64,000 bases of DNA from Styela clava (taxonomy: Eukaryota; Chordata; Ascidiacea; Stolidobranchia; Styelidae), in assembly GCF_964204865.1 (NCBI RefSeq), contig NC_135262.1, forward strand, positions 12,152,001 through 12,216,000, in the 5' to 3' direction. Numbering within the stretch: the first letter of the stretch is position 1; the number at the start of each line of letters is the position of its first letter. The notes under the pieces are model-generated. The model was given only the letters and a program-made list of their open reading frames with translations. It did not search any database and had not been told where the DNA came from. The position numbers and the translations under genes were made by a program. Shown piece after piece: positions 1 through 64,000 of this stretch.

Positions 1-1194
1 TTTGGTATAAACAAAATTTTTATTTTATACTCTATATGTAAAATCTGTGACACTGTATAAGAACCGTGTACATTGAATAACTAATAATTGATAATTTTAA
101 TGTTTACAGATTTATATTAGCAAACGAAAACAAGAAAAATATTCAAAAAACACAATATTTCCATTTTGGAAGTAGGCCTATTCTCAATTTCTGACTGCAA
201 TGGATGTTTCAGTTGTGTTCGAAAATAATTTTTATCGAAACTAAGAAATATCAATCCATTCGATGTTGGATTTGATGGAGTCATTCAATCGATTGAATTT
301 ATATAGCTTGTAGTCCTAATTCAGACGTTCCAATGCATGATTTTAAGGTCGGTTGTACCCTTCGGGTTCCGTAGGGACTCTAAAATATGAGCCCTCTTAC
401 GAGTTTTCCCAATATGGATTTGCAGCATGTCTCGTTATCCTAATCTTAAACAATCGATGGCTGAGAAGTGATCTTGTTGCGTGTGAGTATTATAATGTTA
501 CTTTGGCATCACATTTAGCTATAAATTGTCCATAACAGACGTTTTATTCACTCAGAGCCTTTTTGTAAATGGTATTTGGTACCAGTATTTCTGCGGTATG
601 GAGTGATGTATGTATCAACTTATTTGTCTTGTTTCAAATGCACGTCAGCTACGCAAATAAAGCACGACCTGTGATTTGGCTGTACAATCAATTTGTTATG
701 CCTCCTCTACGCCAGCGTTCGTTATACCTATTTGTTGTTTTAGCGCGTCTAAAGTTAGTTAACTCCACTTGACAATAGTTGAACCACTCCGCCGTTGTCC
801 AATGTCAAGCGAGTGTCTAGCTAGGCAATTAGCTTTTACGTTAGTTAGAATTGCCGAATATTCCCTTAAACTGCTATAGGGCAACTGGCAACATTCTGAA
901 TTTCTTCAATCCGTGTGTTGCCAAATGATGTATTACGTATTCTTCAGGGCCGGATTTACCAATAAACGAGTGCATAACACCTATGCCCAATCACCCACGT
1001 TCAGTTTTAAACTATCATTAATCTTATCCGTTTTTTAAATTTAAAATCTTGTTCCATAATTTCGTTTCAAATTTTTTAAGCTTCAATTTTGTTTCGTTTT
1101 TTAATCAAGTTAATCCTGATTGGTCCAAATGTTCACTTTTAAAAAGTTGATAAATTAAATACAGCCGATTAAATAAATTTGAAACACTCTACAC
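1..1194. other. Intergenic, no gene recognised
   Basis: AT-rich sequence with only short chance open frames. Near 949 there is a motif (CAGGGCCGGATTTACC) that looks like one end of another hAT-type element. No matching second end is visible, so it is left unannotated. Confidence 0.5.
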
Positions 1195-2313
1195 CAGTGG
1201 TTCTCAACCTTTTCCAGTTCGCGGAACGGTAAAACTTCAAAATAAATTTTGCGGATCGTCGGACCTTCAAAATTAACTAAAAATGTCATGAACACAAAAC
1301 ATAATCAAAAGAATGCAATTACGATAAAGGTATAGGCGGTGCAAAATAAGACAATCCAATTTAATGAGAAATTGGCTGTTGTCTTTTTGATATTAAACGT
1401 GTTAAAACGCGGTTCTAATGAAGTTTCTGCAAGGCGAAGTAGAGGGCTGACTTTCACACGATTTCTGTGTTTGGTCTTGATGACAGTTAACGTTGAAAAT
1501 CTTTTCTCACAAAGGTAAGTTGTACAAAAAATCATCAGTAATGTAATGGCTCTGTCACTGAGTTCGGAATGTTCGTTATCAAGAGATATCCAAAACTGTG
1601 AAAATGGCAACTCTTCATGCTTATACATCAACGTGGTATCGCAGGAACTCTTAATTAATCATCGATTCTTTCTCAACAGTGTTAAAATTGCAAGAATTAA
1701 TATCTTTTGCAAATAAAACAACAATCCAAAAGTTTCCCTGACGAGGATCCGCATTTTCTGGAAAGTATTTTCCAAAATTGATGCTTAGATCTTTTAGGTG
1801 TTGACTTGTAACAGCAAACAGCTTGACGTCATGTAAACATGAAAATATGTCGAGATCGCATTTCTGTGCATTGTTGTTCCAAAACACCAGTTTGTCTTTG
1901 AAAGCATCGGTTTTGCTACGCAATGTAAATATGTTGATGTGATTGCCTTGCAGCAAACTGTTAAGGTCGTGCAAGCGGCGGAATATGTCCGATAAGTATG
2001 CAAGCTTCGCTGTCCACATCTCATCGAATAAGAGCTTTTTTATTCAGTTGATAATTTCTTCCACGTAAAATCCGTTATGAGGTCATAGACTTAACGAACA
2101 TCCATCCAGGTCTTGACATTGGCAGAGGACGTCTCACCAAGTGTAGTTGTTAGGCGAATATCGATACTTCGAATCAATAAGAGTTAAAAAATCACAAAAC
2201 TAATGATATTTTGCAATTTGCGTATAAATATATTAATATTGGAATATATTTGGCGAACCGGCAGCAAGGTTGCTGTGGACCGGCACCGGTCGGTGGTTGA
2301 GAACCGCTGCAGA
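1195..2313 (-). mobile_element. hAT element with decayed ZBED/SCAND3-type transposase
   Basis: The left end reads CAGTGGTTCTCAACC and the right end carries the inverse GGTTGAGAACCGCTG (ending 2309, plus four extra bases). The left flank CTCTACAC (1187-1194) matches the right flank GTCTACAC (2314-2321) at 7 of 8 bases, a hAT-like 8-bp target duplication. Two minus-strand frames lie inside. The frame at 1651-2019 has the 'KLAYLSDIF..LH.LNSLLQG' stretch typical of ZBED5/SCAND3-like hAT transposases. The frame at 1305-1631 has the C-terminal dimerisation block with 'TTYLCEKRFSTLTVIKTKHRNR'-like spacing. The N-terminal BED finger and most of the catalytic core are missing, so the element is internally deleted and inactive. 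The transposase family assignment rests on recognisable motifs; subfamily is uncertain. Confidence 0.8.
1305..2019 (-). pseudogene. hAT transposase C-terminal remnant, two frames
   Basis: Read on the minus strand, 2019-1651 gives the middle part of a ZBED/SCAND3-like transposase (linker and helical region before the dimerisation domain). After a stop and frame change, 1631-1305 gives the hAT C-terminal dimerisation motif (ATTYLCE.FS..T.IK.K.RNR type). The order matches the family, and the piece in between is broken. There is no BED zinc finger, the catalytic DDE region is absent, and no start context is visible. It is the coding relic of the enclosing element, not a host gene. Confidence 0.75.
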
Positions 2314-2321
2314 GTCTACAC

Positions 2322-2799
2322 CAGGGTGGTACAAACCCAGGCCCGCGGGCCACATGTGGCCCGCCGTTCTATTATCTGTGGCCCGCGTCACATTCGGAGA
2401 GTAATCAAAAAATCCTATTTCGTGTTCTTTCATAATAAAATTAATCAGAAAAATCTTTTGATATATTGTTACATCACTACTGTCATTGAATGGACTAATG
2501 TTATGGCTAGTTCGGGCAACTAGCGAAGTTGAATGATGCGCTTGGCAGTATAATTCATTATCTGGCTTTCTATCTTTTTGGTCGGGAATATATGCTTACA
2601 ATATAGGCACCATAGAAACTAAAAATCGAATGCGGATTTCTATTAGCCTGGGATGGCTATGTCTGATAAGTATGTGTATGCACAATAAAAGGGTTTGTTT
2701 TGTATTGGACTGTTTACCTATTCTTGGAACTATTGTGGCCCGCGAACAATGCAAAAAAATATTTGTGGCCCGCGGAGCCGACAACATTGGACCACCCTG
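2322..2799. mobile_element. Short non-autonomous hAT-type element
   Basis: The termini are CAGGGTGGTACAAACC and the inverse TTGGACCACCCTG, with subterminal GGCCCGCGG-rich repeats at both ends. A perfect 8-bp direct repeat, GTCTACAC, flanks it (2314-2321 and 2800-2807). It is 478 bp with no coding capacity. The left copy of its target duplication is also the right flank of the element at 1195-2313, so it landed in the duplicated target of that older insertion. Confidence 0.85.
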
Positions 2800-3320
2800 G
2801 TCTACACTATTTGAACTTTAAAAAATTAAGATACCCTTTAACGTATTCGAACAGTTTTCATCGTTCTATTAGCCTTTAATATTTGAAAAATATAAGAAAA
2901 TAACAACTATGTAAATTTTCCTATCGTAGACCTGTTTATTTTAAGAAATGGAATGATAATTTTATTCATCAGTGATGTTTTATTTTTAGTAATTGGACAA
3001 TGCCCTAATCGTGACTAGAAATAAGTATTAATATGTCACGTTTTCTGGCGCCGTTACGTTGTAATACAGCCTTTTGTTTCTCGAACTTATCCATTGTACT
3101 TGCGCGATTAGAACACGTATCTTGCCTGTGACTAAAATTTCGTTGTTTACGCAAATTTTTGAAAATTCTGATTATGATGAATTTATGATGTCATAATATA
3201 TTTACGATACTGATATCATAAATTTAAATTTTACAAATTGTGTATAGGATTTAGATCATGGTTGTTGAATGTAGTTAGCTCACGGCTGCGTCACTACGCT
3301 TGAGTGGTAATAGGCTACGT

Positions 3321-4646
3321 CAGGGGTGTGCAACCTTTAATACAGGAGGGCCAGATACAAGTAACTGGGTGAATCCGCGGACCGCATCTAGAAACTCTAC
3401 CTACGAAAGGCTCTGGATACGAAAATATTGCTCCGGCTAACGTAAGATTTTTTACATACGAAAGGCCGAAAACCTAAATTTGTTTATTTTAGGTTAATTT
3501 TATGCAGTGCTTGAAGAATGGTTGTCCTATTCCGATATCGCAACCTTCGAATATCGTTTTTCGTGTTTATAAGAATGCCCAAAAGGGGGACATATCCTAT
3601 AATCCTAGCGCCGCCGTCCACGTTTTGATTTAAAATATTTTACAATTATTTTATTTTTTATCGTAATCGAAGGCAGCCATGTGCGGTGCGGCAATAAATT
3701 ATCCCCTGCCCGTTTGTTACCCGCGGGTACGTACAACGTGTTGCTAGCGAAATTCAGTGAGAAGGCGATGATACGCGCGTAACAGTTAAGACAAAAAAAT
3801 GGAAAAAAAAATATTGAATTTTATGTGTGTGTGTGCTCATTTTCGTACATTATGTACTCTCTTAGCTGTCAACTTTTGCTGCCTCTTCCCACCACCTCCG
3901 ACCACCGTCCTCTTACTGTCCGCGGTCTTCGTTTAGCCTAGTCGGCCAACGCCAAAGGTAAACAAACGGTTCGTAGTTTTTATTCGGTATTTCTCTGTTC
4001 TTTCTTCTTTCCATGTGTGCCTTTTTTGTTGATTATGCAGTAAATCTAATTTTAACATGAATTTTTTACGTGTTTTAACCATTATTGTAATTTATACAAA
4101 TATTATGTTTAGTTCTGTGGAGGCTTAGAATGGATTATGGCATTTACAGGTAAAATGCGTCCCTACTTACGGAATTTTCTACCTACGAAGGTTATTCCGG
4201 AACTAATTAATTTTGTAGCTAGAGTTTCTACTGTAGTTGCAAGCACAAAAAATTGTTTCTTTTCGTTATTGATCTTATTGTTAGGGGTCCTTGCAGAACT
4301 GTTGAGTTAATACGAGAAAATAAAGAAAATTCGTGTGCAGCAAGACTCTTGAATTTAATAATATAAAGAAAACTGCTATTCAAACTGATTGTCACACCGA
4401 CTTTAAACGAATTCGCTGAGAAATACGTTTTTATAAGATTGTGTATATTGCAAAAGGATTTTGCTTGCTAGTTTTGCTAATATGACAATGGCACGTAGGT
4501 ACTGGTAAAAGCTTTGTGACGCAAAGAGATTGTAATTGCTCGCGTGTACCAGAATAACTAAGCAAAAAAATTCGCACCATTCAAAATTCGCACTTCTCCG
4601 CGGGCCGCACAAATTTTATTTACGGGCCGCAGTTTGCACACCCCTG
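3321..4646. mobile_element. Non-autonomous hAT-type element, 1.3 kb
   Basis: The left end CAGGGGTGTGCAACC and the right end TTGCACACCCCTG are inverted copies. Perfect 8-bp direct repeats GGCTACGT lie at 3313-3320 and 4647-4654. Subterminal GGGCCGCA-like stretches occur at both ends. The interior has a short TG microsatellite near 3823 and a run of CCACC-rich sequence near 3890, but no transposase frame. Assignment to hAT rests on the 8-bp duplication and the CAGGGG terminus. Confidence 0.88.
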
Positions 4647-4654
4647 GGCTACGT

Positions 4655-5619
4655 CATCGTTTTGCTATGTGTCGAATCTTGGGAAAGCAAATTCGGTTTG
4701 TTATTTTTGTGTTCATACTATTTTATAAACACAAACAACTAGAAAAATGTCATGAGCATTCACATGCTCGTTTGAGCAATCCTGACCGAACTCGCACATC
4801 TATTTTAAGATATAACAGGGTAATAGCCTAACAGGGTACCACTGGCGTCAGTCAGTGATGCCTGCGTTTCTACAAAAAAAATATATCTTAGCGGATCCCT
4901 ATCACGCCAGCTAAATATTTAACTTGTTATCAATATTAACGTGTTTCCATATAAAATGGAAAGTATTTTCCACCTTTCAAATATGCTTTCGAACATTCCT
5001 GCTTCGGTCGAAAAATACCACAACCCTATAGTATCAAATAGTTATGGTGAGTGAGAATTGAATTCGAACTCTTTCATGTTGGAATATTCTTCATTATGTA
5101 AACAATTGTGTTTACTTATAGGATAACCGAAAATTAATTGGAACTTTTCCGGTCTAGAGAAGAGACTATAAATTTGCTGTCGAATAGAAGACCAATATAA
5201 ACACCTATCGCAATTGAAAGTTGTGGCGAAATCCTGTGATTTTTGATTTTTTTGTGATTCGAATATTTTCAATTTTGTGCAATTGAATTTATTTGAAAAT
5301 TATTCAAATTGTTTTGAACTGTCACGGTACCGAGAGCATAGTTTTAAATTTATTTAAAAATAAGAGAAAAACATGGAAACTTATCGCAATTAAAAAAAAT
5401 GCGGTGACATCCTGCTAACTTTTTGAGGCCAGTGCGTGACTAGCCCACAATTTTCTTGTTGTGGGAGATGATTTTTTCGACGTTTATTCGCTCCTTACGA
5501 TCGGGACATGGCCAGGTACAAGAAGTCGCTGATATCTAACGATATCTTTTCCCATGGCTTACTTCGTTGACGACGTCATCCGAGCTATGCAACATTTGCA
5601 CAGACAGACTTATCAACTC
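4655..5619. other. Intergenic, no gene recognised
   Basis: Only short frames without family resemblance or splice context. No clear repeat boundary is visible. Confidence 0.4.
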
Positions 5620-5905
5620 GCATATAAATTGCACCCATGGGCGTTTAAATCCATGTACAATTGCACTCACGGGCATTTGCACCCATGGGCGTTGTATTTA
5701 TGGTCATTTGCAACTTTGCATTCTCATCCACCGTTTGAAGCATTAGGCATTTGCACTCACGAACATTTCACCCACGGCTCACGTAGCGTTTGAACCAATA
5801 GACATTTGCACTAACGTACTATTACACCCAAGAAAATTGCACACCTGAACATCTGTACATACGAATTTCGCACCCATGGATATTTACACCAAGGACATAT
5901 ATATG
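5620..5905 (-). repeat. Degenerate minisatellite arm, inverted orientation
   Basis: Diverged 16-bp monomers of the form CATTTGCACTCACGAA / CATTTGCACCCATGGG recur here. They are the reverse complement of the monomers in the main array that starts near 6076. The spacer between the two arms (about 5910-6070) is AT-rich and includes a TA dinucleotide run near 6010-6035. Confidence 0.75.
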
Positions 5906-6075
5906 CACAAGTGTAATAATAACTAACTGAAATAGATATATAAACTTGTCGAACGCAACTAAGATTGTACATACAATTTGTAAGCGGTTATAAATGTATA
6001 TAAACATTTATATACATATATATATATATATAAATATTTGTTGGAAAAATTTTGTCGGAAACACAAATATTAGTG

Positions 6076-7119
6076 GGTTGAACATGTCCGTGAATGCAAA
6101 TGCACGTCGGTGCAACTGTCTATGAGTGCAAATGTTCGTGGATGCAAATGTACGTCAGCGCAACTGTCTACGGGTGGAAATGTCCGTGTGTGCAAATGTT
6201 CGTGGATGCAAATGCACGTCGGTACAACTGTCTACGGGTGCAAATATCCGTGTGTGCAAATGTTCGTGGATGCAAGGGTACGTCGGTGCAACTGTCTACG
6301 GGTGTAAATGTCCGTGTGTGCAAATGTTCGTGGATGCAAAGGTACGTCGGTGCAACTGTCTACGGGTGCTAATGTCCGTGTGTGCAAATGTTCGTGAATG
6401 CAAATGCACGTCGGTGCAAATGTCCGTTTGTGCAAATGTTCGTGGATGCAAAGGTAAGTCGGTGCAACTGTCTACGGGTGTAAATGTCCGTGTGTGCAAA
6501 TGTTCGTGGATGCAAAGGTACGTCGGTGCAACTGTCTACGGGTGCAAATGTTTGTCAATGCAAAGGTACGTCGGTGCAACTGTCTACGGGTGCAAATGTC
6601 CGTGTGTGCAAATTTTGTAGATGCAAAGGTACGTCGGTGCAACTGTCTACGGGTGCTAATGTCCGTGTGTGCAAATGTTCGTGAATGCAAATGCACGTCG
6701 GTGCAATTGTCTACGGGTGCAAATGTCCGTGGATGCAAAAGTACGTCGGCGCAACTGTCTACGGGTGCAAATGTTCGTGGATGCAAAAGTACGTCGGCGC
6801 AACTGTCTACGGGTGCAAATGTTCGTGGATGCAGAAGTACGTTGGCGCAACTGTCTACGGGTGCAAATGTCCGTGTGCAAATGTTCGTGAATGCAAATGC
6901 ACGTCGGTGCAATTGTCTACGGGTGCAAATGTCCGTGGATGCAAAAGTACGTCGGCGCAACTGTCTACGGGTGCAAATGTTCGTGGATGCAAAAGTACGT
7001 CGGCGCAACTGTCTACGGGTGCAAATGTTCGTGGATGCAGAAGTACGTTGGCGCAACTGTCTACGGGTGCAAATGTCCGTGTGCAAACGTTCGTGGATGC
7101 AAAGGTACGTCGGCGCAAA
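6076..7119 (+). repeat. Higher-order minisatellite, 16-bp monomer
   Basis: The monomer is 16 bp (for example GTGTGCAAATGTTCGT). Four distinct monomers in a row make a 64-bp unit that repeats through most of 6170-6660. From about 6710 a 48-bp three-monomer unit repeats, and a block of about 206 bp is duplicated (6669 onward against 6875 onward). Because 16 and 64 are not multiples of 3 and the monomer lacks stops, long open frames appear in several frames on both strands. They encode the same Cys-rich tandem nonsense and are treated as repeat artefacts. Degenerate monomers continue to about 7250. Confidence 0.95.
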
Positions 7120-7738
7120 GGTTCCCGAATTTATATGCTAGTGCTAAAATCTATCGGTGTAAATATATGGGTACGATATCTGTGTTGGGTGCAAAATTAT
7201 GCAGGTGGAAATACCCTGGGTGTAGAATATGGGTGGAAATATACGAACTATAGTTTAGGGACCCATATCCAACACCGGAATTTAAATATTAAAACCATAA
7301 TTTCAAATTGTTATACATATTTATTTAAAGTTCAGTGGTATAAAATAAACAACTTAAAAATAAAATAACTTACACTCATAATAAAAAAAAAACATTCATA
7401 AATTTTCTGTCAACAAAATATATCAGACATTTATGTAAATAAATATGAATGAACTTTAATAACACAAAAATCGATCGCTATAGATTTATCATGATTTCGG
7501 TTCACAGGCGTGACAGCTTAGTTGTATGCGTTTTAGCATCTGTCTTTAGTGATTGTTCACCGATGGCTATTCCTGACCCATTATTCACATGAAGCCCGGG
7601 CGACAAAAAGATGCAATTTTAAGATTCGATATATATCTCTGAACAAACCCAAACTGTTGATCATCGTTGAATTGCACTTCACAATATTAGAGTAAACGGA
7701 ATTTCAGAAAGTTAAAAACTCTCGTATCTTTGGTTCCT
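7120..7738. other. Degenerate repeat edge, then intergenic
   Basis: 7140-7250 still carries worn 16-bp monomers (GGTGCAAAATTATGC, GGTGGAAATACCCTG). The rest is AT-rich and probably holds the 3' untranslated region of the minus-strand peptide gene that stops at 7739. Confidence 0.5.
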
Positions 7739-9352
7739 TCACTTCCAACAGAGTTTTTCACAAAGTTCGCATGAAATATCAACGCGAATTCTCTTCTTGC
7801 CCTTTCCGCGTGTTTTGTTGTGCTTTGATCGTTTTACTGTAAACAATAAAATCAAGAGTTCAATATTGCATATATATTTATGTCGTTATATGGCAAGGTG
7901 TTTTTGCTATGGTACGGCTAAAAGTAATACTACTCCCAACCAACGCAATGTAAATTTACGAATATAATTCAATAGTAACAGAATCTTTACCTCTGTTCAG
8001 TGCAACCTCGCTATTGTCTTCGATGCTCCTTTTGAATATCGTTTGTATTTTGCAACTTGAAAACATTGTTTTGCACGTTTGACGGATACTTGGAGCACAT
8101 GATGCCATTAACTTCTTCAGAAATTTTCTACAAGAAAAAAAAACAAGTATGTTATTGAGTATGTCAATTTCGTGATAAAGTGAAACTATTTTTTACATGC
8201 CTCAACAAAAATTGAAAAACCGAAGATATATAGTTTACTTAGCTTGGTGGGATACTCATGCATTGTTTAATTGTGTTTGTTTTTAGCACTAAGGCTTATG
8301 ACAAGGTCGTGCTCGGGTATTTGATGCCGCGGGGTGATGTGTCAATATGAAAACCGCGAATTCGCGTGAATTTTGGAGGAAAATTAGAATTGTCCCGCTT
8401 CGAGACATCGTGTGGTTAACAAGCCGGAAATTTGATCTACTAATAAATCTGAATCAAAATTAATGGGATTTTGCCAACATTTCATTTATTCGTTTTCTTT
8501 CTGATTTTCCCATGTATGCTGAATTAACATATTGCCACGTTTGGATGATGGATATAACTGTTTTAATGTAAGGTTATCAACCTGTAATTGAATGGTTTCG
8601 ACGTGGATAAGCAATCCCAGCATATTGCTTTCATGTGGTAAAATTAAAGATCATTTATAATCGTGAGAAATTATCAATTTTTTTTAACAGGAAGTACGAT
8701 TTATAAATTAGGTAATTAAATTGTTTAATTGAAAACATTTTCACAAATTATCACACTACCACTTAGACAATTATATTCTATAAATAAAATCGTTTAGAAA
8801 TGTACTAAATTTTAGCTCGGGTTTTTCTGGTTTTCAATGAAATTGCTTCTTTATACTGTAAGTCGTTAGCCAGTAATGAAATCAGTTATTTTTGGCTATC
8901 AAAATAAAATGTTGAATAAAACTTTTCTACCCTCCTCGATCAAAAACAAAACAAGTACATTTTACTTGGAAGTAAAGTACTAGCTAGCAACCAATAAAAT
9001 ACTAATTATTACTAACTAATCGAGCCTATATCGTCGAACAGATGGTTTGTCATCAATTTCACTCAATTGAAAGTTTTTCTTACCTTCGGCGTATTCGTCT
9101 GCTATTCGGGGCATCTCTGTAGGTACTTGGCTCATCTTCAGCTTTAGCATTGGTGTTATCGTCACACTCTTTTTCCTCTGTTTTTATTCTTTCCTTTTCA
9201 GCTGCTATCTGTCGTCTCAAAAGTTTCATTTTTCGTGCCAAAGTTAATCGATTCAACGCAGCTCTTTTGACCGACATTGGCGCAGAAGACACACATGCGA
9301 TGACAACTGCTGTCATTGCAAGTACAGCAATAAAATATGTACTCTTCAACAT
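7739..9352 (-). CDS. Secreted cysteine-containing prepropeptide, paralog A (3 exons)
   Basis: Spliced on the minus strand: exon 1 9352-9084, exon 2 8127-7991, exon 3 7836-7739; introns begin GT and end AG, phases 2 and 1; 167 aa. Residues 1-24 form a signal peptide (hydrophobic core, then SSAP). An amphipathic Lys/Arg-rich helix (about 33-60) follows, with Cys63 after it. Exon 2 starts right after a RRIRRRK basic cluster and has Cys at 100, 108 and 115 (SCAPSIRQTCKTMFSSC), then a KR site. Exon 3 opens with VKR, has the basic run RGKGKKR and ends with C158-x2-C161-x3-C165-W166-K. The paralog at 19590-20775 shares intron phases and all seven of these cysteines. Precursor architecture suggests a hormone, neuropeptide or antimicrobial peptide processed at dibasic sites; I do not recognise a family. 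The splice model is inferred but strongly supported by the paralog. Confidence 0.82.
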
Positions 9353-10549
9353 TTTTGTTTCAATTCGAATTGTTCTATTTCAAAAACTTTACCACGTGTC
9401 CGTGATTTTTTGCCTTTACAAAAAATTTTTATTTCTGGCGATTGACAAATAAAATATCTGTCAAAATCATCAATACCGTCGCTTTATATCGTTGATATGA
9501 GAGAAAATTCACCTTTTTTTCTCGAATCGTGATCACCGTTTGGTTGCATCTTCAATCCTCTCTCAAGTGTGTCAACGTGGTCAAATTTCTCCGTTTATCG
9601 ACGTTTTTGTATGATTAAATGTTCGGGATGTAGGAAGAGCCTTGGGCAAATTTTTGGTGAAAATAGACTACACTGTTGCGAGGTTATATCGATGACTTTA
9701 ATCTGTTATTATTATCAGGAAAAACTGGGGATTTCTCCTGTGGTTTATTTTCAACTTTCGTTACATTTACGTAAGCAACCACTAAATAACAATTTTTACC
9801 TGTCAATCGAAATATAAAAGAACTGCTTGCATTAAATTGTTGTTTTTATGTGCGTTGATACAAAACACAACCAATAATATACTTCGGGCAGACAAGTATA
9901 ATTGCAGGATGTTAAATCACACCATGGGATGAATGCGGGATTTCAAGGGTAGGGCATGTGAAAAAACTTTTACAACATCACGATATCACCACGATAACCT
10001 TTTTCTATGCCGACCGTGTATAAATTATGCTATTCAATCAGTCGAGTTGTTTTCAAATTCGGGCTTGATATAATAATTTTTTGATCAGACTTAAAGAAGT
10101 TAGCCCGTTTACTCTATCCTGCATTGGTAATCAGGAACTCGATGCTTAGGTAGCAAAAGTATTCACTGCGAGAGAATTCTAATATTCATTTTATATTGGT
10201 ATTATGTTGATTTCTGCTTCCACATACGTTGTTTTCGCGTAATACTTAGTCTGCAAATTTCATAAAAGTTGGTCCTCCTCACATACGACTGTTTACGAAA
10301 ACATTATTTCATGCTTGTTTTCACGGATCTATTTATTATATATATATATACACTATCCTAGTTACGGTTATATCATGATTTACAGTGTGCTAACGCACTA
10401 ACATTAATGTGAATAATTGTAGTTTCGAAAAACAGGGCTGGAGAAGATAGTTTGAAGTTGAACAATTCTGTTCAGATCAATTGCATCTACATACCATCAA
10501 ATGACGAGAAACACTCTTTTTCGAAATAACACCTGGTAGTACCCAGTAA
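9353..10549. other. Intergenic between the divergent peptide genes
   Basis: Upstream DNA of paralog A. No further coding exon or transposon end is recognised. A short TA run lies near 10338. Confidence 0.4.
9482..9488 (-). promoter_or_regulatory. Possible TATA box of paralog A
   Basis: Minus-strand TATAAAG about 130 bases before the start codon at 9352. This would give a leader of roughly 100 bases. It is supported only by its position and by the similar TATA box of the paralog. Confidence 0.35.
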
Positions 10550-12900
10550 ATGGTTTCGTATTCCATATAATTATGAAATTTTAACCTCCACATTATGCGG
10601 CAGCAAGTTTTTTGGTGTTACGTGATTTGATGTAGATAGCATGCTCTGGGCGAGAATTGTACCTAACAAATATGTATGGTTTTCTGCTGGATAATATTAC
10701 GTAACCACCTCCTCTGCAAAGCACTGGTTACTATTACCAATAACGTGAGTTAGTCAGGATTCAAAAGGGAAATCCCCAATATGTAACCACTGTCACTTGA
10801 GAGCGCAATACTAACGCAACGCGACTTTCTCGAGTTTTCAATTGGGAATCTACATGAACGAAATCGGAATGTTGCTTATTAATAATGGGTATTATTACTG
10901 TGCGGATACTTTGTCCAGTAATGTTTGTCACCTGCTGAAACTTCAAAAATTAATATATCACATCTAATACTATAATAACATAGGTTTACTGTGTCATACT
11001 AGGACGGAGAATGATTTTCGAATGACTAACACATGATTGCGGGTTTCACTCTTCGGATTTTGGTAAATTTAGATGCCGCCGTAAAATCAAATAAACTCGG
11101 GGAATTCTTAAGCTGGTTTCGATGTTTCGAAACGTAATGTAGGAATGTATCTAGAAAACAACAGACTCTTTGGATTACCGGATTAAGTTTATGGTATTAG
11201 ACAACAATTTGCTTTTTTCAATTTATCATTTAGAATCACTTCTACTCCATGGGAGTTCAGAGCTGCGTAGAAAAATATCTATGCGTATAGATTGTTAATA
11301 GTATATAATTAACATATTTATTTCATATACAGTATATTTATATGTAATTTAAAATTTTCAATATCGCTTTTCGTGGAATTATGAAGAAATCGTGACATTT
11401 TCAGCAAAACAAATATAGAATTCCACCTCCTAGAAAGCGTTGTGGCTTCATTACTTCGTCGGGATTTATAATGAAGTATAAGTCAAATTGATTTTCAAAC
11501 CAAATTGTGTCATTTTGTGGAGTAATTATATACATTATAAACAGTCTGAAACCCAAGCGACCAATCTAGTTTTTATTGTGGGTTGCCTGTTTCTGTTATT
11601 TTTTCAGTATTTACCGCATTTTATTAATACAAAGTAACCACATTCTCTGCCAGACACTGGTTGAAAATACCATTGCTTTGGTTGGTATACTGCAAGAGAA
11701 GTTGAAATGCATGGCTTCAAAATAGATGGAAGTTGGCCCTATTATTTTCTAGTTACGTTTTAAGATTGTTGCAAAACATTCAAAATTAAATAAGCTCATA
11801 TAAATATATATATGAGCATTTTTTCACATTCGGGAACTAGTTAAACGAAATTGTAATGTTGCTTTTTAAATATTGGTGTTTCACAAATGTTTCCGGGTGA
11901 TGTCTGCCATGCCGTCTGATAAAAAAAAACATTGAAAACTGAATCTATTACAGCATGACATTAGAGGTTTTGATATTATAGGTTCAAATCACTGTCGTGA
12001 CTGATTATTGTGGGTTTCACTTCTATGGATTTTGGTAAAAATTTGATGACTACCACGGAATTAAATAAATCCGGAGAATTTTTTAATATGCTTTCATACT
12101 AAGTTTCGAAAGTATAATTTTACAACCTCTCGACAAGTCTACGTAATTAATTGCATGTTGAAATCTGTAGGTGCGGTTTACATGTCAGCTAAAGAGAAAC
12201 ATATCGTATATAATATAAAACTAAAAAGAAATTTTAATATATACATTGGTATATAATACATGCATATTTATATGTATATACTAATTATTCTCACTTTAAT
12301 TCTTATTGCATTAAGATAAAAATTGTGATATTTTTAGCAAGACAATTAATAGAAACCCGGTGCTATATATAGGTCCTGCGTCGGATTATGTCATCATGAA
12401 AGCGAAGTAAAGTTTTAAGTCAAATATTTGTCGAACACTATAAACATACTGGAATTCAAACAACTAACCTAGTTTTCGACAGCAGGGAGATTCCAAGGGT
12501 TTGTTTAAATTGCTGTATTTATCAGAAAATGCGCTGAGGTTATTGGTTGACCTAGTTCTAAGTTCTATATTATTTGCCACATGCCACCAATTATAACAGT
12601 TTTAGATAAATAAACAAAGTATCTTGTTTCATTGGGGAGAAGTTAGCGCATCATGGCTCCAAAAATAAACCGAATACACATAGGATTTACTTTCTATTTA
12701 CCATTATATCCGACTTGTTATTTATAAGTAAATATTTGACTTGAATAAGTTATGAGCATTACAGGTCGCTTTTGGTTAAAATAATGTTTCTTCGTTTCTG
12801 ATAAAGAGTTGTTTTAATGATTTCAAGTTAGTTTATGATTTTTCAATCCATCATGCGTTCTCGATGTTCATCTTGAATTTCTATCTGGCTGCATGCTTAA
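10550..12900. repeat. Diverged ~950-bp noncoding tandem duplication, 2-3 copies
   Basis: Aligned landmarks recur with spacing of 0.9-1.0 kb. One is 'gtaaccacctcctctgcaaa' near 10700, again near 11635, and weakly near 12530. 'CGAAAT.G.AATGTTGCTT' occurs at 10858 and 11843. 'GGGTTTCAC..TC...GGATTTTGGTAAA' occurs near 11040 and 12010. 'GTGA.ATTTT.AGCAA.ACAA' occurs near 11390 and 12330. The copies are strongly diverged and contain no shared open frame, so this is old noncoding duplication. The exact unit borders are not resolved. Confidence 0.65.
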
Positions 12901-15900
12901 AAAACATATGCATAACCCACATATGCTCAGATTTACATTACATTATAGTTTGTAACATCATATTATTAATTGTTAAATTCTACGAATTTCCTGCGGGTAA
13001 ATCGGTAAGTTTTCCTCGCCTTGAAGAAATTGTGATCAAAATATTAGGTTCATGCATAAGTAAATAGATGAAGTCATGAAAAGATTGTAATTCCGATAGT
13101 AGAGTGGGAACGCTGCTGTACTGAAGCGCGAATCGGAATACCGGAACATAATTAATTCAAATAAAAGTGTCTGTAAGTGTACGTAACAAAGATGCTAAAC
13201 GCCTTTTGAACAAAAAAACGAATTTATTAGCAATTTTTCGATTTCAAGTAAGTATCCTGACAATCACTTGTTGCCTATGAGGCTAATTTGCTTAAACTGG
13301 GCATGACCCGTTAATGATAAATTTGGAATTTTGATGTCTTTATTTGCAAGTTCAGGTTACACAAGCCTTTCATTGATCGGCTTATCTACTTGAGAATTAT
13401 ATTAGTATTAGTTAAAAATTTGAATTTCGTCGGAATGCTGAAAGCTATACAACAATGGACTTAATATAAACAAAAACAATCATTGAACATAAACAAAAAT
13501 TCCGATTGCCCAAAGCGACTAAAATCTAAGTGAAATTCTAACTAACCCATTATATAAACACTAGGGAATAAGTAAAGATAATTTTAGGCGAGGCAGAAAT
13601 GCATAAACAATTGTACATGCTTAACCATCCTATTTTGTTTACAGGAAACTACCTGAAATTATCGTGAGACTGTTTCTGTTGATAAACTATGAGAGGGAAT
13701 GTTTTTAGGCAAAATCGGAAAAATCGTATCGGTATTGAAGGTTATTTTAAATGTTATTCATACGTTTTAATTGTATTATATATCAATTAATTTATATATA
13801 TCAGGTCACTATACATATTTATGCATTCGACTACATTAGTTGGCTAGCTATTTGTGTACATCAAATTTTAAATATTTGAATCAAATTTTGTTAACCATTT
13901 TTTACTGTATTTCTCGTCCTGTACTTGTTTCGTACGTTTACATGTTTATCTATGTTAAATTGATGGAAAGTGCATTTGAGGGAAATGAAAAAAAAAATGA
14001 ATCTATTATAAAAAAAAAATTGTGCGACACTGATACAACAATATTAATTATTTTTGAGCTCTGCTTTTGTGTCTGGGAGCACCCATGTGTTTGTGTTATC
14101 CAAATCCCATAAATGGCAGATTGTACGTTATAACAAAAGTAAGCCTGAATCTATTAATCTAAACTCAATTATGGCCCGGCAGTTTCGTTTGTTTAATGTT
14201 TACTAAAGTTCTGATATTCAGAGTAAACAACGCAAGCTCCGGTGACGTCAGAACTACTGAAAATAAGTCAAACAATCTATTTTGAGAGGAACGTATCGTA
14301 CATCATACATTACATGCCGAACTGATTGTGTCGTGCACTGTTTATACGAGCAGGTGCTTAGGAGAATGTGGTCGATTTTAAAACTAAATATAGCGTTTTG
14401 ATTTTATCGTAATTAATGTTTGTAACTAATTTTATCTGCTTTTATAGAAATTATAGATACAACATCTACTAGAATTAATGCACGCTGTAATGGAATTTCA
14501 AAATTGATTATATTTTAAAGAAGTATTATGTCAATAGGAGTGTAATAAGAGATTACCCGATCTTTGCACAAATCCGTAACTACGCCTAAATAGTTGATAT
14601 ATTTATTGTCATGTGGTAATACCGTATCGAGTACCGTCTTTTTCTCCAAAACGCTTTCCCAACGTTGGAATAATATCTCAGTGCTTACAGGCACATACAG
14701 GGAAAATTAATCCTGTAATCTTTCGGGAATCCGAACTACTCGGCTTTTACTAAACACAGTCGCTCTTGGGTATCAGTGACATTACTATCAGTACGATTAC
14801 TATATTCAATATATTGACAAAAACGTTTTGGCTGTGACTAGAGAAATAGGAGAATTATCATTATCCGGAATCACACATTCGTCACTCATAGTTTCACCAA
14901 ACTTTTTCTATTCGACATTTACATTCTTTCTTGATTTATCTGCAACCCAGGTTGGATGTACTGCTTTTCATCAATATTCGCGAAAAACGTTAAACGGGAA
15001 CATCGAATTTCCTCTATATTATTCTCCTGCCCAAGCCAACCGCGATACCACGTTTCTAAACAGAAGAAAATCCTCCTTATTCAAAACGGAAGTTTCATGT
15101 GTTGAAGATGTAGGAGAATGACTATTTTACTCCCAAAGAAAATTCCAAAGATTTAAGATTACAAACCCACAAATCACGTACTGAAACAAAAGGGGAAGCC
15201 AAAAACTTCCCTGTCTGTATAAAAATAGTGAATTCAAATTAGTAAATTACTAATTAGAAGTAAAAGAAATTTACGTTAGAACGCACTGTTTCAATTTTAA
15301 ATAGAAAGAAGTGCCATATCAACTCCTTTTTGTTTTTTGGAATTTTCTCTTTCTCAGATGTTGAACTTGGTATAGATAGACATTTTCATTGATGTAAATC
15401 GATATTTGATAAAGTAGCCTCAATTGCAACTGAAGTCCACCTTATTATAGAATACATGTTTGCATCATTTGCAGTGGTTGACGCATAGAAATTGTTTGCT
15501 TATGGCATCCGAACAGGTTGATTATGAGAACTACCAGCGAAAGATCTTCAACACCCCTAAGTAATTAATATTCCCCTGTAATTTTTCGTGCTCTGAGTCA
15601 TGTTTAAAAACTGACCGTTCACATTTTTGAATGACCAATTGCATGATGTCCCCCCTTGTGTCAACATTTTTTGTCAATCATATTCGAACAGAAAAACAAA
15701 ATTTTCAGTCAAACGAGTCTGTTTTGAATATTTATAACATATTTGAAATATTTTCTCGAATGATTACGTACAATATAGTGAAAGCGAATATTTTGAGTTA
15801 ATATCGTATGTGAGAACTCACGTTTCTATTCCAAAACCTTTGTTTATGACGTCAGTAGTAACATAATCAAAACAATTAGTTTCCGTTTGTAAAAATATTT

Positions 15901-18900
15901 TACCTTCGAATCTGATTTACAATATTTGGAATTTTTCTTTCAAAATCTGGCTTAAAATCCAAATAGTTTTATGAATATATATATTTTGTACTCGTTCTTT
16001 ATTTGGACACATCTGTTCCACATGTTGTAAAAATCAGTAGAGTATATATATATATATAATAATATATTTTACAGCAACTATAAGCATTATGTATGGAGGT
16101 TTCATGCTTTTGCTTCGCTACGAAATCACTTAGTTATACCTGGGATGAGCCTGGGCTCGATCTTTCCAGTCACGAGTGAGTAAATGAATAGGCTAAATCA
16201 ATTGGCAGATATAGAGGTCGCGACAGCATTGGTCGACTTCATCGCAAATATACAGAAATCTGGCAAGGAAAAATGATTAAATATAATATTAATCATCAAA
16301 GTAATTATAATCCTTTTTATTAAAGAATGATTTAAAACGAATATTCAAAATTTTGTTTTTGCCAAGTAACGATCCTGATTAATCTACGACCCTGATGAAA
16401 CTCCAATTCGTCATTAATTTCAGTTCTGGGGTTGATGTCATACAAACTGATAAATTGCACGAATACTGTCGATGTTGACGACACTTTTGAAGCTTGAAAA
16501 ATACAAATCTCCCCACTTTAAAAAGCATTGGTCATATCGGGTGTGGATTTAACGAAAATTACGGAATTAATAAAAAAGAAATCGATAGCCTAAATTGATT
16601 GACGTCATATGTCATACAATAATCACAAAAGGATTTCAAAGATATTCTTTATAATATACTCAAACATCTCAAATGGGCACGCTTTGACTCAGTTGTTTAC
16701 CAAGACTGAGTATTCAACGATTGGAACCAATGACGCAAGCTTCGATTCAAGTATTGCAAAATTTACAAGAAATTGGATATTTTGAAAATAAATCCCCAGC
16801 AAAATTTATCGGGAAATTTTTACGCGATTCACATTGTTTCATCCATGATGAGGATACCAAGGAGTTATGTCCACGCTCTGGAAATGATCAGTGTGACCAC
16901 CATAACGACCGATTTGTGGAAAGCAGAGCGTCTTTTAAAATGCAAATTCGCTATTTTTTTTATTAGCTCATACTTTCTCAAAATAATGCACCATAATACT
17001 AGAATTTTCCAGTGCAATATGGTTACCAAAATATAAACATGAACTGACTTTAAGTGGTCATAAAAGCATTGTGAATAAAATGCTGATTTCTGTCGTGTGG
17101 TAACCGACAAAAAAATAAATATAAAATATTTACGATAAATGAAAGCTCCAAGTTGTGAATGTCATTTTTGCGTACATTGCTCTTTTGCCTATAAATATTT
17201 GGATATTTTTACAAGAGCGATAATTTTCAAAAATGAAATGTCTCAAGTAATTAGAAAGAACCGATTTTTTGCTTTTGGAACAATGCAGCAATCTGGCTGA
17301 CTGACCAAATATTACGCGGAACGTCTCTAATCGTGATATTTCGGGACTACCTGTCAATTCAGACAGCATGTCTACACTTTTGTTTATTCACCGATGGGTC
17401 ATTGATGCTGTGCGGTTTTATGACAATTTCTGACTTGTTGAAAAACGAATCACGTGTGTCGATTTGGTAAATATACGTCAGTGACTTTGAATCATGAATG
17501 GCTTATAACTTAAAAACAAAGAACTACTTCAAGTGATTGTCACAAAAAGACACAATTCACTGGAGATAAATGCGTCATGATCTCAATTTGAAGCAACAAC
17601 AGCGTGTCAGAGAGTTCAGGCCATCACCCCGTTGGTGTATCATCGATACATGCTAGGGATTGACACGTTCCTGAAAGAACAAACGAGCATTGTCATATTA
17701 CTGATCCATCATAGATTACTATGTGATTTAATGCAAATTGCATATTTTGTAGATAAACTGGGTGAATGAATATTAAAATAATCATTTGACGTGTTTTGAA
17801 TGAAAATATTGTAATTCGTGAACCCGGCATTGCCTTAGTTCCTGTATATTTAAAAATATATATATATATATAAATGATTGTAAATCAGATTGGGATTTTG
17901 AATTCTTGTTCAACTTCCATTTTTAAATATAAACGGCCTAATTTTGCTTCCGGAAAATTATCCCCAGTCTATGCACTTGAGAGTCCTTGAACATTCAAGC
18001 AGCCACTTAGAAAATACACCATTCGAAAGTAATTACGCGCAATTATGCAAATACAAAAGAGATGTTTGTAATTGAGCTTGAAATGAACAGACAGAAATCC
18101 CGATCTATAGTTAATTGCATCACATTTCTTTCTTTGAATTACGCGTCTACGATTCTCACTTATCATAGTTATAAGCAAGGCCAAACCATTCTATGATACT
18201 GTAAAACGAATAATAAATGTAAATAAAGATAGTCATTTGATTTGCTTTCGAATTTTGAACCTACTTTATAGAGTTTCAAATTTAATAATTCTGGTTCGCC
18301 TTCAATTTTTTGTTGGGATTTTAAGTTTGGGCCGGGCTATTGTTATTAAAATTATTAAGCAAGATTACAAATACTGCTGTAGTGTTCAGATATAAACTAT
18401 TTTGGAGATATATTATCCAGATTTCATTTTTATTGCTATAAGCTTAATTTTCGTGGGCACATATAGCTGCTTTGCAATTTTTGTAGTATATTCGTTATAA
18501 GGATAAAGTATTAAAAGTTGGATTTTATATTTTCAAAAACACAGTGTTGCCAAACAAACATCAAATCATCACACAAAGGTAGCGCGGAACAGTTTCCACC
18601 TGGAGGCGCTCTTCAAAACACACTGATTCAGAATTCAGTGAAGTCATTTGGAATATCAGTTAGATGTGGAAAATCCAATCATAAAGATTCAAAATATTTT
18701 TTTCTTTATATCATCTACTACATGAGCGATGTAATGTGGAATAATATATTTAAACAACGGTGTACATCATGTTCAAGTTTACAATTGAACTTTCGCTGAT
18801 AAAACATGCAGGAAGTTTAAAATTTTCTTCTGTTGGTTATGATCGCACTGTAAACATAGCCACATGCTTTATTTTATTTCAGATAATTTAAACATTGTAC

Positions 18901-19550
18901 AGCCAAAATAGATTGTAAACGTAAACCATGTTTCTGTACTGAAACAACAAGACGGAAATTCCTATCTTTTTTAAAAATCTATGACAACTATAATGAAAGT
19001 ATGAACAATTTTAGTATCACGTGATACGTTTCTAAACATTAATTTCTCTCGAAATTTTATTGAATAACTTTATAACAATTTGGACAAATCATCCCGTTTA
19101 TGAAAGTTGGAAGGGAAGTCACATCTCGATAAAAATAGAATTCATTGCTGTTTCATACCCTGGCAACGAGTATAACGCAATCTACCATATTATTACCGAT
19201 ATAAAGTTTTATAGGATTTGACTTTCAGACCCGCCTTATTTAAATATTTTAGTGAGATCATTTTCGGTAAAATACAATACAACTAAGCCAAACCAGAATT
19301 ACTATTTGTCTAGCTATTGCGATATATACATCACTTACTTAAACTAACGATTCTATTTTTAGCACGGCATTGACTTAAATGATTTTAAAATTATTTAAAA
19401 GTTTAACAGTATCGCTCATTTCAGTAGACGTTTCATTAAAAATATATTTACGAATCTTGTCTACGACACTCTCCAAACACGCAACATCGTGGTCTGAATC
19501 ACGCCTCATAGAATGTATGTTTTCTCTCGTTTTCAATCGCTGTACAGTTT
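12901..19550. other. Long intergenic stretch, no gene recognised
   Basis: About 6.6 kb of AT-rich DNA. Open frames at 13840-14112, 14828-15121 and 16721-16966 have no recognisable domain, no conserved splice partners and low-complexity composition. A TA dinucleotide run lies near 16043 and another near 17857. A weak tRNA-like B-box occurs near 16160. Confidence 0.45.
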
Positions 19551-19552
19551 AG

Positions 19553-19560
19553 TATAAAAG
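19553..19560 (+). promoter_or_regulatory. TATA box of paralog B
   Basis: TATAAAAG 37 bases before the first ATG (19590) and 91 before the second (19644). An initiator-like CAGTCAG at about 19579-19585 lies at the expected distance. A transcript starting there would have almost no leader before the first ATG, which favours the second ATG as the main start. Confidence 0.65.
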
Positions 19561-19589
19561 CCTAACTCGTTCGTCTTACAGTCAGATTT

Positions 19590-20775
19590 ATGAGAAACTA
19601 CAGCGCTAATAGCAAGTCTGAAATAAGTATACGTGATATCAAGATGGCCCAGTATTCTTCAACACCGCGCAGTCACATTCTTCTGCTTTGCCTACTTTTA
19701 CTTGCCTTGGCTATATCTACCTCAAACTCAGCACCGTCGTACAGGCCACACTTCAATCAAATGAACATTATACAGAAAATAAAATTTTTGGAACGAAAAT
19801 TATCATTGTTGCGAAATCGTAAAACGAAATGTCACAAACAAGTTCCAGATGCGCCAAAATCCGAGACTCCAGATCAAAATAACAACGAGAATACAGATTG
19901 GTCGCAAAGAATAAGGTATTTCATGTTTTATAATGTCTAATACTTTAATACACTGTATTATGAGTTGCTGTGTCTGGTACTGTAAACAATAGATTGTCGT
20001 TTATTTTTTTACTATATGAATATTCACTTTGCATGACAATCAGTAAATATTTGTCAAAACGTCATCCTGTACAAACAAAATTAATGATGAACCAGTGTTA
20101 AGCTAGCCAAAATATGATCGTAATGATTTATCTAACTATGTAGTAATAGTATGTTTGTCTTTATAAGTCAGAAAATTTTACAGTTCTATCTCAGTCTGTG
20201 AATGCACAACGTTACATTTTCCAGTTTATATCTTACTGCATATTTAAATTGTTACTGCGACCTACTTGATCGTACAAATTCAATTTTATATTGGTCGATG
20301 ACAATATATTTTTTAATTTTAGACAAACTTATGAAAGAGTTACGTCTTCGTGTGGGCTAATAATGCAATCAAGATGTAAAACAATGACAAGTCGATGCCA
20401 CGTTTCAATGCTTTCAAAACGTAGTATTCCAGAAGACGAAAACGGTGACGTCGTAGAAAGAGGTATGTTTGAAATCTATGTAGTCATAATATGACCATTA
20501 TGAATGGAATGTAAGAAAAGCGCTATTCTTATCGATAGTCCTACATTCATCGAAACTTGATCATTTCGAAACGCGGTGATTAACATTGCCATGATCCTTG
20601 GCATACGTCGTATTAATGTAAATAAAAATAGAGACTGTGCAGTGATTATTTAAAATATATTAATTTGAATATGTATTTTTCAGTAAAGAGAAGCTCATAC
20701 TCAGTGTCTCGACGAAATCGCGGGAAGAAAATTAAAGTTACTTGCAACATGTGCAGAATCAATTGCTGGAGTTGA
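19590..20775 (+). CDS. Secreted cysteine-containing prepropeptide, paralog B (3 exons)
   Basis: Exon 1 19590-19915 (more likely start 19644), exon 2 20323-20462, exon 3 20684-20775; GT-AG introns, phases 2 and 1. From 19644 the product is 167 aa, the same length as paralog A; the first ATG gives 185 aa. A hydrophobic signal (ILLLCLLLLALAIS) is followed by SAP, an amphipathic helix and Cys63. Exon 2 carries C101, C109 and C116 (SCGLIMQSRCKTMTSRC) and then KRSI. Exon 3 starts VKRS, has the basic RGKK and ends C158-x2-C161-x3-C165-W166-S. Cys spacing in exons 2 and 3 is identical to paralog A, although most other residues differ, which implies purifying selection on a disulfide framework. An odd total of seven cysteines would permit a disulfide-linked dimer. 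Function unknown. Confidence 0.85.
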
Positions 20776-21536
20776 AAAGTCTCATTAAGGACAAGTCGAA
20801 AAATAACTTCATCGACTGTACAATTAAAACAACTGGCCTGAGGCTAATAATCCTTCAAACAAAACAAGAAATTATAAGAGCAAAGTTGCATAAGAGGAGA
20901 GTTACACGTACAATGATGCTACAGGCACTAAAATGGAATGTGCACAGTTACCTCGAATTTGTCATTAAGGACTAACTAATCACTGTACATTGTGGAAACG
21001 AAAATTGCCGTTCTTCAAAGTGGATCCTGCCGTAAAATCCTAATATAAAATTTCTCGTATACTTCATGAATATCGCGATAATTTTTATAGCCTACTTTGA
21101 GAGGCCTATGTGATATGAACAATTATGAATGCGATTTGATAGATTTTGACATTGAAAATATTTTTTAATCATTATTTGTAAACTTTCCTACGAACGTATT
21201 TTTTTATTCAATCATCCTACCTTTTTGCAACTCATATATTTCGTTTATATATTGTGAATTAATTTATATTTACATATTTAATAAATTTATAATTTATATA
21301 TAACATTATTCAATTATTTTTACATGAGTTTTACATACACGCTATATTCAGTTCATCACGCGGTTGGTCAGACCGTCACGAACGCAACGTTGTAAACGGG
21401 TCAGGAATCGAATGCCACTCGCTTGCAATTTGAATATAATGAGTTCATCAAACTATATAATTAGTATCAGAATAAGTATATATGTATTGATGTCAAACAT
21501 TCTGAGAAAATGATGCGATCATGCGACATCGTTTAC
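20776..21536. other. 3' region of paralog B and intergenic
   Basis: AT-rich. An AATAAA signal near 21280 may end the paralog B transcript. The open frame at 20742-20975 merely overlaps its stop and is not a gene. Confidence 0.45.
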
Positions 21537-21665
21537 TGAGTTTTTGGTGCTCCAGAAGGATGCGCACCAAGATGCCGCACAACCCGAATCCCAACCGGTA
21601 CACACATACTATGTTCAGGTTGTGCGCCATCTTGGTGCGCTTACTTCTGGAGGTCCGAGTTTTTA
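21537..21665. mobile_element. Palindromic MITE, copy 1
   Basis: Arms of about 50 bp face each other: left GCGCACCAAGATGCCGCACAACC, shown in short as CACCAAGATG, against the right inverse GGTTGTGCGCCATCTTGGTG. The loop includes ACATACTATGTTCAG. A second member sharing ACCAAGATGGCGCAC and CATAGTATGTGTA lies at 28110-28229. No coding capacity. Confidence 0.7.
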
Positions 21666-21744
21666 TTATACGGCAAAATATGAAACGTGAAGTGCGATTG
21701 ACACTCTTCTGCCGTTGTTGGATCACTTATAATGATTTCACTTT

Positions 21745-22787
21745 AAACACAATATCGTCACGTTAATAACCGAATTGCGTAAGTCATTTTTAGCAGTTTT
21801 GAGAAAAACGTGAAAAACTCTCTAATGATATTGTTATGCCATTGAAAGTCAATAATTTGCCATGGTTCAATTTTTTGATCGTAGCCGGATTCAAGTTAAT
21901 TTGTATGACGCAGTTTAGGGACGTCATAATGGCGCACTGTGACTTAGGCACAAATGTGTCTCTGACTTGGGGACATACGCAATTTTGCAACTTTACTATA
22001 TGCACCAGTCCTGAAAACTGAACATTCCAAAAACGAATGTAATTCTCAGTATCTACAATGTCCAATCCCCAAAATAGCTAATCAGTTCCAATTACAATAT
22101 TTTTTGATGTTTAAAAATATAATTTCATCAATATAACACGTTCTGCACACCCACCGAAATAAGATTAAGAATAAATATAAAGAATAAAACAGCAATGCAT
22201 CCAATATAAAAGCCAACCAAGGTGAATTGGACTCGGGCAGTGAATATCACAAGTGCACGTCTTCCTATACTGTAGTATAAATTCAAACTGGTTCCATTAC
22301 ATTTGAACCCACGTACATTTGAACCCACGACAATTGCACCTGCATGCCATTGCACCTATGGAATTTTTTTTGGTTTTACGGATATTTGTACCCATACTAA
22401 CTTAACCCATGGGTTTTAGCACCTGGATATTGATTGAACCCGCGGATATACACATGGGTTCAAATGTACGGTCACCATTCAAACTATACGCGCTAAGCTA
22501 GAATCCGAGATGCAAAACTCGAAAATACTTCGCCGAGGTCATTTTACCTTTGTGACGTCACAACAGTCCTGCGGTAACACTGATAATTCATTATGACGAA
22601 ACAATTGCAAAAATGTGCATGTCATACTAAATCTCCATTTTTATGGGTTTCGGAATTCTTAAAATAAAATCTGACTTAACAGACAGGTGCGCAGCATTAC
22701 ATAACTACCTATTTTATAAAAAAAAGAACTCAAAATCGCCAAAAATGACTTACGCAATTCGGTTATTAGCGTGACGATATTATGTTT
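21745..22787. mobile_element. TIR element of about 1.0 kb carrying a minisatellite island
   Basis: A 43-bp terminal repeat beginning ATATCGTCACG at 21752 is repeated in inverse orientation ending near 22780 with two mismatches; similarity extends a few bases further out on both sides. The ends include CCGAATTGCGTAAGTCATTT. No transposase frame lies between them. The target duplication cannot be defined, so the superfamily is unknown. The interior holds 16-bp monomers at 22296-22475. Confidence 0.72.
22296..22475 (-). repeat. Short 16-bp monomer island related to the 6-kb minisatellite
   Basis: Successive 16-mers ACATTTGAACCCACGT, ACATTTGAACCCACGA, CAATTGCACCTGCATG and relatives match the inverted-arm monomers near 5620-5905. 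The island ends with the inverse CATGGGTTCAAATGTACG, so it is itself flanked by inverted copies. Confidence 0.65.
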
Positions 22788-24966
22788 TGTTCAATGCAGA
22801 TAATAAAAAAGTTGAGGTTATTTTGGGACCGTTGGATGTCGAATATTCATGGAAAACCTCATGGTTTTTGCTACTCTGGTTCCAAGTGTTCAAAATACCG
22901 TTCTGGTAATATTTTTATGCAATCGCCGGGCCTATGAAAATTGGGGCCTCTTACGCACCCACTTAATCTACCTAACATATTTTGAACCAATACCTGGTTC
23001 CTCTAACGAAAATGTCACAATGGATCCAGGTGCGAATGATTTCGCTTCAGTTTATTTAATTTTGCGAAATGAGGCCGGGTAAACTCCTGGAGAATGATTG
23101 TCATGGAGAACAGTATAAATATTTTGAGCATTGCTTTTGTGATTCGAAGCAAAAATTACTAGCCGACGGGATTCGATGCGAAAATTATGTTTCCAATAAC
23201 GGGTACATCATCAGGCAGATCATTCTCACCATCGACAATCAGAAGGCTAGTAGAGTTACGGCTCAGATATAATATTCTGAAACCGGAGAGCGTACACCAG
23301 TCTCACGAAGGGTCAGGATTATAGGTCAAAACGAGGGTTTGCTGTGTGCATATTTTGATAAGATGGGTGTTAAAACCCTTCTACAGCCGGAACGCCCATA
23401 TGGGTGTACTTTTCTATAGTTTCTAAATTTCGGTACTTATAGGGTGAATATCGCTCTTAGCTGTTTATCGACGTAATGCCCTGATATGAGAGAAGCGATA
23501 AAACCTTCCAGCCGTGACGCAAAGTGCGAATCGTATAAATAGCCTGGATTTCAAAATCACCTGTCAGACGTCTAAAAAATGTGACTCCCTTCAGACAGGA
23601 AATACTCCTTTATAACGACTTATTATTGTTTTAGCATGTATTTTCAGTCATACTAACTATCCCTGACCATCCCTGGCGCTGTGTTGTTTTGATAAATATG
23701 ATTTCGAATGCTCCATAGTTGGCAGAGGTATGGAGATTTTTTGTATGTAAAAAAAACGTAAAATTAATGGTAATTTTAACGCGTAAATGCGCGTATGAGA
23801 TTGTTTACGCCGTTCTAGGCGCATTTCCGTCGAAAAAATTTAATTTTTTTGCATTGGGGGTGGTCTGTGCAGTAATAATAAGAGCTGTGACGTCATCAGT
23901 ATCGGTAATTTGACCTTGAACTTGACAATACTGTAAATACAATTGTGAATTTCAGAGTAATAACCATTTATGCTATAATAGTCGTTTTGGTATTGTTATG
24001 TTAGGAAAAACTTGACGAAAACGTTGAAGAAAAAATTAATTAATTAGGAATTAATTATTAACCCTCTACTGTACAGAGAATATCTCAAAGTCCAATTTTT
24101 TTTTTAGAAATTTTTGAAATTTTTTTGCAAAAATTTTTTTCGAGTGGTGTGTTTTAAAGATATATTGCTGAATAGAACTCTAGAAGACGCTTTTAAAAAC
24201 CCATGAGTGAAGTTTTAGGGCTTAATGGTTGACATAAAAAAATAAGTTTAAAAATACCCATGAAATGGGCAGGGCTTGAGGCTTAAAAAGAGTTAAAGGT
24301 ACTCACAAAGTGAGTAAAAAAACGAAACCAATGAAGTTACAACATACTTCCATGAAATATAATATATTTGATTTTATTTGCACTTGTTTAAACACTTTGT
24401 TTGCATCTTCTGTTTGTGTATGATTGTACCCAAAAGTTTCAGAAAAATGAGACGCTTTGTGAAAAGTTATTTTCTCTCTAAAATATGTTCCAAATGACCT
24501 TCTTGGCGTTGGAGGCAGACTTTCATCCGTTGCGCAAACTTGTCAATCACTCACCTAGTTTGCTGCTGCAGCGTACTTTCTGCTGTCAAGACACGTTGAC
24601 AGCAAAAATAATGTTAACTGGGACACAGCACCTCCGAAGGAAGTCTTATAGAGACCGCTACAATCCGTAAATTGCACGGCATTAGAAACCATTACCAAGC
24701 ATGGTTTAATCAATCCAGTCCATATTGGATTGAACACAAAAATGAAGGAGCTCAATGGCGAATATCGTACATAATGTGATTGGGCAAATAGAGGGGTGAA
24801 GTGATTGACAATTTTGCACAACAGATGCAATTCTGTCTCCAACGTCGATAAGGCAATTTGGATCATATTGTACAGAGAATATGACCCTTGTACAATGCGT
24901 CCAAGATTCCTGAAACTTTTGAGTACAATCATACACCAACAAAAGTTCAAGTGTAAAAGAAGATTA
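22788..24966. other. Intergenic, unresolved repeat-like sequence
   Basis: No gene recognised. 24059-24300 starts TTAACCCTC and ends near GAGTTAA, which loosely resembles piggyBac-type ends but is too weak to call. 24485-24990 has overlapping open frames on both strands without a recognised domain. Confidence 0.35.
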
Positions 24967-24974
24967 AATAACAT

Positions 24975-25595
24975 TAGGCTTATCATACGTCCCGCTTTAG
25001 GCGGGACAGTACCGTCCCGACAAGTCAGCCAAAAGTCCCGCTTTTGCGTTCAGCCATCCAGCATAATACACGAACATGTTCTCGTTACTGTTGTTGCTGT
25101 GTAGCGCAACGCTAGCCTACTTACTAAAGGTGAATGCGTTATTTTGTTTGTTTCGTTGTTTCCCGCTAACATTGCTAGCGAACGTATCACATGTGAAATC
25201 AATTCTAATTGGTCATGTTCGGACGTTCGCGTGAATGCAACATTGAACAACGTTTTTTTAAAGGTGTTATCTACAGAAGAGTATGCTTGGGCGAATAAGT
25301 AAATTTTCTATGGTTGAAAACGGCAGACTATTTCATTATTCTTTATTCCTTTTGCTGTACATAAAAAAATCTAAATTCGGATCATTTGTATCGTAAGCGT
25401 CTATTCCTTTATATTTTCCGGACTGAACCCGATATTTAGAGTTTTAGACATAGAATATGCGCATAAACTCTCGATGACAATATGATCAATGAAGACATCC
25501 GGGAGGGCTTAAATGTAGGCCTACGTAGTAAAATCGGAAACTGTTAGGTTACAGGAGGCGTCCCGCTTTAAAGTCAAAAAAATATGGTAACCCTA
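24975..25595. mobile_element. Non-autonomous hAT-type element, GTCCCG family
   Basis: The right end, read inversely, is TAGGGTTACCATATTTTTTTG..AAAGCGGGACG. The left end is the worn TAGGCTTATCATACGTCCCGC followed by GGCGGGAC. Flanks AATAACAT (24967-24974) and AATAATAT (25596-25603) match at 7 of 8 bases. It is 621 bp with no coding content. Confidence 0.75.
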
Positions 25596-25729
25596 AATAA
25601 TATACTCCATTTACGGTACATTGAAGTGATTGGGAAATTTATGGGTTCCGTTTTTCTGGACTTACCCTGTGTAATACATAACATGAGCAATCTCACTTTG
25701 TGGCTTGGAATATTCCGACCCATTCTCTA

Positions 25730-26290
25730 AAATTAACACTTGTACTTCTCGTATACTAATGAGGCGATTCCATGGGACCTTTCCCCGAGCATCGACTTCC
25801 TTGTATACTTTGTGACATTGGCCAATCAGCAAGATGCAAGAAGTGACGTAACAATGGCCCTTTTTCGCATCCGCTCAGACACTTTTCTTACTCAGACAGA
25901 TTTTCAAGCGTGGTCGTAAACATTACCTCGTTTTCGCGTTTTTGAACTCTATTCGTTAGTTTTCAGTTGTGTTCCGGAAACCTAAATATGAATCAGATAA
26001 TTCAATGATCACTCTGTCTTCCTAGGAGTTTTAATATAATTGCAGTAATAAAAATTAGTGTAGAAATACCTGTGATAGACTAGGCTAAAATGCGTTACCG
26101 GTACTTTTACAAAGTAGATTGTTGTATGCGGTGAATCATAATGATGGTTTGAAACACATATCCAATTTTACAGGCGCCGACTCGCAAAAGCACTCTTAAA
26201 ATAGCCCCGACATTTTTTGCAATGGTAAATAAAGTAAAAGCATGGGAAATTTTTTTAGGGGGTCGAAGGTCTGGGAAAGGTCTAATGCAG
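25730..26290 (+). repeat. Repeat family R, single plus-orientation copy
   Basis: Runs from GGGACCTTTCCCCGAGCATCG through CAATCAGCAAGATGCAAG, GTCGTAAACATTACCTCG, TGATAGACTAGGCTAAAA and TACAGGCGCCGACTCGCAAA. The same blocks in the same order occur at 28870-30760 and, inverted and direct, at 32640-33470. It supplies an empty site for the hAT element at 29249. No open frame is shared between copies. Confidence 0.75.
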
Positions 26291-27033
26291 ACTAAATTTT
26301 TAATCGAAATAGAGAATATACGATTGAATCCTAAATGTCACGTTATTGGCATGCGATAACGACAGTCGACTTAAAAGTATGTTTGTCCGCGCATTTCTTT
26401 GCATTAACGCGTTACGCATTCGTCCTCAAAAAAAGATCATTTCTGGCATCACAAATCACAAGTACGCGAACAAAAATAGACAAATGTTTGAAATATAAAT
26501 ACAGTAAGCGGCAGCTACCCTTAGCATCCGGCTTCGACGTTCTGTAGCACATGCTATGAACAGCACAGGGTTAATGAAACCATGAGCAATCAACCGTATC
26601 AGTAAATATATCCGTCGCTCTTTTAATAAGCTGACTTGTCTCGCATAGTCGTATTAGCAGCAAAATTTACAAAGTCAGTTCTTTTTGGTGTACTATAACA
26701 AGAATATTGTCATCTCAGCCTCAGAACTGCGATTTATTTATTTTTCACGTTATACTTGAGTGATTCTTAGGTTTGATCGGGGTCGAGTTGAGGTGAAAAT
26801 GCCAAAAAGTGAAGATATTTTGTAATTCGTAGAAGGGTAAATTACGCCGAGTCATTATGTGTATTTTCTAAGTTAGCGGGTAAATATATGCGTGCTTCTA
26901 TCTCCATCAGCGAAGCAAGTTTGTGATTGAATATGTATAGCTAAAATCCTTTTAGATATTCTAGGTGTGTACCTTTATACACGAAATAAAAGTACTTACA
27001 GATAAAATTGCGTATAGGTATCTTTCATATACC
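26291..27033. other. Upstream region of the SDR gene
   Basis: No separate gene recognised. Contains the 5' flank of the SDR. A possible acceptor (GTATAG, about 27012-27017) lies shortly before its ATG. Confidence 0.4.
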
Positions 27034-27795
27034 ATGTCGCTTGCAAGACTTGTAGGAAAAAGCACACTTGTAACCGGAGGCGGAAGTGGAATAGGAAGAG
27101 CAATTTGTCAGGTGTTTGCAAGAGAAGGTGCAAGTGTAGCAGTAATTGACATCAACCGTGACGCTGTATCTGAGACTCTCGATCAACTGCCGAGGAACCA
27201 TGGCAACTTACATTGCGCCATTGAAGCTGATGTGACCTCATCCGGAAGAGTCAAACACGTTTTTGCAGAAGCAAAAGATAAGCTGTCCAAAACAAGCACC
27301 ATCCTAGTCAACAACGCAGGTATTATTCGTGGCGATCTACTACTGGATATGAAAGATGATGATTTTGATGACGTCATCAGAATAAATTTGAGAGGATCGT
27401 TTCTTATGGCTAGAGAATTTTTGAGATCATTGAAAGATGCAACTGATATTAAAGGCTCCTTGGTGAATATAGCAAGTATCGCAGGAATAACAGGATATTT
27501 CGGGAATGCGGATTATTGTGCTTCAAAACATGGAGTAGTTGGATTGACAAAAAGTATCGCATTGGAATATCCGAAACATAAAGTACGGTGTAATGCCGTG
27601 CTACCGGGTATAACCGACACACCAATGGCACAATCATTCGATCCAAAGAAAATAGAACAAGGCGTGAGACAAATACCGATGCGAAGATTGGCAAAACCCG
27701 AAGAAATTGCAAATGCTTGTTTATTTTTCGCATCAGATGAAAGTTCATACGTCAATGGAGCATGCTTAGAAGTAACGGGAGGACTTAATGTTTAA
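27034..27795 (+). CDS. HSD17B8: HSD17B8-like short-chain dehydrogenase (3-ketoacyl/17-beta-hydroxysteroid)
   Basis: A 253-aa classical SDR in one exon. The start at 27034 is chosen because an in-frame upstream ATG at 26965 adds 23 residues with no SDR similarity, while 27034 gives the usual short N-terminus. Visible motifs: TGGGSGIG cofactor loop (14-21), acidic Asp39 after the second strand (NAD preference), NNAG (93-96), Asn118, catalytic Ser148 and Y161-x3-K165, and the C-terminal EVTGG. The order and the 'RCNAVLPGITDTPM' block resemble HSD17B8, which in animals pairs with CBR4 as the mitochondrial 3-ketoacyl-ACP reductase (NADH, type II fatty acid synthesis) and also oxidises oestradiol. 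Close SDR relatives such as FabG-like reductases remain possible. It stands alone; no signal peptide is obvious. Confidence 0.85.
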   Translation: MSLARLVGKSTLVTGGGSGIGRAICQVFAREGASVAVIDINRDAVSETLDQLPRNHGNLHCAIEADVTSSGRVKHVFAEAKDKLSKTSTILVNNAGIIRGDLLLDMKDDDFDDVIRINLRGSFLMAREFLRSLKDATDIKGSLVNIASIAGITGYFGNADYCASKHGVVGLTKSIALEYPKHKVRCNAVLPGITDTPMAQSFDPKKIEQGVRQIPMRRLAKPEEIANACLFFASDESSYVNGACLEVTGGLNV

Positions 27796-28109
27796 CAAAA
27801 GCTTATAGTTTTGCTTTTTATGTAATTAATTTTGTGTTATGCAATATAAAGTGCTGCAATAATTTAAATACGGAATGAAAAAAAACGAGATTACATGCTT
27901 ATTTATAATAATCCAATTATTCATCATTTTGAAATATATATCTGTAGCCGATGTGTTAGTAGAGAGTCGTTAACTTCGCACACGATGTAGTTGTCTTCGG
28001 CTCCCTTGTTCTCAGATAATGTTGTTTTGTCGAATACAGACCAGGGCATTGTTTGCTACACAAGGTAAATTTCTTGGAAATATTGATGCGCAGGGTGCTA
28101 CTCAATAGC
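27796..28109. other. 3' flank of the SDR gene
   Basis: Short AT-rich 3' region. A TATAAA-like tract and an A-rich stretch near 27880 may mark the transcript end. No other feature. Confidence 0.4.
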
Positions 28110-28229
28110 ACATTTTCTAGTGCTTCCGAAGTATTCGTACCAAGATGGCGCACTGAACATAGTATGTGTAGCGTAGCATGTTAGGGTTCAGGTTGTGCTT
28201 CATCTTGGTACGAATACTTCCGAAGCGCC
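28110..28229. mobile_element. Palindromic MITE, copy 2
   Basis: Arms GAAGTATTCGTACCAAGATG and the inverse CATCTTGGTACGAATACTTC face each other around a loop with CATAGTATGTGTAG. It belongs to the same family as 21537-21665 (shared ACCAAGATGGCGCAC) but its outer arm differs. Confidence 0.72.
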
Positions 28230-28869
28230 CATTTTTGTGGTATACAAATGCATTTGTACAGAATTACCGGCCAAACTATTAAAATAGTAAAACTGACGGG
28301 GCGAAATGTTTGAGCTCATGTAACATTAAAGCAGGATGAGCATTGAGCAGACGATTGTTGCTTTCAAGATAATGTGGAAAAATATATTTTGTTTCACGGA
28401 GCATCTCTTGATTTAAGGATTCTTCATGAATGGGGTTGAATGAATTCAAACGAATTGCTGATCTTACTGGATGCACGTAAAATGACGAACACTGCACACC
28501 GAAACCAAATTAAATTTCGGTCTGTTTTACAATTCGCAGTATTTCATTGCCAACGAGGTCTCTAAAATTAGCTGGATGTTGAATGGATAAACATAGATAC
28601 ACCATGTTGGTTGTTTTATTTGAATGTTAAAAGATGCATGGTGACCTGACCTGGTGACAATTTTCGATGTCGCTGAATAAACATTTTCGGGTAAAGGTAT
28701 TTCGGAATTTATTTGTATAAAAACTGTTGGGGAAATATTGGTGCAACATTGATTTTCCGGGGAGAGTTGCGTCGCCGTTGCACACGCTAGACTCCAGCGA
28801 TATATCATTTTATGATTGAACGTTGACTTGAACGCGACGATTCCTTGTTTATATTTATTTGTTGGAGAT
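28230..28869. other. No gene recognised
   Basis: Two minus-strand open frames (28874-28527, 115 codons; 28497-28279, 72 codons) lie here. Neither shows a recognisable domain or matching splice sites, and both abut the repeat cluster. Confidence 0.35.
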
Positions 28870-30760
28870 ATCAACAGTGACGTAACAAATTATATTTTCG
28901 CTGCAGCTCAGACATCTTTTTCACTAGGATAGATGGAATCGGATGTTTCCCAGAGCATCGAGTTCTTGTTTTCTCCCGTAACAGGAGCTAACTAACATGA
29001 AGAAGTGACGTAACAATAGACGTTTTAGTAGCCGCTCATACACTTTTGACACTCAGACCATCGATTTTCAGGCATGGTTGTAAACATTACTTCGTTTTCA
29101 TGTTCTTGCATGCTATTTGTTAGTTTTTAGTTTCGTTTCGCGAGTTTAAGTATGAATCAAATAATTCAATGATCATTTTGTCTTCGGAGAAGTTTTACTT
29201 TAATTGCAGTAATCAAAAATTAGTCTAGAAATAGCTGTGATAGACTAGCAGGGGTTCTCAAACTTTTGGTGTTGCGGAGCCCTTGAAAGGTTGAATATTA
29301 TTTACGGAGCCCCAAAATAAATGTTAAAATTGTTACTTTCAGATTAATATTCCTGAGCAAGTTAAAAGTACTTTACTCATTTTAAATGCTGAACCTTTTT
29401 TAATATAGGGTTAACACAAGTCATAAATAAATCTAAATTTCAAACACAAATTATATATACTAAAGCTGTAAATTTGACACTTGACAAACATATTTATAAA
29501 TTAGGGGGCAAATCTTTTCCCTTTTGACATTTTTGAAAGACCTAAAAAGCCGCTAATAACGTGTGCGATTTCATTTTGTTACAATCGCCGATTTTTTTCG
29601 TCAGCATGGCCTGTTTTTGAATCTTTATGCATCTTTACGCCGGTGTGTATTCTCCCTAAATCAAAAATTTCCCTCGGCATATACATTTATTGTTACACAA
29701 TGACGACGTTAATTGCTTTTTTGTTCTCGTGGGGAATTATGAGTTCATTGTGAAAAACATGTTACCACATTATAGTCATCGGCGACAAAATGCTAAAAAT
29801 AATAATTAATAAAGAGGTAAATCCGCAACTCAAATTTCTTGATTGAAAAACGGCATTCTAAAATATTAAAACTGAATCTTAAAATGGAAGATCATACGTT
29901 TGGTTTCAGCAGACTCTCTTCAGATTGAAAACGCTTTAATAGAGATTGTAAATCACAAAATTTGGTGTTATGTTAGGTTTTCATCGTAGTAAACACAGTC
30001 AATTATGCGCGCGATGTACCTTTTTTTCCCATTTTGAAACTACCGACGGAGCCGCACGTAATCAATTGTGCGCGCGATCCGCGATGTACCTTTTTTCATT
30101 CTGAAACTACCGACGGAGCCGAATGCAATAAAATAAATTTCGATTGTTCGTATTTTGCCCATACATTGTGATTTTTTAATCGGCGATATCTTGCTTAAAC
30201 ATAATTTCAAGTGCGAAAGAACAAATCAAGTTTGACAAATCCCAAGATCGCAAAAATACGACTCCAATTTATTTATAGTTGGCAGTTTATCACATATATA
30301 TTTTATGTTATTTTGAAATAGTATTCTTTAAATCAGCCTTAAATAATGTCATCAAGCTGTTATTGCTTCTTTGAACAGTTACAAAATTGGTCAGTATTTT
30401 GAAAAGTAATCGAATATCTCGCGGAGCCCCTGGGTTTCTCTCGCGGAGCCCTGGGGCTCCGTACGGAGCACTTTGAGAACCTATGGACTAGGCTAAACTT
30501 TTGTACTGGTACTTTTGGATAACAGGTTGTTGAATGCTTTGAATCCAAATGATGGTTTGAAACATACAAGAGAGCTATGCTCAATTGCAGTAATCAAAAA
30601 TTAGTCTAGAAATAGCTGTGATAGACTAGGCTAAACTTTTGTACTGGTACTTTTGGATAACAGGTTATTGAATGCTTTGAATCCAAATGATGGTTTGAAA
30701 CATACAAGAGAGCTATGCTCAAATATATGGACACGTAGCACCACATAATAAAAGTAATAG
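28870..30760 (+). repeat. Repeat family R copy, locally duplicated and split by a hAT element
   Basis: Follows the same block order as 25730-26290. A 138-bp internal segment starting AATTGCAGTAATCAAAAATT is tandemly duplicated. The first copy (29202-29248 plus 30492-30582) is interrupted by a hAT element; the second (30583-30720) is intact and nearly identical. Confidence 0.8.
29249..30483. mobile_element. Non-autonomous hAT-type element, 1.2 kb
   Basis: The left end CAGGGGTTCTCAAAC and the right end CTTTGAGAACC are inverted, with repeated GCGGAGCCC next to both ends. Flanks TAGACTAG (29241-29248) and TGGACTAG (30484-30491) match at 7 of 8 bases. The unoccupied target TAGACTAGGCTAAA is visible in the neighbouring tandem copy and at 26085. 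An internal GCGCGCGATGTACC segment is repeated (30006 and 30072). No transposase frame. Confidence 0.85.
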
Positions 30761-32639
30761 ACGTCTAGCAAAAAATATAATTTTTACTCACTAAAAATTT
30801 CAAAGAAATTGGTCCAGTGATCAAAGAAAAAGGCGATTTCTTCAAAACGTGTCAAAGAACAACATGAACAACAACAACATAATATTGAAACGATCGTTAT
30901 GTCCACTAAGTGTCCAATAAACCAGCTCATAGGCGTCAATTCGCGGAACCACTCTCAAAATTAGCATCATTTATTTTGCGCTGGCAAAGTATAGGAAAAC
31001 TTTAGTCGTGGTCAAAGGTCGGGGAAACATCGATTGCAAACGCATAACTCCATAATCAGCATAATACACGATAAAATAACTGATAGAAACAAAATAAATA
31101 AAACTGATTATAGAATCGGGAGAGCAAACAAAACCTCAAGTAAGGTTTAAGGCAGGGGTCGGCAAACTACGGCCGGCGGGCCAGATTCGGCCCGCGGAAC
31201 AATATAATCCGGCCCGCGAAGTTTCACTGAATTATAATAACAAAATAACTGTATTGACGAATATATTCTTTACGTAACAGAATTTTTTGAGACACTTAAT
31301 TATATTATAACCTAACAGGTAACAAGTATATAATTCACAATCACTCCTTTAATGAGCCTATAATTGATCATAATTAGACAAATGGCAACAGAACGTAAAA
31401 AAGTTGATGCTGAGTGTAAATGGTTTAACGGTGCAGAAAATATTTAAATGATCAGTCTTCGCGCGATGCTTGAAATTTAACTGAAATCTATGTGAAAAAA
31501 TGTGATTCATTGGTCATTCCCTTGGGTTTTAACTTTCTAAAAATATGTGCGGCCCGCCAATGACTTGCAACCTTCAATTTTGGCCGGCGAACGACAAAAG
31601 TTTGCCGACCCCTGGTTAAAGCGTACAGGACAGGTAATATATGGAAAAGTATTGTGAAAAGAAATAGTACGTGTTCGCTCACCCCAAAGTATTGAAACTA
31701 ATTAAAGCACGCATGCACACACACACACACAATCACGGAGACATAACAAGATCAAAAGGAAAAAAAAAGCGAGACATAAAATCAATTATTTAGTAAAAAT
31801 GGAAGAAGAATATTGAAACAAACAAGAGAGCTATGCTCAAATATATGGACACGTATACCGATTCCCAGAAAAGCACCAACATTTAAAGACATTAGTTATA
31901 ACAGTGAATGCAAGCCCCGTATTTACGAGTGGGTTCAGTGTCACCGCGCTGTAGAAGTTCCTGTCTTGTGACAGCGTTAATTGAAATTGCAAGATGGTCC
32001 GACTCACAACTGTAGTAACACCAACGATCACCACCAACGAGTCACTACTGTAATATAACATCAAGAACGTCACTATTCACCATTCCTCGGATCTTAGCAA
32101 AGCAAAGATTTCGTTACGAACCACCGACGTTCAATGGCATGTGATCAAAAGAACATGAAAAGGAGTGCCAGCATACACGTCACAAGGTCTCGCTATTTTT
32201 AAATCTGGCACATAAAAAAACGAATTTCTTGGAGTCCACAGAAATTTTCGAAATAAGTAAAAGTAATAGCCTTCTGGCGAAAAAATCAATCTTCAACCAC
32301 TAAAAATTTCAAAGCAATTGGTCCAATATTCAAAGAGAAAAGCGATTTTATCATGACGAAGAAGAAGAATATGAACAAGAACATGATATTGAAACGGTCG
32401 TTATGTCCACTATCGTGTCCAATAAAACCAGAGAGCCGTGTTCAAATATATGTCCACGTAGCGCCACATAGTGGCAAATTTTGATGGTGTTGTAGCACAC
32501 AAAAAACGATAAACAGCCTTCTAGCGAAAAATATAATCTTTACTCACTGAAAATTACAAAGCAATTGGTCCAGTAATCAAGGAGAAAAGCGATTTTTTGT
32601 TAAGGAGAAAAGCGAGAAAAACGAGGAACTTTTCTATAC
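30761..32639. repeat. Rearranged fragments of repeat family R
   Basis: Blocks such as AGAGAGCTATGCTCAAATAT (30709 and 31827), TTGGTCCAGT.ATCAA (30811, 32567), GAAACG.TCGTTATGTCCAC (30887, 32393) and GCCTTCTAGCGAAAAATATAA recur in this span in mixed order. This shows a scrambled cluster. An AC dinucleotide run lies near 31715. No gene recognised. Confidence 0.6.
31153..31614. mobile_element. Short non-autonomous hAT-type element
   Basis: The termini CAGGGGTCGGCAAACT and AGTTTGCCGACCCCTG are exact inverse copies (the right end is at 31599-31614), with CGGCCCGCGG-like subterminal motifs. Flanks GTTTAAGG and GTTAAAGC match at 6 of 8 bases, a worn target duplication. It is 462 bp and noncoding. 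Confidence 0.85.
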
Positions 32640-33470
32640 TTCACAATTGTAAAATTTTCGGTGCTTATTTTAATAATAGTTTCGTGAGTTGGCGCCTGTG
32701 AAATTGGGTATTTGTTTCAAACCATCATTCTGATTCATAGCATTCAACAATCTCTTTTTTAAAAGTACCGATAACGAATTTTAGCCTAGTCTATCACAGC
32801 TATTTCTACACTAATTTTTGATCACTGCAATTAAACTGAAACTTCTAGGAAGACGAAGTGATCATTAAATTATTTGATTTATATTTAAATGTCCAAAACA
32901 CATCTGAAAACTAATGAACAAAATTCTGAAATGCGAAAATGAGGCATTGTTCACGACCACGCTTGGAAATCTGTTTGAGTGAGAAAAGCATCTGAGCGGA
33001 TGCAAAAAGGGAGCATTGTTACGTCACTATTTGCATCTTGCTGATTGGCCAATGTCACGAAGTAAACAAGGAAATTGATGCTTGAGGAAACATCCATTGA
33101 ATACCGAATGGACCTTCCCCCGAGCATCGACTTCCTTGTATACTTCGTGACATTGACCAATCAGCAAGCTGCAAAACGTGACGTAACAATGCTCCCTTTT
33201 CGCATCTGCTCGGACACTGTTCTCACTCGAACAGATTTTTGAGCGTGGTCGTAAACATTACCTCGTTTTCGCGTTTTTGAACTATATTCGTTAGTTTTTA
33301 GTTGTGTTTCGGAAACTTAAATATAAATCAGATGAACAGATTGTTGTATGCAAACACATACCCCATTTTACAGGCGCCAACTCGCAAAAGCACTCCTAAA
33401 ATAGCCCCGAAAATTTTGCAATGGTGAAGTATAGGAAAAAATTTGCGGGTGTCAAAGGTCGAGAAAAGGC
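32640..33470. repeat. Inverted dimer of repeat family R (foldback-like)
   Basis: The left arm (about 32640-33090) is the reverse complement of the family; the right arm (about 33100-33470) is direct. Matching landmarks include GAGTTGGCGCCTGTGAAAT against TTTACAGGCGCCAACTC, and GATTGGCCAATGTCACGAAG against CTTCGTGACATTGACCAATC. The right arm lacks about 170 bp present in the left arm (the TGATAGACTAGG block). Both arms hold GTGACGTAACAATG. The short open frame at 32951-33160 is a by-product of the palindrome. Confidence 0.8.
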
Positions 33471-34477
33471 CCATTAACTAACAGGAATTATTAGATGTGT
33501 ACCGACTACCGGTATAAAAGTATTCCTCGAAAGATATCGTCAAGCTGATTATAGTCAGAGTCACCTAATGCCAAATTGCCCAATCAGAATTGTCAAGTTG
33601 GATGAATGAAAATGTGGATAGACCTAGTTCACTCTATAGTAGTGATATGATAGCATAAAAGTCATATTGGGGATGGCTAAATAGGTTGATGGGTGTCAAA
33701 TTAGGAATGACAAAATACTGAAATAGGGTCGATGAGTCAAAATCTCAATGGTTGCAAAAGGGATGGCGAACTACGTTCGATGCGTTTCAAAATAGAGATG
33801 GCAAAATGCGGGTAGCCCAAACTGCTGGCAGATGCATGGACTTTGCAGCTTTGGTATGCAGAAAGACGTACCGGTACCGTACGGTTTTGTAGTTGAACTG
33901 TGAACGAACAACCCATACCGGTACCGGTACCAGTAGTTTTGCACTTTCACTAAATTTTATCGCTTCAGTTGTAACCTTTCAAGAATTTAGAGACATACGG
34001 TAGGCTACTCGTACCGTTATTATTTCCTTGTTAGACTTGCTTAAGGGTGCCGCTGCTCAATAACCAAATTTGGTTTCTTGTGGCTCCCCTCACCCTGAAA
34101 TGCCTTTTTATTTATTTATTGCAATTTGTATATCAAGTGTGCATTTAGTATGGTGAGAAAATAAACTACTGATTACCGTGGGTTTACCGGTAATGCTATA
34201 ATAAAATAGAGCTGTAGAGAGTGAAATGTCAATAGCAACAAAATATTTGGGCTGTTATCAGGACGAGAGGCTACGGTGTTGGTTATATGATAAAGTCGTC
34301 TCATCGGTTTTTCTCTCTGAATTTTAACTTCTAGCTTTCTTTATCACGATCTTTGTTCCTGGAAAGACATCATGATTATTGCTTTTTTGTGCAGCAGTAG
34401 GTAGCCTAGTTCAGGAAATTTGTATTTTACAATTTGGGTCTCTTATATTGCAGTGTGTTGATATTTAAACCTTAAAC
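33471..34477. other. Intergenic with weak short repeats
   Basis: 33665-33810 contains a worn repeat of about 46 bp (GGGATGGC.AA.TA.GTT.GATG). 33870-33940 is rich in GGTACCGGTAC palindromes. The 5' flank of POP4 follows; no other gene. Confidence 0.45.
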
Positions 34478-35411
34478 ATGTCTCGGCAAGGAACATATTC
34501 ATATGTGGAAGCATTTATTCAAAAAACTATTCCTAAAATAAAAGAGCGAGATTTGAAAACTTTGAAGTCATCTTTGAGAAACAAGCCTATTATGTTGGTA
34601 GGAGAACAAAAGAGAGCTAAAAAGAGAAAACGTGAAAAACAGAATAAGAGAAGAATAAAGAATCGCATATTGGCGAAACCTACAAATTCAAACTATCAAG
34701 ATTATGAAAAACTGCGTATTTTATGGATGGAATACATCACAGATTTACTCTCGGATTATCAGACATTAAAACCAGGAGAAACCAAACCATCTTTGGATAA
34801 CAAAAACGCACAGGAAGTTTTGTTGAAAGCAGATTATCATGGAGCAGATCTGTCTGTGACAGGTTCACCTTGTAAATCTCATTTGGGTTTGAGTGGAACA
34901 GTCCTTCAGGTGTGCCAATATATCTGTATTATTAACCTTTTTTATTAACTCATTTTGTCCTTGTTTTGAAGTGCACTGGCACAATATGTGATTTCATCAT
35001 ATATCAATGGTATTTACAGATTCAATACTAATTGGTGATTGCACTCTACACATGCAACTTTTGACCTCATAATATATAGAATAAATTATTATGTTTCCTG
35101 ATTATGATAACTGGATGACTTGGTAATTCGTTCAAAGGATTGTTCAGTGTGTTAAATATGCATACCAATATTTCCGTTTTTTTATTAAATTAAGTTATTT
35201 TATCTCATTTTTTCAGGAAACAAAAAACATATTTTTGATCTGCACCAAGGAGAACAAATTAGTGAGAATTCCCAAGAACAAGACTATATTCACATTGGAA
35301 TATTCTGGATATCTTATAACAATATTCGGATCACAATTTTGCTTCAAGCCATCTCATAGACTCATGAAAAGATTTACGAAAAATCCACGCTTAAAAGAAC
35401 TTTTGCGATGA
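34478..35411 (+). CDS. POP4: Ribonuclease P/MRP subunit p29 (2 exons)
   Basis: Exon 1 34478-34909, exon 2 35217-35411, one phase-0 GT-AG intron; 208 aa, close to the roughly 220 aa usual for animals. POP4/Rpp29 binds the RNA of RNase P and RNase MRP and supports tRNA 5' processing and rRNA maturation in the nucleus. Exon 1 has a basic nuclear-type stretch (KRAKKRKREKQNKRR), the helix 'YEKLRILWMEYI', then the Sm-like barrel start 'KADYHGADLSVTGSPC.SHLG'. The exon junction falls at GTVLQ/ETKNIF, where the family also has LxxTK. Exon 2 continues CTKENKLVRIPK and ends with FGSQFCFKPSHR..KRF. The open frame runs past the donor at 34910 only for a short intron read-through. Confidence is high on both exons. 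Confidence 0.93.
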
Positions 35412-36304
35412 TATAACTTTTTTGCAATGCAGTTAAACTAAAATTGTTAAAGATCGGAGTTTAATGCTAAGTGATTTGTATTTCATCAAAAGCGTAATTT
35501 GTCTTCTGTTGCTTAGCAACCATCTTTTCAAAAATGTGGAAGGATATTAGTTATTAATTGCAGCACATAATTGTTAATTTCACTCAGTGTTGCATATAGA
35601 TATCTTTATATCGTTTTAATGTTAAGGCCTTTTCAATTCACAATAGGTTCTCCAATACTGCTTCTCCATCTTCGAGGCTAGATAAATCTTTGTCACCGAT
35701 CACCGCATATATGATTAGTTTTAATACGGGAAAATTGTGAACAAAGTGTATCAACAAAGTGACTCGCACAGACCATTTATTTTTACACAATTTTATGCGA
35801 ACTCAATTATTATTAACACCCTACTTGGCCTACTAGACGTCGTTCTGTTAACTTATTCCATACTTCACTGCCTTAAATGGACCTTAGTTACTGCCTCTGG
35901 TTCAGAGGCTTATTAATAGGTAATCAACGTAGTGCAATCTTCACAGGAAATAGGTTTGTTTAAAAACAATACTACAGTATAAATTCTGAATGAATAACCA
36001 TTTACAGTCTTTGCGATTAATTAAAACTCTGGAAATACAACACTCTCCCATTCAAGAACCATCGACATTCGACACCTGTGTATTTCTATTTATATCATTG
36101 AAATTTATATGGTGTTCGTTCAACTCTTACATTTTACTCAAAGAGAAAACAAGTGAAATATTATTTTGTAAGACGTGGTAACTAAATATAAGGACAATGA
36201 ACTGGCAACTTGCATTTACTGACATTGCCACCCTCTCACATCCAACTCTATTATCATTTTTCTTGTAGTTTAGTGTTACTATATTAAATATGAATATATA
36301 GATC
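35412..36304. other. Intergenic POP4-MRPL27
   Basis: About 0.9 kb with no recognised feature. Holds the POP4 3' end and the MRPL27 5' flank. Confidence 0.45.
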
Positions 36305-38992
36305 ATGGAATGCATCAGAAGGTTAACAAGGGTGAAACTCCATCAATTCTCAGCTTGTAAGTCAAAATTTTTCTCGAGAATTTGTTTCAATCATTCAATT
36401 TTCAAATACAGGCATTTATCGAAAGTATATTTTTCAGCACCAACATTAAAAATCCCAAGTTGCTGTGCATCGACTGGTGGTAAAAGTAACACAAGGAATA
36501 AGAAACAAATAAATAGGAAAAGATATAGAGGAATTAAAGTTGACGATGGTGGGTTCTTGTAGAGATTAACCTTTTTTCATTCCAAATTTCTACTCCCCCT
36601 TTTGAGATGTTGGGCAATTCCAGCGTTACTTTCGTTACATCTGAGCAAATTTTCAAATTTCAAACTGACTTAACCTAAAACGTATTAGAAGTATGCAAGT
36701 CACATTGTTACTAGTTGTAGATGGCGTTAGGGGTGTAACATAGACACCATAGAGGTGGCGATACTATGGACTACTTTAACATAGGAATGTCCCGAAACAC
36801 CGTTACTTGCGTTACAGAAAGAGGACAAATGAGATAAGATATTAACACCAACTAACTACTTTTTGCCATGTCACTAGAGAATATAGTTCAATTGTAAAAC
36901 CATAAAAAATTAGGTGAAAAACTTTTGTCTGAATAGCAAAATTTTCATTAGGAAGAAAAAATGGTCCGTTACTTACGTTACAAATTACAATCATGATTCG
37001 ATTTTTGTTTTGATGGCAAATTTGATATTAAGTCAATATTTGACATTCAATTTCCGTGAGTTCAAATTTTTAAATAATAAATCCTTGACTAGATGATAAA
37101 TTCTACAAATAAAATAGGCAATTCAAATTTCCAGCGTTACTTTCGTTACATCTGGGCAAATTTTTAAATTCAGACTGATTTAACCTAAAGCCAATTACAA
37201 GCATTCAAGTAATAGTGTTTCTAGTTGTATATGGCCTTGGACCTGTAACATAGACACCATAGATATGGAAATACTAGGGACTACTTTCACATAGAAGACC
37301 CATTAAAACTGATACTTGTTTTGAAAATGAACAGAAGCTTTTTAGTGGAATTTTGATGTGGCACATATCTCAAGATATTGTCACCAATCAACAGCTTTTT
37401 CCCATGTCAATGGAGAATATATTTAGGTTGTAAAATATTATAAAATTAGGTGAATATTGTTGCTTTACATCAAAGTAAATGACTAACATCTTCCCAAAAA
37501 TACCATCAATCTCAAAATTATCTTCAACTATGGCAATTCCGATATTCATTACCTCTTTAAAGTGTGCTATTCTTATGGCAAAAGGTGGGATTGATCGGTA
37601 AATGTTTGTATTTACCGGGGTAAATGAAAACTAAATATCCAAAACCATTATATTTCATGGTTAAGACCATTTTGATTTATTAAATTTTGATTTCTCTTGT
37701 TTCGTTACTTGCGTTACACAATTTGACATTGAATATTGAAAATATATATACAACCATGATAAATAAAAATGTGCAAATATTGTATTTGTAGCTATTCATA
37801 GGAAGATGGTATATTGCTAAAAGCAATTTACAGTATTTTTTTAGCTGAATAAAAAAAAAAAGGCCAAAAAAACGTTACTTTCGTTGCATTATAATTTTTA
37901 CTAGTATATTGCGGCGTATGATGCCAAGAATGAGTATTATACAAAATTGAAATATTTTATTGGGAATGGTGGTTTATTGGCTACTCCAACATATCAAATA
38001 ATTTATGGTTTTTCATGATAAGTCATTAAGGCTAAAACCCCAAGATTGTTTCAATGCATTATGATGCCGAAAATTGGGGTCAATGCATCACAACTCCATG
38101 ACTGTCACATTTTTATTTGTCCCTATAGGTGTGTTATAAATTGAGTTCACAAAACTCCCAAGATATATTCTATGAAAATTTTGGTTGTTTATGCAGGATT
38201 GATCACTTTTATTTTTTTCTAGTTTGTCCCTATTTTCATGGAATTGCCCTGTTGTGAACATCCTAGGTAGTTGTATTCTTAGATTCAGTTATAATCTTAG
38301 ATTTTCTAGGGCACTCATGACTGATATTTCGATACCCTCTCTTTATACCCGCTCATTTATTATCTTGCTTTAAATCGTTCCGTAGGTGACTACGTTCATT
38401 CAGGATATATTCTTGCAGCTCAGATTCATAGATTCAAATTTTATCCAGGATCAAACGTGAGTGACTCTGTGCTTATTTTGCTTAGAAGCGGTGAAAAAAA
38501 TGGGTGTTTATTATATGTATGCTAACTTACATGAACCTAATAGTAAAACTGAATTTGGATATAACTTTATGTCACCAATTTTCGTTGTTGAACCATTTGA
38601 ACATTCTGTGGTGTTGTAAAAGGGGTGGATGGTATGGGAATAATGACTAGCTATTCAATTGTGACACAGCGACAAGCAGCAGTCCACATAATTTTCATTA
38701 TATAATTCCAACCTATGATGGCCACTAACGAAACTGATACTACTTGTAGAATCTTTGTACTAGGTCTAAAACTGTGCATAATATTCAGGTGATGGTTGGA
38801 AAAAATATGACATTGACTTCACTTGTCAGCGGTACAGTCAGAATCACAAGAGAGATTTTTGTTCCTAATCCTCAAAGTGAACTGGCTCAGGTTGCTAAGG
38901 ATTTACCTATTGGTGCAATGTTATATAAATTGACTGTGAACGTATTGCAAGATAAAGAAGTTGGTGTTTTTAAACTGAAAGAACAGATTTGA
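36305..38992 (+). CDS. MRPL27: Mitochondrial ribosomal protein bL27m (3 exons)
   Basis: Exon 1 36305-36548, exon 2 38386-38456, exon 3 38789-38992; GT-AG introns, phases 1 and 0; 172 aa. bL27m sits in the mitoribosome large subunit near the peptidyl-transferase centre. Exon 1 encodes a basic, acidic-poor presequence of about 55 residues fitting a mitochondrial targeting peptide, then the family start ASTGGKSNTRNKK and GIKVDDG. Exon 2 gives YVHSGYILAAQIH.FKFYPG and exon 3 VGKNMTLTSLVSGTVR..REIFVPNP and the conserved tail (PIGAMLYK). The bL27 core is complete. Intron 1 is large (1.8 kb) and carries a periodic repeat. Each exon alone would be missed; the three read as one protein only when spliced. 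Confidence 0.93.
36611..37890. repeat. Worn ~168-bp periodic repeat in MRPL27 intron 1
   Basis: The motif CGTTACTTNCGTTRCA occurs at 36624, 36801, 36967, 37135, 37703 and 37873, with spacings 177, 166, 168, 568 and 170. A longer block (AACATAGACACCATAGA, and GGGACTACTTT.ACATAG) is duplicated about 515 bp apart (36735 and 37248). This fits a decayed tandem array with a unit near 170 bp. Confidence 0.7.
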
Positions 38993-39868
38993 TGAAGAAT
39001 AATACAACATCATTGAATGAACCATCTTTTGCCTGTAGTCCAAGCATCAAAGTAAATTTAGCGTGGATACGAAGGCCTTTACGTCAGTTTTTTTGTAAAA
39101 CATTTTTAACAAATTAAATAATACAAAATTCAATTTGTTACTGGGGTATATTCTAATGTCAGTTTGTTGTAGCAAGGTTGGGAAAACCCTCCTTAATGGA
39201 TGCGCACGCAGATGGCTATGAAGAGGTCAATATGCTAGTTTTTTGTAATAAATTAAACAATTTGTTACTAGGGTATGTTCTAATGTCAGTTTGTTGAAGC
39301 AAGGCAGAGAAAAATATCCTTTTAAATGGATCACAAGCCTAGACTGTCCGGGGAATCCCCAAAGGCTGCTGGTTTGAAGATCAATCAGTTTTTTACCAAA
39401 GCATTAAACAATACAAACATCAATTTTGGTGGTTACTGGGGGATGTTGAAATGTCAATTTGTTGAATCGAGGCTATGAAAAACTAACAATGGAATATCCT
39501 TTGACATAGATGCCCATCAGATAGCTACACTAGCCAAGACTGTTCCCCAAAAGCTACTGCAATTATAAAATAAACAACATTAATTAATGTAAAATCACTA
39601 CAATCCATATATTTTTTTTTTCTTGTTAACCAATAAAGACAATTGAATTACAAAAACAAATTTTATGTTGCAAGTATCAAAGAAATTTGTACATAATTAT
39701 CGTGGAGAATCGAAAATTCATTGAATCCACTAAATTCCTAATGAAAGTTTGTGATCAAATAAAGTTCAATCAGCATTTTATGTGACGTTTTCATGCATGA
39801 CTTTGAGCCTCAATGATGAAGATACTAAATCGACTTTTAGTAAAATATTACTCTCATGAATATTCTTT
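38993..39868. other. Convergent 3' intergenic, MRPL27 and NTF2
   Basis: Contains three worn copies of a segment of about 130 bp (TTTGTTACTGGGGTATATTCTAATG near 39137, 39258, and TGGTTACTGGGGGATGTTGAAATG near 39430). No gene. Confidence 0.5.
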
Positions 39869-42800
39869 CTATTGATTGTGCAGAACAAGTCTAAACGTTT
39901 CATTTGAGATCATATAACTGTCGTTAACAGCACGAAGGAAAAAAGTTTGAATGAAATCTTTTGGAGGGTCATCATCAGTCTGAAATATGAAAATATTTTT
40001 TATCATTTAGTTTTCTAGGTGACTGACTGAAAAAAAAACACCCTGGCATTTTGCATTGACGTAAAGTTATTAAGACTACAACTAAACAAGAATGTTTTTA
40101 TTTATTGTTTGTTAGGAAGCTTGTCAACGTAAAAGTCTGAAATTCCAGTGTTTGAAAATACAAATATGACTCCAATATCAAAAGTACACAGAAAATGGGA
40201 TTAGTAATATTTCTTCCTGTAACGGTAAAAGGCATACCTGCAGTCTTCCCATCACTGTCACCACAACCGCCCGTCCCGCATCAACACCATATACAAACTG
40301 GGAGTCGCATGTCGTTACAGAATGTTGTACACATTTGAATGGGAGGCTCTGTAAGAAAGGTGTTTTGGTAGTCAGAAATTCCATAAATTAGTTGAAAATT
40401 TGGTAAAATTTATATCTTGCCTAATTGAAATGTTGAACTGCAGAAAGTGTAGGACATATCTTGAAGTTTTTAAAATCGCATGAGAAGGTACAATTACGGC
40501 TCAAAATAATTGTTTTTTCTTCAGCGGAATAATTGATGATTTTCTGCCTAATTTTCTTCAGTTTTGTAACATAAGCTCTCGTGCTATTTATGTTACCTTA
40601 ATAAAATGTATTTGTTCAACCAAAGTATGTGTTAAGTTTTACCTCTGATATCTGTGCTTAATACAAATATTGCACTGTGCACTATTGGCAACACTGAGCT
40701 AAACAGAGCTGATGGGAATTTGCCTTGTGTTGTCACTCCGTGACAATTTTTCAACTTTATTTTAATATCTGATATATTTCAATAACTATTCGCCTCAAAA
40801 ACTGAGACGTCACTTTGGGGGTAGGGCCCAATAATTTACCAATTTGGCAGTTGATAGTTGCTTTTTGTTCTTTCACAGCACTTCAAGAGATCTCTCGTCA
40901 CTCCGTGACGTCACGGAGTGACATAAGTATGCCATTTTTTGAAAATATTATTTTTCTGTACGCGAAGTACTATAATATTGGGTTTAAACTGCAAATTCTT
41001 CCGCTCTGCCCTCTACTTACTTTGGATCTTACCCACAATGAAACTTGAATGGCAATGGCAACTTTTTTAAAACTATCGATGACCAAAATATTTGACCTAA
41101 CATGTACCGGGTTTGAACAATATGAACAAACATATTGTAGACTACAATTGAAAAAATATGTAATCTGTTGAAATGGCAGAATAAATATGGCAAAATGCAT
41201 TGTTTTGCAATATAATTAGACATTTTTGTAAAAGGAGTAAGTGAATTCAAAAAATTCACAAACAATATTATTAAATCTCAAGTTTTAACATCGACATCTG
41301 GATTTTGGTTTATATTCATTTATCGGGTTGACTCATAGGATGGTAAAAATATCGTGAAATGTAAAAGAAATATGATGTGTTTGTCAAAAATTGAAGATAC
41401 TTCCAATTAGAAAACGCCAGTGCATCACTCATTGTCACCAATAATTATTTTTTCGTGCCAACTATATCATAAAACTGGAAAAAGCAAAAATGATGCAATA
41501 ATGAGTGTACGGAGGGACATATTTATCACTGTCTTCTTGTTCTGAATATGCAGACTAAAAATACTGTGTTTGGCGCCTACCGCTTCTATGTATGCTTTGC
41601 AAGCAGATACAAGTACTACCTAACAAGAGAGACTTCAACGCAAAAGAAAATGCTTTTCTATGGTTAATAAATTACATATCCAAATAACAAAAATCGTGTT
41701 GTCCACGTTCATGTTGTCTGTGCAACATAGCTTTTTTACTTAACTATATAGATTATTAAAGTTAGTGCACTCGTTTAGCATATTCATATGAGGGATACAC
41801 AAGCAGAACGACAAAATAATATCATGTTTCCCAATTTTTTGTTTAAATGTTTTGTGATTTCAAACAAATACCCAATCTTGATCTAATATAACTAATTGTT
41901 CAACATTCTTAATACCATTTCAATGATAAGGAATTTTTGTCACTCCGTTAGTTCACGGAGTGACATGCTACTAGTTGGGCCATATAATTACGCTGCTTCC
42001 TGAAAAATGTTTGTTGTACAATAAATTTTGCATAAATGTAGAGATTAATATCTCTAGAATACAGAGACTATAGATTATTAAAGTTAGTGCACTTGTGTTC
42101 AACATTCTTAATACCATTTCAATGATAAGGAATTTTTGTCACTCCGTTAGTTCACGGAGTGACATGCTACTAGTTGGGCCATATAATTACGCTGCTTCCT
42201 GAAAAATGTTTGTTGTACAATAAATTTTGCATAAATGTAGAGATTAATATCTCTAGAATACAGAGACTATAGATTATTAAAGTTAGTGCACTTGTGTTCA
42301 ACATTCTCAATACCATTTCAATGATAAGGAATTTTTGTCACTCCGTTAGTTCACGGAGTGACATGCTACTAGTTGGGCCATATAATTACGCTGCTTCCTG
42401 AAAAATGTTTGTTGTACAATAAATTTTGCATAAATGTAGAGATTAATATCTCTAGAATACAGAGACAAGTTATTATAATTAATATGTCATGAAGCTTTTG
42501 ACGAAATTTGGTTGATATATCGCAGTCATTTTATGCATTCAACTTTTTGTCACTCCGTGACATCACTTGTTTTGTCTCGTCGTTTGAAAAATATTTGGTT
42601 GAAAGTGAATTATGGTAAATACATCAGTGTTACTGCTACCAATTGGCATTCTAAAAATAGCAAACCACCAAGACCTTGATATAGTAAAATTGAATAAATG
42701 TGTGACTCCGTGACATTTATGGAATTGCTGTGGTTATGTTGTAAAGTTTCATTGCAACCCATCAACTGAGGCAAGTTATTATGACAATATAGGGGTGGTG

Positions 42801-44475
42801 CTAATCACTAAGATTTTCCGATTCATTCTGGTGAAGAGGAAAGCCTAAACATATGGCGAACCATTGCCTCGGTGGTGGGGAAAGCTGTAACCAACCAGTG
42901 GTTATATAAGCTACAGTATGATAGAAAGAAGTTCAGCAATCTTCTCGCACATATTTATTCCTCACAAGATTCAAAATCGCGTAGAGTAATCAGAAGTAAG
43001 GGTTTCTGCTTATCACAATGCCCCAACCAATGAGCTGGTTTCAATACATAGATAATATTTTTAATAATTTGATGGGATGATAGATACCTAAGAATATTCA
43101 TACAGTCATATGTATTTCGAAACTCACTTCAAGTTTTTTCATAATATTTTGAGTCCCAAGTGTTGGCTGACCTTCAAATGTCATACAGCTGAAGTCACTC
43201 TGTAAATAAAATGGCGGTTGCAGTAATGTGACATACTTAAATCTGAAAACTGATTATCAGGATATCATGGCAACAGAATAATAAAATTGAAAAACCTGTT
43301 CAATTTGAAACTTGAACCATTACATCAATTCTTGAGTTGAAATTCTGTTAGGGCTACTGGGCTATGCGACTGAAATAAACCCTTCTTGCTCGAGTCGACA
43401 AATTATGACTTAGGGTCAGATATTCATATTTATTTCGAGCAAGAGAAAAGCCGATATGACAGATTATTCATAAAGCAAAGACTCTAGTCATGTTACCACG
43501 TTACTAGTCGGATATGGGATTAGTTAGTCAGTTATTTGTTTAGATAAATGTAAAATTTCAGATAACTGGATAAATAGACTTGATTGAATGAGCGAGGCAA
43601 AAACTCCAGCAATCCTCTCTAACATAATTATCAAACAGTACAGAACACTATCCAAATTCCAAGAATTTCCCTCCATTTGGCTCAATAAAACACACACTAT
43701 ATGTGTCTCACAAACGAGGGGCGTCTGGGACCACGTCAAATGCTTCATATTGCGCCATGCTTGTCTCAATAATAATCTAAATTAATCGCGGTTGTCACAT
43801 GACCCAAATTGCCGTTTTTTGCTAAAAACTCTCGAATGCTACGGTTAAATTTTTTTTCCTTCGTAAATCGGATTATTTTTTCCCAAGAAATTCAATGAAG
43901 ACGTTACTAAATTGCGCTTTTTTATAGTATTTTGCGCAACTTTATTATACTGTATTATTACCGATATGTCAAACACACACAGGGTAATGAAGGATGGCAA
44001 GCATTTTCCTAATGTTTCGCAGGGTGTGCCAAAAATAACACTACAAATCGCCATCTACAGTTAAGTGTGGATAATATCATTTCTGCTTATTCTTCAAGCA
44101 TATATTGGCATACTGATAAATATGTTTGATTCAAAGGGTGAAATGAGGTTTAGAATCCCCAGCTCGGAAACTGATGCTTTAATGACTACCGGAACTGTAC
44201 TGACGTTAAAATAAATAGGTCGACACTAGTTTTTTTACAGGTAAAAAAAGCTCACCACAGACACAGTGAATAGAATCACTGAATCAGTAGACTACTTGGT
44301 CTACTTGGCTTGGACTCGTAAACCATTTTAAATTCAATGTTATAGTATAAGTATTAGATTGTCCTTATTATTATTTTCAACTTACATATAAAGGCGAAAG
44401 ATTTGGCCTATTGGCACTAAATGTTGAATAATAATGTTGAGCAAAAGCCCTCCCAATATGATCTGCATTGTCCAT
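39869..44475 (-). CDS. NUTF2: Nuclear transport factor 2 (4 exons)
   Basis: Minus strand: exon 1 44475-44386, exon 2 43199-43128, exon 3 40348-40238, exon 4 39979-39869; all introns GT-AG, phase 0; 127 aa, exactly the family's usual length. NTF2 carries Ran-GDP into the nucleus through FxFG nucleoporins. Family landmarks in order: IGRAFAQHYYSTF (exon 1), CMTFEGQP..G...IMKKL (exon 2), SLPFKCVQHSVTTCD and VVVTVMGRLQ (exon 3), DDPPKDFIQTFFL and ND.Y.ISNETFRL.LHN (exon 4), matching the cone-shaped NTF2 fold. Ran-binding acidic/ND positions near the end are kept. A pyrimidine-AG site (GATACAG) lies 10 bases before the ATG, possibly a leader splice site. Intron 2 (2.8 kb) holds the palindromic tandem array. 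Confidence 0.95.
40897..40922. other. Perfect 26-bp palindrome in NTF2 intron 2
   Basis: GTCACTCCGTGAC followed by its exact inverse; the centre is TGACGTCA, a CRE-like octamer. Half-sites GTCACTCCGTGAC also occur alone at 40732, 42548 (with GTGACATCAC) and, shorter, near 42702. Confidence 0.9.
41898..42466. repeat. 199-bp tandem array, three near-identical copies, each with a 26-bp inverted repeat
   Basis: Copies begin GTTCAACATTCT at 41898, 42097 and 42296 (exact 199-bp spacing); the third ends at about 42466. Copies differ by only a base or so. Each holds GTCACTCCGT-6 bases-ACGGAGTGAC (41939-41964, 42138-42163, 42337-42362). The near-identity means recent amplification. A junction motif AGATTATTAAAGTTAGTGCACT also occurs upstream at about 41750. 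Confidence 0.93.
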
Positions 44476-45554
44476 CTCGGCAGTCTGTATCAAGCAGAAG
44501 AGCAAAGTTCCTTTCACCAAACTAACACAACTGCACAAATATTCAGTTATTGTTGTTATTAATTATATAATAAACTAAACACAAGCATATAGATTTAATG
44601 ATCAGTTTCAGAATCAACAGTCTGAATGCTGGAATGTCAATGTTAAATAATCATTAAATGAACAACACATGAAGAGGCTGACGGACAACTCGACTACACG
44701 GACAACTCGACTACCTAGAGGCCTGGTGAGTTGTCCGTCTTTTGGCATTTTCTACGGTGGTGATTTAGGTCTATAGAAATGCGTTTTTGATATTTTTAGT
44801 GCTCAAATGTTGAGAAAAATACATAAATATGCTCTAGAAAGCATTTTTATTTGTATAAGTGGCTTATTTTGATCATGTTGTATGAATACAAATACAGTCT
44901 ACAGACGAAATTGGAGTAACGTTAGCGGAGTTAGACTGTTGACTTATAGGACTGTGTTCGTTTAATTTTTTGAACTTTATTGGTATTAAATGTTTTGAAG
45001 GAGCACCTTCAAATATATTAAAACTTTTAGACTTCACAGTAACACTTAAATATTAATGAATGTGAGCTCAGTACTCTATGGTTGCAGTAGTCTAAACTCG
45101 CCTACGGCAGTCGCCCGACAGGCCGTCAACTCACCAGTCGAGCAAACGCTCTGCGACGTGACGCCATCGATGCTCGAGGTGAAGACAACTCGACTACCGA
45201 GCAACGAGAGGCAGACAACTCACCAGTCGAGCAATCGCTCTGCGATATCGATGCTCGAGGAGAAGACATTGCTTTTTCAAAACGCAGACTCAAGAGTTGC
45301 ATAGCATTTACTTAGTGCCGACTGATATTAGTTGTAAGCCAACTCACCACCTGAGTAGTCTACCAGCCGACGGCTAGGTTCCATCTGCTGGGATATAACA
45401 ACCGGGTTGGAGTCATAATGGGTGTCGTGGGCCTGGTAGCAGTCCAGGCACTTCGACTCAAACGTGACGTCCTGTTTTTTTAATAGCATGTACTGTCATT
45501 GTACATCCCTTGTCATTGCCTGTCCCCTGAATTGTTAAACAATTTGCGATGAAA

Positions 45555-45641
45555 CCAATTTCGACACACGTCACAGATGAGTCCCTCCTGCTTCATGGAA
45601 ACGTTGTCGTCACATCTTTTGCACATATTTGGAGTCATCTT
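45555..45641 (-). pseudogene. Zinc-finger fragment (PHD-like), minus strand
   Basis: Minus-strand reading from an ATG near 45639 gives MTPNMCKRCDDN, then GLICDVCRNWFHRKLF, i.e. paired CxxC motifs with a WFH, as in PHD or related fingers. A stop follows soon after. PHD-type fingers occur at the N-terminus of some animal MULE-like transposase genes, but this piece faces away from the relic next door, so it may be an inverted part or a separate element. Confidence 0.4.
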
Positions 45642-45746
45642 GAACTCTTGCGTAGTTTTTGTGGAGTTAATATACCGTTAGTCGTTCTCGTTTCAGTATA
45701 AAACTGTAATGAAAACGACTTCGGCTAATGAGTATTTACGTTTGTA

Positions 45747-45833
45747 AGGTGTCAGGCCGGCGATAATGAGGCTTTGAACTCGGCGCGTAATCTAGGCGCG
45801 CGGCTTCATTATCACCGATCTGGCACCTTATCT
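45747..45833. mobile_element. Small hairpin MITE
   Basis: Arms start AAGGTGTCAGGCCGG and end CCGATCTGGCACCTT, facing each other around a GC-rich loop (CGGCGCGTAATCTAGGCGCG). It is about 87 bp, noncoding, and may have cut the 5' part of the neighbouring transposase. Confidence 0.5.
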
Positions 45834-45843
45834 AATCTCCGTG

Positions 45844-47577
45844 CATGGATATCACTTCACTCAGGCCATCATGAAGAATGTGCGTCACAATAATTTGGCT
45901 CGCCTATACAACAAGTGAGTGGTTAACCATATTTATATATGTCTTTGTACATCTTTCACTTCTTTTGTATTAACATGTTTTTATTTTGTTTTAGGGACGC
46001 TGGAACAAGAGACCTGATCAAGCATGTCATGGCGCTGTGCTATATACCACCTATGTTTATTACGTCCAGATTCAAATCACTGAAAGAAAAGATGCAAACT
46101 CAAGAACTTTGCCGAATATTTTCAAAACACGAGCTATACAACAGTGTCTGGACTCCCAATGATTGGTCAGTATTCGACGTAGAAATTAGAGATGTTACGA
46201 TGTATCGGTATCGGATATCGGTATCGGCAATATCGGCCATTTTTTCGGTATCGGTCATGTATCGATATCGGTTGGATTAAGGCCGATATTTCCGATATAT
46301 TTACCTTTTCGATATGGTCTAGAATGTTTTCAAAGATAAGTTGGAATACTACTTTTTAATTTATTTTTTGTCTCAAGAGATCGTGAGCTATGACATACAT
46401 GTCCCCACCCCGCGAGAGAATAGGATTCACGTGTTTTTAGCTATTTATCAGCCAAACTAGCTCAACTAATGTGACTATTTTCGCTGTCAAATTTTTATAT
46501 TGACATTTTTAATATTACATAGTAATTATGAAGAAATATATCAACACAATTAGGCGCTCAGTTTTAAGCATACAGTGGAATTGGGGTCCTTATTAACGGC
46601 ACATGGACTTTCGGCACGGGTATAAATTCTGACTGTTTGTCGTCAAGTACGAGTGTCATTTAGTGCGTCGACATCGATAAACTAAATTCCGACACAATTA
46701 TCCCTCTACGCAGGTATTAATTTTAATTTTGTTTAACTACACAATTTCTTCATAGATATATTGACATGACCGCCTAGCTAGCCCCAGCTAGACTGTCTCA
46801 AAATATATGATAGCAATTGTAAAATATTATAAAATAGTGAAGCAAATAAACATCCTTGACGGTTATAGGTAGGCCTTTTTTGGTCGGGGCTGATTGATAT
46901 TCTTTCATGTTGGCTTTGACTTATGGCGTCGACGATTACGATTAGCCACGAAATAAAATATTTGTAAAATGCTTTTAATTTGAACGTAGGCGGCGGCGGT
47001 GGGTGATATTCGATATTTTTTTAAACACGAATAACGATATTCTAAGGTCGCGATATTGACATTAAATTCAAATTGGATATCCCGGCTTGTGAGTTTTCTA
47101 ATTGAACACCAAGAATACTAAAGCATATGGATACCGAACATTAATTTCATATTATGTGATACATCTTTTTATTCGATCTGAAATAATGTGAACTATGAAC
47201 AACGCTCTAAGACCATTGTTTTAACCCGTCTGTCTTACACAGCACACCTAATCAAGTATTAATTACATAGTATCGGTATCGGAATATCGGTAATATCGGA
47301 CTTTTTGTAGTATCGGCGTATCGGTATCGGCGTTTTTGACTGGTATCGGATCGGTATCGGTATCGGCGACAAAAGTGGTATCGGTACATCTCTAGTAGAA
47401 ATAAGAACCAACAATCATCTGGAAGGTTGGCACCGCCATTCACCGAACTTCAGAGCCCGTGTTCGGGATTTTTTTGGATCGAGGTCGTTTCTTCGATTCG
47501 GACTTTTGCCACCGGATGAAGTCGACCCGATCGTTTCAACAGTTCATTCGATGACATCAACGATTTGCGTTGATTAA
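45844..47577 (+). pseudogene. MULE-type transposase C-terminal relic, split by a hAT insertion
   Basis: Segment 1 45844-45914 (HGYHFTQAIMKNVR), intron 45915-45994 (GTGAGT to TTTTAG), segment 2 45995-46186 (RDLIKHVMALCYIPP), then a 1.2-kb insertion, then segment 3 47403-47577 (RTNNHLEGWHRHSPNF, ending in a stop). 'FHFTQA', 'ALA/C.IP' and 'TNN.EGWH' in this order mark the C-terminal half of Mutator-like transposases common in animal genomes, often with FLYWCH or PHD fingers. The frame is maintained across the insertion's target repeat. The N-terminal catalytic half is not found upstream, where a MITE-like hairpin lies. Inactive. Confidence 0.8.
46187..47394. mobile_element. Non-autonomous hAT-type element inside the MULE relic
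   Basis: The ends TAGAGATGTTACGATGTATC and the inverse TCGGTACATCTCTA are followed by TATCGG-rich arrays at both ends. Perfect 8-bp target repeats GTAGAAAT lie at 46179-46186 and 47395-47402. It is 1208 bp. The TATCGG repeats make short Arg/Tyr-rich frames that are not genes. Confidence 0.92.
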
Positions 47578-48442
47578 TTGGAGTGAATGTCAAATATCTT
47601 TTTAGTAGCCTACGTTTATTAACCTTTCTTCTCTTGATTTTTCAATATATTTATTAGGAGCAATAAAAATGACTGAACTCCGTTGCCAGACGGTAATTGT
47701 CTGCTCCAACAAGTGCACGTTCTACATCTTTATATTGAGCTTTTGTGTGAGCAATTAGACACATGATAAAATGACCATTGTTGGTATATATACAATACAT
47801 GGTGCCGATTTAGTATGTCTGTATGTGATATACCTACATGGTTCTACTTGAACTTCCAAGTGTTACATCATTGCTGACTTATTTCTAATTGGTTACGGTT
47901 AAGTGTTAAAGTAATAAATGAGGAAATCGAAGCTCGGGGAAATCCAATTGTTAAGTAGCTAGGCAATAGTCGCACGCTAAATATCGCATTTCATATAATT
48001 TTAATAATATAGCCTACACTGGACTTGAAAAGTCAAACGTGCTAGAAAAAAGCCAAAACGTTCAATTGGGCAATAAAAAGCCAATATGACAACCCTGAGC
48101 TGGAGAGCTATTAAATACGGATGTTTTCCAGAACTTTGACCCCTGAAAAACAACTTTTCTGACGTCTCAATCGCTTTGCCGGGACCGAAAAGACGATGTT
48201 GCGTTGGTTTATTAAGCAATTTCTCTTAGCCGTCATATTGTGGTTTGATAAGTGCGATAGTCTATTATTTGTCTGAGCGACCGACGCCTTGACGCCAAAT
48301 GATCAAACTTTTCGCTTTGCCGGTTTCGATTCGTCCCAGAAGGGCTACGTTGAATCTCACAAGCGTCAGAAACATAAAAGTCGACAGTGGTGCATGATTG
48401 CCACCAGGTAAACTCATGTTGATAATAAATGGAGCACAACCG
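47578..48442. other. No gene recognised
   Basis: AT-rich, only short frames. Possibly older transposon sequence. Confidence 0.4.
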
Positions 48443-48512
48443 GTGTTAGCAAAACGATGTAATTTGCCGACGTTTCAAATTTCTATACAGAAAAACTTCA
48501 TCAGGCCATAAT
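48443..48512 (-). repeat. Penelope/retrozyme-like end with hammerhead-like core
   Basis: Minus strand reads CCTGATGAAGTTTTTCTGTA, TAGAAATTTGAAACGTCGGC, then AAATTACATCG. CTGATGA ... GAAAC ... GTC is the order of the hammerhead core, and text of this kind is seen at the ends of Penelope-like and related retroelements. Stem II (TTTCT/AGAAA) is weak and stem III is nearly absent, so activity as a single unit is doubtful. Confidence 0.35.
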
Positions 48513-48975
48513 ATGGAAAGGACACAAGTGGATATATATAGAGCAAAAAAAAGAAAATAGGAAAAATATGAAAAAATAATCATGGCGTCAACTCTAATCT
48601 AAAAGGATGATAATAAGATAATATATATAAATAAACAAATTAGCGCAAGTTCAAACAAACGAGGATTATTCAAACAATGATTTATACACAGGCGGGAAAA
48701 GTGTGGTTTCTTTGAAAAAAATATCACGTTATCGACTAGGTCCTATTTAGGAAAAGGGCTTATATCAAAATATTGTTTTTAAATTAAGGTTAGGTATCAT
48801 TTTAGGGAAAACATGGTGGCTGTTATTTTGGCAATATTGCCTTTGTAATTTTAATTCATAATATATGTTGTTTGGCTGATATTGCGGTATTCAAACATAT
48901 ATTTACTGTGCTAGTTTCGTTTTTACCTGTGTTCATTGATTTGTTTATGTTTTTATATTATCTGGTGTAATAAAC

Positions 48976-51900
48976 CAATGACATTAAACAACATGATGCG
49001 CAACTCCGACATTTTTGTCCGAAGATCGTATTCAATAGCACGCTCCAATGCACATACTTGACGAGACGAAAACGAGCGGACGTGTGCTGCTTTCGAGGCG
49101 TAGCACGAATGGTGTTCGTGCCTGCTTTGACAGTTGTTGTCGATTTTAATGATATTTTTGAAAGTTGGGGTAAAATAAAATCGGTAAAAGGTAAGGTGAA
49201 TACTATTGTTGTATATCACACCCGGGCATCGCACTGTTAGGTACATGTGGGAAAGCCAGCCTTTGTCAAATACTACGAAGTTATTAATTCAGTACGGTAC
49301 GTAGTTGCCCATTTGCCGAAATTACATATTTACTTACCCCTTATGGTTTCAAATAGTTCATGCACCTCCAGTTAGATTTTTTTAATCAGTGAGGATATAT
49401 ACTCATTGTTGATTGCTGCTCATTGTAACATACTATTGCGCATTCACTTTTATTTGCGTATTGTATCAAAGTGTTAACAAGTTCACCTAACATTTCACTC
49501 ATACCGGTCTATATTGTATAGTCTGATTTCTCAAGTATTTGGAGCCACGAATGCTTGTAAATTTCTGACTAAACCCTTTTTATTAGTTGGTTTATATACC
49601 AAATTCAGTAAAATATTTTTTACTTAAAACATGAGATATTGGATTTATTAGCTTTTCCATTCTAAATCATATAGACTGCTTTATTTATTCTTAACGAAAA
49701 TTAATAAATCTCCTCTCTTTCTTCAGATGTGAAAGTTGTGGACAAACCTGTCTAAGCATTGTGAGACTCTTGCAGTACAAGAGACAATAGCAGAAATAGT
49801 AAGTATATCAATCAAGAAATTAAGCCGACATAAAGCAAAACTTTCAACTATTCGTCTAATCTCAATTTCCTATTATTTATTCACAGGACAACTATAGCAG
49901 ACGGGGAGATATCAGAAGTCTGGCGACATATCAGTGACAGTGTGATTCCAAGAAATATAATGTTTGCAATAGAAAAACAACCTATGGAGGCATGCAAAGA
50001 CATTTGACCCTCCGGTAGAGTTGTTTATGGCCCCCGCATCCTGCAGGGCTTGAGGGAAATAACTAAAAATTCCAAAGCGTAAGATTGCATAAGCGGTCTT
50101 ATTTGTAAAAAGGCACAAAACACGCCAGACATACTTAAAACAGCTTTGGAAATGAGGATTACGGGTACCTCACTGCACCTGTGTTATATTTGGTTCATCA
50201 ACTTTTGGTAGTACTATAGAAGAAATTCCGGAAGGGGTATAATCATCATTCATGATAAAATACTATCATATATTTTTTGAACAACTTCAATCTAGACCAG
50301 GGATCTCAAACTCGCGGCCCCAGAGAACTTCCAGTGCGGCTCTCGAACGCTTAACAATAATTGTAATAGTATTTTGGAAGTTTTTTTTTTATCTAAATGT
50401 AATAGATTTTTCAAACCTTCTAAAGTGAAATTGATTTTTCACACAGAAAACAATTTACTGAAAGTAGTTTTGGAATATTAATTTGTTTTGTCCACATTTT
50501 GACCCAATTAAGAATACACATCAAGCTAGCAAAAGAATACTTGAATAAAACACTTGAGTAATTAAATTAAACGCAAAGTACATGAAGAAAGTGGCATTTT
50601 CGAAGAAAATGGGAGTTGTAACATTTCTGCTCTTCACAAAATTCTGAAGCACATTGTTTAATTTGTCATATTCCCATCAATACAATCAAAAAACACAATA
50701 AGCTCAGCAGTCAATATGACAAATTCGAAGACCAACTTCGAACAGAAAATTTCCATGTGTTTGTATATTAATATAATTATACAACGACTTAGTTACTAAA
50801 AATCAATATCAATAATAATTCAAGCAATCCTATGCCACGCAATGTAGTGCAAATGTCTTGTCGAAAAAATCTGTCATTTGTTTTTTTACTGATCTATACA
50901 TGAAATGATAAAAGTAACTTTTTTGCATTACTGGAATTAATTAAACATTCGTAAAGATCCAGATAAACCCATGATCATGTGGCCTCGTTAGTTAGAGTTG
51001 GTACTATAAAATCATTTCGAACTGGCCTTAGTATGCTGGTGGCACAAAAAAGATGCCAAACGCCAGGACAAATGTAATTATTAAAACATTGAGTTTAAAC
51101 TGTAGTATTTTTGTTAATTTTAGGTTCATATATTTAGATTAAGTTATTTTTAGTGTATGTATTCTTCTTTCTTTATTCAAAGCTTGTTCAAAAATGATTT
51201 TGATGGTTGTACATAGAATTTTACGATTTTTTATAATAAATACTGTAACTTGCAAATGTTGCAATAATAGTGGAATGCAAATATTAATATGTAATTGCAT
51301 TTGAAATTGAAGAAAATAATAAAACTTAATCCAACTGTTTAGTTGCATCACAATATATGTCACAAACTAAAACTATCTTAAAAATATCTTTTAAGTATAC
51401 ATTATCAAAAACTGTTTGCGGCTCTTTTTACAATTTTCAAAATGCAATGCGGCTCTCGAAAACCCATGAGTTTGACACCACTGATCTATTCTAGACGATT
51501 CAAGCATTGCTTTGGGAAATTATATCACTTCAATTAAATTGAAATAATCTCGCTATATGAAATACAAAATCGTTGCTATCATAAAGGTAAACCAATTCAG
51601 CCACTCGAAATATATTGGCCTTCACAAAGCAATGGAGGCAAAATTGAGAGTTCATGAGCTATGAACATTTGTTCTTTTCTTTGTCTTGAACTTTTCATAC
51701 TCCATAGCCCCTATTAATTTTTTTAATTTTAATTACCATGTGATGGTCATACATATCTTTAACTTGTATTTTCTGTCATGATGTATTATCTCAATGTGCC
51801 AAACTATTAATTAGTGTGCATATTTTGCTTCCAGATGACATAAATGTATTGTCATGTTTATTACCTCAGCTTGGAGTATTGACAAGAAAAAGGTGCCAGT

Positions 51901-52773
51901 AAATTAGGTAAAAAAATTTTCAATTCATTGTTATAATCAGAATTCACAATCAATAGGAATTATAAACAGCCAACAATCAGTGAGAATTATATGCGAAATC
52001 CCGCAGAATAAATTTGTCTAAAATCGGAGGAAGGCAAAAAATATAGGTAGTTTCCATCCACACAAGCATTTCAAGAAGACTTGCTCGAGCCAAACTAAAT
52101 GAGCATCGTCAGGTGATCGGTAAGGCTGCAAGTTGAATTCAGCCCTGCAACCTCCTGCATAGAAGATAATATTAATTAGTGGGCTATGAGCTAAATTCCT
52201 AAATTTAAACAAACCTATCTACGATGCATTATGTACCAGCAATGTTACCTACGATTAACTGAATATATAATATGTCTAATAAATTCACCTACAAAAGCAA
52301 GTTCGATAGGTGCAAACTTTGTGTTATGGAATTGTATCGCAGCACAGTTTTGTATGACACCCTCTTTAAATGAAATTTCAATGATTAAGCGCAAACATTA
52401 AAATTACTAACTTTGAACTTTGTCATTATCGGCAAAATGTTCCACACAAATCTTTCCGCTATCGCGTTTGTAATCTTCTCTGATAAAAAAAAAACGTCTA
52501 TGATGTCCAGAATTGCTCTTTACAGCTTGCCTGTTATTCCAGCTTTCCAAGTAAGCAAAACTTCTTAGATATAGAGATTATTTTGTTTCGTTACAGGCGC
52601 AAAAAGGCAGGTACTACACGTAAAAAAGACGCCGAGTAGCAAAAGCGAGCGGAAAACGGACGCGAAAGGCGACGAGAAATATGTGCATTGGAGCGTATCA
52701 TGAAATATAATGTTTCGCCTGTAGTCTTATGGAGTGACGTCAGAGTTGCCTATCATGTTGTTTAATGTCATTG
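48976..52773. mobile_element. 3.8-kb TIR element, superfamily unknown
   Basis: The left end CAATGACATTAAACAACATG and its inverse at the right end (CATGTTGTTTAATGTCATTG, ending 52773) are exact. The inverted similarity continues through GCAACTC.GAC and ACGCTCCAATGCACATA about 75-110 bases in. Flanks are a perfect 7-bp repeat AATAAAC (48969-48975 and 52774-52780). No transposase is recognised inside; a hAT element occupies 50298-51483. Long TIRs and a 7-bp duplication do not single out a known superfamily by eye. Confidence 0.8.
50298..51483. mobile_element. Non-autonomous hAT-type element nested in the 3.8-kb element
   Basis: The left end CAGGGATCTCAAACTCGCGG and the right end CATGAGTTTGACACCACTG are inverted with mismatches. 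GTGCGGCTCTCG near the left end matches GCGGCTCTCGAAAACCCATG near the right. Flanks ATCTAGAC and ATCTATTC agree at 6 of 8 bases. Noncoding, 1186 bp. Confidence 0.78.
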
Positions 52774-52780
52774 AATAAAC

Positions 52781-54619
52781 TAATTGAATTGAATATCTGT
52801 CTGATCATCGGCACAAATTTCAATTGTTACCTCATTATTGACTTCATCCTGATTGGGAAATAAGCAGAAAAGACAATACTTAGGTAAACATTATTTTCCT
52901 ATTTCCTGAGTCATTTCAATTTATTGTCAGAAATTTTTTGTCGCCTTAAACAGTTCGTAACTCACTTCATCCTGACCTAAACCTATCCATCCCCATGGCT
53001 ACCTCGATTGATGTTGCCCTGGTGTCTCTCTCGTTTCCGTGGGACCATTTGAAAGCTCTCTCGTTTCGACGATAGACTTTCAACTTTTCCGAGGCGCGTA
53101 ATGGATTTCCGATTGGATTTGACATGAAATCAATCATTTGCGTTGATTTTTCTCGCATATTCTCCTGATCTTGATTCGTTTCTCATCATGTATCAAACGC
53201 TAGTATATCCCAGCCCACCATAAGGTGCTAATTTTGGCAGTTTTATATATTTGCGAAAGTCGTGGTTAATATTACGGCCAACCAATGACATTAAACAATG
53301 TTGTTTAATGTCATTGGGCAAACGTATCAGTCAAAAACACCCACAAAATATTAGCCAAGATGGCTTATCGGAATCGCTTCCCCACCTGTATTTGGCCTTA
53401 TTTTTTGTATTTGCGTATTTTCTCAATATCATTGCGTGACCTGGTTCCGTAGTACCCGAGCTGTACATATAAATAGAACTAAAGAGCTCTCCATAAGTGT
53501 GTGTACCAATATGAAGACAACTAATATTGTTCGCCTACTCTACACCAAGTTGTGTAAAGGGACAGAAACCTATGGGCACAGGATATATTCACTTGGCTAA
53601 CACGCACACACAATCCCCGAACTCGTAATAGAACTAGAATAAGAAAAATCTGAATCAAAATGGGCACTCGCAGTATATTATAGAAATATGATATTTGTGG
53701 TGATCAATCAATCAATCGATATTAGAAAATAGACAATTATATTTCATTCGATTGGTAAATATTTGTCCATTTTATAAAACTGGAAATCCACGCCAGGAGT
53801 TGAAAATAATTAACCAAATATGACCGTATATAGCCGTATCGCTATCATCCAGTCATTTACCGAAAACTGTTTATGTGTTGTTTTATTATTATTATTATTT
53901 GTATCATCATGTTTCTGGTTTGACGAAAATATAAATTCTCTCTCTTCATTCCCTTACCGACACCTTGTGGTTAATAAACCTTGCCTTCTGCTTCTAGCGT
54001 TTTGTGGAAAGGCTTACGAACAGACTATCGCTCCTTCGCAAAAAGCTTTGGAGGTTGTAGACTATGTCAGTATGTAGGCGACACTACAGTACCGGTACCT
54101 GTAAGCTAGCTTAACAATTTGTTTTACATCACACTGATTCCTTTCACCAAATTTCAATAAAAAATATTAATCTGCGAATTGTTCAGTTAGAGATTTTTTG
54201 AGATTAATGATTTTTTAGGCAGAACTGGGACAGGCGGCAGGGCAGCAATCACAAGCTGACAAACACAAAATGGATTGTGCTTGCGTGCATTTTTATGCAA
54301 ACTGTTACCCAAGAAATAGGGAGGTCGCATTTCTGAGATACTTTCATGACGTTATTGTGACAGTACAACACCCACCAAAATGGAAGAGTACGGTAATCAT
54401 TTTCGATGATAATATACGACAACGTGTCGAAAGATAATACACGACTTATTCAATAACTAGCGAGCAATTGAAAAAACCTTCCTCTAATTTTATTATTCTG
54501 ATTCATTTTTGTAGAATGACAAAATAGTTCTTTCTGAATCTTCAATAAAATAGCTGCTATTCCAGTCTATATCTATGTTGGGAATTATTTAAAACAAGTC
54601 TCAGATAGATCAGAAAACC
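52781..54619. other. Intergenic upstream of MARCHF6
   Basis: Apart from the 53282 palindrome nothing firm is seen. The frame at 53820-54077 has a hydrophobic run but no recognisable family. A possible acceptor (TCTCAG) lies about 20 bases before the MARCHF6 ATG. Confidence 0.4.
53282..53317. repeat. Near-perfect 36-bp palindrome of the 3.8-kb element's termini
   Basis: CCAATGACATTAAACA, three bases off centre, then TGTTTAATGTCATTGG. Both halves are the terminal sequence of the element at 48976-52773, placed tail to tail with nothing between, 0.5 kb from that element's right end. Confidence 0.85.
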
Positions 54620-57352
54620 ATGGCCTCTGTCGAAGAGAGCGATTATATTTGTCGTGTATGTAGATCTGAAGGTTCCCAAGACAAACCACTTTATCATCCA
54701 TGTATTTGTACTGGAAGTATACGATATGTACATCAGGACTGTTTGGTACAATGGCTTCGCCACAGCAAAAAAGAATATTGTGAATTGTGCAAGCATAAGT
54801 ATTCGTTCAAGCCAATTTATAGTGCTGATATGCCCACTCGTCTGCCAGTAACTGACCTCGTGTATGGGTTATTCCGCAGCATATTCATGGCTGTAAGATC
54901 ATGGTTGCATTATACCTTGGTAGCGGTGGCTTGGTTAGGTATTGTCCCCCTAACCGCTTGTCGAATTTATAAATGTCTTTTTACCGGATCGGTAAGATCT
55001 TTACTGAGCTTACCAATGGATATGCTTTCTACTGAAAATGTAGGACAGGATATTTTATGTGGATCATTGGTCGTGGCTTGCACGATGGCTTCTTTCATCG
55101 GATTAGTGTGGCTTCGCGAACAAATCATGAATGGTGGCATGCCAGGCTGGCTAAATAGAAACGGTCCTGATAACGTCGCTGTAGCTCCGAATGCAGAAGT
55201 TGCGATAAATGATGATAACAATAACATAGAACATGGAGTCCCGAATGCTGAAGATATTGTTGAACAAGAAGAGGATGAATCGGATGATTCTGAAGACATA
55301 GATGAGGAGGAGGAAGATGCGGAACCAGAAGAGATTCAGCTGGATGGTGCTGAAGTTGAAGATCTGGAGGAAAATGAAGTGGATGTACAAAATGAAGGAG
55401 ATGATGGCAATTGGAATGCACTTGAATGGGATAGAGCTGCGGAAGAATTAACGTGGGAAAGAATGTTGGGACTCGATGGATCTCTAGTTTTTCTCGAGCA
55501 TGTATTCTGGGTTGTTTCACTCAACACTCTTTTCATTCTTGTATTTGCATTTTGTCCGTATCATCTTGGACATTTTGTTCTTGCAGCGGTTGACCTTGAT
55601 GTTTACCTCGTTGCTTCACGATTCGAAGGATTCCTCACCACTTTATTCGGATACGTTATTTTGACCGTGGCATTTTTTGTGTGTCATGCTGCTATGTTTT
55701 TGTTGAAAATGCAACGATCTGGAAGAGTTCTTGGGATTTTGTATATTGTATTGAAAGTAGCTCTGCTAGTTATGTTTGAAATGGGTGTTTTCCCACTTGT
55801 ATGTGGATGGTGGTTGGACATTTGCTCACTACAGCTTTTTAATACAACTGTTCAAGAAAGAGTTACTAATTACATAAATTCACCTGGAACGTCGACTTTT
55901 TTCCATTGGTTATTAGGAATGATTTATATATTTTACACAGCTTCATTCATGCTGCTTTTAAAAGAAGTTTTGCGTCCTGGCGCATTATGGTTCCTACGCA
56001 ATTTAAACGATCCGGATTTCAACCCGATTCAAGAAATGATCCACTTACCATTGTACAGACATATTCGAAGATTTTTACTTTCAGTCGTTATATTTGGATC
56101 TGCAGTTCTAATGATGATTTATTTGCCAGTGCAAATGATACTTCGTTATTCACCCAACTTTCTACCATATCATGTTAATTTACGTAAAGATGTTCCAATC
56201 AGTGATTTATCTCTTGAACTTATCCTACTGCAAGTTATCATACCTGCTTTACTAGAGCAAGGCCAGACAAGGCAATGGTTGAAATCAATAATAAAGATTT
56301 GGGCGAAAGTTGTTGGTACTTTACTAGGTGTAAAGTCATATCTTCTTGGTGATACTGACGGCGATGCCAGAGCTCAAAATGAAAATCAAATTCAACCTCA
56401 ACGGGCGGTAAATAATAATGATGAAAATCAAGAAGAAGTTCCAGTTGTGCCATTTCAGCAGCAAAATTTACACCCAGAACCACAACAGATGGCTTTAGAT
56501 GGCGAGATACATCAACCCTATACTCGCCCAAATTATTTTGTGACTAGAATTGTGCTTTTGCTACTTTTAATGTGTGCAACGCTTTCATTGATCAGCCTTA
56601 CAGTAATGGTCGTACCTGTGGGAATTGGACGATATTTATTTAGTTTGTGGTTAGGTACTGAAAATGCTAATTTTATACATGATTTATATCCTACAGCTTT
56701 GGGGTTATATACATGCTGGCTGATGGGACATTTGGTAAACTTATCAATGGTATGGTTTCCTCGGGGTTCAAGAGCGATTTGGTCAGAGTGTAAAACATTG
56801 ATTAAAATGATTTCTAAAATTGCGATTGTTGGGGGTTTTGTTTTTGGATTATTTCCACTATTGTTCGGATTGCTTTTTGAGCTGGTAATCGTAATTCCAT
56901 TGAGAGTACCTTTACACCAATCTCCTCTTAATTTTCTTTGGCAAGATTGGGTGCTTGGAATTCTTTTAGTTAAGTTAGCAGTTGCTTTAACCTTGCTCGG
57001 CCCCCAATGGAAAATAAGAATTGCTATAGAGAGGGTCTTTCATCAAGGACCTAGAAATTTCAGTCTTCGTGATATGTACGTTGATGTTATTCATCCCATT
57101 ATGTGTAGTCTTTTATTATCTTTAACTGTGCCATATGTGATTGCTCATTCGGCCACATATGTTTTAGGTTTGCCACACGATTTTTCAAATATTTTATTAC
57201 GTCGTATATATCCTTGTCTCATTTCCTTTTTTGCACTAGTTTCTTTTCTCATGTTTGAAGCGAAGCAGTTTCGTCGATTGTGCGATCATATCAAAAATGA
57301 ACGTTATCTTGTTGGGAAAAGATTACTCAATTACGAGCCTGCTAAAGCCTAA
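54620..57352 (+). CDS. MARCHF6: E3 ubiquitin ligase MARCHF6 (TEB4/Doa10)
   Basis: 910 aa in a single exon, the same length as the human protein. MARCHF6 is an ER-membrane ligase for ERAD that degrades sterol-pathway enzymes and N-degron substrates. N-terminal RING-CH finger: C11, C14, C28, C30, H38, C41, C54, C57 (CRVC, CIC, H..C, CELC) with the typical W45. Then TM segments (HYTLVAVAWLGIVPLTACRIYK first), an acidic stretch at about 210-260 rich in Glu/Asp, and a long polytopic body of about a dozen further TM helices, ending with the conserved C-terminal element ERYLVGKRLLNYEP. No frameshift. AATAAA follows 35 bases after the stop. Vertebrate MARCHF6 has many introns, so the intronless structure is notable; an intact full-length frame argues for a working gene. 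Confidence 0.97.
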   Translation: MASVEESDYICRVCRSEGSQDKPLYHPCICTGSIRYVHQDCLVQWLRHSKKEYCELCKHKYSFKPIYSADMPTRLPVTDLVYGLFRSIFMAVRSWLHYTLVAVAWLGIVPLTACRIYKCLFTGSVRSLLSLPMDMLSTENVGQDILCGSLVVACTMASFIGLVWLREQIMNGGMPGWLNRNGPDNVAVAPNAEVAINDDNNNIEHGVPNAEDIVEQEEDESDDSEDIDEEEEDAEPEEIQLDGAEVEDLEENEVDVQNEGDDGNWNALEWDRAAEELTWERMLGLDGSLVFLEHVFWVVSLNTLFILVFAFCPYHLGHFVLAAVDLDVYLVASRFEGFLTTLFGYVILTVAFFVCHAAMFLLKMQRSGRVLGILYIVLKVALLVMFEMGVFPLVCGWWLDICSLQLFNTTVQERVTNYINSPGTSTFFHWLLGMIYIFYTASFMLLLKEVLRPGALWFLRNLNDPDFNPIQEMIHLPLYRHIRRFLLSVVIFGSAVLMMIYLPVQMILRYSPNFLPYHVNLRKDVPISDLSLELILLQVIIPALLEQGQTRQWLKSIIKIWAKVVGTLLGVKSYLLGDTDGDARAQNENQIQPQRAVNNNDENQEEVPVVPFQQQNLHPEPQQMALDGEIHQPYTRPNYFVTRIVLLLLLMCATLSLISLTVMVVPVGIGRYLFSLWLGTENANFIHDLYPTALGLYTCWLMGHLVNLSMVWFPRGSRAIWSECKTLIKMISKIAIVGGFVFGLFPLLFGLLFELVIVIPLRVPLHQSPLNFLWQDWVLGILLVKLAVALTLLGPQWKIRIAIERVFHQGPRNFSLRDMYVDVIHPIMCSLLLSLTVPYVIAHSATYVLGLPHDFSNILLRRIYPCLISFFALVSFLMFEAKQFRRLCDHIKNERYLVGKRLLNYEPAKA

Positions 57353-57386
57353 ATAATTTTAATTTGATATCAATTTGTTATTATTG

Positions 57387-57392
57387 AATAAA
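57387..57392 (+). terminator. Polyadenylation signal of MARCHF6
   Basis: AATAAA 35 bases past the MARCHF6 stop codon, followed by a T-rich tract. Confidence 0.7.
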
Positions 57393-58984
57393 AAAAATTT
57401 TTTTTGGAAACTGGTTTCCAGTTTAACTCAATTGTTGTGAGTTTTTTCTGCTGCTTCATTTTATTGCAATAATTTCATGATTTTTACAGCTTATTGTATA
57501 ACTGTGTTTTTTGTCTGTTATTCTTCTGTGTTTTTGTTTTGCCTCCATATAGTATTGCACTTATCTGGAGATTAATAATTTTCTAATAGAAATGAATGAA
57601 CTGCCTTATGTTTGGTAAATCTAACAAGTTTTAGAAGTATCGTGCTTGGAAACCATGGATAGTTAGTCTATTAATGAAAACCATAAAAGAAACTTCCTCA
57701 TTTTTTGTAAAAAAAAATTGGAAAACGTTTGTAAAAGGAACTCAAATGATAGTGTAACATAAACTTCTGTGTAAAGAAGTGTTCAAGATGATTCAGCTGA
57801 AATGGAATTTGAATTGCTTAATGAATAATTAAGACTTCGTTAGAACTGAGTATAAAAATTACTATTGTTTTTGTTAAATTGACTTTTTTAGGGATAAATT
57901 TGGCATATAGCAGTTTTTTCCCAACAAAATTTTGTTACATATTCACTGTTCAAATTAAATCAAATTTTCGAATCAATTCAAAATTAATTATATTTGGGAT
58001 TTTAAGTTCTTGGTTTTAGAATTAATTAAGGATAGTAAATTTCGAAAAAGCTATTGAGAAATTTAAGTCTCACAGGCCTTATTTTAAAGTTATAAAAATT
58101 TTTAAGATATAGAAAATCAATTGAAACTTTTTTGTTTTTCCATATTTGAACACATTGAATATGAATCAACTTCAACATGTTCTCTGTTAAATATACTTAT
58201 CTAATTTAAAATATATTCAATATCTGAATTACAGTGGTAGATTATTTGGGTTCGGCCATCTCCGCATTACACTGCATGATATTTCCATTGTTTCATTCAA
58301 AGAGAATTATATATTTTCTTATGTTAATTACCTGCCTTCGTAGTCTAAAATAAGCCTGATCTTTCTTCAATAGATGATTGATCTGTCTCATCAATTTTGT
58401 GAACTGCTTTCTCGTTGTACTGGGAAATTCAATATAGTACCATATCTAATATAGTACTCTAAATTATCAATTATTTTACAATATTTTCATCAATAATATG
58501 TTATTGTCGCATCCACAAGCAAGAATTGGACTATTGAAGAGATTAGGCAGATTATAACAAACATTGGTACAACAGGAAAACCAGATAAAATATCTGTTAT
58601 TTGCTCTACATTTCTGCCTTTAAATTCAGTCCCCATAGTATTCACACTGATTTGTATAAATTTTGAATGCTTCTCAGATGTGAAAATCTTTTTTTTTCAG
58701 AAGATTATTCAAATTAGTAAATTTCACATGGCTTTTGGCCAGCCTCACAAGCTTGCAGTGTCAATAACTTATTATTATGTATCTATAATCAGATGTGTTT
58801 GTGCTTATTTGTATTTCTTGACTGGGATTTATTGTTCATTGCTTCGTTTGGCATTAACTGTATTGAAAAAGTGTGTTTGAAATGAATGACAATAAGTATT
58901 TATCATTCCTAAAGGAAGACCATCTTGCACATATTTGAATAATCGTTGGCATATTAGGATGTTTCTGAAGAATACGATTTCCCC

Positions 58985-59122
58985 GTTTCAATATTGCCTA
59001 TCCTATTATTTGCACTTTTTTGAGGTGGTGGACATGGGATTTGAAGATAGAGATATGTAACCTGTGAACGTGACACAGTTAAGTCTCTAACTCTAACCAC
59101 TAGGCAATCGTGCGCAGAAAAA
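58985..59122 (-). repeat. tRNA-derived SINE-like fragment
   Basis: Minus strand has GATTGCCTAGTGGTTAGAG, a good Pol III A box (TAGTGGTTAGAG), and about 60 bases later ATCTTCAAATCCC, resembling a B box. The spacing and extra bases do not fold into an intact tRNA, so a SINE head is more likely. Confidence 0.45.
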
Positions 59123-59335
59123 ATATGGAAGGTAAAATAATCACATCTCAATAATTGTATTTTATGAACTTTATTGCTTAATATTATTTGTGCTTGATAT
59201 TTCTCTCACATTTTCACTTTTGGTAAAAGGATGCTGTTGATAAAAATGTCGTAATACTGTACAGTGTATAATATATATTTGAATTTTCTTTTGCTCATAC
59301 TTAGATACTACCATATTATTAATATTACTTATATG

Positions 59336-60931
59336 ATGGATAAACAAAAAGAAGCATTGGTGAGAATTACTGGAACTGTACAAACAAAATATGAAGAAGT
59401 GGATAGATATGCACGGGAACTTCATTCAAAAATTGACACACTCGAAAATTGTTACAAAGATTCGATTTTAGAACTGGACGAGCAATTCCAGATGTTGGCA
59501 GAAAGTCTCGAAAGAGCTCGAACTCGAATGATGTCTGAGATTGAAACTGAATTAGCAGAGAAAATGAAACCGTTGCAAGAGCATTTACAAACTTTCGAAT
59601 CAGCAAAACATGATGCTGAAGATCTAATTGCAATGTCCAATGAGGCCCTAGATTTGACAGCACCCGATCAATTCTCACAAGCCGCTCTTCGTATTAAAGA
59701 GCGTGTAACAATGTCTCCTATATTTCGGCTTTCGCTGTGCCCGTTTGATGATAATGCAGAACCAGAATGCTTCTTTTATGCTGATTTCGCTAGGGAACAA
59801 AACGTTTTGAATCAGCTGAAATTTCTACCTATTCCAAGCCAACCCGAAATTGTTAAAGCCGGATGTTTTGCGGAAAACAATATCGTTCATTGCCTATGGA
59901 CAATTTTGGAAGAAGAAGACAATTTTTTATCTGCTGATATGCCGATAAGTTTATGCAGCGAACAAACAGATCGTCTTCACCTGCCTTCTTCTATCAATTA
60001 TTTCGTCGTACAATATCGACAGGTTCGAACTAGCGGAGAAAATATTCCATGGATCACTATTGAATGTGTTCGTTCAATGCAATGTGATATAAAAGGGTTA
60101 ATATTTCATCAACCTTTTCTTGAGTTCCGTGTGCAGGCTTGGAATAAGGCAATGGGGGGTACATGGAGTAAAGTAGGGTCAATCTCTACTCCAGCTTTTC
60201 ATTTTGCTCTCAATCCAGACGCCTCCCATCCAAATCTTAAAGTGATTTCAGATGATGTTGTGGAATGGGACGCTTCGTCAAATAAAGTTTCTCAAGATAA
60301 TAGAATAAAAAGTGCTAGCATGACTCGCTCGCCGTCTCCGGCGAAAGGTGTAACCTCATCTTCTCCTAGAAGAGCTAAACCTAAAGATCGCTTCACTGGA
60401 GAGTCTTACACTGTACTTGCTGACACAGCATTTAGTGACGAAGAAGCTTATTTTGAGGTTTCACCTCATCCTGACTGCAAAACGTATTCTGTAGGAATAA
60501 CCTTGAAATCGCTTGCCAGATTTGATCAACTGGGAAAAACAGCAACATCATGGTGTATACATATCAGCAGCTGGATTCAGAATACATTCGTTGCGAAACA
60601 TAACAATAAAGTTAAAAATCTAGATTCATCAGGTCAAACACCAAATAGATATGGAGTCTACTTCAATCTTTCTACTGGAATATTGTCTTTTTATAATGCC
60701 GAAACACGTCGACACATTCATACGTTCAAGCAAGTAAAATGCAATGGCCCGATTGTTCCAGGATTTCTTATGTGGTTCGGATCTTTAGAGGTATTTACTG
60801 GGATTCAAGTTCCATCGTGGATTGTCACACGACCTTCAACTTCTCTCAATATCAAATCTGATTCAAGTTCGACAAAATCAAATTCACCTGTGAATCCAGC
60901 AAGTCCAGAGGAAAAGTCATCTTTGAAATAA
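59336..60931 (+). CDS. FSD1: FSD1-like protein (coiled coil, COS, FN3, SPRY)
   Basis: 531 aa in one exon from the ATG at 59336; the frame is open 24 codons further up, but that part is hydrophobic and preceded by an acceptor-like site ending at 59303, so it is probably untranslated. FSD1 family proteins bind microtubules and the centrosome. Residues 1-105 form an antiparallel-type coiled coil (EALVRITGTV..KYEEVDRY), followed by a COS-like box around 106-165 (FSQAALRIKERVTMSPIFRLSL, LNQLKFLPIPS), an FN3 domain about 165-290 (VVQYRQ, FRVQAWNKA..GTWS), a Ser/Pro-rich basic linker (326-350) and a SPRY domain about 350-495 (DRFTGESYTVL, LARFDQLGKTATSWCIHI, FYNAE). The order equals vertebrate FSD1/FSD1L, with a longer FN3 insertion around 191-215. 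TRIM-related but without RING or B-box. Confidence 0.92.
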   Translation: MDKQKEALVRITGTVQTKYEEVDRYARELHSKIDTLENCYKDSILELDEQFQMLAESLERARTRMMSEIETELAEKMKPLQEHLQTFESAKHDAEDLIAMSNEALDLTAPDQFSQAALRIKERVTMSPIFRLSLCPFDDNAEPECFFYADFAREQNVLNQLKFLPIPSQPEIVKAGCFAENNIVHCLWTILEEEDNFLSADMPISLCSEQTDRLHLPSSINYFVVQYRQVRTSGENIPWITIECVRSMQCDIKGLIFHQPFLEFRVQAWNKAMGGTWSKVGSISTPAFHFALNPDASHPNLKVISDDVVEWDASSNKVSQDNRIKSASMTRSPSPAKGVTSSSPRRAKPKDRFTGESYTVLADTAFSDEEAYFEVSPHPDCKTYSVGITLKSLARFDQLGKTATSWCIHISSWIQNTFVAKHNNKVKNLDSSGQTPNRYGVYFNLSTGILSFYNAETRRHIHTFKQVKCNGPIVPGFLMWFGSLEVFTGIQVPSWIVTRPSTSLNIKSDSSSTKSNSPVNPASPEEKSSLK

Positions 60932-63314
60932 GTTTGTGTTTTCTTCCCCTATTTCTCACATAAAATTCACTTATGAAGATTAATAATTCGTATATTGCAT
61001 GAATTTTGTTGTTGTTTATATTTAGGAAATATGACAAAATAATAATATAATATAGTGAAAAGACTGAGTAGAAGAGAAATATAGCTTGAGTATAAAAATG
61101 GGAAGCTGATAAATGATTTTATTATTTACCGTACATCTCCACTTATTATTAATAATGCTTTATTTTCAATATTATGGTGCAAATGCATAAAACTTTTTTG
61201 AATTTCGTTTTTATTGGTGCCCTCAAGTTTCAAGATGTAGTGTTACTTTATCCTTTATGTTGTAAATAATAAATCTGTTATGAAATTCCATATTAGACTA
61301 GTGAAAAGTGTTATTTTGTAGTAAGCTATCTCGTAGTTCCTTCATTTTTTATTTTTCGTGGCTCCATTTTTTATTCTCAAATTTATCTCATATTGAAATA
61401 CTGATAAAATTTGCTATGTTATCAGATCAACTCTAAATCATGCTGCTTATAGTAGAGAGAGGTTGCTCATGATAGTTATCTCCTTCCATATCTGAACATT
61501 TACTTCTTGGTATTTTCAGATTTTAATAATAATTTTGAATTGAAATATTCTAAATTGGTAAATGTAAAGCAAAAATTGTTGTATCTTGCAATAAGATTTG
61601 ATATAAAAAATTGTATTTCCAAAAAAAAAATTTTTTTTGGGAGAGTTACCGTAATATTCAAACATCTGAATTGAAAAATAAACTTTTTTAATGACATTAA
61701 TTCACATTTTTGAAAGTTTAAGTTATTCGGATTTTATACACAAATATTTCGGTACAAATTTATCACTGTTTTTATCAATTTCATCAACAAAAGGTCAGTG
61801 CAAATATATTTATTTATAAAAAATAAAGCTGTGATCAAGCAATAATATAATAAGTAATACTGTACTAATAAACTTCACTGAGAATTATTGTAATTAACTT
61901 TAACTTTTTAGTAACATATATTATATTTTTCGCATTACCTAATCGAAATAAAATTGTTCGAAATGCTTCTCTGCACAATTAAGTGTATTATTCATCAGTT
62001 TTGTGCAATTTTTTATCAACTTGTGTTGCAATTGAACTGTTGTGAATTGTGATTGTATTTTATTATTCACCATGATAAATGAATACACAAATAAGCTTTT
62101 ATGAGCTACATCAGTAATTAGCTTTTAAATTTATTTATATCATTCCTATGACCACTTATTATCACACTATAGTGGTTATAAATCTATGGATCATGACACA
62201 AATTGGCCTAAAATTAAAAATAGGTGGTTTTGTGAAATAATGATAATGTAATAGATGTTAGTTATACCTTAATTTTTAATTCGAAAAACCTGTCAGTGTA
62301 ACTTTTCACTTATTTCATATTTTTATTTTTTTGTAGCTTTTGCCTGGTGACTTCTTTGTATTTAATCTCTATTGTTCAATGTTAGTATAAAACATTCCTA
62401 GTGTTATCTTTACTCAATAAGTCAGGGCAATGTAATTTTAGTCATGAATCATGTAGCGAGCATTGACGTCTTTTTCAGGCATATGATAAAGAACAACTTA
62501 GTAAGGGTTCTGAACCTTGTAACATTTGAAATATTTTTTTGTTATATACCGTATGCTCAAACATGATATATTGATGCCAGGCCAAAGTTTTTTTTTGACT
62601 GGGATGTTTTTTTTAATGAAAACATTCCTTGTTATACTATGTGCTATATGATATTGTTAGCTAGTTGTTCACTGTGATGGTATATATGGGTATACTCGTC
62701 GTATATGTAGTGAGCCTGGAGTATTTAATGGGTTAAAATTATATTTGGATGTATCTATTTGCTTTACTTAATATACTTAATAATATCTATGTAGTTTCCA
62801 GTTGGACCACAATATCAATGTCAAACAAATAGTTTGATATGATACTATTGGATTGACTAACATTCTACGTTTATTTTAAGAGTTATTAATAAGAGTATTC
62901 TGATCATGATGAATTAGAAAAAAACTTATTATTTTACTTTTTATGTATTATATAATTTGAACAGATTTAAAATATATATTGTCAATGCTGTAAAGTTATA
63001 CTATTTACTTGTTACTGGAAATAGTCAAAAAATTTTCTTATATGTTGAAACTTAATGTTTATTGTTTTTTTGTTGTTCATCCCAGATACATTAAAATTAA
63101 ACATCATAAAAATAAACTAGGTTACACATTAAGAAAGCTGTATGAAGTTCTGGAGTAGATGAAGATTATTTATTAAATACACCAAGGGTGGATATTGTTT
63201 TATACTTATTATTCGCAATTCATGGAATTTTAACATTTTATTTATTAATTTCTGTAATAGTTTTATTGATGGGTTCGGTACCTGCTTGTTAGTTCAGTAA
63301 AATCGACTCTAAAA
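60932..63314. other. Intergenic, no gene recognised
   Basis: 2.4 kb of AT-rich DNA with only short frames. A GTTAGTTCAG acceptor-like site ends at about 63298, 17 bases before the next ATG. Confidence 0.45.
61268..61273 (+). terminator. Possible polyadenylation signal of FSD1-like gene
   Basis: AATAAA about 340 bases downstream of the FSD1-like stop; the only strong signal in that stretch. Confidence 0.45.
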
Positions 63315-63848
63315 ATGGCTTCTGGAGGTCATGATGCAGCAGATAGTATTCCAACACCACGAAGCATGGATGATCCGAAAATCCAAGGACCAAACTCGAA
63401 GAAACCCATAATGAATAGGACTTTTAGTGGAGAACAAGAAACAAGTTCACACGAACATTATGAAAAAAGTAGCCATGGACTTCAAAATAAAGCTGTACCA
63501 TATCAAAGATCTACGAGACCATGCGCTCCACAACCTTCGAACAAAGGTCAAACTCAAATTAAACCAAGACGCGTCGGTGAACGAATCGAAGATGTATTTC
63601 AGGATGAAATAGTTCAGAGATTTCCGAAGATGACTGAGTTTAAAAAGTTCGCTCGATCTTCGTCAGGATTGAGATTATCAGATTATGATGTCGAAAGCAT
63701 AATGGAAGACTATCGCCAGGCAGAGGAACAAAAGCTTCAAATGTTGTATTTATGGAAACAAAAAAAAGGGAAAAATGCAACACCAGATTTGATTCGCAAA
63801 CTAGTTGATGAGTTTTTTGATAGACCAACCTATTATGATCAAGACTGA
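63315..63848 (+). CDS. Small death-domain protein
   Basis: 177 aa, single exon. Residues 1-92 are polar, Ser/Pro/Gln/Lys-rich and probably disordered. Residues about 94-172 form a death domain: FQDEIVQRFPKM (helix 1), EFKKFARSSSGLRLSDYDVESI (helices 2-3), EEQKLQMLYLWKQKKGKNAT with the conserved Trp147 (helix 4 to 5), PDLIRKLVDEFFD (helix 6). Death domains recruit partners by homotypic contact in apoptosis or innate signalling (FADD, CRADD, MyD88-like pathways). No second domain (DED, CARD, TIR, kinase) or membrane segment is present, so it would act as an adaptor or decoy. Which named adaptor it corresponds to cannot be decided. The upstream acceptor-like site suggests a spliced or trans-spliced leader. 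Confidence 0.82.
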   Translation: MASGGHDAADSIPTPRSMDDPKIQGPNSKKPIMNRTFSGEQETSSHEHYEKSSHGLQNKAVPYQRSTRPCAPQPSNKGQTQIKPRRVGERIEDVFQDEIVQRFPKMTEFKKFARSSSGLRLSDYDVESIMEDYRQAEEQKLQMLYLWKQKKGKNATPDLIRKLVDEFFDRPTYYDQD

Positions 63849-64000
63849 AGACTTTGGATTAGTATGCCAATCACAAAACTATTTTTTATAATTATGCCAT
63901 ACTTTATTATGTTTAAATTTAAAACAATCTTTGTTCATTTTAACGAATACTTCATCGATAATGGATATCATAATAATATAATAATAATAATATTCAAATA
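63849..64000. other. 3' flank of the death-domain gene
   Basis: AT-rich, with an AATAAT run near 63975-63995 at the window edge. Confidence 0.4.

Follow-up and report, generated by a model that had tools for sequence, protein, structure and literature searches.

A family of putatively secreted six-cysteine precursors in the ascidian Styela clava

Two genes, A and B, encoded within the window (the whole stretch of 64,000 nucleotides analysed here, C17:12152001-12216000 of the 376.6 Mb Styela clava genome) belong to an S. clava family of at least five genes. Three further predicted members, C, D and E, were identified by searching the same genome for relatives. In all five, C-x7-C-x6-C and a C-terminal C-x2-C-x3-C-W are present exactly, separated by 41 to 47 residues, and all five genes have three exons with introns in phases 2 and 1, where for C, D and E we predicted the exon borders from the DNA. 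A and B are already represented at NCBI as uncharacterized proteins with no stated family link, so that neither gene is novel in itself. What would be new is the family with its six-cysteine code, together with members C to E, being undescribed in whatever could be searched.

Genes A and B in the window

On re-splicing, A and B each give 504 nt and 167 aa, with GT/AG at every intron border. The introns measure 956 and 154 bp in A and 407 and 221 bp in B; in both genes they are in phase 2 and then phase 1, the same phases as in the initial annotation. The features, by position in the window, are as follows.

9483..9489, minus strand: TATA-like element upstream of A, read by eye, putative
9352-9084, minus strand: A exon 1, encoding a hydrophobic signal-like start, a basic stretch and an acidic spacer; ends in phase 2; covered by the LOC120332693 model
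8127-7991, minus strand: A exon 2, encoding the C-x7-C-x6-C module and a KR-S site; ends in phase 1
8052..8099, minus strand: C-x7-C-x6-C of A (C100, C108, C115)
8025..8033, minus strand: first dibasic site of A, K-R-S, residues 122-124; position derived by hand from the exons, cleavage putative
7836-7739, minus strand: A exon 3, encoding the remainder of the RVKR-S site, a basic tail, C-x2-C-x3-C-W and the stop
7745..7771, minus strand: C-x2-C-x3-C-W of A (C158, C161, C165, W166)
19553..19559, plus strand: TATAAAA box upstream of B, read by eye, putative
19644-19915, plus strand: B exon 1; ends in phase 2; the NCBI model begins 18 codons upstream, at 19590
20323-20462, plus strand: B exon 2, encoding the C-x7-C-x6-C module and a KR-S site; ends in phase 1
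20351..20398, plus strand: C-x7-C-x6-C of B (C101, C109, C116)
20417..20425, plus strand: first dibasic site of B, K-R-S, residues 123-125; position derived by hand from the exons, cleavage putative
20684-20775, plus strand: B exon 3, encoding the remainder of the RVKR-S site, a basic tail, C-x2-C-x3-C-W and the stop
20743..20769, plus strand: C-x2-C-x3-C-W of B (C158, C161, C165)

The two spliced genes are matched by independent NCBI models. LOC120332693 (P0001), an 'uncharacterized protein', is 99% identical to A over its full length, with one difference (S22A), while LOC120332736 (P0002; 185 aa) contains the whole of B, identical, with an additional 18 N-terminal residues. With the putative TATAAAA box of B, transcription would begin close to the ATG at 19590, which would make 19644 the likelier start codon.

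Comparison of A and B indicates that they are true paralogs, as the initial annotation had claimed. BLASTP gives an E value of 3e-21 (72.0 bits, 48/165 identical, or 29%), the local score obtained without the first 26 residues of A and the first 30 of B is reached by none of 2000 shuffles, and the two genes agree in exon number and phases. Most other residues do differ, with 49 of 160 alignment columns identical and the cysteine framework kept. Codon differences in the 160 aligned codons number 86, 70 and 101 at the first, second and third positions, and NG86 estimates are 0.78 for dN and 2.5 for dS. The suggestion of an old pair under selection fits these values in so far as they are those expected of an old, constrained pair; since dS is saturated, their ratio is not a clean test of selection. 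DNA similarity between the flanks of the two genes is limited to four matches, each 14 to 22 bases long, with E values of 0.12 to 0.41.

Further members and the six-cysteine framework

A search of the genome with A returned its own exons, exon 2 of B, a weak match on contig C4 (L004; E 0.109) and a match on contig C2 (L005; E 1.28). About 400 bases downstream of the C4 match, on the same strand, lies C-K-L-C-E-K-N-C-W, and the locus reads as the three-exon gene C. The predicted protein C matches B with a BLASTP E value of 2.5e-30 (95.5 bits) and A with 2.3e-24; by BLASTP B is nearer to C than to A (72.0 bits), and with at least five genes in the family the description of A and B as a pair is not supported. 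Searching with C identified D on C17 (E 0.66), searching with D identified E on the same contig (E 2.1e-4), and exons 2 and 3 of E returned E and D alone. The predicted genes, with predicted exon borders, are as follows.

Contig C4, 6585405-6585143, 6584822-6584692 and 6584377-6584274, minus strand: gene C, 165 aa, phases 2 and 1
Contig C17, 13826250-13826443, 13827236-13827369 and 13827499-13827608, plus strand: gene D, 145 aa, phases 2 and 1
Contig C17, 2857439-2857231, 2855721-2855579 and 2854284-2854202, minus strand: gene E, 144 aa, phases 2 and 1

The genome queries were A, C, D and exons 2 and 3 of E, and the search scores the best candidates alone, so that five is a lower bound. Two further candidates, the C2 match and a match designated L039 (E 0.95), were rejected, because on both strands each lacks CxxCxxxCW and any open Cx7Cx6C. 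The genes are dispersed over two contigs (C4 and C17). A scan of the flanks of A/B, C and D, covering 20 stretches, 10 kb each, detected no extra copies; around E the reading covered about 8 kb. In trees, D and E stand apart from A, B and C (99/97 with whole proteins, 88/90 with the core; long branches flagged), with no firm order within the latter group.

The six shared cysteines are divided equally, three in exon 2 and three in exon 3, and in all five proteins at most one residue separates the terminal C-W from the stop. The six cysteines align between A and B at residues 100/101, 108/109, 115/116, 158, 161 and 165. The initial annotation had counted a seventh, Cys63, and its residue numbers are right. 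However, in the alignment Cys63 of A lies opposite Val67 and Cys63 of B lies opposite Glu59, so that the shared number is a coincidence, and the residue is missing from C, D and E. The common framework is therefore one of six cysteines, and a seven-cysteine framework was rejected.

Chance occurrence was assessed for both halves of the code. In 264 kb, made up of the window and the 20 flanking stretches scanned for extra copies of A/B, C and D, the regular expression CxxCxxxCW(x)stop occurs four times, each time within one of A to D. The looser C-x7-C-x6-C arises by chance on its own, with seven other open matches in the window. When the core regions were compared in all 10 pairs against shuffles holding C and W fixed, the observed score was reached by 0/500 shuffles in nine pairs and by 5/500 for A and D.

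Processing sites, charge and database searches

The N-terminus is hydrophobic in all five proteins, as judged by eye. K-R-S follows the third cysteine in A to D (4/5), its place being taken by R-K-D in E. At the intron-2 junction K-R is present in 5/5 and R-x-K-R in 4/5, the sites being RVKR-S in both A and B, RDKR-S in C, RIKR-G in D and EDKR-A in E. Measured from the first site through to where the second one ends, the stretch spans 15, 16, 13 and 17 residues for A, B, C and D, respectively. These features are consistent with the proposal of precursors bearing secretion and processing signals and conserved dibasic sites. As E lacks the first dibasic site, cutting into two chains would not be universal in the family.

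Net charge after residue 26 is +23, +17, +16, +22 and -1 in A, B, C, D and E, respectively, and that of the part ahead of the cysteine module is +7, +6, +8, +1 and -6. With the count begun at whichever KR or RR comes last ahead of S, A or G, a point that falls inside the tail in C and D, tail charges are +3 to +7. A basic N-terminal part is confined to A, B and C and thus does not define the family. As to the basic amphipathic helix of the initial annotation, the N-terminal basic stretch is predicted to be helical in low-confidence models of A and B, but no 18-residue window within it ranks among the six highest of its protein by hydrophobic moment, and the corresponding part of E is acidic.

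Searches for relatives agreed with the statement that no family could be recognized. In a collection of 5.8 billion sequences, A and B matched nothing but themselves at E values up to 10 (one protein of 42 candidates for A, two of 379 for an A+B profile and one of two for the C-terminal part of B), in a search that requires common five-residue words, of which at most 100 are used, and with queries that predate the finding of C, D and E. Pfam gave no credible family for any of A to E, at E limits of 1 or 10 and with HMMER filters that discard most matches weaker than about 0.1. Two Pfam matches, of A to DUF2706 and of B to BRI3BP, were judged to be due to chance. The same was concluded for the NCBIfam matches in the three proteins scanned (three for E, one for A and none for C), all of which were far under the cut-offs. 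No PDB sequence matched A, B or the A+B profile at E values up to 10. In the literature, a search by the locus names LOC120332693 and LOC120332736 returned nothing, and a search by topic gave no account of this six-cysteine family in the titles and abstract openings listed.

AlphaFold models built from two-sequence input were of low confidence (pLDDT 54.7 and pTM 0.23 for A; pLDDT 50.3 and pTM 0.24 for B). The model of A has helices at 82-98, 102-113 and 156-166 and strands at 117-121 and 150-154, while that of B, equally uncertain, has one long helix across the first module and lacks the final helix. With low confidence, the A model would fit a tail that packs back onto the exon-2 module. A Foldseek comparison of this model, which is too poor for the purpose, with the PDB gave 16 matches at E <= 10, the best at E 3.0, and none at E <= 0.001.

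Proposed product and alternative readings

We tentatively favour, at somewhat under an even chance, the reading that these genes encode small secreted precursors, which would be cut by convertases into basic, disulfide-linked two-chain peptides acting extracellularly, most likely as ligands. The distribution of cysteines, three in each of exons 2 and 3 with conserved basic sites between, suggests, as the simplest reading, two segments that are joined by disulfides and lose the stretch between them, much as insulin does. Within the secretory pathway, three disulfides would form among the six cysteines, presumably paired so that the exon-2 segment is held to the exon-3 tail. Cleavage by proprotein convertases at K-R-S and R-x-K-R-S could then excise a connecting piece of 13 to 17 residues in A to D and leave a basic two-chain product with an extracellular role, most likely that of a ligand; the product of E is perhaps trimmed differently. 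The variable N-terminal part would serve as a propiece, and in A, B and C it may form a separate basic helical peptide. The initial interpretation stands in part, with regard to precursors, a cysteine framework and the lack of a recognized family, and is not supported with regard to seven cysteines and a pair.

The predicted layout of A to D, with a signal-like start, a cysteine-bearing chain, a connecting peptide with basic ends and a cysteine-bearing C-terminal chain, would be that of the insulin/relaxin superfamily. Insulin genes have a phase-1 intron at the connecting piece, and in all five genes described here the last intron is likewise in phase 1 at that place. The insulin A chain carries CC-x3-C-x8-C and the B chain C-x11-C. 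In contrast, the tail is C-x2-C-x3-C-W in 5/5 and exon 2 encodes C-x7-C-x6-C in 5/5, and there is an additional exon-1 propiece in the A to E family. The Pfam insulin profile is not amongst the matches listed for any of A to E. Membership of the insulin superfamily was therefore rejected on both the cysteine code and the profiles, and the resemblance is a likeness of layout.

A role in host defence is a somewhat unlikely alternative in which the products would be cationic antimicrobial peptides made in the blood cells or the epithelia of ascidians, with the basic helix and cysteine tail acting on microbes. It would account for the high net charge of A to D, the strong divergence and the lack of matches to A and B outside S. 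clava in the word-based protein search. Ascidians do make cysteine-containing peptides of this kind. Turgencins A and B of the ascidian Synoicum turgens are cationic, amidated peptides of 35-36 residues with six cysteines, in halves C-x3-C-x4-C and C-x2-C-x3-C separated by 7 to 8 residues, and with CxMAC and KKxGG motifs (PMC7024374). The S. clava proteins resemble them in ascidian origin, cationic character, six cysteines and a C-x2-C-x3-C second half, but differ in the first half, C-x7-C-x6-C in 5/5, and in the 41 to 47 residues between halves. CxMAC and KKxGG are absent from A to E by eye. Homology was rejected: when A and B are set against both turgencins, the scores are equalled or exceeded in 84 to 597 of 2000 shuffles, a similarity within chance. 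The overall charge of -1 and acidic N-terminal part of E also argue against host defence, and conserved dibasic sites in dispersed single genes suit a processed ligand at least equally well. An extracellular ligand is preferred because few genes were found, lying apart from one another, and because the exact positions of their cysteines and the basic sites are conserved, whereas charge is not kept in E. We infer that signalling is the favoured role, with defence a close second.

More broadly, the products may constitute a tunicate superfamily not described before, whose members would be disulfide-linked, two-chain hormones or cytokines with a six-cysteine code and a receptor of their own. Such a superfamily would either have evolved insulin-like processing separately or be a very highly derived relative of insulin; we regard this broader proposal as unlikely. 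Secreted structural or matrix proteins, of the tunic or egg coat, seem quite improbable. In these, dibasic runs would bind instead of being cut, and the K/R-rich basic tails could bind sulfated glycans. However, the proteins are small, the K-R-S position is kept in 4/5 and the junction K-R in 5/5, and the cysteine code is like that of small, folded peptides. That the family is an insulin/relaxin lineage which has diverged and had its cysteines rearranged is very unlikely: the segment order, the phase-1 last intron at the connecting piece and a cysteine-bearing helix with C-G at the first cysteine in B to E would fit it, but neither insulin motif is present, Pfam gave no insulin match for A to E, and searching the PDB with A, B and the A+B profile returned no matching sequence.

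The family combines a fixed cysteine code, a common gene structure and conserved basic sites. These would define a concrete peptide in which the order and spacing of the parts are known, and for which a receptor, or a microbial target, could be sought.

Sequence surrounding and within the peptide genes

Gene A, the minus-strand, three-exon gene for a putative secreted-peptide precursor, is adjoined on its downstream side by a minisatellite (6084–7119) of TGCAAATGT-type units, with periods of 48, 64 and 206. Both strands of this minisatellite carry long open frames; the repeat itself leaves these frames open, and they do not count as evidence for genes. At residue 22 of gene A, within the signal-like region, the window encodes Ser and the NCBI/UniRef model (P0001) Ala, perhaps an allelic difference.

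Near gene B, the plus-strand paralogue of A, lies an element with inverted arms (GCGCCATCTTGGTGCGC-like; 21546–21647). A second copy, inverted and 77% identical, is present at 28128–28229, and reading by eye places a similar element in intron 2 of paralogue E (locus L037), another member of the six-cysteine family. This element looks like a small MITE-like transposon.

Tandem repeat and other frames in the window

A 199-base unit is repeated in tandem at 41897–42466 (2.9 copies); the copies are 99% identical, and the repeat is very recent or homogenized.

Other frames matched to Pfam
1305–1658, hAT transposase fragment (slightly under cut-off)
26965–27792, short-chain dehydrogenase
34469–34948, RNase P/MRP p29 (barely over cut-off)
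59336–60928, SPRY-domain protein
63270–63845, death domain

An uninterrupted frame of 910 codons (54620–57349), matching Pfam RINGv and MARCHF6_C, is predicted to encode a MARCHF6-type membrane ubiquitin ligase, the gene for which is apparently without introns.
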